A DNA stretch of 64,000 nt from contig CATOSZ010000006.1 of NCBI GenBank assembly GCA_951812805.1, positions 1 through 64,000 on the forward strand, written 5' to 3'. The translations under genes were made by a program, and so were the position numbers. Origin of the DNA: an uncultured Alphaproteobacteria bacterium. GTDB taxonomy: Bacteria; Pseudomonadota; Alphaproteobacteria; GCA-2731375. How positions within the stretch are numbered: position 1 is the first letter of the stretch; every line of letters starts with the position of its first letter. The notes below the pieces were generated by a model that saw only the letters and a list, made by a program, of their open reading frames with translations, was not told where the DNA came from and made no database searches. Of this stretch, positions 1-64,000 are shown piece by piece.

Positions 1-1
1 G

Positions 2-1210
2 CAGGGGAATCGCATTTGGAATTGCCTTGACGTGCGTGTTTGATCTTGAGGTATTGGCGCGAATCGATTCTACCCGGTCTTTTCACGGGTGGAGGTTGCG
101 ATGGAAGGCTTTCTGGAGTGCTTTGAGGGTCTCGAGGATCCGCGGACTGGCAATGCCGGGCGTCACGATCTGCTGGAGATCTTGACGATCGCCCTGTGCA
201 CGGTCCTCTCGGGCGGTCAGACGGCGGTCGACATGGCGATCTTCGCGCGTGAAAAGGAGGCGTTCCTGCGGGAATTTCTCGTACTCGAACATGGCGTGCC
301 GAGCCACGACACCTTCAGCCGGGTGTTCCGGTTGCTGGATCCGGAGGCGTTCGGCGCCTGCTTCCAGCGCTTCATGGCGCGCTTTTCCGAGACCTGCCAA
401 GGGGTCATTGCGATCGACGGCAAGGTGGTGCGGCGATCCTACGACAAGGCGAGCGGCACGTCGGCGCTGCATATGGTCTCGGCCTGGGGCTGTGATCAGC
501 GGCTGGTGTTGGGGCAAGTCGCCACCGACGCCAAGTCCAACGAGATCACCGCCGTGCCGAAGCTGTTGAAACTATTGAGCCTCGAGGGGACGATCGTGAC
601 CGTGGACGCCCTCAATTGCCAGCGCGCCATCGCCAGCCAGATTATCGAGCAGGGGGGTGACTACGCCCTGGCGTTGAAGGGCAATCAAGGCACGCTGCAT
701 GACGACGTGAGAACCTTCCTCGACGATCCGAAAGCCGAAGCGACCACCACCGACACCACGGTCGATGGCGATCATGGCCGCATCGAGACCCGTGCCGCTC
801 TCGTCTCCAGCCACGTCGAGTGGCTGCAAGAGCGCCATCATTGGCCGGGCCTGAAGGCGGTCGCCAAAGTCACCCGGACCCGCGAGTGCGCGGAGAAGAC
901 GTCGAGCGAAACCGCCTACTACCTGCTCAGCCAGCCGCTCGACGCCGAGCGCTTCAATCCCGTTGCCCGGGCGCACTGGGGGGTCGAAAACCGCCTGCAC
1001 TGGTGCCTCGATGTCCAAATGAACGAAGACCAAGACAGAACCCGCAAGGACAATGGACCGCACAATCTCGCCGTCCTGCGCCACATGGCGCTCAATGTCA
1101 TGCGAAAGGATCCACGAAAAGACTCGCTGCGCGCCAAGTTCAAAATCGCCGCTTGGAACAACGACTATCTCCTGTCACTCCTCGGCAAATTCTGAAATGC
1201 GATTGCCCTG
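2..1210 (+). mobile_element. ISAs1-family insertion sequence, copy A
   Basis: A complete 1209-bp element bounded by 16-bp inverted repeats that match at 15 positions: CAGGGGAATCGCATTT at 2-17 and the complement of 1195-1210. It carries one DDE transposase gene. The same element recurs at 18624-19832 and, inverted, at 55986-57194. The left flank lies outside the window apart from one base, so the target duplication cannot be checked here. The right flank runs directly into the middle of a caspase-family coding sequence, so this copy disrupted that gene. Confidence 0.93.
101..1195 (+). CDS. ISAs1-family transposase (copy A)
   Basis: A 364-residue DDE transposase of the ISAs1 (H-repeat-associated) family. 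It has an N-terminal helical region (about 1-100) and an RNase H-like core with likely catalytic residues D106 (AIDGK), D169 (TVDAL) and E296 (HWGVENRLHW). The length is normal for the family. ATG at 101 is preferred over an in-frame GTG at 89 because GGAGG lies five bases before the ATG and nothing similar precedes the GTG. The stop codon overlaps the right inverted repeat by one base. The protein is identical to those encoded at 18723-19817 and 56001-57095, so the copies are recent and probably functional. Confidence 0.93.
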   Translation: MEGFLECFEGLEDPRTGNAGRHDLLEILTIALCTVLSGGQTAVDMAIFAREKEAFLREFLVLEHGVPSHDTFSRVFRLLDPEAFGACFQRFMARFSETCQGVIAIDGKVVRRSYDKASGTSALHMVSAWGCDQRLVLGQVATDAKSNEITAVPKLLKLLSLEGTIVTVDALNCQRAIASQIIEQGGDYALALKGNQGTLHDDVRTFLDDPKAEATTTDTTVDGDHGRIETRAALVSSHVEWLQERHHWPGLKAVAKVTRTRECAEKTSSETAYYLLSQPLDAERFNPVARAHWGVENRLHWCLDVQMNEDQDRTRKDNGPHNLAVLRHMALNVMRKDPRKDSLRAKFKIAAWNNDYLLSLLGKF

Positions 1211-2495
1211 GCATTTGAAGCCTCTCGAGACGGCGGTAAACGATGCGATCGCTGTCGCTCATACACTGAAGACGAAGTACAGTTTCAAGGTGCGGCTTCG
1301 CCTTAATGCCACTCGCGATCAAATTCTCTCCGACGTGAATGCCCTGCGCGCGGAACTTACGGAGAACGACAGGCTCTTGATCTATTACGCGGGCCATGGC
1401 GAGTTGGACCGGGAGAACGATACCGGCTATTGGCTGCCCGTGGACGCCAAACCCGAGGACGATACGCGATGGATCGCGAATGACTCGCTTACGCGTCATT
1501 TTCGGGCGATGTCCGCGCGCCATATCCTGGTCGTCGCAGACTCTTGTTTTTCGGGCACGCTGGTTCGAAATACAGAAGTTACCCCGAAGACTGGATACGG
1601 GAAGAAAGAATGGTTGGAACGGGTATCGCAGGTCCGGGCGAGAATGGCCTTGGTTTCGGGCTCCCTGGAACCTGTCTTGGATGGTGGTGGCGGAGATCAT
1701 TCGGTCTTTGCGAAAGCATTCCTGGAGGAGTTGCGCGACAACACGGGCATCTTGACAGGTCAAGCCTTAGCCCAGAAAGTTGCCCACGGCGTGGTTCTGG
1801 CTGCGGATCAGACGCCGCAGTATTCGAACGTTCGTAAGGCTGGTCACGAGGGTGGAGATTTCATCTTCGTACCAAAAGGTTCGACGGTCGTCGTCGTAAC
1901 GCCGCCTGATCTCGACGCGACCAAGAAGGTAGACAAGGACGTTCTCGACCATTCGTTCTGGGAGGCAGCAAAGGACGCCGGCGCCAAAGAAGCGTTTGAA
2001 GCGTATTTGACCCGATTTCCAGATGGCGTATTTGCCGTACTTGCGCGTCTGAAGCTACGGGAGTTGAACGATCGCAACCCAAAGGCCTCACTAGATCAGG
2101 AAAGTTTGAGTTCGATCGACGGCAAGTTACCCGCATCGGCTGATCAAGAGATCCAGGTCGCCAACGTCGACCCGAAATCGAAAACGCGCGAGATCTTGAT
2201 AGATTATTTGCGTGAAAGCAAAAGAAACCCAAAGAATAACGACCTATTCCTATCTCGCCTCTATAATTATGATGTTTACCATAACTTCCTCGGTCAAGAC
2301 TACGATGGTCATGGCCCTGTCCCCACGAAACTTTTAGATTACAAGATTTTGAGATCTCAGAACGATGTTTTCGTTGTGCGGACCAACTTCTACGTTGTCG
2401 GGCGCGACAGTAACAGAACGGGGTCTCGTAGTATAATCGTCCATCTGCGTCACATTCCCGGCCAACGCTTATTTGAGATTATTCACCACGAGTGA
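1197..2495 (+). pseudogene. Caspase-family (peptidase C14) protein, N-terminus removed by ISAs1
   Basis: Caspase-like cysteine peptidase remnant. The frame keeps both catalytic motifs: YYAGHG (His codon 1395-1397) and ADSCFSG (Cys codon 1545-1547). It then has the large-subunit tail, a linker with an FWEAAK-type repeat often found after bacterial caspase domains, and about 130 residues of unknown C-terminal sequence. The first strand of the fold (usually ALVIGN-like) is missing because ISAs1 copy A joins at 1210/1211. An ATG at 1197 inside the IS end, two bases after the transposase stop (TGAAATG), is in frame and gives 432 codons, so an N-truncated protein could still be made by reinitiation. 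Base composition is less GC-biased than in neighbouring genes. Family is certain; expression is unknown. Confidence 0.8.
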
Positions 2496-2804
2496 CATTG
2501 GCGTGGAATTAACCGTGACCGTCGGATAGCCTGACGCCGTGTTCGCGGACAGTTATTTCGGCTGTTTCTCCCCAATGATAACCGCGTCTGCGTTGGTGTT
2601 CCCGCTGACGACCTCTGGCAATGCGCTCGCAATTCCGCCGAGCGGGATTATGATTGCAGTTTCGGGTCCCGGACGCAGATCGTCCGAATCCGGGCATCTG
2701 TCCATCCATGCCTGGATTTGGGGTTACCAGCATTGGTGTAGCGATTGGGCGGCGAACGGTTCACAAACAGCGGCACCCGCTCTCCCGCCCCAACCCGAAA
2801 CTGC
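2496..2804. other. Intergenic stretch with no convincing gene
   Basis: This 309-bp stretch lies between the caspase remnant and the end of the MFS gene. Short open frames exist on both strands, but none shows a recognisable domain or a good ribosome site. No clear hairpin followed by a T-run was found. Confidence 0.5.
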
Positions 2805-4049
2805 CTAACGTGGCCGGATCGCGCCGGCGGTCAGGATGGCGAGGGCGAAGATGCCGGCGGTGAGCCAGAGCGCCATCGCCGGCGCGCCGGTGTCCAGCAG
2901 ATAGCCGATGGTGACCGGCGCGAAGGCGGAGCCGACGTCCAGGCCCGAATAGACGAAGCCGAAGACACGTCCCGTCGCCCCCTTGGGCGTGGCCGAGCGG
3001 ACCAGCAGGTCGCGCGACGGTGTCGTGACGCCCGAGAGGAAACCGGCGAGCGCGATGGCGGCGATCAGCGAGGCGGCCGGCAGCGCCGTGGTCGCGACCA
3101 GGGCGAAGAGGATAGCCGCCCCGGCGAGGCCTAAGGTGATGACCGTGCCGTGGCGCTGCCAGCGGTCGGCGAGAATGCCGCCCGCGATGACGCCGGCCGA
3201 AGCGCCAAGCAGGAAGCCCGTCAGGATCGTGGCGCCGAGTTCCAGTGGCGTGCGGTGCAGGGATTCGAGAATCGTGGGGAGGAAGTTCTGCACCCCGATC
3301 AGGGCCGCGGCGATCAGCACGAAATAGGCGAAGCAGAGCAGGATCGGCGCGCTGAACAGGGTGGCGAGACCGAGGGCCGGCGCCGGAGTGGGGGCAGGAC
3401 TGGGGGCGGGGGCATCGTCCGTGCCGGCCGCCGGCAGGGCGCCGTCGTCGCTTCTCAGCACCCGGTGGTTGAGCAGCAGGAGCGCCAGCACGCAGAAGCC
3501 GATCAGCCCCGCGCCGATCAGGGCGCCGCGCCAGCCGAAGGGACCGGCCAGGCCCAGCATGGTGATCGGCGCCAGCGCCCAGCCGAGGTTGCCGCCGAAG
3601 GTATGGATGCCGAAGGCCCGGCCCAATCGCTCCGGGCGGACGCTGGCGTTCAGGACGGTGAAGTCGGCCGGATGGAAGACGCAGTTGCCGAGCGCGGCCA
3701 GCATCAAGGCCGGCGCGATACCCCAGAGCGAGGTCGCCATCGAGAGCGACATGATCGCCGTCGCATAGATCGCGAGGCCGACGAACAGCACCCGGCGCGC
3801 GCCCAGGCGGTCAACCAGGAAACCGGCGATCGGCTGGCCGATGCCGGAGGTGACGAAAAACACCATCATCACCGCGCCGAGCTGGGTGTAGCTGACGGAA
3901 AACTCCGCCACCAGGAAGGGAAACAGCGGCGGCAGCACGAGCTGGAAGTAATGGCTCGTGCCATGCGCCAGGCCGACCAGGGTCATGGCGCGGATGTCGT
4001 CGCCCCGTTCAGGGGCCCGGGGGGCCGCCCCGACGTCGCTTGCCACCAT
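2805..4049 (-). CDS. MFS transporter, fosmidomycin-resistance (FSR)-like
   Basis: A 414-residue inner-membrane major facilitator with about 12 hydrophobic segments and a Pro/Ala-rich central loop (near residues 200-225) separating two six-helix halves. The motif near residues 135-165 (NCVFHPADF then FGIHTFGGNLG) resembles the FSR-type efflux branch. GAGG lies about nine bases upstream of the ATG. It diverges from the GT41 gene with 92 bp between starts. The substrate cannot be predicted; efflux of a small molecule is the family expectation. Confidence 0.85.
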   Translation of the reverse strand: MVASDVGAAPRAPERGDDIRAMTLVGLAHGTSHYFQLVLPPLFPFLVAEFSVSYTQLGAVMMVFFVTSGIGQPIAGFLVDRLGARRVLFVGLAIYATAIMSLSMATSLWGIAPALMLAALGNCVFHPADFTVLNASVRPERLGRAFGIHTFGGNLGWALAPITMLGLAGPFGWRGALIGAGLIGFCVLALLLLNHRVLRSDDGALPAAGTDDAPAPSPAPTPAPALGLATLFSAPILLCFAYFVLIAAALIGVQNFLPTILESLHRTPLELGATILTGFLLGASAGVIAGGILADRWQRHGTVITLGLAGAAILFALVATTALPAASLIAAIALAGFLSGVTTPSRDLLVRSATPKGATGRVFGFVYSGLDVGSAFAPVTIGYLLDTGAPAMALWLTAGIFALAILTAGAIRPR

Positions 4050-4141
4050 GTTCGCCGTCCTCGTCGGGGCGAACGCGCGCGTCGCGACGCCAGCCCGGGG
4101 AAAGTCAGGGAGTGTTAACGAAGCTCTTTTACCATCTCGCC

Positions 4142-6358
4142 ATGTCGCGTGTGGACAACAAAACGCGGATCGAAGACGACGTGAAACGCCGGGCCTTGGC
4201 GGTCCTCGCCGAGAATGACCTGGCGATGAGCGCCGGCGCCCTCTCCGACGCCGCCAGTCTGCTGCCCGAGGATCCGGAAATCGCTTTCCACCTGGGGACG
4301 GTGATGCTGCGCCTGGAGCGGTTGGACGCCGCCGCCTTTCACCTGGAACGCGCCCGGGCCAAGGCCCCCGATGTCGCGGCGATCCACAGCAATCTCGCCA
4401 CGGCGTTGCTTCGCATGACCGATGTCGAACACGCCATCGCCGTCGCCGAGGATGGCCTCGCGCGCCAGCCGAACGATCCCACGCTGCACAACGTCATGGC
4501 CAACGCCCTGGTGGAAGCGGGCCGCCCGGAGCGCGCCGCGACACACTACGAGCGCGCCCTCGGCGCCGACCCCGGCTACCGCGCCGCGCGCATCAATCTC
4601 GCCAACGTGCGCCGCGACCTCGGTGAGACCCTGGTCGCCCGCGGCCTTTACGAAAAGGTACTGGCGGAGGACGAGGGTGACGTCGAAGCGCTGATCGGCC
4701 TGGCGATGCTGGAAGGCGAGGACGGCGACGGTTCCCACGCGATCACCCTCTATCGCCTGGCGCTGGAGCGGGCGCCGGGACATGTTCGCGCGCTCAACAA
4801 TCTCGGCATCCTGCTGATGGGGCGGGGCGCGTGGCACGATGCCCAGGCGCTGTTTCGCGACGGAGCCCTGCTGTGGCGAGAGAACGCCGAAATTCACGGC
4901 AATCTCGCGCAGTGCCTGCAGGCGATGGGGCGCCACGAGGAAGCCCTCGAAAGTTTCGAGGCCGCCTTCGCCCTCGATCCGGACGCGGCGCGCCTGCGGC
5001 CCTTCCAGTTGCATTCGCTGCTGCAGGTCTGCGCCTGGGAGCAACTGGAGGCACAGGAAGCCGAGGTGCTGGTGAACGTCGCCCGAGACGACGCCGCATG
5101 CCCGCCGTTCGTTCTGGCCGAAACCCGGGCCACACCGGCGCTGCGCCGCCGCGCCGCCGAAGACTTCTCCCGTCGCCTGCGCGCGCGCCTGCACCCTGCG
5201 GACCCGCCGAGGCCGGATCGGACATGGCGCGAGACGGCGCCGCTCAGGGTCGGCTTCGTGTCGCCGGACTTTCGCGGTCACAGCCTGGGCCTGAGTTTCA
5301 TGGGCCCGCTTGCCGCCTTCGATCGCCGGCGGTTTCGCTGGCACGGCTATTCGCTGGCGCGCGACGGCGAGGACGAATGGAGCGCCCGCTTCCGCCGCGA
5401 CTTCGACCACTTCCAACCCCTGACCGGGCTGGCGCCCGCGGCGGCGGCACGGCGCATCGCCGAGGACGAGATCGACGTACTGGTCGACCTCGCCGGTCAT
5501 ACCCGTCATTCGGCCCTGGAAATCCTCGCCTATCGGCCGGCTCCGGTGCAGGCCCACTACCTCGGCCAGGGCGCGACCCTGGGCGCCCCCTGGATCGACT
5601 ACCTGCTGACCGACGGCGTCCATACGCCGGCGGCCCTCGAGCCCCATGTCTGCGAAGCCCCGCTACGCCTCCCCGGCAGCTTCATGGCGAGCGAGCCACC
5701 GGAAATCGGCCCCGCCCTCTCGCGCGGCGCGGCGGGCCTGCCGGAGGTCGGCGTGGTCATGGCCTGCTTCAACGCACCGGCCAAGATCCATCCCGACCTG
5801 TTCCATGTCTGGATGCGGCTGATGCGCCGCCTGCCGGCGAGCCTGCTGTGGCTGATACCCGGCAACGACGTCGCGCGGGCCAACCTCAGCGCCGAGGCGG
5901 AACGCCATCTGGTCGATCCCCGCCGGTTGATCTTTGCCGACCGCGTGGCGCGCAAAACGCACCTGGCCCGTCTCCGCCACGCCGACCTCGCACTCGACAC
6001 CAGCCCGCACGCCGGCGGCGTCACGACGCTGGATGCGCTCTGGGCCGACGTGCCGGTGGTGACCCTCGCCGGACCGGCACAGGCCTCGCGAACCGGCGCC
6101 TCGATCCTCGCCGCCATGGACCTCCGCGACCTCGTCGCCCGCGATGCGGCCGAGTACCAGGAGATCGCCTTCGCCCTCGCCGACGACGCCGGCATGCGGG
6201 CCCGGATGCGCGCCGCCATCGCTCGGGGTCGGAAGATCAGCGCCACCTTCGATCCCGTGCAAAAGGCCCGCGACCTCGAACGCGCCTTCGAGGCGATGGC
6301 CAGGCGCCATGCCCGGGGCCTGCCCCCCGCCGCCCTCGATCTCGCCGGCAACAATTGA
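4142..6358 (+). CDS. TPR-repeat protein with GT41 (O-GlcNAc transferase-like) domain
   Basis: A 738-residue cytosolic protein. The N-terminal half (to about residue 350) is a run of tetratricopeptide repeats. The C-terminal half matches the GT41 catalytic region: VGFVSPDFRGHS at the start, then DVLVDLAGHTRHSALE, a FNAPAKIHPDLFHVWMRLM segment, and ALDTSPHAGGVTTLDALW followed by VPVVTLAG and ASRTGAS, the usual UDP-sugar-binding end. Family knowledge suggests transfer of GlcNAc or another sugar to protein Ser/Thr; targets are unknown. ATG 4142 was chosen because upstream in-frame codons translate to low-complexity sequence within the divergent promoter region. No signal peptide is seen. Confidence 0.87.
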   Translation: MSRVDNKTRIEDDVKRRALAVLAENDLAMSAGALSDAASLLPEDPEIAFHLGTVMLRLERLDAAAFHLERARAKAPDVAAIHSNLATALLRMTDVEHAIAVAEDGLARQPNDPTLHNVMANALVEAGRPERAATHYERALGADPGYRAARINLANVRRDLGETLVARGLYEKVLAEDEGDVEALIGLAMLEGEDGDGSHAITLYRLALERAPGHVRALNNLGILLMGRGAWHDAQALFRDGALLWRENAEIHGNLAQCLQAMGRHEEALESFEAAFALDPDAARLRPFQLHSLLQVCAWEQLEAQEAEVLVNVARDDAACPPFVLAETRATPALRRRAAEDFSRRLRARLHPADPPRPDRTWRETAPLRVGFVSPDFRGHSLGLSFMGPLAAFDRRRFRWHGYSLARDGEDEWSARFRRDFDHFQPLTGLAPAAAARRIAEDEIDVLVDLAGHTRHSALEILAYRPAPVQAHYLGQGATLGAPWIDYLLTDGVHTPAALEPHVCEAPLRLPGSFMASEPPEIGPALSRGAAGLPEVGVVMACFNAPAKIHPDLFHVWMRLMRRLPASLLWLIPGNDVARANLSAEAERHLVDPRRLIFADRVARKTHLARLRHADLALDTSPHAGGVTTLDALWADVPVVTLAGPAQASRTGASILAAMDLRDLVARDAAEYQEIAFALADDAGMRARMRAAIARGRKISATFDPVQKARDLERAFEAMARRHARGLPPAALDLAGNN

Positions 6359-6484
6359 AACCATTCGCGCGCCGCGGCGAAACGGAACCGACATAGTCGC
6401 TCCCCATCTCGTTATCCGACGGGGGAGGGGAAAGCGCCGCTTTCATCCACTCCGCCGCCGGCACATAGGGGAAGGAGCGACGAG

Positions 6485-7060
6485 ATGACCCGGAACACGA
6501 ACACGAACACGACGACGGCCGACAACGGGGTGAACGCGGCGGCGCTGGTCGCCGCACGCGAGGCGCTGGAGGCGACGCCGGAAGCGGCACAGTTCACCTG
6601 GCGATCGACCTGTGAATGGGTCGACGGCACCCATACCCGCACCACCGTCGACGGCTTCTTCGGCCTCGGCGAGGAACATTCGCGGGGCAAGGACTTCACC
6701 ATGGACGCGGACCATCCCGAGGTCTTCGCGGCGGCCGACAACGGCCCGACCCCGGCGGAGGTCGTGCTCTCCGGCCTTGCCGGCTGCCTGACCGCGGGCC
6801 TGGCGGCGGTGGCGCAGTATCGTGGCATTCAGCTGCGCTCGGTCACCGCGACGGTCGAGGGCGACATGGACCTGCAGGGCATCCTCGGCATCGACGACGA
6901 TGTGCGTAACGGCTTCGGCGACATCCGGGTCAACTTCGACATCGACGCCGATGCCAGCGCGGAGGACATCGCGGCCCTGGTGGCGCAATCGCAGAAGCGT
7001 TCGGCGGTGTTCGATGCCCTCACCAACCCGACCAACGTCCAGGTTACCGTCGGCGCCTGA
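6485..7060 (+). CDS. OsmC family protein
   Basis: A 191-residue OsmC/Ohr-fold protein, with AAGGAG seven bases before the ATG. The core helix motif LSGLAGCLTAGLAAVAQYRGI carries the first conserved cysteine and is followed by the usual VTATVEGDMDL strand. The second cysteine of peroxidatic OsmC/Ohr proteins (normally in a CPVS-like stretch near the C-terminus) is absent; the equivalent region reads KRSAVFDAL. A thiol peroxidase role is therefore unlikely; a ligand-binding or other role is inferred. The Thr/Asn-rich N-terminus is probably disordered. Confidence 0.85.
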   Translation: MTRNTNTNTTTADNGVNAAALVAAREALEATPEAAQFTWRSTCEWVDGTHTRTTVDGFFGLGEEHSRGKDFTMDADHPEVFAAADNGPTPAEVVLSGLAGCLTAGLAAVAQYRGIQLRSVTATVEGDMDLQGILGIDDDVRNGFGDIRVNFDIDADASAEDIAALVAQSQKRSAVFDALTNPTNVQVTVGA

Positions 7061-7167
7061 GCGCCGAGGGAACGGAAATCCCGGCCGCTCCGCTCCCCCC
7101 GACGGCGATCCGCCCGCGGGCGTCGCTATCGGCGGGGTGGCCGGGAGGACCGGTTCGCCGGTCCGCG

Positions 7168-8643
7168 TCAACGCCCCCGGTTGGTCTCGGAACGGCGAAT
7201 GGCCCGGCCGGGCCGGGCGCCGGTGGCGGCGCCGTCCGTCCAGACCGCCTCGCCGTTGACGAAGACGGCATCGATCCCGGCGGCGGTGCGCAACGGCTCG
7301 TCGAAGGTCGCGCGGTCGGCGACCGTCTCGGGATCGAACAGCACCAGGTCGGCGAAGGCGCCCGGGCGCAGCAGGCCCCGATCCTTCAGGCCGAACTCGG
7401 CCGCCGGCAGGCCGGTCATGCGGCGGACCGCGTCGGCCAGGCTCAACACCCCTTCCTCGCGCGCGTAATGGCCGAGGACCCGGGGGAAGGTGCCCCAGAG
7501 GCGGGGATGGGGATGGACGTCCGTCGGCAGGCCGTCGGAGCCGATCATCGTCGCCTCGTGGCTCATGATCCGCCGCACGTCGCCCTCGTCCATCATGAAA
7601 TAGGCAGCACCGGCCGGTTGCAGCCGGGCGCTAGCCTCGATTTGATCGACGCCCATCTCGGCGGCGATGTCCGCGAGGTCGCGGCCCGCCGCCTCGGGCA
7701 TCGCGCGGCTCCAGGTGATGAGGACGCGGGCGGCATCGCGGGTCAGCTCCGCCAGCAGCACGGAGGAGCCGGCGACATAGGGATAGAGGTCGAGGCCGAG
7801 GCGCTGTTCGGACCGCAGCTTATCGATCAACGCGAGGGTTTCGACGCTGCGGCCATGGTTCGCGGCGCCGGCGCATTTGTGGTGGCTGATGATGACCTGC
7901 ACGTCGGCATGGCGGGCGATCGCCGCCGCCTCCTCGATGGCGTCCAGGACGTGCTCGCTCTCGTCGCGGATGTGCGCCGTGTAGATGCCGTCGCCGGCGG
8001 TCAGCGCCTCGGCCACGCCCATGACCTCGGCCGTCGCCGCGGCCCGGGCCGGGGGATAGAACAGGCCGCTCGACATGCCGATCGCGCCCTCGTCCATCGC
8101 CTCGGCCATGAGATCGCGCATCTGGGCGATCTCCCGGTCGTTCGCCGGCCGGTCGAGGCTGTCCATGGTGTCGTGGCGTAGCACCGAATGACCGACGAGC
8201 GCGACGGCGTTGGTCGCCGGTGGTGCCGCGTCGAGGGCGGCGAAATACTCCCCGATACCCGCAAAGCAATATTCCGGCGCATCGGCCAGCAGGTCGAAGG
8301 GCGGCGGCGGCAGGGCCTTGCTGCGCAAAGGCGCGAGGGAGATGCCGCAGTTGCCGACGACGACGCTGGTCACCCCCTGGCTGGTCTTCGCCTTCATGTC
8401 CGGATCGGCCAGCAGCAGCCGGTCGTCATGGGTGTGCACGTCGATGAAGCCGGGCGCCAGCGCCCGTCCCGCCGCCTCGATCTCCCGCGTGCCGACGGTG
8501 CGGGCGAGGTCGCCGAGGCCGGTGATCCGATCGCCCGACACCGCGAGATCGCCCGTCACCGGGGCCTCGCCGCTGCCGTCCAGCAGCAACGCGCCGCGAA
8601 TGACGAGATCGGCGCCGGCGGGCGCCGCGCCCGTCCCGCTCAT
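7168..8643 (-). CDS. N-acyl-D-amino-acid deacylase (D-aminoacylase) family amidohydrolase
   Basis: A 491-residue amidohydrolase-superfamily enzyme. Metal and substrate motifs of D-aminoacylases are all present in order: FIDVHTHDD (first His pair), VVGNCGIS (bridging Cys), HIRDE, ISHHKC and GSDGLPTDVHPHPRLWGTF (catalytic Asp). A C-terminal beta-sandwich includes the usual PGAFADLVLFDP motif. It would hydrolyse N-acyl-D-amino acids or related cyclic amides in the cytosol. Its ATG overlaps the stop of the upstream aldolase gene as ATGA, so the two are translationally coupled and probably act in one catabolic route. Exact substrate unknown. Confidence 0.88.
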   Translation of the reverse strand: MSGTGAAPAGADLVIRGALLLDGSGEAPVTGDLAVSGDRITGLGDLARTVGTREIEAAGRALAPGFIDVHTHDDRLLLADPDMKAKTSQGVTSVVVGNCGISLAPLRSKALPPPPFDLLADAPEYCFAGIGEYFAALDAAPPATNAVALVGHSVLRHDTMDSLDRPANDREIAQMRDLMAEAMDEGAIGMSSGLFYPPARAAATAEVMGVAEALTAGDGIYTAHIRDESEHVLDAIEEAAAIARHADVQVIISHHKCAGAANHGRSVETLALIDKLRSEQRLGLDLYPYVAGSSVLLAELTRDAARVLITWSRAMPEAAGRDLADIAAEMGVDQIEASARLQPAGAAYFMMDEGDVRRIMSHEATMIGSDGLPTDVHPHPRLWGTFPRVLGHYAREEGVLSLADAVRRMTGLPAAEFGLKDRGLLRPGAFADLVLFDPETVADRATFDEPLRTAAGIDAVFVNGEAVWTDGAATGARPGRAIRRSETNRGR

Positions 8644-9425
8644 TTCTGCAGCGCCCGCATCTCGGCCGCGCGCTCGGTGGCGGCGGCCATCATCAACGGC
8701 AGGTCGTTGCCGGCCAGCAGCATGCGCACGCCCATGTCGACATACTTGGTCATCAGGGGCGGATCGTAGACACCACCCATTCCGGTCCACTTGCCGTTCG
8801 CCTCGCAGGCGGCGATGACCCGTTCATAGGCCTCGACCACCCGTGGGTCGCCGACCTGGCCGGGGATGCCCATCTCCATGCAGAGGTCGTTGGTGCCGAT
8901 CAGCAGGCAGTCGATGCCCTCGACCGCGGCGATGGCTTCCGCGTTGTCGATCGCCTCGGGCGACTCCAGCATGACGACCAGCAGGGTGCTTTCGTTCACC
9001 AGCTTCGTCGTCTGGCTGAGCGGCAGCTTCTCGAAGCCGATCTGCGGCAGGCTGGAGGTGACGGAGCGGTGGCCGATCGGCGGATAGCGGCAGTTCGAGG
9101 CCATCTCGCGCGCCGTCTCCACGTCGTCGACATGGGGCACGACGACGCCGAGCGCCCCGCCGTCCAGCACCCGGGTGGCGTGGAAGTGCTGGTAGCCGGG
9201 CACGCGGACGATCGGCGTGATACCGGCGTCTTGCGCGGCGACGGAGACCTGCGCCGCCGTGTCGATCGACATGGTGTTGTGCTCCATGTCGATGAAGATC
9301 CAGTCATAACCGCACTGGCGCATGATCTTGCCGATGTCGACGGTACGCGCCTGGCGCAGCCCGACACCGATCGCCAGTTCGCCCGCCTCCAGCCGGTCGC
9401 GCGCGGGGTTCGAGATCTTGTTCAT
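8640..9425 (-). CDS. HpcH/HpaI-family class II aldolase
   Basis: A 261-residue enzyme of the HpcH/HpaI aldolase/citrate lyase superfamily. Visible motifs are DWIFIDMEHN near residues 40-50, VPHVDDVETAR, MLESPEAIDN (metal-binding Glu) and LLIGTNDLCMEMG (metal-binding Asp). These proteins cleave 4-hydroxy-2-oxo acids to pyruvate or a related keto acid plus an aldehyde, using a divalent metal. It is the first gene of a two-gene operon with the D-aminoacylase-like gene (4-bp overlap). Homologues act on 2-keto-3-deoxy sugar acids or hydroxy-oxo-heptanedioate; the true substrate cannot be told. Confidence 0.87.
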   Translation of the reverse strand: MNKISNPARDRLEAGELAIGVGLRQARTVDIGKIMRQCGYDWIFIDMEHNTMSIDTAAQVSVAAQDAGITPIVRVPGYQHFHATRVLDGGALGVVVPHVDDVETAREMASNCRYPPIGHRSVTSSLPQIGFEKLPLSQTTKLVNESTLLVVMLESPEAIDNAEAIAAVEGIDCLLIGTNDLCMEMGIPGQVGDPRVVEAYERVIAACEANGKWTGMGGVYDPPLMTKYVDMGVRMLLAGNDLPLMMAAATERAAEMRALQK

Positions 9426-9590
9426 CGCGGGGGCTCCCTCCCTGGTTTCGCCGTCCAGCTTGCCCGGCCGGGCGCGAGGGAACAAGGGCGGTACCTGCAG
9501 GTGGGGGGGCGGCGGCGCGCATCTTCGCTTGCGCCGGACGGCGGAAAAGCCATATTGAGGCCGGATACACAGCTTCAGGAGTGTCGGATC

Positions 9591-10613
9591 ATGGCCTACA
9601 AGGTCGCCGTCGTCGGCGCCACCGGCGTCGTCGGACAGGAAATGTTGTCGATTTTGGAGGAGCGCGGCTTTCCCGTCTCGGAAGTCGTCCCGCTCGCCTC
9701 GCGCCGCTCGCTCGGCCGCGAGGTCTCCTTCGGCGATACGACCTTGAAATGCCGGGACCTGGAACAATACGACTTCACCGGCACCGACATCGCGCTGTTC
9801 GCCGCCGGCGGCGATACCGCGGGCGAGCATGGCCCGCGCGCGGCGGCCCAGGGCTGCGTCGTCATCGACAATTCCTCGCGCTTCCGCATGGACCCCGACG
9901 TGCCGCTGATCGTGCCGGAAGTGAACGCATCTGCGGTGGCCGGCTATACCAAGCGCAACATCATCGCCAATCCCAACTGCTCCACCGCCCAGCTCGTCGT
10001 GGCGCTGAAGCCGTTGCACGACCGGGCGGAAATCAAGCGCGTGGTCGTCGCCACCTACCAGTCCGCCTCCGGCGCCGGGCGCGACGCGATGGACGAGCTG
10101 TTCACCCAGACCAAGGGCGTCTACGTCAACGACGAGCCGACGCCGCAGCAGTTCACCAAGCAGATCGCCTTCAACGTCATCCCCCACATCGACAGCTTCC
10201 TCGACGACGGCCAGACGAAGGAAGAGTGGAAGATGGTGGCGGAGACCAAGAAGATCCTCGATCCTGCGATCAAACTGCATGCGACCTGCGTGCGGGTCCC
10301 GGTCTTCGTCGGCCACTCCGAGGCCGTCAACATCGAGTTCGCGCAGGAGATCGACGACGACGAGGCGCGCGAGATCCTGCGCGAGGCGCCGGGCTGTATG
10401 GTCCTCGACAAGCGGGAGGACGGCGGCTACGTGACGCCGATCGACTGTGTCGGCGATTTCGCCACCTACATCAGCCGCATCCGCGTCGATCCCACGGTGG
10501 AGAACGGCCTGTCGATCTGGGTGGTGTCGGACAATCTGCGCAAGGGCGCGGCCCTCAATGCGGTGCAGATCGCCGAACTGCTGGCCGCCCGCCACCTGAA
10601 GAAGGCGGCCTGA
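9591..10613 (+). CDS. asd: Aspartate-semialdehyde dehydrogenase
   Basis: A 340-residue cytosolic enzyme that reduces beta-aspartyl phosphate to aspartate semialdehyde with NADPH, on the route to lysine/diaminopimelate, threonine and methionine. It shows the Rossmann motif VVGATGVVGQEML (residues 7-19), the phosphate-binding SSRFRMD stretch, the catalytic cysteine C130 in NPNCSTAQ and the active-site RVPVFVGHSEAVN region. ATG 9591 starts exactly at the conserved N-terminus and has an AGGAG about ten bases upstream; further upstream in-frame sequence is antisense to the aldolase gene. A GTG-started Sel1 gene follows three bases after the stop. Confidence 0.96.
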   Translation: MAYKVAVVGATGVVGQEMLSILEERGFPVSEVVPLASRRSLGREVSFGDTTLKCRDLEQYDFTGTDIALFAAGGDTAGEHGPRAAAQGCVVIDNSSRFRMDPDVPLIVPEVNASAVAGYTKRNIIANPNCSTAQLVVALKPLHDRAEIKRVVVATYQSASGAGRDAMDELFTQTKGVYVNDEPTPQQFTKQIAFNVIPHIDSFLDDGQTKEEWKMVAETKKILDPAIKLHATCVRVPVFVGHSEAVNIEFAQEIDDDEAREILREAPGCMVLDKREDGGYVTPIDCVGDFATYISRIRVDPTVENGLSIWVVSDNLRKGAALNAVQIAELLAARHLKKAA

Positions 10614-10616
10614 GCC

Positions 10617-11324
10617 GTGCGCGCCCGCCTGGTCGGCGCCCTTCTCGCGGGCGCGCTGGCGCTCGGCGCGACGCCGGGGCTCGGCGATACCGCGCGCGGC
10701 CTCAAGGCCTTCAAGGGCGGCTTCCACGAGGTCGCCCGCAAGGAGTTCGAGACCTCGGCCGCCGAGGGCGACAAGGTCGCCATGTATTCCCTGGGCGTGA
10801 TGCAGGCGCAGGGCGTCGGCGGCTTCGAGCGCGACATGGCCAAGGCCGCCGAGTGGTTCACCAAGTCGGCCGATCTCGGCTTCGCCGAGGCGCAGCACGC
10901 GCTCGGCCGGGTCTATCACGGCGGCGGCGTGGGCACGCGGGACGTTCCCAAGGCGGTCGGCTGGTTCGAGAAGGCCGCGGCCAACGGCAACCTGGAGTCG
11001 GAGCTGGCGCTGGCCTCGATCTTCTACCGTGGCGACGGGGTCGAGAAGGACTTCGAGCGCAGCGCCAAGCACATCCGCCGCGCCGCCGAGGCCGGGATTT
11101 CGACGGCGCAGATGCACCTCGGCTATATCCACCGCCAGGGCCACGGCGTCGAGAAGGCGGTTGACGAGGCCTATTACTGGCTGTTCCTGGCCATGCAGAA
11201 CGGCCTGAGCGAGGCGGCCAGCGTCATCAGTGCTATTCCGGAGGCGGAGCTTTCGACGGCGCGCCGCCTGGAACTGGAAGGCAAGGCCAACGATTTCGAG
11301 CCGAAGGTGCCGGCGCAGAAATAG
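10617..11324 (+). CDS. Secreted Sel1-like repeat protein
   Basis: A 235-residue protein starting at GTG, three bases after the asd stop. Residues 1-23 form a signal peptide (basic start, Ala/Leu-rich core), so it is probably periplasmic. The rest is four Sel1-like repeats, each with an ALG/SLG helix followed by GV-x-x-D-x-x-KA-x-x-WF (for example near 60-95, 96-131 and 132-167). Sel1 repeats form alpha-solenoids for protein contacts; no catalytic domain is visible. It is likely co-transcribed with asd, though a functional link is not obvious. Confidence 0.85.
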   Translation: MRARLVGALLAGALALGATPGLGDTARGLKAFKGGFHEVARKEFETSAAEGDKVAMYSLGVMQAQGVGGFERDMAKAAEWFTKSADLGFAEAQHALGRVYHGGGVGTRDVPKAVGWFEKAAANGNLESELALASIFYRGDGVEKDFERSAKHIRRAAEAGISTAQMHLGYIHRQGHGVEKAVDEAYYWLFLAMQNGLSEAASVISAIPEAELSTARRLELEGKANDFEPKVPAQK

Positions 11325-11346
11325 TCGGCGCCCGTGACCCCTGAAA

Positions 11347-12648
11347 TCAGGCGTTCCGGCGCTGTCGGCGCAGCTTGGCGAAGGTGAGGTTGATGCCGAG
11401 CCAGGCGGCGATGTTCGGTGGGAAATCCCGGCGGTGGCGATCGAGCAGGGGGTTGTCCGGAAAAGACAGTTCCCGTCCGAGGATTCGTTCGGCCATGGTC
11501 TGGCCGGCGACCTGGCTCATCAGGACGCCGCGTCCCGAATAGCCCTCGGCGAAGTGGACGTTGCCCAGCGCCTCGAGCCTGCCGATCGAGGGCAGGCCGT
11601 CCATGGTGAGCGCAATCTTGCCGCCCCAGCCCCGCTTGAACTCGAGGTCGGCCAGCCTCGGAAAGCGGCGATGGAAGAACGCCGACATTTTCGCATATGT
11701 GGCGGGCACGTTGCTGGCGTCGCGGTTTTGGTCGAACGGACAATGCGCGTTGGTCGCATCGACCATGAACAGGCGGCCGTCGCGCCCGGTCCTGAGGCAC
11801 CAGAATTGCGTATGGGTGCTGTAGATGTTTTCCCGGTTCGGCCAGGCGAGCGCGTCCCACTGCCGGTTGCTCAACGGCTCGCTGGCGATGACGTAGCTGT
11901 AGGTCTGCCGGATCTTCCGGTTGAGCGAGGCGACCGGCCCCCGGTAACCGCCGGTCGCGAGCGCCAGGGCCGCCGTGCGAACCTCCCCCTTGTCCGTGCG
12001 CACCGTGACGGTATCGCCGGCGAGGATCTCGAGACAGGGCGAATTGTCGAAGATCCGCACGCCGAGGGCCAGCGCGGCACGCTTCATGCCGAGCACCAGC
12101 TTGCCGGGATGGAGGTCGCGATTGCAGGGCAGGTGGAGGCCGGCCACGGTTTCGACGGCGCCGAAGCGGCGCGCCGTCTCGCCGGCGTCGAGCAGGTGCG
12201 CCTCGGCCCCGATCTCGGCGTAGGCCCGGGCCTGGCGTTGCAACAGCTCGCCTTCGCCGGGATCCGTCGCGATCAGGATCGAGCCGGCCGCATTGAAGTC
12301 GCAGTCGATGTCGTAGTCGGCACAGAGCCTCTCGATCAGTTCGATGCCGTGCAGCCCGGCCCGGTGCAGGGCCGCGGTGGTCTCCCGGCCATGCCCAGCC
12401 AGTGTCTCGATGATCCGATTGCCGATCGGCGTCGGCGTCAGCCCGAGATTGCGCCCCGAGCTGCCACCGCCCGCCGCCGCCGCATCGAGCAGCACGACCT
12501 CCATCTCTGGCTGCAGCCGCTTCAGATGGATCGCCGTCGCCAGGCCGGTGAACCCGCCACCGACGATCACCGCGTCGGCACTGAGGGTCTCACCCAACGC
12601 CGGTTGCGGCGACGGCGCGCCGTCGAGCCAATAGATGCTCCCGTTCAT
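11347..12648 (-). CDS. FAD-dependent oxidoreductase, DAO family (PuuB-like)
   Basis: A 433-residue D-amino-acid-oxidase-family flavoenzyme. The dinucleotide-binding motif VIVGGGFTGLATAIHL lies at about residues 27-42. Next come GGGSSGRNLGL, a central substrate domain, and the C-terminal FAD motif GYSGRGVLMSQVAGQTMAE. It resembles gamma-glutamylputrescine oxidase and other amine/amino-acid oxidases, which release an aldehyde or keto acid, NH3 and H2O2. It converges with the Sel1 gene (22 bp apart). About 195 bp from its 5' end are duplicated upstream at 13027-13220. Confidence 0.88.
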   Translation of the reverse strand: MNGSIYWLDGAPSPQPALGETLSADAVIVGGGFTGLATAIHLKRLQPEMEVVLLDAAAAGGGSSGRNLGLTPTPIGNRIIETLAGHGRETTAALHRAGLHGIELIERLCADYDIDCDFNAAGSILIATDPGEGELLQRQARAYAEIGAEAHLLDAGETARRFGAVETVAGLHLPCNRDLHPGKLVLGMKRAALALGVRIFDNSPCLEILAGDTVTVRTDKGEVRTAALALATGGYRGPVASLNRKIRQTYSYVIASEPLSNRQWDALAWPNRENIYSTHTQFWCLRTGRDGRLFMVDATNAHCPFDQNRDASNVPATYAKMSAFFHRRFPRLADLEFKRGWGGKIALTMDGLPSIGRLEALGNVHFAEGYSGRGVLMSQVAGQTMAERILGRELSFPDNPLLDRHRRDFPPNIAAWLGINLTFAKLRRQRRNA

Positions 12649-13026
12649 GCCAATCGATCTTTCTAAAACGCCCGGCTTTCAAGCGACACTCGCTTCCCCG
12701 TCGCCGGCGATCTTATCCGATGACGTCCGGCGCACCAAAATGCCGCGAGCATATGCGCTTGGATAAGATGCGAAGGGGTCTACATAGCGCCGTTGGCATG
12801 GTACGGACCGTGCCGTTCGGTGATCTCACTGCGGAACCGGAGACCTCGGGTCCGTTGATCTCGGTCAGCCACCGACCCTCTCAGCATTATCCAGCGGGGA
12901 GCTATTTGCATATCCGCCAAATGAGGCGATCATGAGTGATAGGTCCCGGATGCACAGGGGTCAAGTCTTGCTTTTTGCCTAGAGAACCCTAATAAATGCA
13001 AAATACAAGACCTTACCCCTTTTACA
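12649..13026. other. Non-coding stretch upstream of the FAD oxidoreductase
   Basis: No credible gene is seen. It should hold the promoter of the oxidoreductase gene (minus strand). A 9-bp inverted repeat, ATCTTATCC at 12710-12718 and GGATAAGAT at 12761-12769, encloses 42 bp. A REP-like imperfect palindrome occupies 12957-13019 and is listed separately. Confidence 0.5.
12957..13019. repeat. REP-like imperfect palindrome 1
   Basis: Two 22-base arms, 12957-12978 and 12998-13019, pair with four mismatches around a 19-bp spacer. Each arm begins, read outward-in, with GGGGT and contains GTCTTG. The pattern GGGGTCA-x-GTCTTG resembles repetitive extragenic palindromes linked to REP-associated tyrosine transposases, but no such transposase gene is in this window. 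It lies eight bases before a duplicated gene fragment. Confidence 0.6.
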
Positions 13027-13220
13027 CGATTGCCGATCAGCGTCAGCCCGAGATTGCGCCCCGAGCTGCCACTGCCCGCCGCCGCCGCATCGAGCAGCAC
13101 GACCTCCATCCCCGGCTGCAACCGCTTCAGATGGATCGCCGTCGCCAGACCGGTGAATCCGCCGCCGACGATGGTGGCATCGGCCGTGAGGGTCTCACCC
13201 AATGCCGGTTGCGGCGGCGG
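13027..13220 (-). pseudogene. Duplicated 5' fragment of a DAO-family FAD oxidoreductase gene
   Basis: About 194 bp nearly identical to 12418-12613, the 5' part of the intact oxidoreductase gene on the same strand. It encodes the same Rossmann segment (ATIVGGGFTGLATAIHL, then GSGSSGRNLGL) with scattered substitutions and a 6-bp deletion, and then runs out of homology. No start matching the full gene and no catalytic remainder exist, so it is non-functional. It sits between two REP-like palindromes. It could be a partial duplication of the neighbour or the remnant of a second paralogue. Confidence 0.82.
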
Positions 13221-13231
13221 TGTAGGGTTTT

Positions 13232-13300
13232 GGGGTCAGGACTTGAATGTTGAATTTTCACGCGCCCGCCATTCGAATTCAACATTCAAGTCCTGACCCC
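13232..13300. repeat. REP-like perfect palindrome 2
   Basis: A perfect 25-bp inverted repeat with arms at 13232-13256 and 13276-13300 and a 19-bp GC-rich spacer. Arms begin GGGGTCAGGACTTGAATG. A second short copy of the outer motif (CTGACCCCTTGG) follows to about 13312. A single degenerate arm of the same family (three mismatches over 23 bases) lies at 15952-15974. Such palindromes can form stable stem-loops in RNA or single-stranded DNA. Confidence 0.8.
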
Positions 13301-13585
13301 TTGGACTGACCCCTTGGAAGAGGCATCGCCGAGTCAACGAACACCCGAGGCACCGCCAGGCCACCTCGCAACATGCCGCTGCCCCCGGCACGGGCCAGTC
13401 GAGCTCATATCCTATATTTGGCCCGATATAGGCCGTCGGTGAGAAGACAAGGCTCGCCCCCGTGGGATCGTGCTATGTCGCCTGGGTGCATGACCTTCAG
13501 GGCTGTCCAAGATTTTCTTAGCCCAGCACCGTATCGTTCTAGCAAGATACAGAACTGAACTACTGCACCGGCGCGCTCTGTATCT
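13301..13585. other. Non-coding stretch between palindrome 2 and the split lipoprotein gene
   Basis: No gene is supported here. A short dyad (CCTATAT, 8-base gap, ATATAGG) lies near 13410-13431. Composition is mixed and there is no domain-like open frame. Confidence 0.4.
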
Positions 13586-14055
13586 TCAAAATCCTAACCC
13601 ATGCTTATAGGCACCAAATCCATCAAAAACCGATTTGCGAACATCGGTGAATTCTATCTTCGGATACTTCTTTCGGAGTATTGGAATATCGCGATCATAC
13701 TCGTCGGCGGCTGCAACACCCAAACTCTTGGGAAAATGGCTGAAAAACTCCCAATTGACCTTCCGGTATGTTGTCGTAAAATTGATAGCACCGACGTATA
13801 CCATCTCCCCTGCGCCGACCCGAGCCGTCGAAGGCGGTTTCCCGGGAAGCGTATAGATATTCTGCCTATAGCTTTGGAACTGGGAAATAAACGCTTCGAT
13901 GTGATAATGCCCTGGCGGCACTTCCATGACAAAAACACGACCATAACTATTGGGACTCTTCGGAAAATCTCCCGACTGCTCTGCTCTCCTTCTGTGTAGT
14001 GATTCGGTGGCGCTATGGGTCTCATCCTGATTTCCAAAGTGGATCGATATGCTAG

Positions 14056-15599
14056 CAGCCTGTCGGACTCGGGCATGCAAGGATTGGTAAGATTGGCTTG
14101 GCGGGCGTCGATGTCATGGATTTACCCCCATGAAGTTGCGAACGCGGGTTGGCCCGCCCGTTCAGGCGTGGCTGAGGACGAACATCCGCTTGATGTTCCA
14201 GGAGAGCGTGGCCAAGGTCCATTCCCCCTTCGCCTTGTCGAGGCCGCGCAGGCTGAACTGACGCAAGCCCATCACCGATTTGATGATGCCGAACACCGGC
14301 TCCGGCGTCTGCTTGCGAAGCGCGTAGAGCGCCCGGCCCTCGGGTGTGGCCAGGCGATGGCACATCGCCTCGAGCGGCGTCGGATCCTCGGGCGCTGGCG
14401 GCGCCTCGGCGAAGCGGTCCCGCCAGGAAAGATGGTGGTGCTCCCGGCCGAGCGCGATCAGCGGCGCGATCTCCGCTTCCCCGCAGGCCTCGACGTTGGC
14501 CTGGCTGAAGTAGCCGCTGTCCGCCAACAGGGTCTCGACCTCGCCAAGCCCGTCCGGCAGGCCGGCGAGTGCTTCGAGCGTCGGTTCGATCTGCTGCTTG
14601 TCGTTCGCCGCCTGCACCACGTCGGCGCTGACCACCAGCAGGCTGCCGGCGGCCACCGCAGCCTGGGCGTTGTAGCACTGCTCGAAGCCGCCGCCGGCCA
14701 CCGGCATGATGCGCGAGTCCGGGTCCGTCAGGTTGACCTGGTCCTTCGCCCGTGGCCCCGGCTCCGGCGGCTTCGGTGGCCGCCCGCCCGGCTTGCGGCC
14801 GGTCCGCGTTTCCTTCGCCTCGCGGGCTGCCAGCTTCTCTTCGTACTCCGCCTGCTCCCGCGCATGACGCTCGGCCGCCCGCGCCTCGATCTCCGCCTTC
14901 GCCGCGGCGATCGCCGCCAGCCGGTCCTCGCGCCGTGCCAGCTCCTCCGGCACGCTCATGCCGTCGGGAACCTCGGACCGGTCCGCCGCTTCCGCCAACG
15001 CCATCAACTCCGCCACCTCGGCCCGCAGCCGGGCTTCGATCTCGCCCGCACGCTGCCACGACAGGGCGCTGTGCCGGCTCGCGTCGGCATGGATCTTCGT
15101 CCCGTCCAGCGCCACCGTGCCCAGTTGCAGCATGCCGGCCTGCCGCGCCAGCAGCAGAACCTGCACGAACAGCCCCTCGATCAGCGGCAGGAAGCGACGG
15201 CGGAACGTGGCGATCGTGTCGTGGTCGGGGTGGTCGTTTGCCGCGATGAAGCGGAAGGCCACCGAATCATAGCTCGCCCGCTCCAGCTTCCGGCTGGAAT
15301 GCACCCCCGTCGCGTAGCCGTAGATCAGCAGGCCCAGCAGGACGCTCGGGTGATGCGCCGCCGAGCCCGAACCACGATAGGCCTTCACGAACGCAGAGAG
15401 ATCCAGCTGCTCCAGCACATCGACCACGAAGCGCGCCAGATGACGATCAGGCAGCCATTCGTCCACCGAAGGCGGCAGAAGATAGCTGGTCTCCCGGTCA
15501 ACCTGTCGAAAGTTGCTCATCACAAAATCACCGCGCAGGAGAGAATCAGACCGTGACAGTGAATCTCATCTCGAAACTCGGCTCAAGTCCGACAGGCTG
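14056..15599 (-). mobile_element. IS1182-family insertion sequence, copy 1
   Basis: A 1544-bp element with terminal inverted repeats CAGCCTGTCGGACT (14 bp perfect, 17 of 19 overall). It is flanked on both sides by CTAG (14052-14055 and 15600-15603), a duplicated 4-bp palindromic target. It carries one transposase gene on the minus strand. The same element is at 19902-21445 and 39277-40820 in the same orientation. It interrupts a lipoprotein gene. Confidence 0.93.
14162..15520 (-). CDS. IS1182-family transposase (copy 1)
   Basis: A 452-residue DDE transposase. It has an N-terminal DUF772-type domain ([17 protein letters not shown] then [15 protein letters not shown]), a first catalytic Asp at D139 ([12 protein letters not shown]), a long charged helical insert (about 155-250, probably coiled coil), D334 in LLADSGYFS and E407 in [12 protein letters not shown] at 15520 has GGTGA upstream and is preferred to the adjacent GTG codon at 15523. 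Protein is identical in all three copies. Confidence 0.93.
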   Translation of the reverse strand: MSNFRQVDRETSYLLPPSVDEWLPDRHLARFVVDVLEQLDLSAFVKAYRGSGSAAHHPSVLLGLLIYGYATGVHSSRKLERASYDSVAFRFIAANDHPDHDTIATFRRRFLPLIEGLFVQVLLLARQAGMLQLGTVALDGTKIHADASRHSALSWQRAGEIEARLRAEVAELMALAEAADRSEVPDGMSVPEELARREDRLAAIAAAKAEIEARAAERHAREQAEYEEKLAAREAKETRTGRKPGGRPPKPPEPGPRAKDQVNLTDPDSRIMPVAGGGFEQCYNAQAAVAAGSLLVVSADVVQAANDKQQIEPTLEALAGLPDGLGEVETLLADSGYFSQANVEACGEAEIAPLIALGREHHHLSWRDRFAEAPPAPEDPTPLEAMCHRLATPEGRALYALRKQTPEPVFGIIKSVMGLRQFSLRGLDKAKGEWTLATLSWNIKRMFVLSHA

Positions 15600-15766
15600 C
15601 TAGGAAGCGGGACATCCGAGCGCCCGAACATGCTGAGCGAGCCAACGAGAAGTCCATTCTTCTGTGACTTCCATCCTTCGTTTCTGGATTTCAGGCCGCG
15701 TGGCGATATGCAGCCGGAGAGAATCAGTGACAGGGCGCAAATCACAATGATGAAGATTCGGTACAT

Positions 15767-16039
15767 TACCCTGCCTTTCCTAGTACCAGGAAGCGCGACA
15801 CCACTTCAGGAAAGCTCAGGTCGCGCAGTACATGAGATTCATTTCACATAGTACTAGCACGATCATCTTCCATCAATAGAATTTACCATTGCTCGGCGAA
15901 CCATCAGATTCAGGTCTTGGAAACGGAATTCCAATCGAGGAGTCGCCGGATTTCAACATTCATGACCCGACCCCGAAAGGAAAGGAGATCACGAGCGGGG
16001 TGGGTCGGTGAGACCGGGGGTACTCGGTGCCGACGCCCC
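15767..16039. other. Non-coding region upstream of the split lipoprotein gene
   Basis: No gene is supported. It should contain the promoter of the lipoprotein gene on the minus strand. A solitary REP-like arm lies at 15952-15974, related to the palindrome at 13232-13300 with three differences over 23 bases. The 3' end of the acidic hypothetical gene begins at 16040. Confidence 0.45.
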
Positions 16040-16669
16040 TCAAAACAAATGAAAGCTCAATCCCGTCAGCCCGACCGGCCAGCGCCCGGTTTCGAACAGG
16101 CGGAACTTCAGGGCGAAGGGGTGTTCGTCTTCCACTTCGGCGGCCAGGACCAGGGCGGCCTGGTGGGCGGCCTGGGCGCCGGCGCCGGCGACGGCGCGGA
16201 TCAGCTCCTCGTCGAGGATGCCGTCGCGGGCCGCCGCGACCTCGGCGCCGAGGCGGATCGCCTCGCCCGCCCGGCTGGCGACATGGGCCAGCGCCACTTC
16301 GAGCTGGGCCTCGCCGATGCGTTCGGCCGCGTCCATCATCAACGCGGCGCGCAGGCCTTCCTCCGCCTCCCACCAGGGGCTGTTCCAATCGACGCTGGCC
16401 GCCGCGTCCGCCGCCTCCTCCCAGTCCGCGATCGGCACCACGGTGCAGTCGGGAAAGCCCAGCGCGGCGAGATAGGCCTCCGTCCACTCGATCTCGTCCT
16501 CGTCCAGCTCGTTGCCGATGTTCTGGAACCAGCCGAGATCCGGCACCAGCCGGGCGAAGCGGGCGAGCGCGCGCAAGCCCGGGTAGTCATCGAGATCGAG
16601 GTCGAGTTCCTCCTCCAGCTCGGCCTCGTCCGGGGCGTCGCCCGGGGCGTCGAAGGGGATCTCCGTCAT
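16040..16669 (-). CDS. Hypothetical acidic protein, third gene of the cupin operon
   Basis: A 209-residue protein of no family I recognise. The N-terminus is very acidic (DEAELEEELDLDLDD, residues 14-28). The middle has Trp-rich stretches (WTEAYLAALG, then DWNSPWWEAEEGLRAALM), and a long Ala-rich helical region follows. No signal peptide, membrane segment or Cys-based metal site is visible, so it is probably cytosolic. Its ATG overlaps the stop of the gentisate dioxygenase-like gene as ATGA, so it is translated from the same message and probably serves the same pathway, as a partner protein or small enzyme. Function unknown. Confidence 0.75.
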   Translation of the reverse strand: MTEIPFDAPGDAPDEAELEEELDLDLDDYPGLRALARFARLVPDLGWFQNIGNELDEDEIEWTEAYLAALGFPDCTVVPIADWEEAADAAASVDWNSPWWEAEEGLRAALMMDAAERIGEAQLEVALAHVASRAGEAIRLGAEVAAARDGILDEELIRAVAGAGAQAAHQAALVLAAEVEDEHPFALKFRLFETGRWPVGLTGLSFHLF

Positions 16670-17712
16670 GCGTTGCCGCGCCGCTCGCGCCAGAGGCCGA
16701 GGGCGCGCTGTACCGGGCGATCCGAGAAGCTGAACAGCACGGCCTCGTCCACCGCCTCGTGCGCATGGCGGGCCCAGGCGGGCACGACGAAGGTATCGCG
16801 CGGGCCCCAGGACAGGACCTCGTCGCCGATGCGCGTGCGGCCCCGGCCCTCGACGACGGAGAATATCTGGCCGTCGGTCGCCTGGTAGTCCTGCCCGACG
16901 AAACCCGCCGGCAGCAGCTGCATGTAGGTGCCCATGGTGGCAATCGCCGGCCCGCCCGTCTCGGGATTGACGTAGGCGAGTTTCAGGCCGTGGCAGGCGT
17001 CCCAGTCTTCGGCCCGGGCCATCTGCGCGAGCGCCTCGCGGGTCCGGGCGTAGGGATAGTGGAAGACCGGCGATACCGGCCGGCTGGCCGGTTCGTGGTC
17101 GACCGGCAGCAGCCCGGTGCCGTAGCGCGCCAGGCTGTCGCCGGCGGGGCGCGCCTCGCCCTGGGCGTCGTCCTCGTGGCCCTCGGCGAAGGTGGTCTTG
17201 AACAGGCCGACGATGGGGATGTCGAGGCCGTCGAGCCAGATCATCGGTTCCGCCGCCTCGTTGCCGTGATCGTGCCAGCACCAGGTCGGCGTGATGACGA
17301 AATCGCCCGGCGCCATGTAGGCCCGCTCCCCCTCGACCGCGGTATAGGCGCCCTCGCCCTCGACGACGAAGCGCAGCGCGCTTTGGGTGTGGCGATGCGC
17401 CGGCGCGATTTCGCCCGGCAGGATCAGCTGCATCCCGGCATAGAGGGTGTCGGTCGCCATCGAGGTCCCGGCAAGGCCCGGGTTCTCCAGCACCAGGACC
17501 CGGCGCTCCGCCTCCATGGCGCTGATCAGGCCACCGGATTCGAGGATGTCGTCGCGGATCTCGTCGTAGTGCCAGACCACCGGCCGGGCCGCCGGCGTCG
17601 GCTCGCGTCGCACCAGGCTGTGAAAGACCTCCCAGAGCGGGGCCATGTTCCGCGTCGCGATGCGGTCGTAGAAGGCCTGGCGTTCGGCCGGGATGGCGCC
17701 CCCGCCGCTCAT
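16666..17712 (-). CDS. Gentisate 1,2-dioxygenase-like bicupin
   Basis: A 348-residue double-cupin protein related to gentisate 1,2-dioxygenase and 1-hydroxy-2-naphthoate dioxygenase, Fe(II) ring-cleaving enzymes. The first cupin has the iron motif GEIAPAHRHTQSALRFVVEG and a later TPTWCWHDHGNE with the third His. The second cupin (about 240-340) has weaker ligand motifs (YQATDGQIFSVVEGRG, PAWARHAHEAVDE). The start is one base after the amidotransferase stop, and the gene overlaps the next by four bases, so it is the middle of a three-gene operon. The aromatic substrate cannot be fixed from sequence; gentisate or salicylate are the family norm. Confidence 0.85.
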   Translation of the reverse strand: MSGGGAIPAERQAFYDRIATRNMAPLWEVFHSLVRREPTPAARPVVWHYDEIRDDILESGGLISAMEAERRVLVLENPGLAGTSMATDTLYAGMQLILPGEIAPAHRHTQSALRFVVEGEGAYTAVEGERAYMAPGDFVITPTWCWHDHGNEAAEPMIWLDGLDIPIVGLFKTTFAEGHEDDAQGEARPAGDSLARYGTGLLPVDHEPASRPVSPVFHYPYARTREALAQMARAEDWDACHGLKLAYVNPETGGPAIATMGTYMQLLPAGFVGQDYQATDGQIFSVVEGRGRTRIGDEVLSWGPRDTFVVPAWARHAHEAVDEAVLFSFSDRPVQRALGLWRERRGNA

Positions 17713-17713
17713 G

Positions 17714-18508
17714 CTATTCGGCGGCCCGGACCGGCGCCTCGAGGCCGAGGCGGCGGCGGGCGTGCGCCTGGATCGCCGCATCGAAGGCGGCATAGATCCG
17801 TGCGTGCAGCGGGGTTTCCGCGGCCTGCCACTCGCAATGCCACTGCACGCCGAGCACGAAGCCGGGCGCACTCGGGGCGGAGACCGCTTCGATGGTGCCG
17901 TCCTCGGCCACGCCGTCGACCACAAGCACGTCGGCCAGGCGGTCGATACCCTGGGCGTGCAGGGAGTTCACCTCGACCGCCTCCGCGCCGGCGATGCGGG
18001 CGAGCAGGCTGCCGGCGGTCAGCGTCAGGCGGTGGCGCGGCGCCATCGCCACCTCGCGCACCTTGGAGCGGTCGCGCCGGTGGTCCATGCGGCCCGGTAC
18101 CTCGTGCAGATAGGTATGCAAGCTGCCGCCGAAGGCCACGTTCATTTCCTGGATGCCGCGGCAGATGCCGAGCAGGGGGATGCCGCGCCGCAGCGCCCCT
18201 TGCGAAAGGTGCATCGCCGTGCCGTCGCGCATGGGGTCGCGTTCGCTGGCATCGCCCGGATCGACCTCCTGGCCGTAGCGGTGCGGTTCCACGTTGGAGG
18301 CGCCGCCGGTCAGGATCACGCCGTCCAGATGGTCGAGCCAGCCTTCCGCGCCGAATTCGTCGCCGAGCGCCGGCAGCACCACGGGCGCGCCGCCGGTGCA
18401 GTCGCGCACCGCCGCAACGTTGCCGTGGCTGGTCAGGTGACGGGCATGCTCGTTGGTCAGATGACTGGCGATAATGCCGACCAGGGGCCGGATGGGGGCG
18501 TCACTCAT
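17714..18508 (-). CDS. Class I glutamine amidotransferase, peptidase C26 family (PuuD-like)
   Basis: A 264-residue gamma-glutamyl hydrolase-type enzyme. Catalytic Cys lies in LLGICRGIQEMNVAFGG, and His/Glu in GVQWHCEW, where the family usually has HPEW. LTGGASNVEPHRYG matches the substrate-loop motif of gamma-glutamyl-gamma-aminobutyrate hydrolases. It would release glutamate from a gamma-glutamyl conjugate in the cytosol. ATG 18508 is preferred because the conserved core (IRPLVGIIAS) begins eight residues later. It leads the operon with the gentisate dioxygenase-like cupin, suggesting the aromatic or amine substrate is handled as a gamma-glutamyl derivative; that link is inference. Confidence 0.87.
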   Translation of the reverse strand: MSDAPIRPLVGIIASHLTNEHARHLTSHGNVAAVRDCTGGAPVVLPALGDEFGAEGWLDHLDGVILTGGASNVEPHRYGQEVDPGDASERDPMRDGTAMHLSQGALRRGIPLLGICRGIQEMNVAFGGSLHTYLHEVPGRMDHRRDRSKVREVAMAPRHRLTLTAGSLLARIAGAEAVEVNSLHAQGIDRLADVLVVDGVAEDGTIEAVSAPSAPGFVLGVQWHCEWQAAETPLHARIYAAFDAAIQAHARRRLGLEAPVRAAE

Positions 18509-18613
18509 GCCCAAACCTCGAGCGGCGCCGGCGGGCGCCGGCAAACGGGATCGACGAATCGTCGTTACGGGCCGCCATCCTAACGCCAGTGCCGTGCAAA
18601 GTCATCGCGGAGA

Positions 18614-18623
18614 CATGGATACG
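18614..18623. repeat. 10-bp target duplication, left of ISAs1 copy B
   Basis: CATGGATACG occurs immediately before the left inverted repeat of ISAs1 copy B and again immediately after its right inverted repeat at 19833-19842. This is an intact target-site duplication and shows that copy B inserted alone and recently. Confidence 0.95.
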
Positions 18624-19832
18624 CAGGGGAATCGCATTTGGAATTGCCTTGACGTGCGTGTTTGATCTTGAGGTATTGGCGCGAATCGATTCTACCCGGT
18701 CTTTTCACGGGTGGAGGTTGCGATGGAAGGCTTTCTGGAGTGCTTTGAGGGTCTCGAGGATCCGCGGACTGGCAATGCCGGGCGTCACGATCTGCTGGAG
18801 ATCTTGACGATCGCCCTGTGCACGGTCCTCTCGGGCGGTCAGACGGCGGTCGACATGGCGATCTTCGCGCGTGAAAAGGAGGCGTTCCTGCGGGAATTTC
18901 TCGTACTCGAACATGGCGTGCCGAGCCACGACACCTTCAGCCGGGTGTTCCGGTTGCTGGATCCGGAGGCGTTCGGCGCCTGCTTCCAGCGCTTCATGGC
19001 GCGCTTTTCCGAGACCTGCCAAGGGGTCATTGCGATCGACGGCAAGGTGGTGCGGCGATCCTACGACAAGGCGAGCGGCACGTCGGCGCTGCATATGGTC
19101 TCGGCCTGGGGCTGTGATCAGCGGCTGGTGTTGGGGCAAGTCGCCACCGACGCCAAGTCCAACGAGATCACCGCCGTGCCGAAGCTGTTGAAACTATTGA
19201 GCCTCGAGGGGACGATCGTGACCGTGGACGCCCTCAATTGCCAGCGCGCCATCGCCAGCCAGATTATCGAGCAGGGGGGTGACTACGCCCTGGCGTTGAA
19301 GGGCAATCAAGGCACGCTGCATGACGACGTGAGAACCTTCCTCGACGATCCGAAAGCCGAAGCGACCACCACCGACACCACGGTCGATGGCGATCATGGC
19401 CGCATCGAGACCCGTGCCGCTCTCGTCTCCAGCCACGTCGAGTGGCTGCAAGAGCGCCATCATTGGCCGGGCCTGAAGGCGGTCGCCAAAGTCACCCGGA
19501 CCCGCGAGTGCGCGGAGAAGACGTCGAGCGAAACCGCCTACTACCTGCTCAGCCAGCCGCTCGACGCCGAGCGCTTCAATCCCGTTGCCCGGGCGCACTG
19601 GGGGGTCGAAAACCGCCTGCACTGGTGCCTCGATGTCCAAATGAACGAAGACCAAGACAGAACCCGCAAGGACAATGGACCGCACAATCTCGCCGTCCTG
19701 CGCCACATGGCGCTCAATGTCATGCGAAAGGATCCACGAAAAGACTCGCTGCGCGCCAAGTTCAAAATCGCCGCTTGGAACAACGACTATCTCCTGTCAC
19801 TCCTCGGCAAATTCTGAAATGCGATTGCCCTG
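18624..19832 (+). mobile_element. ISAs1-family insertion sequence, copy B
   Basis: A complete 1209-bp copy with the same 16-bp ends as copy A, flanked by the 10-bp repeat CATGGATACG. It inserted in the gap between the amidotransferase gene and the gene at 21477, only 69 bp from IS1182 copy 2. It lies in the same orientation as copy A and opposite to copy C. Confidence 0.96.
18723..19817 (+). CDS. ISAs1-family transposase (copy B)
   Basis: Identical at protein level to the copy A transposase (364 residues; catalytic D106, D169, E296). GGAGG precedes the ATG by five bases. No frameshift or stop is seen, so it should be active. Confidence 0.94.
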   Translation: MEGFLECFEGLEDPRTGNAGRHDLLEILTIALCTVLSGGQTAVDMAIFAREKEAFLREFLVLEHGVPSHDTFSRVFRLLDPEAFGACFQRFMARFSETCQGVIAIDGKVVRRSYDKASGTSALHMVSAWGCDQRLVLGQVATDAKSNEITAVPKLLKLLSLEGTIVTVDALNCQRAIASQIIEQGGDYALALKGNQGTLHDDVRTFLDDPKAEATTTDTTVDGDHGRIETRAALVSSHVEWLQERHHWPGLKAVAKVTRTRECAEKTSSETAYYLLSQPLDAERFNPVARAHWGVENRLHWCLDVQMNEDQDRTRKDNGPHNLAVLRHMALNVMRKDPRKDSLRAKFKIAAWNNDYLLSLLGKF

Positions 19833-19901
19833 CATGGATACGATTGAAACACTTCGCGCCGTCATATGGCGTTGTACTGAAACATCGTCATGGTGATCTA
19901 G

Positions 19902-21445
19902 CAGCCTGTCGGACTCGGGCATGCAAGGATTGGTAAGATTGGCTTGGCGGGCGTCGATGTCATGGATTTACCCCCATGAAGTTGCGAACGCGGGTTGGCC
20001 CGCCCGTTCAGGCGTGGCTGAGGACGAACATCCGCTTGATGTTCCAGGAGAGCGTGGCCAAGGTCCATTCCCCCTTCGCCTTGTCGAGGCCGCGCAGGCT
20101 GAACTGACGCAAGCCCATCACCGATTTGATGATGCCGAACACCGGCTCCGGCGTCTGCTTGCGAAGCGCGTAGAGCGCCCGGCCCTCGGGTGTGGCCAGG
20201 CGATGGCACATCGCCTCGAGCGGCGTCGGATCCTCGGGCGCTGGCGGCGCCTCGGCGAAGCGGTCCCGCCAGGAAAGATGGTGGTGCTCCCGGCCGAGCG
20301 CGATCAGCGGCGCGATCTCCGCTTCCCCGCAGGCCTCGACGTTGGCCTGGCTGAAGTAGCCGCTGTCCGCCAACAGGGTCTCGACCTCGCCAAGCCCGTC
20401 CGGCAGGCCGGCGAGTGCTTCGAGCGTCGGTTCGATCTGCTGCTTGTCGTTCGCCGCCTGCACCACGTCGGCGCTGACCACCAGCAGGCTGCCGGCGGCC
20501 ACCGCAGCCTGGGCGTTGTAGCACTGCTCGAAGCCGCCGCCGGCCACCGGCATGATGCGCGAGTCCGGGTCCGTCAGGTTGACCTGGTCCTTCGCCCGTG
20601 GCCCCGGCTCCGGCGGCTTCGGTGGCCGCCCGCCCGGCTTGCGGCCGGTCCGCGTTTCCTTCGCCTCGCGGGCTGCCAGCTTCTCTTCGTACTCCGCCTG
20701 CTCCCGCGCATGACGCTCGGCCGCCCGCGCCTCGATCTCCGCCTTCGCCGCGGCGATCGCCGCCAGCCGGTCCTCGCGCCGTGCCAGCTCCTCCGGCACG
20801 CTCATGCCGTCGGGAACCTCGGACCGGTCCGCCGCTTCCGCCAACGCCATCAACTCCGCCACCTCGGCCCGCAGCCGGGCTTCGATCTCGCCCGCACGCT
20901 GCCACGACAGGGCGCTGTGCCGGCTCGCGTCGGCATGGATCTTCGTCCCGTCCAGCGCCACCGTGCCCAGTTGCAGCATGCCGGCCTGCCGCGCCAGCAG
21001 CAGAACCTGCACGAACAGCCCCTCGATCAGCGGCAGGAAGCGACGGCGGAACGTGGCGATCGTGTCGTGGTCGGGGTGGTCGTTTGCCGCGATGAAGCGG
21101 AAGGCCACCGAATCATAGCTCGCCCGCTCCAGCTTCCGGCTGGAATGCACCCCCGTCGCGTAGCCGTAGATCAGCAGGCCCAGCAGGACGCTCGGGTGAT
21201 GCGCCGCCGAGCCCGAACCACGATAGGCCTTCACGAACGCAGAGAGATCCAGCTGCTCCAGCACATCGACCACGAAGCGCGCCAGATGACGATCAGGCAG
21301 CCATTCGTCCACCGAAGGCGGCAGAAGATAGCTGGTCTCCCGGTCAACCTGTCGAAAGTTGCTCATCACAAAATCACCGCGCAGGAGAGAATCAGACCGT
21401 GACAGTGAATCTCATCTCGAAACTCGGCTCAAGTCCGACAGGCTG
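19902..21445 (-). mobile_element. IS1182-family insertion sequence, copy 2
   Basis: A 1544-bp copy flanked by CTAG at 19898-19901 and 21446-21449. Together with ISAs1 copy B it has split the intergenic region upstream of the gene at 21477; the two ISs are separated by only 69 bp of original sequence. It does not interrupt a recognisable gene. It may supply or remove promoter activity for 21477. Confidence 0.94.
20008..21366 (-). CDS. IS1182-family transposase (copy 2)
   Basis: Same 452-residue DDE protein as copy 1, with D139, D334 and E407 and the charged central helical insert. No disruption is seen. Confidence 0.93.
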   Translation of the reverse strand: MSNFRQVDRETSYLLPPSVDEWLPDRHLARFVVDVLEQLDLSAFVKAYRGSGSAAHHPSVLLGLLIYGYATGVHSSRKLERASYDSVAFRFIAANDHPDHDTIATFRRRFLPLIEGLFVQVLLLARQAGMLQLGTVALDGTKIHADASRHSALSWQRAGEIEARLRAEVAELMALAEAADRSEVPDGMSVPEELARREDRLAAIAAAKAEIEARAAERHAREQAEYEEKLAAREAKETRTGRKPGGRPPKPPEPGPRAKDQVNLTDPDSRIMPVAGGGFEQCYNAQAAVAAGSLLVVSADVVQAANDKQQIEPTLEALAGLPDGLGEVETLLADSGYFSQANVEACGEAEIAPLIALGREHHHLSWRDRFAEAPPAPEDPTPLEAMCHRLATPEGRALYALRKQTPEPVFGIIKSVMGLRQFSLRGLDKAKGEWTLATLSWNIKRMFVLSHA

Positions 21446-21476
21446 CTAGGCTTCAGGACAAGGGGAGAACCACGCC

Positions 21477-21938
21477 ATGCTGATGATCGCCGACGAAGCC
21501 TTCGACGCCGAACTGCCGTACCGCCAGAGCTGCGACACGGTCGTCGACATCCGTCTCGCCAACACGCTGGACGATTTCATGACCGCGACCGCGTTGATGC
21601 GGATCGTCGCGGCCAACGGCCCCGCACCGCTGGCCTGCGAGGAGATCGGCGGCGCGATGGCGCGATTGAGCCTCGGAGAGTGCGCGCGGGAAAGCGGCGC
21701 GCTGCTGCTGGCGGTGCGCGGCGACGACATCGTCGGCTTCGCGCTGCTGCGTCCCGCCGCCGCCGGGCCGGTCGAACTCGGCTGGATGCACGCCCCGGCG
21801 GACGGCGGCGACGGCGTGGCAGACGCGCTTTGGGTCGCCGCGCTCGGCATGCTGGACGAATGGGCCTGCGATGAGAGCGACATGAGCGCCTTCGTCACCG
21901 AGGCGATCGCGGCACGCAAGGCGAGGCCGCTGAACTAA
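21477..21938 (+). CDS. Small hypothetical protein, possibly GNAT-like
   Basis: A 153-residue cytosolic protein with GGGGAGAA about ten bases before the ATG. The order of elements (LLLAVRGDDIVGFALLRPA, then VELGWMHAPADGGDGVADALWVAAL) resembles the central strands and pyrophosphate-loop region of GNAT N-acetyltransferases, but the canonical R/Q-x-x-G-x-G/A motif is not clear. The GNAT label is therefore tentative. IS1182 copy 2 ends 27 bases before the ribosome site region, so the native promoter may be displaced. Confidence 0.6.
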   Translation: MLMIADEAFDAELPYRQSCDTVVDIRLANTLDDFMTATALMRIVAANGPAPLACEEIGGAMARLSLGECARESGALLLAVRGDDIVGFALLRPAAAGPVELGWMHAPADGGDGVADALWVAALGMLDEWACDESDMSAFVTEAIAARKARPLN

Positions 21939-22001
21939 CCCCGACTTTGAGCGGTGGGGGATAGCCGTTAAAATCCGCCCCATCGGTTCCGGGAGGCGAA
22001 G

Positions 22002-22784
22002 ATGCGGTTTTTCAACGGCGATGAAGTGCCCGTGCGCGAACATGTCCGCAAGGACGGCGCCGGGCGAATCCTGGAGTATTTCGGCTCGCACGAGACCGTC
22101 GATCTCGAACCCCAGGGGTTTCTGGTCGAGAAGCCCTATGCCGGCGCGCGCATCAATCCGCATTTCCACGACATCGACCAGTTCCAGGTCGTGGTCGGCG
22201 GCGGCGGGCGGATCGGCAAGAAGGCGCTGGCGCCGGTGACCGTGCAGTATGCCGACGCCTTTACGCCCTACGGCCCGATCGTCGCCAACGACGAGGGCAT
22301 CCGCTTCTTCACGCTCCGCGCCATGGCGAGCGGCGGGCACTATCACATGCCGGGCTCGCGCCACGAGATGCCGGGTCGCGCCGGGCGCAACATCGCCGGC
22401 GCCCTCGATCCCCATCGTCCCCCGCCGACGGCGGGCGAGGCCGTCTGGGAGGAGCTGTTTCCCACCCAGGACGACGGAGTCTCGGCCCGCGCCGTCCACC
22501 TCGGCGCCGGTTGTGTGTGGGAGGCGCCCGCGCCGGTCGGCCATGGCCAGTTTGCTCTGGTCTGCGCCGGCGCGCTGGTGGACGAAGACGGCCGCCACTT
22601 CGGTCCCGAGGCCCTCTCCCACCAGCCGGCGGGCGGGCCGGCGACGCGACTGCGGGCGGGCGAGGCAGGCGCGATCGTCATGCTGCTCAGCTTCGGCCGG
22701 CCGGGGGAGCGTCCCGGCTCGAACCCAGCGCAGCTGGCGGCCCGCGACCCCGGGGGCTACATCGCGCGGGACGAGAGCACATGA
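22002..22784 (+). CDS. Cupin-fold hypothetical protein
   Basis: A 260-residue protein. The N-terminal part looks like a single cupin barrel: ARINPHFHDIDQFQVVVGGGGRIG (two His in an HFH motif) and PYGPIVANDEGIRFFTLRA. The rest, about 100-240, has no recognised domain but may be a second degenerate barrel (VHLGAGCVWEAPAPVGHGQFALVCAGAL). GGGAGGCG precedes the ATG. Its stop overlaps the Nudix gene ATG (ATGA). Function unknown; small-ligand binding or dioxygenase activity is possible. Confidence 0.68.
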   Translation: MRFFNGDEVPVREHVRKDGAGRILEYFGSHETVDLEPQGFLVEKPYAGARINPHFHDIDQFQVVVGGGGRIGKKALAPVTVQYADAFTPYGPIVANDEGIRFFTLRAMASGGHYHMPGSRHEMPGRAGRNIAGALDPHRPPPTAGEAVWEELFPTQDDGVSARAVHLGAGCVWEAPAPVGHGQFALVCAGALVDEDGRHFGPEALSHQPAGGPATRLRAGEAGAIVMLLSFGRPGERPGSNPAQLAARDPGGYIARDEST

Positions 22785-23251
22785 GCGACGGGCCGGCGCG
22801 CTTCGTCGCGGTGGTGGCCTTGCGATCGACGGAACGGGGCTGGGAAACCCTGCTGGTGCGCCGCGCCAAGGAACCGCTGCTGGATCGCTGGCTCTACGTC
22901 ACCGGCGGCATCGAAGCCGGCGAGGCGGCGGGCGCGAGTGCGGCCCGGGAACTGCGCGAGGAAACCGGCCTGGTAGCGGATCGCCTCTGCTCGAGCAGCA
23001 TCGTCGAGAGCTTCTATTCGAGGTCGATGGATATGGTGTGTTTCGTGCCCGTCTTTGCCGCCTTCGTCGCAAGCGATGCCGAGGCGGTGCTGAACGCCGA
23101 GAACAGCGCCCACAGCTGGCTCGATTTCAAGAGTGCCATCGCGGCGGTACCCGCCCCCAATCAACGCGAGGTGCTGCGCCGGGTCCGCGACGAGCTGCTG
23201 GCGCATCCCATCGACCCCTGGTTCGACCTGGACCCGGCCACGGGAATCTAA
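22781..23251 (+). CDS. Nudix hydrolase
   Basis: A 156-residue cytosolic Nudix enzyme. The full Nudix box G-x5-E-x7-RE-U-x-EE-x-G-U spans residues 42-64 (GGIEAGE followed by RELREETGL). These enzymes hydrolyse nucleoside diphosphates linked to another moiety, using Mg2+. The start overlaps the preceding cupin gene by four bases, so the two are coupled. Substrate unknown. Confidence 0.88.
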   Translation: MSDGPARFVAVVALRSTERGWETLLVRRAKEPLLDRWLYVTGGIEAGEAAGASAARELREETGLVADRLCSSSIVESFYSRSMDMVCFVPVFAAFVASDAEAVLNAENSAHSWLDFKSAIAAVPAPNQREVLRRVRDELLAHPIDPWFDLDPATGI

Positions 23252-23356
23252 TGCCCTGCTTCTCCACCGGTTGACCGGATGCCGGCGTGGCGGAACAATG
23301 CGCGCTCTCGATATTCCGGCAGGTGATGGCCGGGCCACGGAGGAGCCGGTTCGTCC

Positions 23357-24538
23357 ATGAGTTCACGCAGCCTGAGGGGCCGGGTGGCCGTCGCCGGGAT
23401 CGGCGAGACCGCCTATTACAAGCATGGCCAGTCGCCCGATCCCGAGTTCAAGCTGGCCCTGATGGCGATCCTGAGGGCGGCCGAGGACGCCGGCATCGAT
23501 CCGCGCGAGATCGACGGTTTCGCGTCATATTCGAACGATCGGAACGAGCCCTCGCGGCTCTCCGCGGCGCTGGGCATCCACGAGCTGCGCTTCGCCAACA
23601 TGCAGTGGGGCGGCGGCGGGGGCGGTGGATCCGGCGCCGTCGGCAACGCGGCGGCGGCGATCGCGACCGGCATGGCGGACTGCGTCGTCGTCTTCCGCGC
23701 GCTGGCGCAGGGCCAGTTCGCCCGCTTCGGCCAGGGCCCGCAGAGCCCGACCATCGACGGCGACAAGGCCTTCGAAGCCCCCTACGGCATGATGAGCCCG
23801 GGCCAGCGCTACGCCATGAAGGTGATGCGCTTCCTGGAGGAGCACGGCATCGCACCCTCGGCGCAACGCGGCATCGCCCTCGCCTCCTATCACCATGCCC
23901 AGGCCAATCCGCGCGCGGTGATGCACGGCCGGCCGCTGGACGCCGAGAAATACGACGATTCCCGCTGGATCGTGGAGCCGTTTCGTCTGTTCGACTGCTG
24001 CATGGAGAACGACGGTGCCGCCGCGCTGATCCTGGTCTCGGCCGAACGGGCCCGCGACCTGCCGCACAAGCCCTGCTACCTGCTGAGCGCCGCGGCCGGC
24101 TCCGAGCACCGCTGCGCGGCGCCGAGCCACAACGCCCCGACCTACGCCTCGTCCAGTTTCACCACGGTTGCCCCCCACCTCTACCGCATGGCGGGTCTTT
24201 CGCCGGGCGATGTCGACGTGGTGCAGTCCTACGAGAATTTCACCGGCGGCGTGCTGGTGAGCCTGGTCGAGCACGGCTTCTTCGAACCGGAGGCGGCGGC
24301 GGAGTTCCTGACCAAGGAGAACCTCGTCGCGCCCACCGGCAAGCTGCCGCTGAACACCTCCGGCGGCAACCTGGCGGAATGCTACATGCACGGCCTGGAG
24401 TTGCAGCTGGAGGCGATCCGCCAGATCCGCGGCGCCTCGACCTCGCAGGTGCCGGACGCTGAGGTCTCGATGGTCTGTTCCGGGCCGCTGGTGACGCCGG
24501 TGAGCTCGATGATCCTGGGTGGGGAGGCGACGCTGTGA
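23357..24538 (+). CDS. Thiolase-fold acyl-CoA lyase (lipid-transfer-protein/Ltp2-like), pair 1
   Basis: A 393-residue thiolase-superfamily protein. The fold is clear (RVAVAGIGETAYYK, AIATGMADCVVVF, C-terminal LNTSGGNLAECYMHG). The nucleophilic Cys of true thiolases, expected after the first Gly-rich strand, is replaced by WGGGGGGGSGAVGNAA, while a VQSYENFTGG motif supplies a Tyr. This resembles lipid-transfer/Ltp2-type proteins, which with a DUF35 partner cleave side-chain C-C bonds retro-aldol fashion. It overlaps the DUF35 gene as GTGA. An amidohydrolase gene follows. Activity on acyl-CoA is inferred from family and partner. Confidence 0.83.
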   Translation: MSSRSLRGRVAVAGIGETAYYKHGQSPDPEFKLALMAILRAAEDAGIDPREIDGFASYSNDRNEPSRLSAALGIHELRFANMQWGGGGGGGSGAVGNAAAAIATGMADCVVVFRALAQGQFARFGQGPQSPTIDGDKAFEAPYGMMSPGQRYAMKVMRFLEEHGIAPSAQRGIALASYHHAQANPRAVMHGRPLDAEKYDDSRWIVEPFRLFDCCMENDGAAALILVSAERARDLPHKPCYLLSAAAGSEHRCAAPSHNAPTYASSSFTTVAPHLYRMAGLSPGDVDVVQSYENFTGGVLVSLVEHGFFEPEAAAEFLTKENLVAPTGKLPLNTSGGNLAECYMHGLELQLEAIRQIRGASTSQVPDAEVSMVCSGPLVTPVSSMILGGEATL

Positions 24539-24984
24539 GTGGGTATCTGCCGGACGGCCTGCCGATCCCCGTGGCCGAGAACGACGGCCTCTCCGCGCCT
24601 TATTGGCAGGGACTGCGCGAGGAGGTGATCCGGGTGCAGAAATGCGGCGGCTGCGGCGTGCTGCAGTTCGGGCCGGAATGGATCTGCCACCGCTGCCATT
24701 CCTTCGATCTCGGCTGGACCGAGGTCGCGGGCAAGGGCCGGATCTACAGCTGGGAACGCTCGCACCACCCGGTTCACCCGGCACTCCGCGCGCACGGCCC
24801 CTATATCGTCGTGCTGGTCGAGCTGGAGGGCACCGGCGGCCTCCGCATGATCGGCAATCTGCTGGGTGATCCCGCGCAGGACGTGAAGGTCGGTGCCGCC
24901 GTCGAAGCGGTCTTCGAGCACCACGAAGCGGCCGAGCCGAAGTATAGTCTGTTGCAATGGACGTATGTGGAGACATCCCCATGA
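24535..24984 (+). CDS. DUF35 OB-fold zinc-ribbon protein, pair 1
   Basis: A 149-residue partner protein starting at GTG inside the stop of the thiolase-like gene. The rubredoxin-like zinc ribbon has cysteines at 37, 40, 51 and 54 (CGGCG, ICHRCH), followed by the acyl-CoA-binding OB-fold (GKGRIYSWERSHHPVHPAL, then PYIVVLVELEG). DUF35 proteins bind acyl-CoA and complete the active site of thiolase-fold partners. The next gene starts at ATGA on its stop, so three genes are coupled. Confidence 0.88.
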   Translation: MSGYLPDGLPIPVAENDGLSAPYWQGLREEVIRVQKCGGCGVLQFGPEWICHRCHSFDLGWTEVAGKGRIYSWERSHHPVHPALRAHGPYIVVLVELEGTGGLRMIGNLLGDPAQDVKVGAAVEAVFEHHEAAEPKYSLLQWTYVETSP

Positions 24985-26186
24985 ACGAGCTATCGATCAA
25001 CACCCCGAACCTCTGGCGCACGGAAACCCCCGGCAACAACGACTGGGAAGGGTCGGCCCGGCCCGACGCGGCCAACAAATATTTCATGGTGTCGACGGAC
25101 TGCCACGCGAACGAGCCGGCCGACCTCTGGGCCAAGCGGATCGAGCCGGAATATCGCGACCGCATCCCCCGGGTCGAGGTGGACGAGAACGGCGTGCAAT
25201 GGCGCGTGACCGAGGGCTACCGGCCCGACCGCATCCGCATCCAGAGCTTCGAGGGCGAGGACAAGCGGCGCGCCGAGGCCGGCGCCGACATCCCCAAGCG
25301 GGCCGACGACCTGGCCGCCGACGGTATCGACATCGAGATTATCTTCCCCAACAAGGGCCTCGCCATGTGGGCGACGCCGGACGCGGTCTTCGCCAACGCC
25401 ATGTGCCGGGTGTGGAACGACTGGGCGGCGGAAACCTACGACGGGCGCGACATGATGGTACCCGTCGCGGCGATCGCCACCGGCGACCTCGAGGGCGCGA
25501 TGGCGGAGATCGAGCGGACCGCCAAGCTGGGCTTCTCCATCCTCACACTGCCCTGCAAGCCCGTGTGGGGCGGCCACGAGGTCGAGCATGTGAACTACAA
25601 CCTGCCGCATTTCGATCCCATGTGGGCGCTGGTCGAGGAGGTCGACATGACCTTGACCTTCCACGTCTCGACGGGTCGCGACCCCCGCGCCAGCCGCGGC
25701 AACGGCGGCGCGATCATCAATTACGTCACCCATTCCCTCTCGCCGACGATCGAGCCGGTGGCGAACCTCTGCGCCTCCGGCGTGCTGGAACGCTTCCCCA
25801 AGCTGCGCTTCGCCACCGTCGAGGCCGGCATCGGCTGGGTTCCCTGGCTGCTGGACGCGATGGACGAGGCCTGCCGCAAGCATCACATGTGGGCACGGCC
25901 GGTATTGCAGGGCCTGCCGAGCGACTATTTCCGCGCCCACGGCGGCGCCACCTTCCAGGAAGACCCGGCGGGCCTGGCCTTGGCCGAACGCTGGAACCTG
26001 ATCGACAACTTCATGTGGGCGAACGACTATCCCCACCACGAGGGCACCTGGCCCCATTCGGCCGAGGCGATCGAGCGCACCATGGGCGGCCTCGACCATG
26101 TTCAGCGGGCGAAGATCCTGGGCCTGAACGCGGCTCGGCTCTTCAAGCTGGATGTGCCGGCGGGCAAGCAGGTGGCGTCGTCGTAG
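24981..26186 (+). CDS. Metal-dependent amidohydrolase (amidohydrolase_2, TIM barrel)
   Basis: A 401-residue enzyme of the PF04909 family (relatives of ACMSD and resorcylate decarboxylases). Motifs are STDCHANEPADLW near the N-terminus (D-x-H in place of the usual D-x-H-x-H region), LTFHVSTGRD with a metal His, and NFMWANDYPHHEGTWPHS with the conserved Asp-x-x-x-His ending. Members hydrolyse or decarboxylate small acids. The ATG at 24981 overlaps the DUF35 stop, preferred over an in-frame ATG at 24957. Its last 44 bp overlap the convergent LysR gene. Confidence 0.83.
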   Translation: MNELSINTPNLWRTETPGNNDWEGSARPDAANKYFMVSTDCHANEPADLWAKRIEPEYRDRIPRVEVDENGVQWRVTEGYRPDRIRIQSFEGEDKRRAEAGADIPKRADDLAADGIDIEIIFPNKGLAMWATPDAVFANAMCRVWNDWAAETYDGRDMMVPVAAIATGDLEGAMAEIERTAKLGFSILTLPCKPVWGGHEVEHVNYNLPHFDPMWALVEEVDMTLTFHVSTGRDPRASRGNGGAIINYVTHSLSPTIEPVANLCASGVLERFPKLRFATVEAGIGWVPWLLDAMDEACRKHHMWARPVLQGLPSDYFRAHGGATFQEDPAGLALAERWNLIDNFMWANDYPHHEGTWPHSAEAIERTMGGLDHVQRAKILGLNAARLFKLDVPAGKQVASS

Positions 26187-27099
26187 CCGACGGCTGCCGG
26201 GCGGCCGCGTCCATCTCGGCGAATTCCGCCTGGATCCAGGTGCGGAATGCCCGGATCGCCGGCTCGTCCCAGCGTCGTTCGGCGCAGAAGAAGTAATAGC
26301 CGTTGTCGACCGGAACGCTGTCCGGGAACAGGTCGACGAGGTCGCCGCGTTGCAACTCCGGCGTCACCAACAGCCGGTCCATGATGACGATGCCGAGGCC
26401 TTCGATGGCGGCGCGGATCGCCAACTCGCCGCTCTCGAAACTTGGGCCCTCGGCGCTGCCGCCCCCCTCCGGAACGCCGTTCGCAGCGAACCAGTTCGGC
26501 CAATCGGTGCCGCAGGCGGCGATCCGCAGCAGCGTCTCGCCAGAGAGCGCCTCGGGCCGCAAGGCCGTATTGCGGCCCCGCAGCAGCGACGGTGCGCAGA
26601 GCGGCGTCAGCGCCTCCCCTTTAACGCGAACCGCTTTGATACCGGCCGGCCAGCAGGGCACGTGAAAGGTCGCGACCCCGCAATCGTGGGTGCGCTCGTC
26701 CAATTCGACGTCGGCGGACAGCAGCAGCGCGACGGACAGGGAAATGTCCGGCCAGGCTTCGGCAAAATGCGGCAGGCGGGGCACGATCGAGCGCCCGGCG
26801 AGGGTCGGAGAGGCCGCGACATGCAGCCGGCTGGCACGGCCCGGCAGGCCGGCGACCGCCTGCCGGATGCCTTCGAAGGCCTCGGCGACGCCCGGCAGCA
26901 GGGAGCGCGCCGCGGGCGTCGGCCGCAGCCCGTGCGGCAGGCGTTCGAACAGCGCCACACCGAGATGGGCTTCCAGCAACTTCACGTGACGGCTGACGGC
27001 ACCCGGCGACACGTTCAGTTCCGCCCCGGCCCGCGCGAAACCGCCGAGACGCGCGGCGGCCTCGAAGGCCCGCAAGGCATTGAGGGGCGGCAGACGCAT
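26143..27099 (-). CDS. LysR-family transcriptional regulator (GcvA-like)
   Basis: A 318-residue regulator. The winged helix-turn-helix lies at residues 1-60 (LNALRAFEAAARLGGFARAGAELNVSPGAVSRHVK), followed by a two-lobed ligand domain with HVAASPTLAGRSIVP and a late GLGIVIMDRLLVTPEL stretch as in GcvA/AmpR types. It is divergent from the DapB-like gene; the 121-bp gap carries a perfect 15-bp inverted repeat. LysR proteins often control the divergent operon, so the DapB-like/Dabb pair is the likely target. The C-terminal Pro/Ala tail overlaps the amidohydrolase gene end. Confidence 0.9.
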   Translation of the reverse strand: MRLPPLNALRAFEAAARLGGFARAGAELNVSPGAVSRHVKLLEAHLGVALFERLPHGLRPTPAARSLLPGVAEAFEGIRQAVAGLPGRASRLHVAASPTLAGRSIVPRLPHFAEAWPDISLSVALLLSADVELDERTHDCGVATFHVPCWPAGIKAVRVKGEALTPLCAPSLLRGRNTALRPEALSGETLLRIAACGTDWPNWFAANGVPEGGGSAEGPSFESGELAIRAAIEGLGIVIMDRLLVTPELQRGDLVDLFPDSVPVDNGYYFFCAERRWDEPAIRAFRTWIQAEFAEMDAAARQPSATTTPPACPPAHPA

Positions 27100-27159
27100 G
27101 GGAGCTTCTCCAGGCTCAGCTTTTCTAAGCCTAGGGCGCAGATAGTTTGGTGTGCAAAT

Positions 27160-27208
27160 CCCGTTTGCGTGACCTAGCGTCGGGGCGATGAAAGGTCACG
27201 CAAACGGG
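27160..27208. promoter_or_regulatory. Perfect 15-bp inverted repeat overlapping the ribosome site of the DapB-like gene
   Basis: CCCGTTTGCGTGACC at 27160-27174 and its exact complement at 27194-27208, with 19 bp between. The right arm ends in GGG of the GGGAGG Shine-Dalgarno for the ATG at 27221. It could be a DNA operator for the divergent LysR protein, or an RNA hairpin that hides the ribosome site, or both. Confidence 0.75.
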
Positions 27209-27220
27209 AGGTGGATTGGG

Positions 27221-28264
27221 ATGACGGAGCCCGCGCCACGGACACTGCTGGTATTCGGCCTCGGCAACGTCGGGGGAACCGTGGCCCGGCTGGCGGCGGC
27301 GCGGGGCTGGTCCGTTCACGCCGTCAACCGAGCCGGCGCCAAAGTGGGTCGCGACCTCGGCGATCTGGTGGACGCCCCGGGCCTCGCCGGCCGGCCGGTC
27401 CTGGACATGGCCGAAACGGACCTGGCCGGCCTCGGCGCGGACATTGCCCTCGTCGCCACGCACGATCGGTTGGCCGAAACGCTGCCCCATCACCGCCGCC
27501 TGCTGGAGGCCGGCCTCGATGTCGTCTGCGTCGGCGCCGAAAGCTCGTACCCCGCCGACGTCGACCCGGGCGCCGCGCGCGAAATCGATGCCATGGCACG
27601 CGGCAACGGCGTCACCTTTACCGGTTGCGGCCTGTGGGACGCTTATCGGATCTGGACCCTGAAGACCCTGGCCGGACCCTGTACCGGGATCGATGCCATC
27701 CACCATCGAAGCGTCACCGACGTCAACCGCTTCGGGCCGGAGGTCGTTCGCATCGCCCGCGTCGGCGAGGACCCCGCCGATCTCGCCGCCGACGGCGGTG
27801 GGGAGCGATCGATCTATCGCGTCTTTCTCGTCCAGGTGACGGCATCCCTGGGCTTGACCGTCACCGGCGTCGAAGAACGTCAGGAGCCGGTGATCCTCGA
27901 CGCGCCCGCCGCCTGCGCGACGCTCGGCGGGGAGGTGGCGGCGGGCCGATGCGCGGGCCTGCGCACCGTGATCGAGGTCGCCACCGCCGAAGGCGTGGGC
28001 GCGCGCGCCGAGATCGAACTGCGCCTCACGCTTCCGGGCGAAGGGGAATGGATGAGCTGGCGGATCGACGGGGCGCCGCCGGCCGAACTGCGCCTCTCGG
28101 GTCTGGATACCGGCCATGCCACCGCGTCCAGCGTCGTCAATCGCCTGCCCGACGTGCTGGCCGCACCCGCGGGCCTCGTCACCTGCGACACGCTCGCGCC
28201 CATGCGTTTCATCCCCGACCCCGGCGCCGCGGCACCGGTCGGAAACAAAAGAGACGCCCGATGA
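27221..28264 (+). CDS. DapB-like NAD(P)-dependent oxidoreductase (2,4-diaminopentanoate dehydrogenase-like)
   Basis: A 347-residue Rossmann-fold enzyme. The nucleotide motif VFGLGNVGGTVARLA is at the N-terminus. HDRLAETLPHHRRLLEAGLDVVCVGAE and the C-terminal TGHATASSVVNRLPDVLAAPAGLVT match the dihydrodipicolinate-reductase-related family that includes 2,4-diaminopentanoate dehydrogenase. It would oxidise or reduce a small amino compound. ATG 27221 has GGGAGG ten bases upstream; an in-frame ATG at 27188 lies inside the palindrome loop and lacks a ribosome site. The stop overlaps the Dabb gene start (ATGA). Substrate unproven. Confidence 0.78.
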   Translation: MTEPAPRTLLVFGLGNVGGTVARLAAARGWSVHAVNRAGAKVGRDLGDLVDAPGLAGRPVLDMAETDLAGLGADIALVATHDRLAETLPHHRRLLEAGLDVVCVGAESSYPADVDPGAAREIDAMARGNGVTFTGCGLWDAYRIWTLKTLAGPCTGIDAIHHRSVTDVNRFGPEVVRIARVGEDPADLAADGGGERSIYRVFLVQVTASLGLTVTGVEERQEPVILDAPAACATLGGEVAAGRCAGLRTVIEVATAEGVGARAEIELRLTLPGEGEWMSWRIDGAPPAELRLSGLDTGHATASSVVNRLPDVLAAPAGLVTCDTLAPMRFIPDPGAAAPVGNKRDAR

Positions 28265-28560
28265 TCCACCGCATCGTCCTGATGAAGCTGAACGCCCGCG
28301 CGGATGACGACGTGATCGACCGCATGCAGACCTATGTCGGCCGGATCCGCGAGGAGGTCGCCGGCACCCGCACCTATCACATGGCGCCGAACGAGGGGGC
28401 CGGCGACGGTGATTTCAACTGGGTTCTGACGTCCTCGTTCGACAACGAAGACGACATGAACGCCTACCGAGTGGCACCGCTGCACCAGGCCTTCGTCGCC
28501 TATTGCGATCCCTATACCGACGACTTTCTGGCCGCCTACTACCGCGCGCCGGAGGCCTGA
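28261..28560 (+). CDS. Dabb (stress-responsive alpha/beta-barrel) domain protein
   Basis: A 99-residue ferredoxin-like alpha/beta barrel. Family marks are the N-terminal strand MIHRIVLMKLN and the later DFNWVLTSSFDNEDDMNAYRVAPLHQAFVAY. Dabb proteins are dimers of varied roles, including small-ligand enzymes. It is coupled to the DapB-like gene by a 4-bp overlap and overlaps the convergent hydrolase gene by 22 bp. It probably supports the same pathway; exact role unknown. Confidence 0.85.
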   Translation: MIHRIVLMKLNARADDDVIDRMQTYVGRIREEVAGTRTYHMAPNEGAGDGDFNWVLTSSFDNEDDMNAYRVAPLHQAFVAYCDPYTDDFLAAYYRAPEA

Positions 28561-29351
28561 GCCGACGCCACATCCACCAGGAACTTGCCCACCAGCGCGT
28601 TGACCGCCGCCGGGCGTTCCCAGGCCGGGAAGCCGCCGGCGGCCGGGATGACCGCGCGCCGCGCTTGCGGCCAGAGCGATGCCAGACGATCGGACGTGGC
28701 GTGGAAGTCGGGGACGTCGTCTTCGCCGTTGTAGAACAGGATCGTCGGTGCCTGGCCGGTGAAACGGTCTTCGAGCGGGGCGATCGGCCAGGGGGTCAGC
28801 GGGCTCGTCCAGTTGGCGCCGGCGAAACCCTCGAGCATCTCGCGTTGCCCGGCCGCGCGGCAGGCGACGGGATCCGCGCGCATCGTGGCGAACCAGGGCG
28901 AGTCCTCGAACCAGACCCGGCGGGCTTCCGCCATGCCGGCAGTGCGGGCGATCTCGCGCACCCGGGCCAACGCCGCATCGACGCTCGCCATGGCCCGGCC
29001 GGGCGGCACCGGGCCTTCCAGGATCAGCGAACGGAAATGCTCCGGCGCGTTCGCCGCCAGGATCATCGCCAGCGCGGTGCCGGTATGGGTGCCCCAGTAA
29101 TGACAGGGCGTGGCGCCGGCGGCGGTGATCGCGGCGGCGACATGGCCCGCCATGTCGAGATGGCCGTAGGGGCCCGGAATGTCGGCCGAGAGGCCGTGGC
29201 CCGGCAGGTCGATCAGCAGCAGGCGAAAGTCGCCGGCGAAGGCCTCGACCTGGGCGGAGAACACCCGGTGGTCCTGCGCCATGCCGTGCACCATGACCAG
29301 CCAGGGCGCGTCCGGCCCCGCCCGCTCGTGGGCGACGGCGCCGGCGGTCAC
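28539..29351 (-). CDS. Alpha/beta-hydrolase-fold protein with degenerate catalytic triad
   Basis: A 270-residue alpha/beta hydrolase fold protein. Oxyanion region VMVHGMAQDHRVFSAQ and LLIDLPGHGLS are typical. The nucleophile elbow, normally G-x-S-x-G, reads WGTHTG with His at 89. The C-terminal catalytic His, expected in GH-x-P-x-W-E, is replaced by GGFPAWE (G239-G240). The acid strand GEDDVPDF is kept. Activity as a standard esterase is therefore doubtful. It is downstream of, and overlaps by four bases, the ureohydrolase gene. Role unknown. Confidence 0.82.
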   Translation of the reverse strand: MTAGAVAHERAGPDAPWLVMVHGMAQDHRVFSAQVEAFAGDFRLLLIDLPGHGLSADIPGPYGHLDMAGHVAAAITAAGATPCHYWGTHTGTALAMILAANAPEHFRSLILEGPVPPGRAMASVDAALARVREIARTAGMAEARRVWFEDSPWFATMRADPVACRAAGQREMLEGFAGANWTSPLTPWPIAPLEDRFTGQAPTILFYNGEDDVPDFHATSDRLASLWPQARRAVIPAAGGFPAWERPAAVNALVGKFLVDVASAQASGAR

Positions 29352-30388
29352 GACCCGCCCCGCACCATCAGGCAGAGGATCTCGAACAGCATCTGGCCGC
29401 CGACCTGGGCGGTGTTGGTGGTGGCATCGTATTCCGGTGCCACCTCGACCACGTCGCCGCCGACGATGTCGAGGCCCGTCAGGCCCTGAAACAGCATCTG
29501 CACCTCGCGCGGGCTGAGGCCGCCGACCTCCGGCGTGCCGGTGCCGGGCGTATAGGCCGGGTCGATGCCGTCGACGTCGAGGGAGACGTAGCAGGCGCCA
29601 TCGCCGATCACCTCGCGGGTCCGTGCGATCACCGCGTCGACGCCCATGCGGTGGAATTCCTCGGCGTGGATGACGGTCATGCCGCTCTCGTAGGAGAATT
29701 CCCAGAGGTATTCGGCGCTGCCGCGAATGCCGATCTGGATCGTGCGTTCGGGGTCGAGGGCGCCGGACAGCACCGCGTGACGGAACGGGCCGCCGTGGTG
29801 GAACTTGGTGTCCTCGAACTGGCCGCCGGTATCGCAGTGCGCATCGATATGGATCATGCCCACGGGGCGTTCCCGGCCGAGCGCGTTCAGGATCGGATAG
29901 CTGATCGAATGGTCGCCGCCGACCGACAGCGGTCGGACCCCCGCCGCCGCGATGCGGTCGAAGAAGGCCTCGATGTCTTCCAGGCTGCGATCGAGGCTGT
30001 AGCGGCTGTGCAGCGGCACGTCGCCGATGTCGGCGATGCGCGCTTCGGCCCGGGGCGCGATGCGATGGACGTGATGGAAGGGGCCGATCCGCTCCATCGT
30101 GCGGACGGCGCGCGGGCCGAAGCGGGCGCCCGGGCGGTTGGTGACGCCGAGGTCCATCGGCACGCCGACCAGGGCGATGTCGATTTCGCCGAAGTCCGCG
30201 CCCTCGGCCGGTGCCGGACGGTAGGGGGCGTCCAGCAGGGTGGGGAGACCGGAATAGGGGAAGACCCGCTTGCCGTCGGGGTCGAAGACGTCCTGGGCCG
30301 CCTTGGCGAAGGCCGGGTCGTCGATCTGGTCGGCGCTCGCCTCGCCATACTTCTCGCGCAAGCGCGCCAGCTTGTCCTCGGCCACCAT
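29348..30388 (-). CDS. Agmatinase/guanidinobutyrase-like ureohydrolase
   Basis: A 346-residue arginase/agmatinase-family enzyme that hydrolyses a guanidino compound to urea and an amine with two Mn2+ ions. All metal motifs are present: GGDHSISYP, HIDAHCDTGG and SLDVDGIDPAYTPGTGTPE. AGGAGG lies eight bases before ATG 30388, which favours it over upstream codons. The usual N-terminal motif GVPMDLGVTNRPGARFGPRAVR is present. It heads a two-gene operon with the odd alpha/beta-hydrolase. Agmatine, guanidinobutyrate or a related compound could be the substrate. Confidence 0.88.
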   Translation of the reverse strand: MVAEDKLARLREKYGEASADQIDDPAFAKAAQDVFDPDGKRVFPYSGLPTLLDAPYRPAPAEGADFGEIDIALVGVPMDLGVTNRPGARFGPRAVRTMERIGPFHHVHRIAPRAEARIADIGDVPLHSRYSLDRSLEDIEAFFDRIAAAGVRPLSVGGDHSISYPILNALGRERPVGMIHIDAHCDTGGQFEDTKFHHGGPFRHAVLSGALDPERTIQIGIRGSAEYLWEFSYESGMTVIHAEEFHRMGVDAVIARTREVIGDGACYVSLDVDGIDPAYTPGTGTPEVGGLSPREVQMLFQGLTGLDIVGGDVVEVAPEYDATTNTAQVGGQMLFEILCLMVRGGS

Positions 30389-30471
30389 GGCTTTTCCCTC
30401 CTTCGCGTGCCGTCTCACCCGTTCGCCCGACAAGACGCTATGATGGCGGCGAGATCAAGGGGAGGACAGGC

Positions 30472-31359
30472 ATGGCGGAAGCGATCACCTTCTACAGCGA
30501 GGGCCACAAGCTGGTCGGAGACGTCTACCTGCCGGCGGACCTGGCGCCGGGCGAACGACGCGCCGGCGTCGTGCTCTGCCATGGCTATACCGGGGTCAAG
30601 GACCTCTACCTCCCCGACAATGCCCGCGTGTTGAACGAGGCGGGCTATGTCGTTCTCGCCTTCGACTACAAGGGCTGGGGCAAAAGCGAGGGCTCGCCCA
30701 CCCGATTGGCGCCGCACAGCCGGGTCGCCGACGTACAGGCGGCGCTGACCTGCCTTGCCCACCGCCCGGAGGTCGACGCGGACCGCCTCGCCATTTACGG
30801 CACCAGCTACGGCGGGGCGACGGTGGTCTGGACCGCGGCGATCGATCCCCGCGTCAAATGCACCGTCGCCGTGGTCGGCATCGGCGACGGTCGGCGCTGG
30901 ATGCGCAGCGTGCGCCGGCCCGACGAATGGGTCGACCTGCTGGAGCGCTCCGCCGGCGACCGGGAACGGCGCATGCGTACCGGCGAGAGCGAGTTCGTCG
31001 AACGTTCGGAAGTCCTCCTGCCGGACCGGCAGTCGGCGGCCCTGGCGGCGGCGGCGCGCAAGGACGTGCCGAGCGCCCTCAATACTCTGCCGCTGGAATA
31101 TGTCGACGACACGCTCGGCTTCCATCCCGAATGGGTGGTCGACAAAATCGCCCCCCGGCCCGTGCTGTTCATCACCACGGACGACGACCGCCTGGTGCCG
31201 CCGGAAGAATCCGTATTGCTATACGAAAAGGCGGGGGAGCCGAAGAAGCTGGTGATCCTGAAGGGTTACGGCCATTACGAAGTCTATGTCGATCCGGCCT
31301 TCACCGAGGTCATGGACGAAACCGTCGCCTGGTACCAAACCCATCTACCGGCCCGCTGA
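30472..31359 (+). CDS. Alpha/beta hydrolase (dienelactone hydrolase / X-Pro peptidase-like)
   Basis: A 295-residue cytosolic hydrolase. GGGGAGGA precedes the ATG. Nucleophile Ser112 lies in IYGTSYGGATVVW, the acid in FITTDDDRLVPPEE and the His in LKGYGHYEVYVDP. The oxyanion loop VVLCHGYTGVKDLYLPDNAR matches dienelactone-hydrolase or S15-type peptidase relatives. It is followed 84 bases later by gpt. Substrate unknown. Confidence 0.87.
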   Translation: MAEAITFYSEGHKLVGDVYLPADLAPGERRAGVVLCHGYTGVKDLYLPDNARVLNEAGYVVLAFDYKGWGKSEGSPTRLAPHSRVADVQAALTCLAHRPEVDADRLAIYGTSYGGATVVWTAAIDPRVKCTVAVVGIGDGRRWMRSVRRPDEWVDLLERSAGDRERRMRTGESEFVERSEVLLPDRQSAALAAAARKDVPSALNTLPLEYVDDTLGFHPEWVVDKIAPRPVLFITTDDDRLVPPEESVLLYEKAGEPKKLVILKGYGHYEVYVDPAFTEVMDETVAWYQTHLPAR

Positions 31360-31443
31360 CCCGCCCGCCGCTTGCCAGCACCGGCCGGCCCGTGTAGTCG
31401 GAACCGACCCGCCCCCGTCGGCCACAACGGAACCTTCGACGCC

Positions 31444-31920
31444 ATGAGCTACAGCCGCCTCTACCCCGTCTCCTGGGACCAGTTTCATCGCGACGCCAAG
31501 GCGCTGTCCTGGCGGCTGGCGGACGCCGGCCGCTTCGAGGGCATCGTCGCCATCACGCGGGGTGGCCTGGTGCCGGCGGCGATCGTCGCCCGGGAGCTCG
31601 ACCTGCGGCTGATCGATACGGTCTGCATCCGCAGCTATCGCGATACCACGCGCGGCGCGCCGGACGTGATCAAGGCCCTGGAATCCGAAGACGCCAGCTG
31701 GCTCATCGTCGACGACCTGGTCGACACCGGCGGCACGGCGCAGGTGGTGCGCGGCATGCTGCCGAACGCCCACTATGCGACGGTCTATGCCAAGCCCGAG
31801 GGGCGGCCGATGGTCGACAGCTACGTCACCGAGGTCAGCCAGGACACCTGGATCCTCTTCCCCTGGGACAGCGAGCTGCAGCCGGCCCGCACCGTCGCCG
31901 AACTGGCGCAGGACCAATGA
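31444..31920 (+). CDS. gpt: Xanthine-guanine phosphoribosyltransferase
   Basis: A 158-residue purine-salvage enzyme transferring phosphoribose from PRPP to xanthine or guanine. The PRPP motif [14 protein letters not shown] spans 86-99. [33 protein letters not shown] matches the Gpt N-terminal signature, and the C-terminal base-binding WILFPWDSE is present. Length matches E. coli Gpt closely. It probably works at the inner face of the membrane or in the cytosol. Confidence 0.93.
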
Positions 31921-31964
31921 CGTCGGCGGCGGGACGGGCGGCGGCGCGGGCGCGCTGAGCGGAC

Positions 31965-33134
31965 ATGCTGCGCGACCGTTCCGTCCTCTATCTCGGTCTC
32001 GGCGAAACCCTGGTCTGGGGTGGCGTCTTCTACATTTTCCCGCCGCTGCTGGTGCATTGGGAAAACGACTTTGGCTGGTCCCGGGCCGAGGTCACGGGCG
32101 CCTTCACGCTCGCCATCGTGCTGTCGGCCGTGACCTCGCCGCGCGCGGGCAAGCGGATCGACGCCGGGCTCGGCCCGCACATGCTGGCCGGCTGCACGGC
32201 GATCGGCGGCGTGCTGTTGGGCCTGCTGTCGCTGGTCGAACAGATCTGGCAGTTCTACGCCGTCTGGGCGCTGCTCGGCATGGCGATGGCGGGCGCGCTC
32301 TACGATCCCTGTTTCGCCTTGGTCACCCGGGCCCGCGGCGCCGAGGCCAAGCGGCCGATCATCCACATCACGCTGATGGCGGGATTCGCCAGCACGCTGG
32401 CCTTCCCGGCGGCGTACGCCATCGTCGAAGAATGGGACTGGCGCATGGTCGCCCGCGTCTTCGCCGCGGTCGTGGTCTTCGTCGCCGCACCCTTGCTCTG
32501 GGCCGGGGCCCGGCGGATGGAGCGCGAGGGCAAGCACGGCGGCGCCAATCCACCGCCGGCGCCGACGGAACGCCCGGCGATCTACGGCTCGCCGTTGTTC
32601 TGGCTGCTCGGCATCGCCTTCGCCTTCGGCGCGGTGATCCACGGCGGCACCTTGCAGCACCTCTTCCCGATCCTGCACGACCGGGGGGTCGACGCGGACA
32701 CGGCGGTGCTGGCCGCGTCCTGCATCGGGCCGATGCAGGTCGCCGGGCGGGTCATCATGATGATGGCGGAACGCCGGGTCTCCAACCACGCGGTGGCGGC
32801 CGGTTGTTTCGTGCTGATGGGCCTGGCGATGGCTTTGCTATACGTCTCGACCGCGGCCGCCCTGCTGGTCGCCGGCTTCGTCATCATGTTCGGCGGGGCC
32901 TACGGCACGGTCTCGATCATCCGACCGGTGATCACCCGCGAGGTCATGGGGGAAGCCCATTTCGGCGCCAAGTTCGGCGCGATGAGCATGCTTTATCTCG
33001 CCGGCTCCGCCACCGCGCCCTATATGGTCTCCCTGGTCTGGGGGGTCGGCGGCTACGACCTGGTGCTGCCGGGGATGATGGCGCTCGCCGGCGTCGGCCT
33101 GGTCCTCTACCTGGCGGCCCGACGGCTCAGCTAG
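31965..33134 (+). CDS. MFS transporter
   Basis: A 389-residue membrane protein with about 12 transmembrane helices in two halves, separated by a basic loop near 190-215 (RRMEREGKHGG then Pro-rich). The N-terminal ETLVWGGVFYIFPPLLVHWENDFGWSRAEVTGAF resembles the OFA/monocarboxylate-type MFS entry motif. GEAHFGAKFGAMSMLY is similar to the same branch. Substrate unknown, perhaps an organic anion. The 3' end overlaps the convergent ubiK-like gene by eight bases. Confidence 0.85.
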   Translation: MLRDRSVLYLGLGETLVWGGVFYIFPPLLVHWENDFGWSRAEVTGAFTLAIVLSAVTSPRAGKRIDAGLGPHMLAGCTAIGGVLLGLLSLVEQIWQFYAVWALLGMAMAGALYDPCFALVTRARGAEAKRPIIHITLMAGFASTLAFPAAYAIVEEWDWRMVARVFAAVVVFVAAPLLWAGARRMEREGKHGGANPPPAPTERPAIYGSPLFWLLGIAFAFGAVIHGGTLQHLFPILHDRGVDADTAVLAASCIGPMQVAGRVIMMMAERRVSNHAVAAGCFVLMGLAMALLYVSTAAALLVAGFVIMFGGAYGTVSIIRPVITREVMGEAHFGAKFGAMSMLYLAGSATAPYMVSLVWGVGGYDLVLPGMMALAGVGLVLYLAARRLS

Positions 33135-33423
33135 CTTTCGGCGTGCGCTTACGCGGTGCCCGCTTCGCCTTGGGCTTCGGCGCCGCGGCGGCTTCCAGTT
33201 CGGCAAGGCGCGCGGCCAGGCGCTCGTTCTCCAGCCGTGCCTCGCGGGCCATCTCCTTCACCACCTCGAACTCCTCCCGGGTTACCAGGTCCATCGAATC
33301 GAGGAACCGCTCGACCCGTTGGCGGACCAGAAGTTCCGCCTCCTTGCCGGCGCCTTGTGCAATGCCGGCACCGGCGGTCGCCAGCTTGGCCAAATCGTCG
33401 AGCAGCCTGCGGGGCGCGTTCAT
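33127..33423 (-). CDS. ubiK: UbiK/BMFP-family accessory factor
   Basis: A 98-residue protein of the BMFP (YqiC/UbiK) family. The core VERFLDSMDLVTREEFEVVKEMAREARLENERLAARLAELEA matches the family coiled-coil, which binds ubiquinone-biosynthesis hydroxylases and membranes. An Ala/Lys/Pro-rich basic tail follows, typical of alphaproteobacterial versions. It probably helps UbiJ-UbiE-type complexes. The identification rests on the coiled-coil motif only. Confidence 0.82.
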   Translation of the reverse strand: MNAPRRLLDDLAKLATAGAGIAQGAGKEAELLVRQRVERFLDSMDLVTREEFEVVKEMAREARLENERLAARLAELEAAAAPKPKAKRAPRKRTPKAS

Positions 33424-33532
33424 CGAAGCCTCCTGCCACGGTGATAATCATCCCACGGACTATGCGGCGGGCCGTCGTTCGGGGCAATATCGCGCCGGCG
33501 CGACAGATCCGCCCAGCCGACAATGTATCGCG

Positions 33533-34426
33533 ATGCCCATGGAACTTCCCCGCCGCCGCTTCCGCCACCAGGGCCCGTTGCTCGAGCCTGCGCGCTGGGA
33601 CGACTTCATCGCGCGCGCCGACGACATCTTCATTTCGACCCCAGCCAAATGCGGCACCACCTGGACCCAGGCGATCGTCGCCTCGCTGATCTTCGGCCGT
33701 GCCGACCATGGCCGCAAGCCGGCGCATATCTCGCCCTGGCTCGACGCCGACTTCACGCCCTGGGCGGAGATCCGGGCGATGCTGGCGGCGCAGACCCACC
33801 GGCGTTTCATCAAGACGCACACGCCGCTCGACGGCATGCCCTTCCACGCCGGCTGCGTCCATCTGGCGGTCTACCGCGATCCGCGCGACGCCTTCTTCTC
33901 GAGCCGCGCGCACGCCGCCAACATGGACATGGCGCATGCCAAGAGCCGCCTGGCGCTCGACCCGCGCGAGGCGTTTCGCGCTTGGTGTGAGGGCCGTTTC
34001 ACGCCGGGCGGCGAGGACGTCTCTTGCCTCGAGCGCACGGTGCATCACTACCGATCCTTCAAGGCTTTCGCGGCGCGCGACGAGATCCACCTGCTGCACT
34101 TCGCCGACATGAAGCGGGATCTCGCGGCCGTCGTGCGCCGCCTGGCCCGGATCCTGGGAATCGAGGTGAGCGAGCGCCTGCTGGCGAAGCTGGTGGCGGC
34201 GGCGAGCTTCGAGAACATGAAACGCAACGCCAGCCAGTTCGTACCGGATCCGGGCAGCCTTACCTGGAAGCAGGACACGGCCTTCTTCGCCCGCGGCGCC
34301 AACGCGCAATGGCGCGAGGTGCTGTCGGCGGCGGAGCTGGCGCTCTACGAGGCGCGCCTGGCGGAATTATTGCCGGCGGCGGAGGCCCGTTGGCTCAATC
34401 ATGGTGACGAGGGAGACGAGGAATGA
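33533..34426 (+). CDS. Sulfotransferase domain protein
   Basis: A 297-residue cytosolic-type sulfotransferase (PF00685). The PAPS 5'-phosphosulfate loop is FISTPAKCGTTWTQAI (near 33-48) and the 3'-phosphate region is LAVYRDPRDAFFSSRAH. C-terminal FENMKRNASQ matches the later family motif. It would move sulfate from PAPS to a small alcohol or amine. ATGs at 33533 and 33539 are both possible. Its stop overlaps the amidase ATG, so both are on one message. Confidence 0.87.
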   Translation: MPMELPRRRFRHQGPLLEPARWDDFIARADDIFISTPAKCGTTWTQAIVASLIFGRADHGRKPAHISPWLDADFTPWAEIRAMLAAQTHRRFIKTHTPLDGMPFHAGCVHLAVYRDPRDAFFSSRAHAANMDMAHAKSRLALDPREAFRAWCEGRFTPGGEDVSCLERTVHHYRSFKAFAARDEIHLLHFADMKRDLAAVVRRLARILGIEVSERLLAKLVAAASFENMKRNASQFVPDPGSLTWKQDTAFFARGANAQWREVLSAAELALYEARLAELLPAAEARWLNHGDEGDEE

Positions 34427-35778
34427 GGTCGGAACAAAGCGCCGTCGCGGCGACGGAAGACTGCCTGGAGACGATCGAGCGGCTGAACCCGACGCTGAAC
34501 GCCTACATCACGGTGATGGCGGAGCAGGCGCTGGAAGAGGCGGCGGCGGTCGACCGCCGGCTGGCGGCGGGCGACTGGCCCGGCGTGCTGGCCGGCATGC
34601 CGCTGTCGATCAAGGACTGCATCGACGTCGCCGGCGTGCCCTGCACCAACGGCACGCTGTTCCACAAGGACTATGTGCCGAACGCCGATGCGCCGATCGT
34701 CGCCGCGCTGCGCCGGGCCGGCGGCGTCGTCCTCGGCAAGACCAACCTGCATGAATTCTGCTACGGCTCGACCTCGCAGAACCCGCATTTCGGGCCGGTC
34801 CGCAACGCCTGGGACACCGGCCGGATCCCGAGCGGCTCCAGCGGCGGGGCGGGCTCGGCGCTCGCCGCGCGGATGTGCGTCGGTGCCGTCGGCTCGGATA
34901 CCGGCGGCTCGGTCCGCACGCCGGCCGCCGTCAACGGCGTCTCCGCGCTGCGCCCGACGCTCGGCGCGATCCCGATGAGCGGCTCGAAAACCCATCTCTC
35001 GCCGGCGATCGACACGACGGGCCCGATGGCGCGCAGCGTCACCGACCTCGCCCGGATGTTCACGGTGATGGCGTTCTACGACGACGAGGACCCGTCCTCG
35101 GTCCCCCACCAATGGCCGGAGATCCTGGCCCGCCTGGGCGACCCCATCGCGGGCGTGCGCATCGGCCTGCCACGCGACTTCTTCCTGGAGGACCTGGCGC
35201 CCGGGTTCGGCGCGGCGGTGGAGGCAGGCGCGGACGTCCTGCGCGGCCTCGGCGCGGAGATCGTCGAGATCCGCCTCGAGGGTGCGGCGGAGGCGCAGCA
35301 ACGGGTCATGCCCATGGTCTGGGCCGACCTCTACGACTATCACCGCGAGCGGGTCGAGAGCCGGAGCGAACTGTTCGGCGAGGACGTGCTGAACCGCATC
35401 CTGCTGGGCCGCGACGTCACCGGCGCCGACTATGCCGCCGCGTTGCGCTGGCGCGAGGGCTGGAACCGCACGGTCAACCGCCAGCTGGCCGAGGTCGACG
35501 CCATTCTAACTCCGACAACGCCGGTCCCGGCGCCCGAGATCGCCGATGCCGCCGACATGCTGGCGACGACGCACCACCTGACCCGCTTCACCTTCCCCTT
35601 CTCCTGGGTCGGCGTGCCGGGCCTGGCGATCCCTTGCGGCTTCACCGCCGACGGCCTGCCGATCGGCATGATGCTGCACGGCCGTCACTGGGAAGAGGGA
35701 TTGCTGCTGCGCATCGGTGCCGCTTACCAGCGCGCCACCGACTGGCACCGCCACCGCCCGCCGATCCTCGACGCCTGA
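34423..35778 (+). CDS. Amidase-signature family amidase
   Basis: A 451-residue amidase with the Ser-cisSer-Lys triad visible: K64 in PLSIKDCIDVAG, cis-Ser S140 in SGSSGGAGS and nucleophile S163 in SDTGGSVRTPAA. It is similar in length to GatA-type proteins but has no gatB/gatC neighbours, so it is more likely a general amide hydrolase. It overlaps the sulfotransferase gene by four bases and ends four bases before the convergent MFS gene. Confidence 0.88.
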   Translation: MRSEQSAVAATEDCLETIERLNPTLNAYITVMAEQALEEAAAVDRRLAAGDWPGVLAGMPLSIKDCIDVAGVPCTNGTLFHKDYVPNADAPIVAALRRAGGVVLGKTNLHEFCYGSTSQNPHFGPVRNAWDTGRIPSGSSGGAGSALAARMCVGAVGSDTGGSVRTPAAVNGVSALRPTLGAIPMSGSKTHLSPAIDTTGPMARSVTDLARMFTVMAFYDDEDPSSVPHQWPEILARLGDPIAGVRIGLPRDFFLEDLAPGFGAAVEAGADVLRGLGAEIVEIRLEGAAEAQQRVMPMVWADLYDYHRERVESRSELFGEDVLNRILLGRDVTGADYAAALRWREGWNRTVNRQLAEVDAILTPTTPVPAPEIADAADMLATTHHLTRFTFPFSWVGVPGLAIPCGFTADGLPIGMMLHGRHWEEGLLLRIGAAYQRATDWHRHRPPILDA

Positions 35779-35781
35779 CCG

Positions 35782-37332
35782 TCAGGGCGGTGTCGACTTC
35801 GGCATTCGAACCAGCAGCAGCATCGGCAGGGCGGCGAAGCCGGTGAAGGCGATCAGGTGGAAGGCGTTGAGATAGCCGATCATCGCCGCCTGCCGGGCCG
35901 TCTCCGAGCTGATGGCGGCCAGGCCGGAGACGCTGGAGATGTCCCAGGCGCCCAGCACCCATTCGAAGCGCAGCCCTTCCTTGTAGGGGGTGACCTGCTC
36001 GACCAGGGTGGCGTAGTTCGCCTGGCTCGAGCGGATGACCAGGGCGACGCAGATCGAGATGTAGATGCTCGCCCCCATGTTGCGCATCAGGTGGAAGATC
36101 GCCGTGCCCTCCGATAGATAGCGCGGGTTCAGGGTGGCGAAGGTGATGACGGTGAGCGGCACCCAGGTCATGCCGACGCCGAAGCCCTGCAGCGTGCTGG
36201 TCCAGGCGATGTCGAAGATCGTCAGGTTGATGTCGAGCTGGGCGACCGCGAGGCTGGAGAGCGCCTGTGAGCCGAAGCCGACGGTGAGCGCCAGGCGCGG
36301 GTCGATGCGGGTGAGCCAGACGGCGAGGAAGAAGCTCGCCAGGTTGCCGATGCCGCGGGTCGCCAGCAGCCAGCCGATGATGGAATCGGGGAAATCGCGC
36401 AGGTCCTGCAGCAACGGGGGAAACAGCACCATCGGCGTGAAGTTCAGCATGCCGAAGACCAGGGCCATCACCATGCCGAGCGCGAAGTTGCGGTCGAGCA
36501 GCAGGCGCGGATTGAGGAAGGGCCGGTCCGAGGACAGGCTGTGCACCGCGAAGAGGTAGAAGGCCGTGACCGCCACCGCGCCCTCGGCGAGGATCTCGGC
36601 CGATTCGAACCAGTCCTGCCGCTCGCCCCGGTCGAGCATCAGCTGCAACGCGGTGATCGCCACCGAGAGGGTGAGAAAGCCGGTCCAGTCGAGCCGGCTG
36701 GACTTGTCGTTGGCGCTTGCCCGGATGGTGAAGAAGGCGCCGACGAAGGCCAGCAGGCCGACCGGGCCCAGCATGTAGAAGACCCAGCGCCAGCTCAGCG
36801 CCTCGGCGATATAGCCACCGACCGTCGGGCCGATGATCGGGCCGATGACCACGCCGACACCCCAGAGCGCGGTGACCAGGCCATGCTGGCGGCGCGGAAA
36901 GGTGTCGAGGATGATCGCCTGGCTGAGCGGCACGAGCGGCGCACCGAAGAAGCCCTGGGCGATCCGATAAACCACCAGGACTTCCAGGCTCGGCGCGGTG
37001 CCGCAGGCGATCGAGGCCCCGGTAAAACCGAGTATCGACCACAGCATCAGCCGGCGGCGGCCGAGCCGGCCGGTCAGCCAGCCGGTCATCGGTGTCGCTA
37101 CCGCCGTCGCCACCAGGTTGAAGGTGACGACCCAGGCGATCTGGTCCTGCGTCGCCGACAGCGTGCCCTGCATCTGCGGCAGCACAACGTTGGCGATCGT
37201 CACCGTCGTCGCATAGAGCATGGTCGCCCCCGACGCGGTGATCAGGATCATGATGCTTAGAAAGGCGCTCGACTCCGCCACTCGGGTCCTGCCATTTGGA
37301 TTGCTGTCGCGCCGGGTGCGCGGGACCCGCAT
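35782..37332 (-). CDS. MDR-type MFS efflux transporter (DHA2/EmrB family)
   Basis: A 516-residue inner-membrane exporter with about 14 transmembrane segments. DHA2 marks include TTVTIANVVLPQMQGTLSATQDQIAWVVTFNLVATAVATPMTGWL and the motif-C stretch GVGVVIGPIIGPTVGGYIAE. ATG 37332 was chosen because the sequence upstream in frame runs into IS21 end sequence at about 37442. No EmrA-like partner is adjacent. The IS21 insertion lies 110 bp upstream and may have altered its promoter. Confidence 0.88.
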   Translation of the reverse strand: MRVPRTRRDSNPNGRTRVAESSAFLSIMILITASGATMLYATTVTIANVVLPQMQGTLSATQDQIAWVVTFNLVATAVATPMTGWLTGRLGRRRLMLWSILGFTGASIACGTAPSLEVLVVYRIAQGFFGAPLVPLSQAIILDTFPRRQHGLVTALWGVGVVIGPIIGPTVGGYIAEALSWRWVFYMLGPVGLLAFVGAFFTIRASANDKSSRLDWTGFLTLSVAITALQLMLDRGERQDWFESAEILAEGAVAVTAFYLFAVHSLSSDRPFLNPRLLLDRNFALGMVMALVFGMLNFTPMVLFPPLLQDLRDFPDSIIGWLLATRGIGNLASFFLAVWLTRIDPRLALTVGFGSQALSSLAVAQLDINLTIFDIAWTSTLQGFGVGMTWVPLTVITFATLNPRYLSEGTAIFHLMRNMGASIYISICVALVIRSSQANYATLVEQVTPYKEGLRFEWVLGAWDISSVSGLAAISSETARQAAMIGYLNAFHLIAFTGFAALPMLLLVRMPKSTPP

Positions 37333-37557
37333 GCTAGCCGATTCCGCGCAATCGCGAAGTGCGTTAGATTCACCGTGGAAATCAAGCGGGGCGGCGGCGC
37401 GGCGGATGAGCGAACGGATCGACTTCACGCCCCCCGAGGCGTGTGAATCGGCATGCAAAACTGACCCACTTTGGTGGGTTATGAGCGGTAAGAATTGACC
37501 CACCTGGAACGCTAGCATCCGCACGGAACAGTGCGGAGGAAAGAGCAGGTGGTATTG

Positions 37558-39057
37558 ATGGAAAGCGTATTGAAGATCCGACGTTGGATATTACGGGAGG
37601 GTCGGAGTATCCGATCTGTATCTCGTCAGACTGGTTTGTCGCGGAACACGATTAAGAAGTATCTGAAGGACGGCGATCCACCGAGCTATCAGCGGCGCGT
37701 TTCACCCGTCCGGCGTAAGCTTAGCGATGGCTTCGCCAGCCGGCTTCGGGCGCTCTTTGAGCAGGACCTGGGGCGCCCGCGCCGTGAGCGCCGGACGGCC
37801 AAGAAGCTTTATGAGCAGCTTGTGTCGGAAGGCTATAGCGGATCCTACTCGACGGTTCAGAGGTTTGTCCGCGACCTGAAGCGTTCTGGCGCCGGATCGG
37901 GGGATGCGTTCATTCCGTTGCACTTTACGGCAGGTGACGCGCTCCAGTTTGACTGGAGCACGGAATACGCTGTCCTGGGCGGTGTCGAGCAGAAGGTAAA
38001 GGTTGCCCACTTCCGCCTATGTCATAGCCGCAAGCCCTTTGTTGTTGCCTATCCCAGCGAATCTCAGGAGATGGTGCTGGACGCCTTTGCACGGGCGATG
38101 TCTTTCTATGGCGGCGTACCGCGCCGGGTGATCATCGACAACCCCAAGACGATGGTAACCTATGTTTCGCGCTCTAAGGACCGTGTGTTCCATCCGCGCT
38201 TTCTGGCGTTGATGAACCACTATGTGATGGAACCGGTTGCTTGCACACCCGCGGCGGGGTGGGAGAAGGGTCAGATTGAGAACCAGGTTGGGTTCCTGCG
38301 GGGACAGCTGTTTGCGCCCAAGCCCGCCTTTGACGATCTGGATGCGCTGAACGGCTGGTTGCGTCTGCGCTGCGAGGAATTGGCGAATCGCGCCCACCCC
38401 GAACAATCGGATCGCAAGATCTCGGACGTGTTCGCAGACGAGTGCGCCGAACTGCGTCCCCTGGGCCGGGCTTTTGACGGCTATGTTGAGAAGGCCGCTC
38501 GTGTCCGCTCTACCTGTCTGGTCCAATATGCCACCAATCGCTATAGCGTCCCCTCCCGGTTCGCCGGGGAGCTTGTCTCTCTGCGCGCCTATGCGGACCG
38601 GATCGTGGTTGTGTCAGGGCAGAATGTGATTGCCGAGCACAAGCGCCGCTTTACCCGCAACGCCAGCTATTTCGAGCCCTGGCATTACCTGCCCCTACTC
38701 GACCGCAAGCCCGGCGCGCTGAGAGATGGCGCGCCCTTTGTGGGTTGGCAATTGCCTGAGGCGATGCACCGGGTCAGGGCGCATTACATGGCCGGCAAAG
38801 GCGGGGACCGGGAGTTTGTCGATCTGCTCCTGCTGGCCCAGGATCACGGGATCGAGGTGGTCGAGATAGCCTGTGAACTGGCCGTGGAGCAGAACACGCT
38901 GCGCCTTCCGGCCATCATCAATCTGATCAACCAACTGGTGGAGCCGGTCATCGCGCCATGGGGCGAGAGCCACGCCTATCCGCAACTGACCTTGCGGCCC
39001 GAAGCGGACTGCAAGCGCTATGAGACGCTGTGCGTTGCCGGGGAGGCCGTCGCATGA
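37558..39057 (+). CDS. istA: IS21-family transposase IstA
   Basis: A 499-residue integrase-core transposase. It has an N-terminal HTH (GRSIRSVSRQTGLSRNTIKKYL), an rve domain with DALQFDWSTEYAV (first Asp), VPRRVIIDNPKTMV (second Asp) and a Glu in AAGWEKGQIENQVGFLRGQ, and a C-terminal Mu-type beta-barrel (YATNRYSVPSRFAG). ATG 37558 follows a purine-rich AGGTGG; a GTG at 37531 is an alternative. It overlaps istB by four bases, the normal IS21 arrangement. Confidence 0.93.
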   Translation: MESVLKIRRWILREGRSIRSVSRQTGLSRNTIKKYLKDGDPPSYQRRVSPVRRKLSDGFASRLRALFEQDLGRPRRERRTAKKLYEQLVSEGYSGSYSTVQRFVRDLKRSGAGSGDAFIPLHFTAGDALQFDWSTEYAVLGGVEQKVKVAHFRLCHSRKPFVVAYPSESQEMVLDAFARAMSFYGGVPRRVIIDNPKTMVTYVSRSKDRVFHPRFLALMNHYVMEPVACTPAAGWEKGQIENQVGFLRGQLFAPKPAFDDLDALNGWLRLRCEELANRAHPEQSDRKISDVFADECAELRPLGRAFDGYVEKAARVRSTCLVQYATNRYSVPSRFAGELVSLRAYADRIVVVSGQNVIAEHKRRFTRNASYFEPWHYLPLLDRKPGALRDGAPFVGWQLPEAMHRVRAHYMAGKGGDREFVDLLLLAQDHGIEVVEIACELAVEQNTLRLPAIINLINQLVEPVIAPWGESHAYPQLTLRPEADCKRYETLCVAGEAVA

Positions 39058-39276
39058 AAGCTTTGATAGACCAACTGATCGCCCTGAGGCTGTATGGAAT
39101 GGCGGCTTGCGCCGAAGCTTTGCTGGCCGCGCGCAAGCCGCCAAGTCTGACCACTGCGATAAAGCAACTGATCGACGCCGAGACTGTAGAGCGCCGGGTG
39201 CGCTCTATCCAGCACCAAATGCGGGCCTCGAAGTTCCCCCACCATAAGGACTTCGCCACTTTCGATTACGGCCTAG

Positions 39277-40820
39277 CAGCCTGTCGGACTCGGGCATGCA
39301 AGGATTGGTAAGATTGGCTTGGCGGGCGTCGATGTCATGGATTTACCCCCATGAAGTTGCGAACGCGGGTTGGCCCGCCCGTTCAGGCGTGGCTGAGGAC
39401 GAACATCCGCTTGATGTTCCAGGAGAGCGTGGCCAAGGTCCATTCCCCCTTCGCCTTGTCGAGGCCGCGCAGGCTGAACTGACGCAAGCCCATCACCGAT
39501 TTGATGATGCCGAACACCGGCTCCGGCGTCTGCTTGCGAAGCGCGTAGAGCGCCCGGCCCTCGGGTGTGGCCAGGCGATGGCACATCGCCTCGAGCGGCG
39601 TCGGATCCTCGGGCGCTGGCGGCGCCTCGGCGAAGCGGTCCCGCCAGGAAAGATGGTGGTGCTCCCGGCCGAGCGCGATCAGCGGCGCGATCTCCGCTTC
39701 CCCGCAGGCCTCGACGTTGGCCTGGCTGAAGTAGCCGCTGTCCGCCAACAGGGTCTCGACCTCGCCAAGCCCGTCCGGCAGGCCGGCGAGTGCTTCGAGC
39801 GTCGGTTCGATCTGCTGCTTGTCGTTCGCCGCCTGCACCACGTCGGCGCTGACCACCAGCAGGCTGCCGGCGGCCACCGCAGCCTGGGCGTTGTAGCACT
39901 GCTCGAAGCCGCCGCCGGCCACCGGCATGATGCGCGAGTCCGGGTCCGTCAGGTTGACCTGGTCCTTCGCCCGTGGCCCCGGCTCCGGCGGCTTCGGTGG
40001 CCGCCCGCCCGGCTTGCGGCCGGTCCGCGTTTCCTTCGCCTCGCGGGCTGCCAGCTTCTCTTCGTACTCCGCCTGCTCCCGCGCATGACGCTCGGCCGCC
40101 CGCGCCTCGATCTCCGCCTTCGCCGCGGCGATCGCCGCCAGCCGGTCCTCGCGCCGTGCCAGCTCCTCCGGCACGCTCATGCCGTCGGGAACCTCGGACC
40201 GGTCCGCCGCTTCCGCCAACGCCATCAACTCCGCCACCTCGGCCCGCAGCCGGGCTTCGATCTCGCCCGCACGCTGCCACGACAGGGCGCTGTGCCGGCT
40301 CGCGTCGGCATGGATCTTCGTCCCGTCCAGCGCCACCGTGCCCAGTTGCAGCATGCCGGCCTGCCGCGCCAGCAGCAGAACCTGCACGAACAGCCCCTCG
40401 ATCAGCGGCAGGAAGCGACGGCGGAACGTGGCGATCGTGTCGTGGTCGGGGTGGTCGTTTGCCGCGATGAAGCGGAAGGCCACCGAATCATAGCTCGCCC
40501 GCTCCAGCTTCCGGCTGGAATGCACCCCCGTCGCGTAGCCGTAGATCAGCAGGCCCAGCAGGACGCTCGGGTGATGCGCCGCCGAGCCCGAACCACGATA
40601 GGCCTTCACGAACGCAGAGAGATCCAGCTGCTCCAGCACATCGACCACGAAGCGCGCCAGATGACGATCAGGCAGCCATTCGTCCACCGAAGGCGGCAGA
40701 AGATAGCTGGTCTCCCGGTCAACCTGTCGAAAGTTGCTCATCACAAAATCACCGCGCAGGAGAGAATCAGACCGTGACAGTGAATCTCATCTCGAAACTC
40801 GGCTCAAGTCCGACAGGCTG
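39277..40820 (-). mobile_element. IS1182-family insertion sequence, copy 3 (nested in IS21)
   Basis: A 1544-bp copy with CTAG at 39273-39276 and 40821-40824, inside istB. Same orientation and sequence as copies 1 and 2. Confidence 0.95.
39383..40741 (-). CDS. IS1182-family transposase (copy 3)
   Basis: Identical 452-residue DDE transposase (D139, D334, E407). Intact. Confidence 0.93.
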
Positions 40821-41346
40821 CTAGCCGCCGTCACCCAAGCGCAAATCGACCCCTTCTGCTCAGGGCAGTTCACCCAGGAGGCCCACAACCTCATTCTGGT
40901 GGGCGGAACCGGTACGGGCAAAACCCACATCGCCATTGCTCTGGGGACGCTGTTGATCAATCAGGGAAAGAAGGTCCGTTTCTTCAACGCCGTCGATCTG
41001 ATCAATGCGCTGATCAAGGAACAGGCCGAAGGCAACGCCGGCAAGATCATCCGGCAACTGACGGCCATGGATTGCGTCATCATCGACGAACTGGGCTATA
41101 TCCCATTCCCCAAATCCGGCGGTGCGCTCTTGTTCCACCTGATCAGCAAACTCTATGAGAAGACCAGCGTCATCATCACCACCAATCTGGAGTTCGGGGA
41201 ATGGGTCTCCGTCTTCGGAGATGCAAAAATGACAACCGCGTTGCTGGATCGTGTAACGCATCACTGCGCAATCATCGAAACAGGCAACATGTCTTACCGC
41301 TTCGCACAAAGCAAACAGCGACGACAAAAGTAGCCGCCCTGTAAGC

Positions 41347-41398
41347 AAAGCCCCAGGCTGATCCGCTATATGGAGCCAATCAGCCTGGGGGCTTTCAT
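41347..41398 (+). terminator. Hairpin downstream of istB
   Basis: CCCCAGGCTGAT at 41351-41362 pairs exactly with 41379-41390 (16-base loop), and AAAG/CTTT extends the stem past one bulged G. Only a short T-run follows, so it may terminate transcription weakly or protect the message end. Confidence 0.6.
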
Positions 41399-41490
41399 CG
41401 CAAAGGCGGGCAAATCAAAACGGGTCCTGTACAGATTGTTCTGCAAAAGGGGTTTCGTAGCTGGGGCACAAGTCCGGGCCGATGGGGTGG

Positions 41491-41619
41491 ATGAGCTGCC
41501 TCCGGCTGGTCCGGGCTCTCGCGATCGAAATCCATGAGGACTGGCTGGATGCCAACCGCTAGCTCAACATGATCCATCTCAAGGAGAGCAAAAGCGAACG
41601 CATCCAGAAAGCCGCCTGA
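41491..41619 (+). pseudogene. Decayed transposase C-terminus (IS256/mutator-like)
   Basis: The frame reads LVRALAIEIHEDWLDANR, then a TAG stop, then LNMIHLKESKSERIQKAA and TGA. This looks like the C-terminus of an IS256-type transposase, where a Tyr would precede LNM; here the Tyr codon appears mutated to TAG. No upstream part of the gene remains. It lies within the IS21 tail. Family assignment is from memory of the motif and is tentative. Confidence 0.45.
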
Positions 41620-41627
41620 CGGCGGCT

Positions 41628-41677
41628 CGGCATGCCTGGCGCTCCGAGCAATCGAAATCTCCGCGCCAGGCATGCCG
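41628..41677. repeat. Perfect 15-bp inverted repeat in the IS21 tail
   Basis: CGGCATGCCTGGCGC at 41628-41642 and its exact complement at 41663-41677 with a 20-bp spacer. It would form a strong hairpin. No T-run follows. Confidence 0.7.
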
Positions 41678-41788
41678 GTGGCCCTCATCGGCAGCCATGA
41701 CAAACTTGCAGAACAGTCTGGACACTACTTCAAAAGCTCATTGCCACTTCAAGAACCCCACCTGATCCCCACGTTCCGCCGCCGGCCC

Positions 41789-41895
41789 GGTTGTCCCGGT
41801 GGGCCCACAGGCCCCTCCCACGCGGCTTCGCTCCGCGTAACGCAAAGCGCTACACGAAGCCGCGCGGGGCCCTCCCGTGGACTACCGGGACAACC
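41789..41895. repeat. Large nested palindrome
   Basis: Outer arms GGTTGTCCCGGT (41789-41800) and its complement (41884-41895) are perfect over 12 bp. Inner arms CGCGGCTTCG (41821-41830) and its complement (41855-41864) are perfect over 10 bp. A self-complementary GTGGGCCCAC sits between them on the left. A run of ten G follows at 41909-41918. The 107-bp unit could fold as a branched RNA or DNA structure. Confidence 0.7.
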
Positions 41896-42047
41896 TCCGT
41901 CGAAGCAAGGGGGGGGGGTCAATTTTGCACGCCGATAGGGGGTCAGAATTAAATGCTGATTGACACACCTGGGAACGGCAAAACACCCTGGACATCTGAC
42001 GTGCGAGACCGCATACCGAACAACGCTCCTAGCGGTGGAGAAGAAGC

Positions 42048-42998
42048 ATGGCGATGAACAATGTGACGATCTTCGGCGGCTCCGGCTTCGTCGGCCGTCA
42101 CCTGGTCAAACGACTGGCCGAGAAGGGCGTTCGCGTCCGCGTCGCGGTCCGCGATCCCGAGGCGGCCGCCTTCCTCCAGCCGATGGGCGGGGTCGGGCAG
42201 ATCGCCGCCATGCGGGTCAACATCCGCGATCCCGAAGGCGTGCGCCGGGCGGTGCGAGGGGCCGACGCCGTGGTGAACGCGGTCGGCATCCTCTATCCCT
42301 TCGGTGCGCAGAAGTTCGAGGCCATCCACCACCAAGGCGCGCACACCATCGCGGAGGCGACGCGCGCCGAGGGGGTCGCCCGTTTCGTCCATGTCTCCTC
42401 GATCGGTGCCGATGCCGACAGCAGCTCGACCTATGCGGCGAGCAAGGGGCGCGGCGAGCGGGCCGTAGCGGCGATCGATGCGGCGGCAACCATCGTTCGG
42501 CCCTCGGTGATCTTCGGCCCCGAGGACGGCTTCTTCAATCGCTTCGGCGCCATGGCGCGGCTGATGCCGGCCCTGCCGCTGCCGGGCGGCGGCCACAACC
42601 GTTTCCAGCCGGTCTATGTCGGTGACGTCGCCCAGGCGATCGTCCACATCCTGGAGGACGGCGCCACCAGCGGTCTCAGCTACGACCTCGGCGGCCCCCG
42701 GGTGCACACCTTCAAGGAATTGATGCAGCTCGTGCTCGAGGTGACGGGGCGCCGGCGGCTGTTGCTGCCCATCCCGCTCGAGGTCTTGAAGTTCAAGGCG
42801 ACGTTCCTTCAGCTTTTGCCCGTCCCGCCGCTGACCCGCGATCAGGTCGAGCTGATGAAGTACGACAACGTCTGCGAAGAGGGTGCGCCGGGCCTCGCCG
42901 ATCTCGGCGTTGAACCGACGCCGGCCGAGGCGGTGCTGGAAAGCTATATGTACCGCTATCGCCGTTCCGGCAAACTGACGCCCTCGCGCTTCGCTTGA
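42048..42998 (+). CDS. NDUFA9-like atypical SDR NAD(P)-binding protein
   Basis: A 316-residue protein of the extended/atypical SDR group that includes the complex I accessory subunit NDUFA9. The motif VTIFGGSGFVGRHLVKRLAEKG opens the Rossmann fold; VHVSSIGADADSSSTYAASKGRGE holds the degraded Tyr-x-x-x-Lys site (Y-A-A-S-K) and TIVRPSVIFGPEDGFFNRF follows, all typical of NDUFA9 homologues. GGTGGAGAAG precedes the ATG. Alphaproteobacterial homologues may help complex I or ubiquinone-linked metabolism; a free reductase role is not excluded. Confidence 0.87.
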   Translation: MAMNNVTIFGGSGFVGRHLVKRLAEKGVRVRVAVRDPEAAAFLQPMGGVGQIAAMRVNIRDPEGVRRAVRGADAVVNAVGILYPFGAQKFEAIHHQGAHTIAEATRAEGVARFVHVSSIGADADSSSTYAASKGRGERAVAAIDAAATIVRPSVIFGPEDGFFNRFGAMARLMPALPLPGGGHNRFQPVYVGDVAQAIVHILEDGATSGLSYDLGGPRVHTFKELMQLVLEVTGRRRLLLPIPLEVLKFKATFLQLLPVPPLTRDQVELMKYDNVCEEGAPGLADLGVEPTPAEAVLESYMYRYRRSGKLTPSRFA

Positions 42999-43007
42999 GG
43001 CCTCCGC

Positions 43008-44075
43008 CTACATCAGATCGGCGAGGCGCTCCGGTACATCGGCGGCGAAAGCGCGCATTGAGGCCTCCGCGTCTTCGACGCCGATCTGGAAGAAATTGAC
43101 CTGGAAGCTGGCGATCTCGAAGCCGCCGACCGAGGCGTGATAGGCCCGAGCGCTTTCGGCGATATCGTCGGGCGTGCCGACCCAGGCCGCGCCCTTTTCC
43201 ACCTGGCTTTCGAAGGTTTCGGCATCGAGAGAGGCAATGATCTCGGCGTAGCCCGGATAGTCGGCTGAATTCTCGCCATCGAGCCAATGGCGGGCGCCGT
43301 CGACCAGGCGTTTTAGATAGGCTTCCAGGTTCGGCCTGGCGATTTCCGCCGCGCGCTCACGGTCGTGGTCGCAGAACATGTGGAACGCCAACATGACCCG
43401 GCCCTCGCCCGGGTGGCCGCCCGCGCGCCAGGCTTCGCGGTAGGTCTCGATCAATCCGGCCATGGCACCGCCCGCCATCGGGATCGCCATGACGCCGTGC
43501 CCGTTCCGGCCGGCCCATTCGAAGGAGGCGGGCGTCGCCAATGCCGCGACCCAGAACGGCGGGCGCGGGCGTTGCGTCGGGCGGGGCAGCGAGGTGATGT
43601 CGGCAAAGGCGTGAAACTCGCCCCGATGGCTCGCCACCTCGTCTTCCAGCAGGCGGCGAACCTGCTCCACCCCCTCGCCGTAGCGGGCGCGGCTTTCGTC
43701 GAGGGAGACGCCGAAGGCGGCGAATTCGTGCGGCAGGAACGCGCGGGCGAAGCCGGCCTCCAGCCGGCCGCCGGAGATGGCGTCCAGCATGGCGAGTTCG
43801 CCCGCCACCTTCAGCGGATTGTTGAAGGCCGGCAGCACGGCGCCGGTCACCAGGCGCGCGCGCTGCGTGCGCATCGCGGCGGCGGCGAGAAAGACCACCG
43901 GATTGGGGCTGTAGCCGCCATAGGGGTGGAAATAATGTTCCACCGTGCGCACGCTGGTGAAGCCCAGCTCGTCGGCGAGGCCGACCAGATGCAAAGCTTC
44001 TCCCCAGTAGTCGGCGGCGGATTTCTCCGCCGGGCCGACACAGGGAAAGAACTGAATGCCGAACTCCATGGCCAT
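43008..44075 (-). CDS. LLM-class flavin-dependent oxidoreductase
   Basis: A 355-residue luciferase-like monooxygenase fold protein. Motifs include VRTVEHYFHPYGGYSPNPVVFLAAAAMRTQRARLVTGAVLPAFNNPLKVAGELAMLDAISGGRLEAGFARAF (shared by family members; here described by parts VEHYF, NPLKVAGE, GGRLEAGF) and RPPFWVAALA. It would use FMNH2 or F420H2 and oxygen on an unknown substrate. It converges with the NDUFA9-like gene and is followed upstream by the TetR gene on the same strand (64 bp). Confidence 0.85.
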   Translation of the reverse strand: MAMEFGIQFFPCVGPAEKSAADYWGEALHLVGLADELGFTSVRTVEHYFHPYGGYSPNPVVFLAAAAMRTQRARLVTGAVLPAFNNPLKVAGELAMLDAISGGRLEAGFARAFLPHEFAAFGVSLDESRARYGEGVEQVRRLLEDEVASHRGEFHAFADITSLPRPTQRPRPPFWVAALATPASFEWAGRNGHGVMAIPMAGGAMAGLIETYREAWRAGGHPGEGRVMLAFHMFCDHDRERAAEIARPNLEAYLKRLVDGARHWLDGENSADYPGYAEIIASLDAETFESQVEKGAAWVGTPDDIAESARAYHASVGGFEIASFQVNFFQIGVEDAEASMRAFAADVPERLADLM

Positions 44076-44139
44076 GGACGTGCCCCTCTCGATCTCGAAG
44101 GCGGCGGATTATGCACGGGGTCGCCCGCGCGGCAATGCT

Positions 44140-44760
44140 TTACGGAACCTCGAAGTCGGGATGCTCGCTCGAAGCGGCGATGCCGCGCAGTTGATAGGTG
44201 ATGAGACCGCGCAGCATGCCGTCGACGGATTCCGCCCGGGCCAACTTTCCCGCACCCGCGAGCGCGGTGATGCCTTGCGTCGCCGACCAGAGCACGCGGG
44301 CCGCATGGTCGCGCTGTCGCGCTTCCGAAGCGGGGAAAAGCGGTTCGAGCGCCGCCGCGACCAGGGCCAGCAGGTCCTCGATGCGTGCACGCTGGTGCTC
44401 CGACAGCTCCCGGCCGTCGGCGGGATTGTGCTCGAAGACCAGGTTCCAGCGGCGTGGCCGTTCCCGCGCGAAGCCGACATAGGCCCGGGCCAGCGCCAGG
44501 ACGTCGGCTTCCGGCACGCCGCTCGGCACCACCGCGGCAAGCCGGTCATGCAGCGCATCCAGCGTCTCGGTATTCAATTGCACGACCACGTCGTCGAGAT
44601 CGGTGAACATGTTGTAGAGGGTGCCGGGCGAATAGCCGATCGCCTGGGCGATGGCCCGCGCCGTCAGCCCCCGCAGACCATCGCTCTCGGCGATTGTCCC
44701 GGCGGCCTCCAGGATCAGGGCCTTCAGTTCGGTGCGGCTGTGCTCTCCCCTGGGGGGCAT
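44140..44760 (-). CDS. TetR-family transcriptional regulator
   Basis: A 206-residue repressor-type protein. The helix-turn-helix is at 31-52 (GLTARAIAQAIGYSPGTLYNMF), followed by an all-helical ligand/dimer domain resembling the WHG/TetR_C_33 type. It is divergent from the lipoprotein gene, with two copies of TGAACAATGTTCAGTT in between. A likely -10 TATGAT and -35 TTGTTC for its own gene overlap the first copy, so it probably represses itself and its neighbour. The inducer is unknown. Confidence 0.9.
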   Translation of the reverse strand: MPPRGEHSRTELKALILEAAGTIAESDGLRGLTARAIAQAIGYSPGTLYNMFTDLDDVVVQLNTETLDALHDRLAAVVPSGVPEADVLALARAYVGFARERPRRWNLVFEHNPADGRELSEHQRARIEDLLALVAAALEPLFPASEARQRDHAARVLWSATQGITALAGAGKLARAESVDGMLRGLITYQLRGIAASSEHPDFEVP

Positions 44761-44787
44761 GTCTGATCTCCCGCGCGGCCCAGAAAA

Positions 44788-44855
44788 TCATAGCTGAAAA
44801 AAATTATTGAACAATGTTCAGTTATGGGTTAAATGGAGAAATGAACAATGTTCAG
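44788..44855. promoter_or_regulatory. Divergent promoter with twin TetR operators
   Basis: The 13-bp palindrome TGAACAATGTTCA occurs at 44809-44821 and 44843-44855, each followed by GTT, with centres 34 bp apart (about three helical turns). For the TetR gene, TATGAT (complement of 44788-44793) and TTGTTC (44810-44815) are 16 bp apart. For the lipoprotein gene, TTGAAC (44808-44813) and TTAAAT near 44830 are 16 bp apart. Operator 1 covers both -35 boxes and operator 2 lies just past the lipoprotein -10. Confidence 0.82.
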
Positions 44856-44892
44856 TTCAGTGACGACGGATGAAGCAAGGAGGTTCGATTCC

Positions 44893-45696
44893 ATGAGAAA
44901 ATCCATCGTGGTTCTTGTATCAAGTGCTCTGTTGGCCGGGTGCGTCGCCTATCCGAGCGTCCACCATGCCGCTGACGACCACCAAGTCCATGATTCGAAG
45001 CAGGGTTCGGGCACGGCGTTCGGCTATTTGGTCGCCTCGCCGATACTGATCTTGGCCGGACTGTCCGAGGGCATCGCCACCGCACCCTATCTGGAAACCG
45101 CCGATTTGCACGAGATGGACCGTGAGATGCGGCGCGCCGGCACGGACGTCAGCCTCGACGCGACCTATCGTCACGCCTACGGCCGCCGCCTCGAAGATGT
45201 GCCGAAAAGCGGTGCCACCGGGCGTGTGTTCCGCCGCATGGAGGAAGCGACGCGACACTTCCAGCGGGTCCTCACCGGCTATGGCATCGCCTCGCCGAAA
45301 CGCTACGTGCTGACCGCGATCCGCGCCGCCGACCGGGACGGCTATACCCTGTATGCTTTGGTCGAACGACGGGCCGGCGCAATTCGCGTCCGCGATTCCA
45401 CGGGCCGCGTTCGCGTCGTTCATCCCGGTGAGCGGGCCTACTACCGGCCCTGGGAATACGACGCCGAAGGCCACCCGCTGGACATCGTGATCGATTGGGC
45501 CGCCGTGCCGCGCAGCGCCATCAGGACCCAGAAGGGCCAGGCGATCCTGCTGACGCTCGCCGCCAACTCGGTGCTGATCAACCGGCGAAGCGGTCGTTAC
45601 TGGGAGATCGAGGACCGCTGGCTCGCCGGCGAGCACGAAGCGGTCGTGGCCGAACGGAAGTCCCAACTCGACAGGCGCATGCTGGCCAGCGGCTAG
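44893..45696 (+). CDS. Putative lipoprotein under TetR control
   Basis: A 267-residue protein. AGGAGG lies eight bases before ATG 44893, which begins a lipoprotein signal peptide ending LLAGC (Cys17); an ATG at 44848 inside operator 2 has no ribosome site. After the Cys come a His-rich stretch (SVHHAADDHQVHD) and a hydrophobic segment (GYLVASPILILAGLSEGIATAPYL). The rest is mixed alpha/beta with no recognised family. Probably anchored in a membrane facing the periplasm. It ends before a UUCG-loop terminator. Function unknown. Confidence 0.8.
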   Translation: MRKSIVVLVSSALLAGCVAYPSVHHAADDHQVHDSKQGSGTAFGYLVASPILILAGLSEGIATAPYLETADLHEMDREMRRAGTDVSLDATYRHAYGRRLEDVPKSGATGRVFRRMEEATRHFQRVLTGYGIASPKRYVLTAIRAADRDGYTLYALVERRAGAIRVRDSTGRVRVVHPGERAYYRPWEYDAEGHPLDIVIDWAAVPRSAIRTQKGQAILLTLAANSVLINRRSGRYWEIEDRWLAGEHEAVVAERKSQLDRRMLASG

Positions 45697-45757
45697 CCCG
45701 AACGAACGTCATAGAGGAACGGCATCCCCCTCCCCCATGCCCCGTCGTTCCTCCGCG

Positions 45758-45784
45758 CGGGCGGGCCTTCGGGTCCGCCCGTTT
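45758..45784 (+). terminator. Intrinsic terminator with UUCG tetraloop
   Basis: CGGGCGGGCC (45758-45767) pairs with 45772-45781 (one G-U pair) around a TTCG loop closed by C-G, followed by TTT. It serves the lipoprotein gene and stands between it and the convergent greA gene. Confidence 0.78.
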
Positions 45785-45806
45785 CGCGCTATCGGAGGGA
45801 CCGGAC

Positions 45807-46280
45807 TCAGACGTATTCGATGCGGATCAGCTCGTAGAGCTTGTGGCCGCCGGGGGTGGTCACCTCGACCTCGTCGCCGACGCCCTTGCCGATGAGCGCA
45901 CGGGCCAGCGGCGAGGCGATCGAGAGGCGTTTCTCCTTTACGTCGCTCTCGTCCTCGCCGACGATCTGGAAATAGACTTCGGCCTCGGTGTCGTCGTCGA
46001 TCAGCGTCACGGTGGCGCCGAACTTGACCGTATCGCCCGACAGCTTCGAGGCGTCGATCACCTGGGCCCGGCTGACCTTGTCCTCCAGTTCCGCGACCCG
46101 CGCCTCGACGAACGCCTGGCGTTCCTTGGCCGCGTGATACTCGGCGTTTTCAGACAGGTCGCCGTGGGCGCGCGCTTCCTCCAGCGCGCGGCTGATCGCG
46201 GGACGCTCCTCGTTCTTCAGGCGACGCAGCTCGTCCTCGAGCAGCTTGAAGCCCCGAGCGGTCATGGGAAATTTGCTCAT
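45807..46280 (-). CDS. greA: Transcription elongation factor GreA
   Basis: A 157-residue factor that binds the RNA polymerase secondary channel and stimulates cleavage of backtracked RNA. The N-terminal coiled coil holds the key acidic tip [20 protein letters not shown], and the C-terminal FKBP-like domain includes [14 protein letters not shown]-type sequence ([21 protein letters not shown]). Length equals the family norm. It follows carB with 42 bp between, the usual alphaproteobacterial order. Confidence 0.97.
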
Positions 46281-46322
46281 ACACGGCCTACTTACTTGTT
46301 CGACGCCGAAGTGGCGAAGCTT

Positions 46323-49550
<3,228 letters not shown>

Positions 49551-49572
49551 GGCCTGGGGGCTCCGATAAGGG

Positions 49573-49601
49573 AAAACGGGCGCGGCCCGACGCCGCGCCC
49601 G
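49573..49601 (-). terminator. Intrinsic terminator of the second thiolase/DUF35 operon
   Basis: On the minus strand a perfect 10-bp stem (49592-49601 with 49577-49586, CGGGCGCGGC and complement, 5-base loop) is followed by TTTT. It lies after the DUF35 gene and before carB, so carB has its own promoter downstream of it. Confidence 0.8.
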
Positions 49602-49657
49602 CTAGGTACTCTTACCGGCCCGCCGATGCAACGGGCGGAATTGTCGCGTCTCCCGGT

Positions 49658-50047
49658 TCAGGCCGGGGTGAACATCGGGATCGACTGCCCGCCCTCGGAA
49701 TCCTTGAAGGTCACCTTCACCGCCTGGTCGATCGCCACCGCGTCGGGATCGCAGTCGACGATGTTGGTCATCATCGTCACCCCCTCGGCCAGCGTCACAT
49801 AGGCGATGACGAAAGGAATCTCGGAGCGCCGCATCACCGAATAGCTGTAGACCGTGCCGTCGCCGGAGGCCTCGTACCATTCCGTGGCGCTCGACTGGCA
49901 GTGCGGGCAGACGACGCGGGGATAGAAATGCGTCTTGCCGCAGTCGCCGCAGCGCTTCAACAGCAGCTTGCCGTCGTTGGCGCCGTCCCAGTAGGCGCGG
50001 CTCTCGTCGTTGATCGGCGGATCCATGTAGGTCTTTGCGGCGCTCAT
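49658..50047 (-). CDS. DUF35 OB-fold zinc-ribbon protein, pair 2
   Basis: A 129-residue protein with zinc-ribbon cysteines at 33, 36, 47 and 50 (RCGDCG, VCPHCQ) and an OB-fold (SGDGTVYSYSVMRRSEIPFVIAYVTLAEG). It binds acyl-CoA in known family members. Its ATG overlaps the thiolase-like stop as ATGA. It is a paralogue of 24535-24984. Confidence 0.88.
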   Translation of the reverse strand: MSAAKTYMDPPINDESRAYWDGANDGKLLLKRCGDCGKTHFYPRVVCPHCQSSATEWYEASGDGTVYSYSVMRRSEIPFVIAYVTLAEGVTMMTNIVDCDPDAVAIDQAVKVTFKDSEGGQSIPMFTPA

Positions 50048-51222
50048 GCGTCTGCCCTCCCCAGGATGACGGTACTGCTGCCCATGCGGGTGGCGATCGA
50101 GCCGCCGGTGCCGTGCGCCAGCGCCAGGTCGCAATTCGCGACCTGCACGGCCGGATGCGCCTCGCCCCGGACCTGGCGGACCGCCTCCAACACCTTGGTG
50201 AGGCCGCCGCGGTTGCCCGGATGGTTGTTGCACAGGCCGCCGCCGTCGGTGTTGAAGGGCAGCTTGCCCTGGCCGGCGATCAAATTGCCGTCGGAGACGA
50301 AGGCGCCGCCCTCGCCGCGCGGGCAGAAGCCCAGGTCCTCGATCGTCTCGACCACCGTGATGGTGAAGCTGTCGTAGATCGAGGCGTATTTGATGTCGCC
50401 CGGCAGCACGCCCGCCTCCTCGTAGGCCCGCGGGCCTGAAATGGCGCCGCCGGTGTAGGTGATGTCGATGGTGCCGGCGTTCAGGTGCTTCACCGCCTCG
50501 CCATGGCCGAGGATCTTCACCGCCCGGTCGCCGAGCGACTTGGCGACTTCCGGGCTCACCACCACGATGGCCCCGCCGCCATCCGAAATCACACAGCAGT
50601 CGAGCCGGTGCAGCGGGTCCGAGATCATCGGCGAGTTCACGACATCCTCGACCGTCACCACCTTGCGCAGCATCGCATGCTCGTTGTGCTGGGCATGGTG
50701 GGAGGCGGCGACTTTGACCCAGGCGAGCTGTTCGGCGGTGGTGCCGTACTGGTGCCTGTGGCGCATCGCCGCCATCGCATACATGTTGACCACCGTCGGG
50801 CCATAGACCGCCTCGAAGCCGACGTCGGGCGCGTCCGCCGCGTAGACCCGGGGTGCGGTGCCGGTCGCCATGCCTTCGGCCCGCGGCCGGCCGGCGAGCG
50901 TGATCAACGCCACCGAACACTTGCCGAGCGCGATCGCCTCCAGCGCGTGGCCGACGTGAATGACGTAGGAGGACCCGCCGGTATCGGTCGAGTCGACATG
51001 GGTCAGGTTGTTCAGGCCCATGTATTCGATCATGGAGAGCGGGCCGAGGCCCGGCGCGTCGCCGGCGCAGAAATAGCCGTCGACGTCGGCCATGGTAAGG
51101 CCCGCGTCGGCCAGTGCGCCGACCGCGCTTTCGGCGTGGATCTGCGCGAGGGTGATCCCCTCGGCCTTCCGCGTCGGGTGTTCATGGATACCGGCGATAT
51201 ACGCCTTGCCACGCAAGTTCAT
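50044..51222 (-). CDS. Thiolase-fold acyl-CoA lyase (lipid-transfer-protein/Ltp2-like), pair 2
   Basis: A 392-residue thiolase-superfamily protein with AAGGAG eight bases before ATG 51222. The Cys nucleophile site is replaced by STDTGGSSYVIHVGHA; IYDSFTITVVETIEDLGF supplies the Tyr motif, and PFNTDGGGLCNNHPGN matches the C-terminal half. As with pair 1, lack of Cys and the DUF35 partner suggest C-C lyase or acyl-CoA-binding activity, not beta-ketothiolysis. Sequence divergence from pair 1 is large, so substrates probably differ. Confidence 0.84.
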   Translation of the reverse strand: MNLRGKAYIAGIHEHPTRKAEGITLAQIHAESAVGALADAGLTMADVDGYFCAGDAPGLGPLSMIEYMGLNNLTHVDSTDTGGSSYVIHVGHALEAIALGKCSVALITLAGRPRAEGMATGTAPRVYAADAPDVGFEAVYGPTVVNMYAMAAMRHRHQYGTTAEQLAWVKVAASHHAQHNEHAMLRKVVTVEDVVNSPMISDPLHRLDCCVISDGGGAIVVVSPEVAKSLGDRAVKILGHGEAVKHLNAGTIDITYTGGAISGPRAYEEAGVLPGDIKYASIYDSFTITVVETIEDLGFCPRGEGGAFVSDGNLIAGQGKLPFNTDGGGLCNNHPGNRGGLTKVLEAVRQVRGEAHPAVQVANCDLALAHGTGGSIATRMGSSTVILGRADA

Positions 51223-51337
51223 GGAATGAGGCTCCTTGGCCGTGGATGTCGGCCGAGCCGACGGTGAGGGTCGCGCGGCCCCCACTCGGGGGGCGCGGGC
51301 GAAACCTAGTCCGTGCCCCGTAGCGAGGCAACCGGCG

Positions 51338-51766
51338 CTACTTGACGACCTTGGCGTCGGCCTTCGAAGACACGCTCACCAGGTCGATGCAGTCGGCGAC
51401 CGGCTTGCCGCCCGCCTGGCAGCTCAGCATGTCGTTCACCAGCACCTCGCCGATATCGCCGCACTTCAGGCCGTCGATGTCGAACAGTTTCAAGGTCCGC
51501 TTGCCGGTGCGCAGCGTGCCGGCGCTGATTGCCAGGCGCTTCAGCACGATGCCCTGCTTGTCGAAGATGGCGATGTCGAACTTCACGTCCTCGTAACGCT
51601 GGGCGTCGGCGTTGGAGAACAGGAAATAGGCCCGGCAATAGCCCTCGTTCGGCTCCAGCTTGTTGAGTTCCAGGCCGATGCCACCCGCCGCGCGGGCCTC
51701 GATCGTCGAACCCGCCAGGGCGCCCAGGGCCAGCAGGCCCGCCAGTAGGAAACCAAATCCGCGCAT
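51338..51766 (-). CDS. Secreted Cys-containing hypothetical protein
   Basis: A 142-residue protein with a signal peptide (MRGFGFLLAGLLALGALAG, likely cleaved after IEARA). The mature part has four Cys (YCRAYF, LKCGDI, LSCQAG, ADCIDL), which could form two disulfides in the periplasm, and an immunoglobulin-like strand pattern (FDIAIFDKQGIVLKRLAISAG). Family not recognised. It diverges from the TauD-like gene with about 150 bp between. Confidence 0.72.
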   Translation of the reverse strand: MRGFGFLLAGLLALGALAGSTIEARAAGGIGLELNKLEPNEGYCRAYFLFSNADAQRYEDVKFDIAIFDKQGIVLKRLAISAGTLRTGKRTLKLFDIDGLKCGDIGEVLVNDMLSCQAGGKPVADCIDLVSVSSKADAKVVK

Positions 51767-51917
51767 TGCACTCCGCCTTGTCGATCGCCTCACTCGGCCG
51801 CCGCCGACGCCCGCCCGTTCTAGCGCGTGCGGACGCGTAACGCCAGCCCGGCGCTTGACGTGCCCGCCGCCTTCGCTTAGCCCTGAGATTGTCGCAACCA
51901 TGGAGGCGAAACGCACC

Positions 51918-52988
51918 ATGCCCACGTCCTCGCGAAGCGAAGTCGAGCCCTTCCACCCGGCGCCGACCGCCTGGAAAGGCGGCGACATGGCGGCCGACGA
52001 CAACTGGATCTTCCGCCTCGGCCCCGATCAGCTGGCGGAGCTGGAGGCGGCGGTGGCCGACGTCCGGGCCCGTGGCCTCTCGATCCTGGAGATCCGGCGG
52101 GAGGATTTCCCCCTGCCGAACCTCGGCCCGGCGCTCGCGGGGCTGCGCGACGAGCTGGTCGACGGGCGCGGCTTTACGCTGATCCGCGGCCTGCCGGTGG
52201 CGGCCTGGGGACGGGAAGCCAGCGCCGTCGCCTATTGGGGCATGGGCCGCCACCTGGGCGAGCCGATCACCCAGAACCCGCTCGGCCACATGCTGGGCCA
52301 TGTGAAGGACATCGGCGCCGATGCCGACGACGTGGAGAAGCGCGGCTATCAGTCGAGCGACACTCTGCCCTTCCACACCGACGTCAGCGGCGATTTCGTC
52401 GCCCTGCTCTGCTTCAAGCCGGCGAAGCGCGGCGGCGCCAGCTCGATCGTCAGCTCCCTCGCGGTGCACAACGAAATCCTCGCCCGTCGCCCCGACCTGG
52501 CGCGCGTGCTGGCCGAGCCGTTCTACTGGGACCGCCGCGGCGAGGTGCCGGAGGGGCTGGAGCCCTATTATCCGCTGCCCGTCTTCAACTATCACGACCG
52601 CCACCTGAACGTGGCCTATCTGCGCCGCTTCGCCATGTCGGCCCAGCGCTTCGACGCGGTGCCCCGGTTGAGCGTCGCGCAGCTCGAAGCGATGGACCTG
52701 GTCGACGAGATCGCCAATTCGCCGGAATTTCGCCTCGACATGGAATTCCGCCAGGGCGACATCCAGGTTCTCAACAACCACATCATCCTGCACGCCCGAA
52801 CCGAGTACGAGGATTTCGAGGAGCCGGCCGAGAAACGCCATCTGATGCGGCTCTGGCTCAATTGCGAGGCCGGCTGGCCGCTGCCCGATGCGTTCTATCA
52901 TCGCTACGGCGCGCCGGTGGGCAAGGGGCGGCCGCGCGGCGTGCATGTCCCGGGCACAGTGCCGACGGCGCCCATCGACGTCGCCTGA
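51918..52988 (+). CDS. TauD/TfdA-family Fe(II)/2-oxoglutarate dioxygenase
   Basis: A 356-residue dioxygenase. The iron triad is H153-x-D155 in LPFHTDVSGDF with a distal His in VLNNHIILHARTEYED, and a 2-oxoglutarate-binding Arg likely in KRHLMRLWLN. It is closest in feel to the larger TauD-like enzymes of uncharacterised hydroxylation. GGAGGCG precedes ATG 51918; ATG 51900 is also in frame. The chaC gene starts eight bases after its stop. Confidence 0.87.
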   Translation: MPTSSRSEVEPFHPAPTAWKGGDMAADDNWIFRLGPDQLAELEAAVADVRARGLSILEIRREDFPLPNLGPALAGLRDELVDGRGFTLIRGLPVAAWGREASAVAYWGMGRHLGEPITQNPLGHMLGHVKDIGADADDVEKRGYQSSDTLPFHTDVSGDFVALLCFKPAKRGGASSIVSSLAVHNEILARRPDLARVLAEPFYWDRRGEVPEGLEPYYPLPVFNYHDRHLNVAYLRRFAMSAQRFDAVPRLSVAQLEAMDLVDEIANSPEFRLDMEFRQGDIQVLNNHIILHARTEYEDFEEPAEKRHLMRLWLNCEAGWPLPDAFYHRYGAPVGKGRPRGVHVPGTVPTAPIDVA

Positions 52989-52996
52989 TCACCCTG

Positions 52997-53728
52997 ATGG
53001 GACCGCCGCGCCAGGCGCCTGCACTCGGCTTCACGCCGACGCCCGAGGGCTTTCGCCGTGAGGACCTGACCGAGGCGCGGATCGCCGAGATCGGCCGCCT
53101 GATCGCCGCCGAGAGCGGTTGGCAGATCGCCAGCGAGGCCGAGCGCGAGGCCAGCCGCCGCGCCCTGGTCGAGGACGCCGCGCCGGGCGAGGACGTCTGG
53201 ATCTTCGGCTTCGGCTCGCTGATGTGGAACCCGGCGCTGGATTTCACCGAGATGGTGGCGGGCCGGGTGCACGGCTATCACCGGCGCTATTGCCTGTGGA
53301 CGACCTTCGGGCGGGCCTCGCCGGAGCGCCCGGGCATGGTGCTGGCGATGATGCCGGGCGGCAGCTGCCTAGGCATGGCGATCCGCATTCCCTGGGATCG
53401 GGCGGTGGCGGAAACCCGCCTGCTCTGGCGCCGCGAGATGATCTCGGGCGGCTATCTCGCCCGCCGCGTGCCCGTGCGGATCGCGGGCGGCGAAACCGTG
53501 CAGGCCATCGCCTTTCTCGCCAATCCCGACCACCCACGCTATGCGGGCCGGGTCGACGAGGCCTCGCAGATCGAGCATATCGCCTTCGCCGAGGGGCGCT
53601 TGGGGTGCGGGCGGGACTATCTCCACAACATGAAGCGCACTCTCGATGGCCTTGGCGTCCGCGACGGTCCGGTGCACCGCCTGCACCGCGGCGTGGTCGC
53701 CCGCCGGGCGGTCGACGGCCTCAGCTGA
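52997..53728 (+). CDS. chaC: ChaC-type gamma-glutamylcyclotransferase
   Basis: A 243-residue cytosolic enzyme that turns the gamma-glutamyl group of glutathione into 5-oxoproline. The substrate-binding loop WIFGFGSLMWNP is at 67-78, followed by GYHRRYCLWTTFGRASPERPG, the usual ChaC signature; the catalytic Glu probably lies in LLWRREMISGGY. A 60-residue N-terminal extension is present. It shares eight bases with the convergent isomerase gene. Confidence 0.92.
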   Translation: MGPPRQAPALGFTPTPEGFRREDLTEARIAEIGRLIAAESGWQIASEAEREASRRALVEDAAPGEDVWIFGFGSLMWNPALDFTEMVAGRVHGYHRRYCLWTTFGRASPERPGMVLAMMPGGSCLGMAIRIPWDRAVAETRLLWRREMISGGYLARRVPVRIAGGETVQAIAFLANPDHPRYAGRVDEASQIEHIAFAEGRLGCGRDYLHNMKRTLDGLGVRDGPVHRLHRGVVARRAVDGLS

Positions 53729-54545
53729 GGTGCGCGCGAAAACGCCGGCCGGCCTCGGCGATCACCTCCTCCACCCGTTCCCCCGCCAGCAGCGGCTGAT
53801 GCACGGTCAGCCAGCCGCGATATCCGATATCCCGCAGTCGCGCGACCATCGGCGCTGGATCGATACCGGCCGGGTCACCGAGGGGGACGAAGCGCACCCC
53901 GACCGCGCCCCTGGCCCGGGTGGGAAACAGCGTTGTCGAGGCCGGATCGAGGGCGAGGTTCTGATAGTAGACATTACCGAGATGGGGCAGCAGGCGCGGC
54001 AGGGCGTCGATACCGGCGTCCCCGCTCGTCGCCAGCAGGTTGGCCGGTTCATAGGTCAGGCGAAAGCCGGGCGAGCCGACGGCGGCCACCGTTGCGAGCG
54101 CCTGATCCACGGTTTCGCACAGGCTGCCCCAGTGCATCTGATGGCAAAGCGTCAGGCCCCGCGCCCGCGCGGCCTCCGCCGCCGCCCGCGCCGGTGCCAG
54201 GTCTTCATCGCCGTGCGCCATGACGCGGACCCGGGTCGCCCCCAGGGCTTCCGCCAGGTCGAGATGCGGCGCGATGTTCGCGAGCGCCCGGGTCGTCTCG
54301 GCGTCGTTGGTGGCGATCGACAGGGCGCCGGTCACCATGGCGCAGGCGAGGCCGTGCGCCCTCAGGCTCGCGCGCACTTCGGCGACCCGGTCGGCGGCCG
54401 CCTCGACATCGACGACCGAGGGGCGCAGGGACAGCCCCTCGAAACCCGCTTCGGCCGCCAGCGTGGCCAGACGGTCGAAGGGCAGGGCGATTCGCGTTTT
54501 CGAACGCGGCGCCTCGGCAATTCTGACGGATAGCGCGAGCCGCAT
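53721..54545 (-). CDS. Sugar phosphate isomerase/epimerase-like TIM-barrel protein
   Basis: A 274-residue xylose-isomerase-like (AP endonuclease 2) TIM barrel. FDRLATLAAEAGFEGLSLRPSVVD, DLAEALGATRVRVMAHG and LTYEPANLLATSGD (Glu and Asn metal region) match the fold, with a C-terminal GYRGWLTVHQPLL. Members isomerise sugars or related acids with a metal. Substrate unknown. An AT-richer islet begins just upstream. Confidence 0.82.
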   Translation of the reverse strand: MRLALSVRIAEAPRSKTRIALPFDRLATLAAEAGFEGLSLRPSVVDVEAAADRVAEVRASLRAHGLACAMVTGALSIATNDAETTRALANIAPHLDLAEALGATRVRVMAHGDEDLAPARAAAEAARARGLTLCHQMHWGSLCETVDQALATVAAVGSPGFRLTYEPANLLATSGDAGIDALPRLLPHLGNVYYQNLALDPASTTLFPTRARGAVGVRFVPLGDPAGIDPAPMVARLRDIGYRGWLTVHQPLLAGERVEEVIAEAGRRFRAHLS

Positions 54546-54583
54546 GGCGGTTCAGCCCGCCCGGGACCGGCTAGGCACGCATC

Positions 54584-54760
54584 TCATTTCGAGCTCTCCC
54601 CGGCTGATCGTTGGAAATCCAGGATAGGGCGATACCCGTCTCGGCGATAGCGTTTGTCGGGATGCGTAATGCGGATCCGCGTCGTCGACAGTCTCTCACT
54701 ATCGAAGGCGATGGAGATTTCTTCGGTGACCAGGATCTCGCTGTCCCGGGTTTCAGCGAT
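54584..54760 (-). pseudogene. Decayed coding remnant, start lost
   Basis: A 58-codon open stretch with protein-like composition and no start codon: it reads TRDSEILVTEEISIAFDSE, then TTRIRITHPDKRYRRDGY and a final RPILDF-type end before TGA. A stop codon sits immediately upstream. It may be the 3' end of a gene lost when the islet arrived. Family unknown. Confidence 0.35.
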
Positions 54761-54837
54761 TCAGGGTGAGGCCGCCCGCGACGGACCATAGCGTCCAGTC
54801 GAGTATTGTCATGGTTTTCGAGCCCAGGAGTTGCTAT

Positions 54838-54915
54838 ATGAATGATGCAGGTTTGTATGAGTACGCCGGCAAAGTCTCGCGGAGAATGCATACCCCGAAC
54901 CTGCGAGGCGATTGA
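54838..54915 (+). CDS. Possible 25-residue leader peptide
   Basis: ATG with AGGAG seven bases upstream, then MNDAGLYEYAGKVSRRMHTP and five more codons to TGA. It ends 54 bases before the Panacea start. The strong ribosome site suggests translation, either as a leader peptide or as the remnant of a truncated gene. Confidence 0.35.
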   Translation: MNDAGLYEYAGKVSRRMHTPNLRGD

Positions 54916-54969
54916 CGGCCGTCCGACATTGCCGAGAAGCAAATGAAGGTGAGATGGGAGAAAAGGGCG

Positions 54970-55548
54970 ATGGTTGAACTGACCGCGCCAAGCTATGCAC
55001 AGCCGGCAGCGGGTTTCCGCTCGCGAAAGTCTGCGCAGATGTGCGCCTATTTCGCCCTTGCGGACGGAGGCACAATAGAGAAGCTCAAGCTCATAAAGCT
55101 TATTTATCTGTCGGAACGCAAATTTCTTTCTGAATATCACCACCCGATGCTATTCGATGAGCTGTATTCTCTGCCGAATGGGCCGATTTGCTCTGCGACA
55201 CTCAATGGAATCGATGGTATCATCCACGATGAATTGTGGAGTGAATATATAGCGCGGAACGGCAATATAGTCGTGGCTGTGTCATCTTTGGATAGAGACG
55301 GGCTTAACGAAGTCAGTGATGCAGAAATGGACGTGATTTCGAGCATTTGGGATGATTTTGGACAAATGACCTCATCCCAGATCAGAAACTATACCCATGA
55401 GCATTGCAAAGAATACACCGAGACCGAGAAAGCGCGTGTGCCTATTTCATACAGAAAGATTTTCGAAGCGCTCGGCGAAGAAGATGCTGCGGAAATAGCG
55501 GCAGAAATCGACGAAATGGTTCAAATCGAAGGCATTTTGTCCGCCTAA
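54970..55548 (+). CDS. Panacea-domain (DUF4065/SocA-like) antitoxin
   Basis: A 192-residue protein whose first 120 residues match the Panacea antitoxin domain: FRSRKSAQMCAYFALADGG, IEKLKLIKLIYLSERKFL, then ELYSLPNGPICSATLNGIDG. The rest is helical and acidic. In known systems this domain neutralises a linked toxin. ATG 54970 follows GGGAG and AAGGG; an ATG at 54943 is an alternative. The stop overlaps the next start (TAATG), antitoxin first. Codon use is AT-richer than in flanking genes, suggesting transfer. Confidence 0.85.
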   Translation: MVELTAPSYAQPAAGFRSRKSAQMCAYFALADGGTIEKLKLIKLIYLSERKFLSEYHHPMLFDELYSLPNGPICSATLNGIDGIIHDELWSEYIARNGNIVVAVSSLDRDGLNEVSDAEMDVISSIWDDFGQMTSSQIRNYTHEHCKEYTETEKARVPISYRKIFEALGEEDAAEIAAEIDEMVQIEGILSA

Positions 55549-55928
55549 TGTCTGTTGCTGGCCTGACGACAGGGAACACCATTCTTTTGCCAGGAACCCA
55601 TCACAGCCAAGACAATCATCATCTTTGCGTGATTTTGAGCGATCCGGCTAAAAATCCCGGGCGGCAGACTCTCTTTGTTCCGATCATCACGGCGCGAAGG
55701 AAGTATGACGGCACATGCACACTGTATATCGGAGATCATCCATTCATCACACGGGTGAGCTGTATTCACTATGCTCGCGTGCAACAGCGTGCCGAAGATC
55801 ATCTGCTCAGGATCGGTGATGTTCGCGAGCCGCTGGATACATCAGTGCTCGATCGGGTATGCGAAGGGCTTTTCGTATCAAGAATGTCACCACCATGGGC
55901 ACGGCAATTCTACAACGACCACAATTGA
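55548..55928 (+). CDS. Putative toxin, PemK/MazF-like SH3-barrel
   Basis: A 126-residue protein coupled to the Panacea gene. It begins with a barrel-like TTGNTILLPGTHHSQDNHHL, continues CVILSDPAKNPGRQTLFVPI, then IGDHPFITRVSCIHYARV, a pattern like PemK/MazF-type growth inhibitors. Position directly after a Panacea antitoxin supports a toxin role. A SocB-like or unrelated toxin fold is an alternative. ISAs1 copy C ends 57 bp downstream. Low GC compared with the chromosome. Confidence 0.72.
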   Translation: MSVAGLTTGNTILLPGTHHSQDNHHLCVILSDPAKNPGRQTLFVPIITARRKYDGTCTLYIGDHPFITRVSCIHYARVQQRAEDHLLRIGDVREPLDTSVLDRVCEGLFVSRMSPPWARQFYNDHN

Positions 55929-55975
55929 GATAACCTTCCGGTGCGGTGAAGAGACGTCAAACCGAAACGAAATCA

Positions 55976-55985
55976 CCTCCTCGCC
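55976..55985. repeat. 10-bp target duplication of ISAs1 copy C
   Basis: CCTCCTCGCC lies before the element and again at 57195-57204 just after it, so the insertion is intact and recent. Confidence 0.95.
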
Positions 55986-57194
55986 CAGGGCAATCGCATT
56001 TCAGAATTTGCCGAGGAGTGACAGGAGATAGTCGTTGTTCCAAGCGGCGATTTTGAACTTGGCGCGCAGCGAGTCTTTTCGTGGATCCTTTCGCATGACA
56101 TTGAGCGCCATGTGGCGCAGGACGGCGAGATTGTGCGGTCCATTGTCCTTGCGGGTTCTGTCTTGGTCTTCGTTCATTTGGACATCGAGGCACCAGTGCA
56201 GGCGGTTTTCGACCCCCCAGTGCGCCCGGGCAACGGGATTGAAGCGCTCGGCGTCGAGCGGCTGGCTGAGCAGGTAGTAGGCGGTTTCGCTCGACGTCTT
56301 CTCCGCGCACTCGCGGGTCCGGGTGACTTTGGCGACCGCCTTCAGGCCCGGCCAATGATGGCGCTCTTGCAGCCACTCGACGTGGCTGGAGACGAGAGCG
56401 GCACGGGTCTCGATGCGGCCATGATCGCCATCGACCGTGGTGTCGGTGGTGGTCGCTTCGGCTTTCGGATCGTCGAGGAAGGTTCTCACGTCGTCATGCA
56501 GCGTGCCTTGATTGCCCTTCAACGCCAGGGCGTAGTCACCCCCCTGCTCGATAATCTGGCTGGCGATGGCGCGCTGGCAATTGAGGGCGTCCACGGTCAC
56601 GATCGTCCCCTCGAGGCTCAATAGTTTCAACAGCTTCGGCACGGCGGTGATCTCGTTGGACTTGGCGTCGGTGGCGACTTGCCCCAACACCAGCCGCTGA
56701 TCACAGCCCCAGGCCGAGACCATATGCAGCGCCGACGTGCCGCTCGCCTTGTCGTAGGATCGCCGCACCACCTTGCCGTCGATCGCAATGACCCCTTGGC
56801 AGGTCTCGGAAAAGCGCGCCATGAAGCGCTGGAAGCAGGCGCCGAACGCCTCCGGATCCAGCAACCGGAACACCCGGCTGAAGGTGTCGTGGCTCGGCAC
56901 GCCATGTTCGAGTACGAGAAATTCCCGCAGGAACGCCTCCTTTTCACGCGCGAAGATCGCCATGTCGACCGCCGTCTGACCGCCCGAGAGGACCGTGCAC
57001 AGGGCGATCGTCAAGATCTCCAGCAGATCGTGACGCCCGGCATTGCCAGTCCGCGGATCCTCGAGACCCTCAAAGCACTCCAGAAAGCCTTCCATCGCAA
57101 CCTCCACCCGTGAAAAGACCGGGTAGAATCGATTCGCGCCAATACCTCAAGATCAAACACGCACGTCAAGGCAATTCCAAATGCGATTCCCCTG
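55986..57194 (-). mobile_element. ISAs1-family insertion sequence, copy C
   Basis: A complete 1209-bp inverted copy with the same 16-bp ends, flanked by CCTCCTCGCC. It separates the Panacea pair from the helicase gene and places its left end 55 bp before the helicase start. Confidence 0.96.
56001..57095 (-). CDS. ISAs1-family transposase (copy C)
   Basis: Identical 364-residue DDE transposase (D106, D169, E296); intact. Confidence 0.94.
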   Translation of the reverse strand: MEGFLECFEGLEDPRTGNAGRHDLLEILTIALCTVLSGGQTAVDMAIFAREKEAFLREFLVLEHGVPSHDTFSRVFRLLDPEAFGACFQRFMARFSETCQGVIAIDGKVVRRSYDKASGTSALHMVSAWGCDQRLVLGQVATDAKSNEITAVPKLLKLLSLEGTIVTVDALNCQRAIASQIIEQGGDYALALKGNQGTLHDDVRTFLDDPKAEATTTDTTVDGDHGRIETRAALVSSHVEWLQERHHWPGLKAVAKVTRTRECAEKTSSETAYYLLSQPLDAERFNPVARAHWGVENRLHWCLDVQMNEDQDRTRKDNGPHNLAVLRHMALNVMRKDPRKDSLRAKFKIAAWNNDYLLSLLGKF

Positions 57195-57249
57195 CCTCCT
57201 CGCCGGGCTTGCCTCCACCGCGCGTCGGCTTCATCCTGGGATTCGAGAT

Positions 57250-59736
57250 ATGAGCGCGCGTCCCCACAGCTCGAGCGGCGTTACCGCCGTCCTCGGGCCG
57301 ACCAACACCGGGAAGACCCATCTGGCGGTCGAGCGCATGCTGGCGTACGAGTCCGGCATGATCGGCCTGCCTTTGCGCCTGCTGGCGCGCGAGATCTACG
57401 ACCGCGCCGTCGAGGTCAAGGGCCGGGCCCGGGTCGCCCTGATCACGGGCGAGGAGCGGATCCTGCCGCCACGCGCCCGCTATTTCGTCTGCACGGTCGA
57501 ATCGATGCCGCGCGACCGCGAGGTCGACTTCCTCGCCGTCGACGAAATCCAGCTGGCGGCCGACGCCGAGCGCGGCCATGTCTTCACCGAGCGTCTGCTG
57601 CACGCCCGCGGCCGGCGCGAGACCATGTTTCTCGGCGCCGACAGCATGCGCTGGGCGATCCGTGCGCTGCTGCCGGATGCCGAGTTCATCTCCCGCCCAC
57701 GGTTCTCGACGCTGCGATACGCGGGCGAGCGGCGGATCGCCCGCCTGCCGCGGCGCAGCGCCATCGTCGCCTTCTCGGCCGAGGACGTCTATGCGCTGGC
57801 CGAGGTGATGCGGCGCCAGCGCGGCGGATGCGCGGTGATCCTGGGCGCGCTCAGCCCGCGGACCCGCAACGCCCAGGTCGCGCTCTATCAGGCGGGCGAG
57901 GTCGACTATCTGGTGGCGACCGACGCCATCGGCATGGGCCTCAACATGAACGTCGACCATGTCGCCTTCGCCGCCTTGCGCAAGTTCGACGGCTTCATGC
58001 GCCGCCCGCTGCAGGCCGCCGAGGTCGCCCAGATCGGCGGCCGGGCCGGCCGCCACATGAACGACGGCAGTTTCGGTACCACCGCCGGTGCCGGCGCCAT
58101 GGACCCGGAGCTGGTGGAGAACGTCGAGCGGCACGAGTTCGAGACCATTCGCCGCCTGCAATGGCGTAACCGCGATCTGGAATTCGCCTCGACCCGGGAC
58201 CTGCTGCGCGCCCTGGACGCGCCCTCGCCCCGCGACCTGCTGGTCAAGGCCCGGCCGAGCCACGACCTGACGGCGCTGCGTCACTTGGCCCGCGATCCGG
58301 AGATCTCGGAGCTGGTGCAGGGCCGCGCCGCCGTACGCCGGCTGTGGGAGGTCTGCCGCATCCCCGACTTTCGCAAGACCATGACGGAGGCGCATCACCG
58401 CCTGCTTTCGGCCATCTATCGCCATTTGATGTCGCCGGCGGGTGTCCTGCCGGCGGATTGGGTCGCCGCCCAGGTCGAGGGCCTGGACCGGACCGACGGC
58501 GATATCGACGCCCTCTCGGCTCGTATCGCCCATGTGCGAACTTGGACCTACGTCACCCACCGCGGCGAGTGGACGCACGAGGCGGAGGCCTGGCAGGCCC
58601 GCACCCGGGAGATCGAGGACCGGCTTTCGGACGCTTTGCACCAGGCGCTCACCCGCCGTTTCGTCGACCGCCGCACCTCGGCCCTGCTGCGCGGCATGGG
58701 GGAACGCAAGGACCTGCTCGGCTCCATCACCGGCGAGGGCGACGTCCTGGTCGAGGGACAATATGTCGGGCAGTTGAAGGGCCTGAGCTTCACCCCCGAC
58801 GTCGCCGACCCGGGCGCCGAATCACGGGCCGTCAAATCCGCCGCCAACCGGGTGCTGGTGCGCGAGGTCGCTATCCTCGCCGCCCATCTGGCGAACGCCG
58901 CCGACGGCGAGATCACCTGGCGCGAAGACAATCGCCTGTGGTGGCGCGACGCGCCCGTCGCCCGCCCGACCCCGGGGACGACCCCCCTGCGCCCCGTCGT
59001 CGCGCTGCTGCCCGTCGACCATGTCGAGGGCGTGTTGCGCGAGCGGGTGCGCCGCCGGCTCGACGATTGGCTGGGCGCCGAGATCGGACGCCGCATGGCA
59101 CCCCTCGTCCGGCTTGCCGAGGCGGAGTTTTCCGGGCCGGCGCGCGGCATCGCCTATCAGTTGGTGGAAGGCCTTGGCGCAGTGCCGCGGGAGCGGGTCG
59201 CGGAGCTGATCGGCAGCCTCGACGCCGAGGGGCGGGCGGCGCTGAAAGCGCTCGGCGTTCGCCTCGGCTTCATCGACGTCTATCTCGCCGCCCAGCTCAA
59301 GCCGGCGCGGGCGGAGACGGCGCTCAGGCTTTGGGCGGCGCGCACCGGCCACGAGGTCGAGGTCGACCCGCCGGACGGCGGGCGGGTGTCCGCCCCGGTC
59401 GACGACCGGGTGCCGGAGGATCTGCTGCGGGCCCGCGGCTACCGGGTCATCGGTGCCCGGGCCTACCGCATCGACATGATCGACCGGCTCGCCGCACAGG
59501 CAATGGGGGCGGCCAAGCGCGGGCCGCTGGCGCCCGACCACCGGATGATGTCGATGCTCGGCTGCGGTGCCGACGAGTTGGGCGAGGTGCTGGGTGCGCT
59601 CGGCTACCGGGCCCGGGTCCATGAGGGGGAGACGCGCTACCACTTCCAGCCGCCGCGAAAGAAGCGCGCGGCGAAGCCGGGCAAGCCGAAGCCGGGCGGT
59701 GCCTTCGCGTCCCTCGAGTCGTTGCGCCGGGCGTGA
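57250..59736 (+). CDS. SUV3-like superfamily 2 helicase
   Basis: An 828-residue ATP-dependent helicase. Walker A GPTNTGKT is at 16-23 and the DEIQ box at 98-101. Later SF2 motifs include ALSPRTRNAQVALYQ, YLVATDAIGMGLNMNV and QIGGRAGRHMNDGSFG, close to SUV3/mitochondrial-type RNA helicases. The remaining 450 residues are helical and alphaproteobacteria-specific, ending in a basic Lys/Pro tail. ATG 57250 opens the recognisable protein; the frame continues upstream only into IS sequence. GTG of the S4 gene overlaps its stop. Confidence 0.9.
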   Translation: MSARPHSSSGVTAVLGPTNTGKTHLAVERMLAYESGMIGLPLRLLAREIYDRAVEVKGRARVALITGEERILPPRARYFVCTVESMPRDREVDFLAVDEIQLAADAERGHVFTERLLHARGRRETMFLGADSMRWAIRALLPDAEFISRPRFSTLRYAGERRIARLPRRSAIVAFSAEDVYALAEVMRRQRGGCAVILGALSPRTRNAQVALYQAGEVDYLVATDAIGMGLNMNVDHVAFAALRKFDGFMRRPLQAAEVAQIGGRAGRHMNDGSFGTTAGAGAMDPELVENVERHEFETIRRLQWRNRDLEFASTRDLLRALDAPSPRDLLVKARPSHDLTALRHLARDPEISELVQGRAAVRRLWEVCRIPDFRKTMTEAHHRLLSAIYRHLMSPAGVLPADWVAAQVEGLDRTDGDIDALSARIAHVRTWTYVTHRGEWTHEAEAWQARTREIEDRLSDALHQALTRRFVDRRTSALLRGMGERKDLLGSITGEGDVLVEGQYVGQLKGLSFTPDVADPGAESRAVKSAANRVLVREVAILAAHLANAADGEITWREDNRLWWRDAPVARPTPGTTPLRPVVALLPVDHVEGVLRERVRRRLDDWLGAEIGRRMAPLVRLAEAEFSGPARGIAYQLVEGLGAVPRERVAELIGSLDAEGRAALKALGVRLGFIDVYLAAQLKPARAETALRLWAARTGHEVEVDPPDGGRVSAPVDDRVPEDLLRARGYRVIGARAYRIDMIDRLAAQAMGAAKRGPLAPDHRMMSMLGCGADELGEVLGALGYRARVHEGETRYHFQPPRKKRAAKPGKPKPGGAFASLESLRRA

Positions 59737-60128
59737 GCGGGGCGGGCGACACGGCACCGGAACAGCGGGTCGATCGCTGGCTCTGGTGCGCGCGCTTTTT
59801 CAAGAGCCGGACGCTGGCGCAGAAGCTGGCGCAGTCCGGCAAGCTGCGGCTCAACCGCCGCATCGTCGACAAGGCGAGCCAGGCGGTGCGGGTCGGCGAC
59901 GTACTGACCTTTCCCCAGGCGCGCGACATTCGCGTCGTCCGCGTCGAGGCCCTGGCCGAACGGCGCGGCCCGGCCCCGGAGGCTCGTGGCCTCTATGAGG
60001 ACCTGACACCGCCACGCGAACCCGTCGAGGCCGCGCCCCCCGCGCCCCGTCGGGAACGCGGCGCGGGCCGGCCGACGAAGCGGGAGCGGCGCGATACCGA
60101 TCGTCTGCGAGGTGGCGGGGATGGTTGA
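59733..60128 (+). CDS. S4-domain RNA-binding protein (HslR/RqcP-like)
   Basis: A 131-residue protein starting at GTG in the helicase stop. Residues 10-70 are an S4 fold (QRVDRWLWCARFFKSRTLAQKLAQSGKLRLNRR). Relatives bind stalled 50S-peptidyl-tRNA (HslR/RqcP). A basic Arg-rich C-terminus follows. Translational coupling to the helicase suggests a shared RNA role. Confidence 0.9.
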   Translation: MSGAGDTAPEQRVDRWLWCARFFKSRTLAQKLAQSGKLRLNRRIVDKASQAVRVGDVLTFPQARDIRVVRVEALAERRGPAPEARGLYEDLTPPREPVEAAPPAPRRERGAGRPTKRERRDTDRLRGGGDG

Positions 60129-60161
60129 GACAGCCGGGACGTGCGTGGTAGGGAGGATCCC

Positions 60162-60662
60162 ATGCTGACCCGTCTGAAGGCCCTGTTCGCCGCCGTCGAA
60201 GTCCGCGATGTCGGCCCGCACGACGATGCGGATTTGCGGCTCGCCGCGGCCGCCCTACTGGTCGAGGCGGCGCTCGGCGACGGCACCTTCGAGGGGACGG
60301 AGCGCGCGGTCATCGAGGCGCGGCTCGCCGATACCTTCGCGCTCGAGGCGGACGAGGCCCGCGATCTCATCGCCGAGGCCGAGGCCGCCGTCGGCGACGG
60401 TCATCAGCTGCTGCCCTACACGCGGGTGATCAAGGACCGCTTCGATGAAAAAGAGCGGATTCAGCTGGTTGAAATGTTGTGGGAAGTGGTTTACGCCGAC
60501 GGCCAGGCGCATGACTATGAGGCCAACTTGCTCCGTCGGATCGCTGGCCTTATCTATGTCGCCGACCGGGACAGTGGGGCCGCGCGCAAGCGGGTGCTGG
60601 CGCGACGGGAACAGGAATCAGAGGCCGGGGGCTGCTCCGGCGACAAGCGGGATCAGAGGTGA
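60162..60662 (+). CDS. TerB-family protein
   Basis: A 166-residue cytosolic helical protein of the TerB/DjlA-N-like family. [32 protein letters not shown] and the later [30 protein letters not shown] repeat the acidic D-G-x-x-x-x-x-E pattern of the family. GGGAGG precedes ATG 60162. It sits between the S4 gene and fdxA. Role unclear; tellurite resistance is only the family name. Confidence 0.85.
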
Positions 60663-60666
60663 AACG

Positions 60667-61005
<339 letters not shown>

Positions 61006-61034
61006 CGCCCGGTCTCTGCGCTGGCCCTGGCTAG

Positions 61035-61086
61035 CCGGAGTCCCCTCCGGATGCTAGACTTTCCCTGCGAGCCCAGGGGCGGGCTC
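61035..61086 (+). terminator. Weak hairpins between fdxA and the stress protein gene
   Basis: CCGGAG (61035-61040) pairs with 61045-61050 over a 4-base loop, followed by a mixed T-poor stretch; GAGCCC (61069-61074) pairs with 61081-61086 just before the next ribosome site. These could partly end fdxA transcription or shape the next leader. Confidence 0.3.
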
Positions 61087-61100
61087 CGGGGAGGTGGCGA

Positions 61101-61943
61101 ATGACAACGATCCTGCTGCCGTTCCATGACAATGCCGCGGCCGATACCGCAATGGCGGCCGCCGTGCAGATCGTGAACCGTTTCGGCGGTCACATCGAAG
61201 GGTTATTGGTTCGGCGTACCCAACAGATCATCGCGGCGGAGGGCTTCGTGCTGCCGCCGGAGAGCCTGACGCAGCTGGCCGACAGCGACGAGACGCTGAA
61301 AGCTCACGCCGATCGTTTCCGAAGTTTCATGGAGACGAGCGGCATTCCGGTGCTGGATATTTCCGATACCTCGTCGCGGATGACCGCCGACTGGCGTGAG
61401 GTCGACGGCATCGAAAGCCAGATCGTCGGGGATTACGGACGCCTGTTCGACCTGGTGCTGATCGGCCGGGTGCTGGACGAACCGACGGGAAGCTGGCTGG
61501 CGACCTGCGAGGCCGGCCTGTTCGAGAGCGGCCGGGCCGTGCTGCTGACCGGGAACCGGGTGCCGGAGAAGATCGGCGACCGGGTGATGATCGCCTGGAA
61601 CGGCAGCACCGAGACGGCGCGCACGATCGCCGTCGCCATGCGGGTCCTGCGCGAGGCGAGTGCGGTGCGCGTGCTGACCGTCGAGGGCGGCACGGTGCCG
61701 GGGCCGAGTGGCCGGCAGATGGCGAACCACATGGTCAAGAACGGCGTCTCCAGCGACGCCGTCACCGCCGATCAGGCCGGACGCACTGTCGGCGAAACCA
61801 TCGTCGAGGAAGCCCGCGCCTGGGGTGCCGATTTGCTGATCAAGGGGGCCTATACCCAGAATCGACTGCGGCAGATGATCTTCGGCGGCGCGACGCGCCA
61901 CATTCTGCAATCGGCCGACATGCCCGTGCTGCTCGCCCACTGA
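61101..61943 (+). CDS. Universal stress protein (tandem-like)
   Basis: A 280-residue protein with the UspA fold in the C-terminal half: DRVMIAWNGSTETARTIAVAM, then GADLLIKGAYTQNRLRQMIFGGATRHILQSADMPVLL with the G-x2-G-x9-G ATP-binding style motif. The N-terminal half (MTTILLPFHDNAAADTAMAAAV) looks like a second, degenerate Usp domain. GGGAGG precedes the ATG. In many alphaproteobacteria carD follows fdxA; here this gene does. Confidence 0.87.
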   Translation: MTTILLPFHDNAAADTAMAAAVQIVNRFGGHIEGLLVRRTQQIIAAEGFVLPPESLTQLADSDETLKAHADRFRSFMETSGIPVLDISDTSSRMTADWREVDGIESQIVGDYGRLFDLVLIGRVLDEPTGSWLATCEAGLFESGRAVLLTGNRVPEKIGDRVMIAWNGSTETARTIAVAMRVLREASAVRVLTVEGGTVPGPSGRQMANHMVKNGVSSDAVTADQAGRTVGETIVEEARAWGADLLIKGAYTQNRLRQMIFGGATRHILQSADMPVLLAH

Positions 61944-62053
61944 CGAAGGCGAGCCGGCGGGCGTTCACGAAGGGGTGAGAGCGCGGGCCATTTGCGCCGC
62001 CCCTCCCCATGTAGAAGTGTGACCGCCGGCATTGGGGGGCGTGGAAGGCGACT

Positions 62054-62806
62054 ATGGCAGATGTTGAACCTTCGGGGGCGCGTTCCAGCCTCGTCAAACG
62101 TTACCTGCCCATCGCCGCCATCGTCGCGGCCCTCTCCGCGTTCCTGCTGGCGGGCGGGCATGATTATCTCAGCTTCGAAACGCTGCGCGCCCACCGCCTG
62201 GAACTGGAAACCTGGGTCGGCGCCAACACGCTGCTCGCCGTCGCCCTGTTTTTCCTGATCTACGTCGTGGTGGTCGCCTGCTCGCTGCCGGGCGGTTCCG
62301 TGCTGACGTTGCTCGGCGGTTTTCTCTTCGGCTTGTGGTTCGGTGGCTTCATCGTCGTCTTCGCCGCGACGATCGGCGCCGGCCTGCTGTTTCTGGCCGC
62401 GCGCCACGCCTTCGGCGACCTGCTGCGGCGCAAGGCCGGACCGACGATCCAGCGCATGGAGGCCGGCTTCCGCGAGAATGCGCTGAGCTACCTGTTGGTG
62501 CTGCGGCTGGTACCGTTGTTTCCCTTCTTCATCGTCAACCTGGTGCCGGCCTTCCTCGGCGTGCCGTTTTCGACCTACCTGATCGCGACCTTCATCGGCA
62601 TCATTCCCGGCACCTTCGTCTACGCCAGCGTCGGCAACGGGCTCGGGGCCGTGTTCGAACAGGGGGGCGAACCCGACTGGGGCATCATCTATAATCCCGA
62701 AGTGTTCGGCCCGCTGGTGGCGTTGGCGCTGCTCTCTTGCGTGCCGATCGTCTACAAGCGGATAACGACCAGGCGGGCGGCCGGGGGAGATGCCCCGGGC
62801 CGGTGA
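62054..62806 (+). CDS. TVP38/TMEM64-family (VTT domain) membrane protein
   Basis: A 250-residue inner-membrane protein with about six hydrophobic segments. The VTT-domain marks are LPGGSVLTLLGGFLFG, an ARHAFGDLLRRKAG loop and LVLRLVPLFPFFIVNLVPAFLGV, followed by FIGIIPGTFVYASVGNGLG. Relatives move phospholipid or act in selenite/envelope traits. The next gene starts 17 bases inside its end. Confidence 0.88.
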   Translation: MADVEPSGARSSLVKRYLPIAAIVAALSAFLLAGGHDYLSFETLRAHRLELETWVGANTLLAVALFFLIYVVVVACSLPGGSVLTLLGGFLFGLWFGGFIVVFAATIGAGLLFLAARHAFGDLLRRKAGPTIQRMEAGFRENALSYLLVLRLVPLFPFFIVNLVPAFLGVPFSTYLIATFIGIIPGTFVYASVGNGLGAVFEQGGEPDWGIIYNPEVFGPLVALALLSCVPIVYKRITTRRAAGGDAPGR

Positions 62807-64000
62807 GACGCAGGCGCGGGAGAACGAGGTCTTGGCGGCAGGCGACGACATCGACATCTGCGTCATCGGCGCCGGCGCGGGCGGCCTCTCGGTCGCCGTC
62901 GGCGCCGCTGGCATGGGCGCGCGCGTCGTGCTGATCGAACGCGCGGCCATGGGCGGCGACTGCCTGAATTACGGCTGCGTGCCCTCGAAGGCGCTGCTCG
63001 CCGCGGCGCACGCCGCGCACGAGGCGGGCCATGCCGATCGCTTCGGCCTCGCGCCCGCCCGCCTCGAGGAGGCCTCGCCCGGCGCGGTCCGTGCCCATGT
63101 CCAGGGGGTCGTCGCGGGCATCGAGCCGCAAGATTCCATCCAGCGGATGCAGGCGCTCGGCATCCGGGTGATTTCGGCCGAGGGCCGCTTCGCCGACGCC
63201 CGCACGATCATCGCCGGCGACGAGACGATCCGCGCACGCCGCTTCGTCGTCGCCACCGGTTCGGGTCCGCTGGTGCCGCCGATCCCCGGCCTGGACACGG
63301 TGCCCTATCTCACCAACGAGAGCCTGTTCGAGGACGTCGGACCGATTCCCCACCTCGTCGTCGTCGGCGGTGGTCCGATCGGCCTGGAGATGGCGCAGGC
63401 GCATCGCCGGCTCGGCGCCGAGGTGACGGTGCTGGAGATGGCGACGATCGCGCCGCGGGAGGACCCGGAGCTCGTCGACCTGCTGCGCAACCGGCTGCGC
63501 GGGGAGGGGGTGGAGGTCGCCGAAGGCTGGCGGGTCGAGGGGGTCGCCGGCGAGGCCGGCGCCATCGAGGTCACGGCATCGGCCGAGGGCGAAACGCGGC
63601 GCTTCGGGGGCAGCCACCTGCTGATCGCGGCGGGCCGGCGCCCCCATCTCGCGAGCCTGGATCTCGAGGCCGCGGGCATCCAGGCGGATCCGGGCGGCAT
63701 CCGCGTCGATGCGCGGCTGCGCAGCACCAACAAGCGGGTCTACGCCATCGGCGATTGCGCGGGCGGTCCGCAGTTCACCCACGTCGCCGGTTATCACGCC
63801 GGCATCGTCCTGAAGAACATCCTGTTCCGGTTGCCGGCCAAGGCGGACCATCGGCTGGTCCCCCGGGTCACCTTCACCGACCCGGAACTCGCCCATGTCG
63901 GCAAGACGGAAGCGGAGGCACGGGCCGACGGGCGCGAGATCCGCGTGCTGCGCTGGGCCTTCGCCGAGAACGACCGGGCCCAGGCCGAGCGTGCGACCGA
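62790..64000 (+). CDS. Pyridine nucleotide-disulfide oxidoreductase (dihydrolipoamide dehydrogenase/MerA-like), 3' end beyond window
   Basis: At least 403 residues of a flavin disulfide reductase. The FAD motif DICVIGAGAGGLSVAVGAA and the redox pair C58/C63 in GGDCLNYGCVPSKALL lie near the start. NAD(P) motif VVVGGGPIGLEMAQAHRRLG and the FAD motif VYAIGDCAGGPQFTHVAGYHAG follow, then the start of the dimer domain (PRVTFTDPELAHVG). ATG 62790 overlaps the VTT gene by 17 bp. Such genes often follow VTT-protein genes; they reduce a small disulfide, quinone or metal. The C-terminal His-Glu pair is outside the window. Confidence 0.88.
   Translation, partial: MPRAGETQARENEVLAAGDDIDICVIGAGAGGLSVAVGAAGMGARVVLIERAAMGGDCLNYGCVPSKALLAAAHAAHEAGHADRFGLAPARLEEASPGAVRAHVQGVVAGIEPQDSIQRMQALGIRVISAEGRFADARTIIAGDETIRARRFVVATGSGPLVPPIPGLDTVPYLTNESLFEDVGPIPHLVVVGGGPIGLEMAQAHRRLGAEVTVLEMATIAPREDPELVDLLRNRLRGEGVEVAEGWRVEGVAGEAGAIEVTASAEGETRRFGGSHLLIAAGRRPHLASLDLEAAGIQADPGGIRVDARLRSTNKRVYAIGDCAGGPQFTHVAGYHAGIVLKNILFRLPAKADHRLVPRVTFTDPELAHVGKTEAEARADGREIRVLRWAFAENDRAQAERAT

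Follow-up and report, generated by a model that had tools for sequence, protein, structure and literature searches.

A cysteine-less thiolase-fold/DUF35 gene pair coupled to a putative dinuclear oxygenase gene in an uncultured alphaproteobacterium

Three overlapping genes in an uncultured Alphaproteobacteria bacterium encode a thiolase-fold protein without the thiolase cysteine (P0001), its DUF35 partner (P0002; together, pair 1) and a member of PF04909 (P0003). On balance, we lean towards the view that they form one catabolic module, in which an O2-dependent beta-hydroxylation would be followed by a retro-aldol cleavage. This reading is based on homology, active-site conservation, gene coupling and co-occurrence, from which we infer the metal centre, the hydroxylation site, the order of the steps and the retro-aldol reaction. 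The window, i.e., the whole stretch of DNA analysed, comprises 64,000 nt of contig CATOSZ010000006.1 (GCA_951812805.1).

Gene layout and active sites of the coupled proteins

The first-pass annotation had described two pairs in the window, at 23357-24984 on the forward strand and 49658-51222 on the reverse strand, each made up of a thiolase-fold gene and an overlapping DUF35 gene. Both were recovered at these positions (Table 1). The genes of pair 1 share four bases (24535-24538, GTGA), and the P0002 gene shares another four with that of P0003 (24981-24984, ATGA). Since both joints overlap, three genes are coupled rather than two, which supports the earlier suggestion of a short coupled module. 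The pair 2 genes also overlap via ATGA, and P0001 and P0004 are 30% identical. We compared seven neighbouring genes of pair 1 with 92 loci, 12 of them with flanks no longer than 1.5 kb; none had a counterpart at 40% identity and 60% coverage, and the seven were therefore excluded from the module.

Table 1. Genes and residues of the window discussed in the text.
Feature	Position	Strand	Length and basis
P0001, pair 1 thiolase-fold protein, putative retro-aldolase	23357..24538	+	393 aa, Thiolase_C_1 (Pfam)
P0001 G88 (nucleophile column)	23618-23620	+	alignment
P0001 Y292 of YENF	24230-24232	+	alignment
P0001 Y343 of ECYMHG	24383-24385	+	alignment
P0002, pair 1 DUF35 / ChsH2-type zinc-ribbon and OB-fold protein	24535..24984	+	149 aa, zf-ChsH2 and OB_ChsH2_C (Pfam)
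P0003, PF04909, putative PtmU3-type dinuclear oxygenase (ARO)	24981..26186	+	401 aa
P0004, pair 2 thiolase-fold protein, PRK08142 family	50044..51222	-	392 aa, Thiolase_C_1 (Pfam)
Pair 2 DUF35 / ChsH2-type protein (P0005 minus its first residue)	49658..50047	-	129 aa, zf-ChsH2 and OB_ChsH2_C
Pair 1 neighbour, GNAT	21477-21938		
Pair 1 neighbour, upstream protein	22002-22784		260 aa, no Pfam or NCBIfam match
Pair 1 neighbour, NUDIX	22781-23251		
Pair 1 neighbour, LysR	26143-27099		
Pair 1 neighbour, diaminopentanoate-dehydrogenase-like	27221-28264		
Pair 1 neighbours, two further genes	28539-29351 and 29348-30388		

Absence of the thiolase cysteine, noted for both pairs on first inspection, held up in a joint alignment that included the cysteine thiolase 7yvy, TcLtp2 (6ok1), CtSal (9myr) and 4u4e. 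The nucleophile column holds glycine in both P0001 (G88) and P0004, and in both a tyrosine takes the place of the histidine of HDxF, within the SYENF and YDSF motifs already recognised in pairs 1 and 2, respectively. Aligned in this way, P0001 lacks the marks of a true thiolase, having neither the cysteine nucleophile nor the HDxF and GHP motifs. A conserved nucleophilic cysteine, named at the outset as grounds for refutation, was not found: across 81 rows (the window plus 80 loci), G88-G90, Y292, E293, N294, F295, Y343 and H345 are identical throughout, and W84-G87 are kept in at least 97%. A cysteine occurs at position 92, four residues past G88, in 10 of the 81 rows, and TcLtp2 has one there as well.

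TcLtp2 is the closest solved relative of P0001 (E 1.5e-73), and 6ok1 is also its best Foldseek match (TM 0.84, 37% identity). The AlphaFold2 models of P0001 and P0003 are single chains from shallow alignments of 23 and 21 rows, with mean pLDDT values of 80 and 81. P0001 falls under the cut-off of every NCBIfam model shown, the best being PRK07855 (347 of 469 bits). A tree of 51 rows, built by a quick method with SH-aLRT support only, places the pair 1 rows on one side of a branch (SH-aLRT 100), within a 25-row set that includes TcLtp2 (SH-aLRT 97). Together with the ChsH2(DUF35)-like partner, the match to 6ok1 by sequence and fold agrees with the Ltp2-type lineage first proposed for pair 1. 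The 2-hydroxyacyl-CoA esters suggested as substrates were not upheld, since Ltp2 and Sal enzymes use 3-hydroxyacyl-CoA, with a beta-hydroxyl.

Pair 1 resembles TcLtp2-ChsH2(DUF35) in its thiolase fold, glycine at the nucleophile column, tyrosine base and tyrosine acid, and in a DUF35 partner with a C-x2-C-x10-C-x2-C zinc site; base Y294 and acid Y344 of TcLtp2 align with Y292 and Y343. Pair 1 thus combines the features expected of a retro-aldolase, namely a Cys-less thiolase fold, both tyrosines and DUF35. The motif, however, is YENF in pair 1 and YDHF in TcLtp2, DUF35 has its own gene here but is part of the hydratase in the Ltp2 system, and the coupled gene is the putative oxygenase rather than a dehydrogenase and a hydratase. 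H296 of TcLtp2 is asparagine in P0001 and the aspartate of YDxF is glutamate, so the Ltp2 mechanism is not exactly transferable. Sal-Shy(DUF35) (CtSal, 9myr) shares with pair 1 the Cys-less fold, DUF35 and the tyrosine base, but its acid is Cys304 of YDCY and glutamine stands at the second tyrosine, where pair 1 has asparagine (N294 aligns with Cys304) and tyrosine. The roles of these TcLtp2 tyrosines and of Cys304, and the glycine of CtSal at the cysteine position, are given in the excerpt of PMC12329534 that we used. Pair 1 has no MaoC hydratase fused or coupled through DUF35; because its DUF35 stands alone and no hydratase adjoins it in the window, we did not file it as Ltp2 or Sal itself.

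ChsH2(DUF35) of 6ok1 is the best match of P0002. Its zinc cysteines (C37, C40, C51 and C54, spaced Cys-x2-Cys-x10-Cys-x2-Cys) are kept in all 80 rows, and the DUF35 gene follows the thiolase-fold gene in all 80 loci.

The third gene had been read as a coupled amidohydrolase. The coupling stands; the hydrolase part is doubtful, as every ligand position of dinuclear oxygenases such as PtmU3, AibH2 and DitZ is kept in P0003. P0003 belongs to PF04909 (Amidohydro_2 in Pfam), and its closest solved relative by phmmer is PtmU3 (E 1.7e-61; DitZ 4.8e-29). A 21-row profile search also placed PtmU3 first (3.5e-74), then DitZ and four AROs of Liu/Rittle, and after these the decarboxylase 4icm, another amidohydrolase and AibH2; 4icm ranks among the oxygenases in the phmmer search as well. 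The first Foldseek match is again PtmU3 (TM 0.75 by query, 0.84 by target). The six metal ligands and an extra acidic residue correspond to D40, H42, H228, E281, D349, H352 and E354, all unchanged in the covering rows (57 rows, one with gaps at five positions). AibH2 ligands are listed in the excerpt of PMC7782822 as D25, H27, H211, E265, D337 and H340, and according to the same excerpt the binuclear enzymes alone, within the superfamily, conserve the extra acidic residue (E313 of PtmU3). PtmU3 (6omp) shares all ligand equivalents with P0003, including this glutamate (E313/E354), while DitZ (8uyr) and AibH2 share the ligand positions but have aspartate at the extra one; DitZ, AibH2 and SfbO are related in fold and more distant than PtmU3. 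The N terminus of P0003 and its orthologues is about 30 residues longer than that of PtmU3; unlike PtmU3, these proteins are linked to a thiolase-fold/DUF35 pair, and the function of P0003 is predicted. AibH2 pairs with AibH1 and an electron-transfer chain, which was not seen at pair 1; on reading through the window we noticed no reductase gene next to that of P0003. Excerpts of PMC7782822 and PMC10127204 present PtmU3 as a diiron beta-hydroxylase whose substrate is a diterpenoid-CoA, hydroxylated at C-5 (PMC10127204, excerpt). In the excerpt of PMC10811679, which treats amidohydrolase-related dinuclear oxygenases as AROs, activity with O2 on a substrate is demonstrated for one of four candidates. 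Given its ligand set, P0003 more probably hydroxylates with O2 than acts as a hydrolase.

PF04909 has 23 further loci in this genome, which served as a control; the P0003 profile reached 12 of them. All seven positions are kept in eight of these proteins, one lacks the first aspartate only, and three lack the second-metal set. The genome may therefore hold about nine further oxygenases of this kind, judging from these residues. The nine proteins concerned are L185, L186, L187, L191, L193, L194, L196, L200 and L202; L187 lacks the first aspartate, and only L186 has the PtmU3-type glutamate found in P0003. By the listed genome positions, none of the nine lies less than 50 kb from a Thiolase_C_1 gene.

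Linkage of the aldolase and oxygenase genes

Further support for a functional link comes from gene neighbourhoods, the co-occurrence check proposed at the outset. A P0003 orthologue lies on the same strand and less than 8 kb from the pair in 57 of 80 loci, these being the best 80 of 535 related stretches; they come from 79 assemblies, one of which contains both L061 and L080. In 17 loci the orthologue comes immediately after the pair, in 31 immediately before it (27 strictly, one with a gap, three with an over-long ORF start), and in nine Burkholderiales loci 4.7-7.3 kb downstream, one of them cut by the locus end. Genes were called in the loci with our own codon log-odds caller, which misses some in lower-GC records (e.g., L113, L119, L144 and L146). 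For the 23 loci in which the oxygenase was not found, whole-genome searches recovered a full-length orthologue (52-74% identity) in 20 cases; that of L080 (G064) is the copy beside the second pair, L061, of the same assembly. Counted by genome, the oxygenase is present elsewhere in 19 of the 22 genomes without it near the pair. G078 has a fragment at a contig end, and no close oxygenase was found by whole-genome search in G061 and G077.

The same association was seen in closer relatives and across the class. Among 61 relatives, P0001 reaches 65% identity or more in 11; in 10 of these P0003 does so too, its gene lying at most about 0.5 kb away, and in the remaining genomes neither protein has an orthologue at this level. 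A class-wide sample of 240 genomes contained P0001 orthologues in nine (at least 70% identity) and P0003 orthologues in nine (at least 63%), eight genomes being shared and the two genes adjacent in all eight (Fisher p 3e-13, kinship not corrected). At a looser limit (E 1e-60), 19 of the 240 had P0001, 14 had P0003 and 11 had both. In G265, the ninth genome with P0003, a contig end truncates the P0001 orthologue, and in G131, the P0001 carrier outside the shared eight, there is no oxygenase at the limit of E 1e-60. Because the genome sets share members and common ancestry, they do not count as independent tests.

More divergent sets show comparable arrangements. The oxygenase lies beside thiolase-fold and DUF35 genes in G041 (57%/41%) and beside a thiolase-fold gene in G159 (48%/35%), with DUF35 in between; G262 has the arrangement of G159, by position only. 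Sphingobium pSHV1 carries an oxygenase (42%) and a thiolase-fold gene (33%) with a CoA ligase between them. Since the thiolase-fold proteins of the divergent sets fall in at least two places in the tree, the linkage may have had more than one origin. The genome of L093 has the oxygenase near another, more distant thiolase-fold/DUF35 pair, and a Tardibacter plasmid has only a partial oxygenase-like gene.

Annotated plasmid records contain CoA ligases, CaiB CoA-transferases, tripartite-transporter binding proteins, Rieske oxygenases and nitroreductases near the pair, and no named pathway was found there; in one megaplasmid the stretch carried no annotation. Records from Delftia, Burkholderia plantarii and Variovorax (L152, L153 and L154) have Rieske oxygenase genes close to the pair, as do L115 (by Pfam) and L121 (by clustering); these may be pathway partners, and their presence in betaproteobacterial clusters leaves room for other chemistry. 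A MarR-type regulator gene directly precedes the oxygenase gene in L059 (6326-6796) and L109 (220-696), and its cluster comprises 21 loci.

Proposed reaction and alternative readings

We propose the following reaction. P0003, as a dinuclear-metal oxygenase of the PtmU3 kind, would use O2 to hydroxylate the beta-carbon of a CoA-bound acid, and P0001 bound to P0002 would break the alpha-beta C-C bond of the resulting 3-hydroxyacyl-CoA in a retro-aldol reaction. Y292 would deprotonate the beta-hydroxyl, with departure of a ketone or aldehyde, and Y343 would protonate the acyl-CoA enolate; N294 may fill the oxyanion role of TcLtp2 H296. The substrate may be an acid closed to the dehydrogenation step of normal beta-oxidation, such as one with a quaternary alpha-carbon. 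The substrate of PtmU3 has such a carbon. An acid of this type would explain why an oxygenase replaces the dehydrogenase and hydratase.

Hydratase and dehydrogenase genes near the pair in relatives lend some weight to a different reading, in which the pair is a retro-aldolase fed by a dehydrogenase and a hydratase, as in steroid side-chain pathways, and P0003 oxygenates another position or acts at another step. A hydratase-2 gene lies about 2 kb or closer in at least eight gammaproteobacterial loci (L065 checked by Pfam), where the aldolase may be hydratase-fed and the oxygenase is encoded elsewhere in the genome. In Ferrovibrio L052 the pair is followed by two MaoC genes; L116 and G001 have both MaoC and dehydrogenase pairs near it, and in G265 a dehydrogenase pair lies about 3 kb from the oxygenase gene. 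We nevertheless consider this reading rather unlikely: in the window, Pfam and gene calling found no hydratase or dehydrogenase gene beside pair 1, and the oxygenase immediately adjoins the pair, as it does in 48 of the 80 loci. Four oxygenase-bearing loci (L048, L054, L058 and L061) have MaoC 3-6 kb from the pair, so hydratase and oxygenase are not mutually exclusive. In steroid pathways, hydratases and dehydrogenases of this kind produce 3-hydroxyacyl-CoA, so the aldolase reading gains support from them whichever enzyme is the feeder. The other departures from the proposed module concern single proteins. P0003 could be a conventional mononuclear PF04909 enzyme that hydrolyses or decarboxylates the cleavage product, in keeping with its Pfam name and with matches to 5-carboxyvanillate and related decarboxylases, most of them weaker. 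With PtmU3 first by sequence, profile and fold, with H352 and E354 (the binuclear-only acid, according to the excerpt of PMC7782822) unchanged in the covering rows, and with the ligand set absent from three of the 12 other PF04909 proteins reached by the profile, we regard this as improbable.

We give equally little credence to P0001 as an acyl transferase or decarboxylating thiolase-like protein that works without the cysteine. The thiolase fold does serve several reactions (BbsB, PhlC and the partner of archaeal HMG-CoA synthase), and TbSLP is reported in the excerpt of PMC12329534 to decarboxylate malonyl-CoA weakly, but both catalytic tyrosines of TcLtp2 are invariant here and P0001 groups with TcLtp2. 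That pair 1 is the steroid side-chain aldolase Ltp2 itself seems highly improbable: Ltp2 is the closest characterised enzyme, but at only 37% identity, with PRK07855 at 347 against a cut-off of 469, no adjoining hydratase or dehydrogenase genes in the window, and DUF35 as a separate gene.

A swap of oxygenase for hydratase in Gammaproteobacteria was ruled out, as 20 of the 23 loci lacking the oxygenase belong to genomes with a full-length orthologue elsewhere and four loci carry both genes; the dehydrogenase pair near the oxygenase of G265 also speaks against a clean exchange. A weaker form of this pattern is left for the four genomes that have the pair but no close oxygenase (G001, G061, G077 and G131): three have MaoC less than 5 kb from the pair, two of these with an adjoining dehydrogenase pair as well. 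The exception is G131, for which the predicted feeder was not borne out, neither MaoC nor a dehydrogenase pair lying within about 9 kb of the pair.

Returning to the oxygenase-aldolase module, we suggest tentatively, and with less confidence than for the window itself, that it might represent a widespread proteobacterial "oxygenative retro-aldol" module, a general O2-dependent alternative to the dehydrogenase-hydratase-thiolase route that uses a YENF-type Cys-less aldolase and handles acyl-CoAs not open to dehydrogenation in beta-oxidation. Its components are of known kinds; for the fixed combination of oxygenase and aldolase and for the YENF signature we found no earlier description. Within the CC-licensed literature searched, this holds for amidohydrolase with thiolase and DUF35, for amidohydrolase with Ltp2, monooxygenase and acyl-CoA, and for YENF; the excerpt of PMC10391625 concerns chemical synthesis. 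If the proposal is correct, many genes annotated as "amidohydrolase", "acetyl-CoA acetyltransferase" and "OB-fold protein" would become one testable pathway unit, the young group of dinuclear oxygenases would gain a common partner enzyme, and soil and water bacteria would have a route for degrading branched or cyclic acids. The residues would also provide a sequence rule to separate likely retro-aldolases from thiolases in genomes.

Pair 2 and other genes of the genome

Pair 2 turned out not to be a second copy of pair 1 but to belong to a different branch (PRK08142/4u4e) that lacks the Ltp2 acid tyrosine and has dehydrogenase and MaoC neighbours in four of nine regions of relatives. P0004 passes NCBIfam PRK08142 (683 bits, cut-off 462) and groups with the Sphaerobacter thiolase-like protein 4u4e in the 51-row tree (SH-aLRT 99). 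Pair 2 has YDSF, glycine at the nucleophile column and DUF35 downstream, as a retro-aldolase would, but neither known general acid (Tyr344 or the cysteine of YDC), with NNHPG in the Tyr344 region and serine in YDSF. Of 31 genomes, 16 carry orthologues of pair 2 at E 1e-100 or better. The four regions, among the nine examined (two from one genome), run dehydrogenase, thiolase-fold, DUF35, MaoC and HpcH/CitE-like lyase (Pfam on L171, L172 and L175); a fifth has dehydrogenase domains upstream, and the other four have the pair without these genes. This context suggests that pair 2 is probably an aldolase fed by a dehydrogenase and a hydratase, with an acid residue other than the Ltp2 tyrosine or the Sal cysteine. 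In the window it precedes what we take to be carB and greA.

The Cys-less tyrosine state alone is ordinary in this genome. By alignment, in which the nucleophile column is less certain for the most distant rows, 11 of the 14 Thiolase_C_1 proteins have the tyrosine without a cysteine at that column, one of them (L002) with a cysteine one column further on; L008 and L011 are Cys/HDCF thiolases, and the alignment of L006 does not cover the column. The genome has 11 DUF35 matches. Two YDAF-type thiolase-fold genes on different contigs, L009 and L010 (G000:C2:55125 and G000:C3:1393189), are identical over the compared stretch.

The window region is rich in insertion sequences. A 453-aa transposase-like gene is present in three identical copies (14162-15523, 20008-21369 and, on the reverse strand, 39383-40744), as is one of 368 aa (89-1195, 18711-19817 and 56001-57107). 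The element at 39383-40744 splits an apparent single gene within 39030-41333, which, by our reading, is of the istB type and adjoins a presumed istA-like gene (37636-39057).
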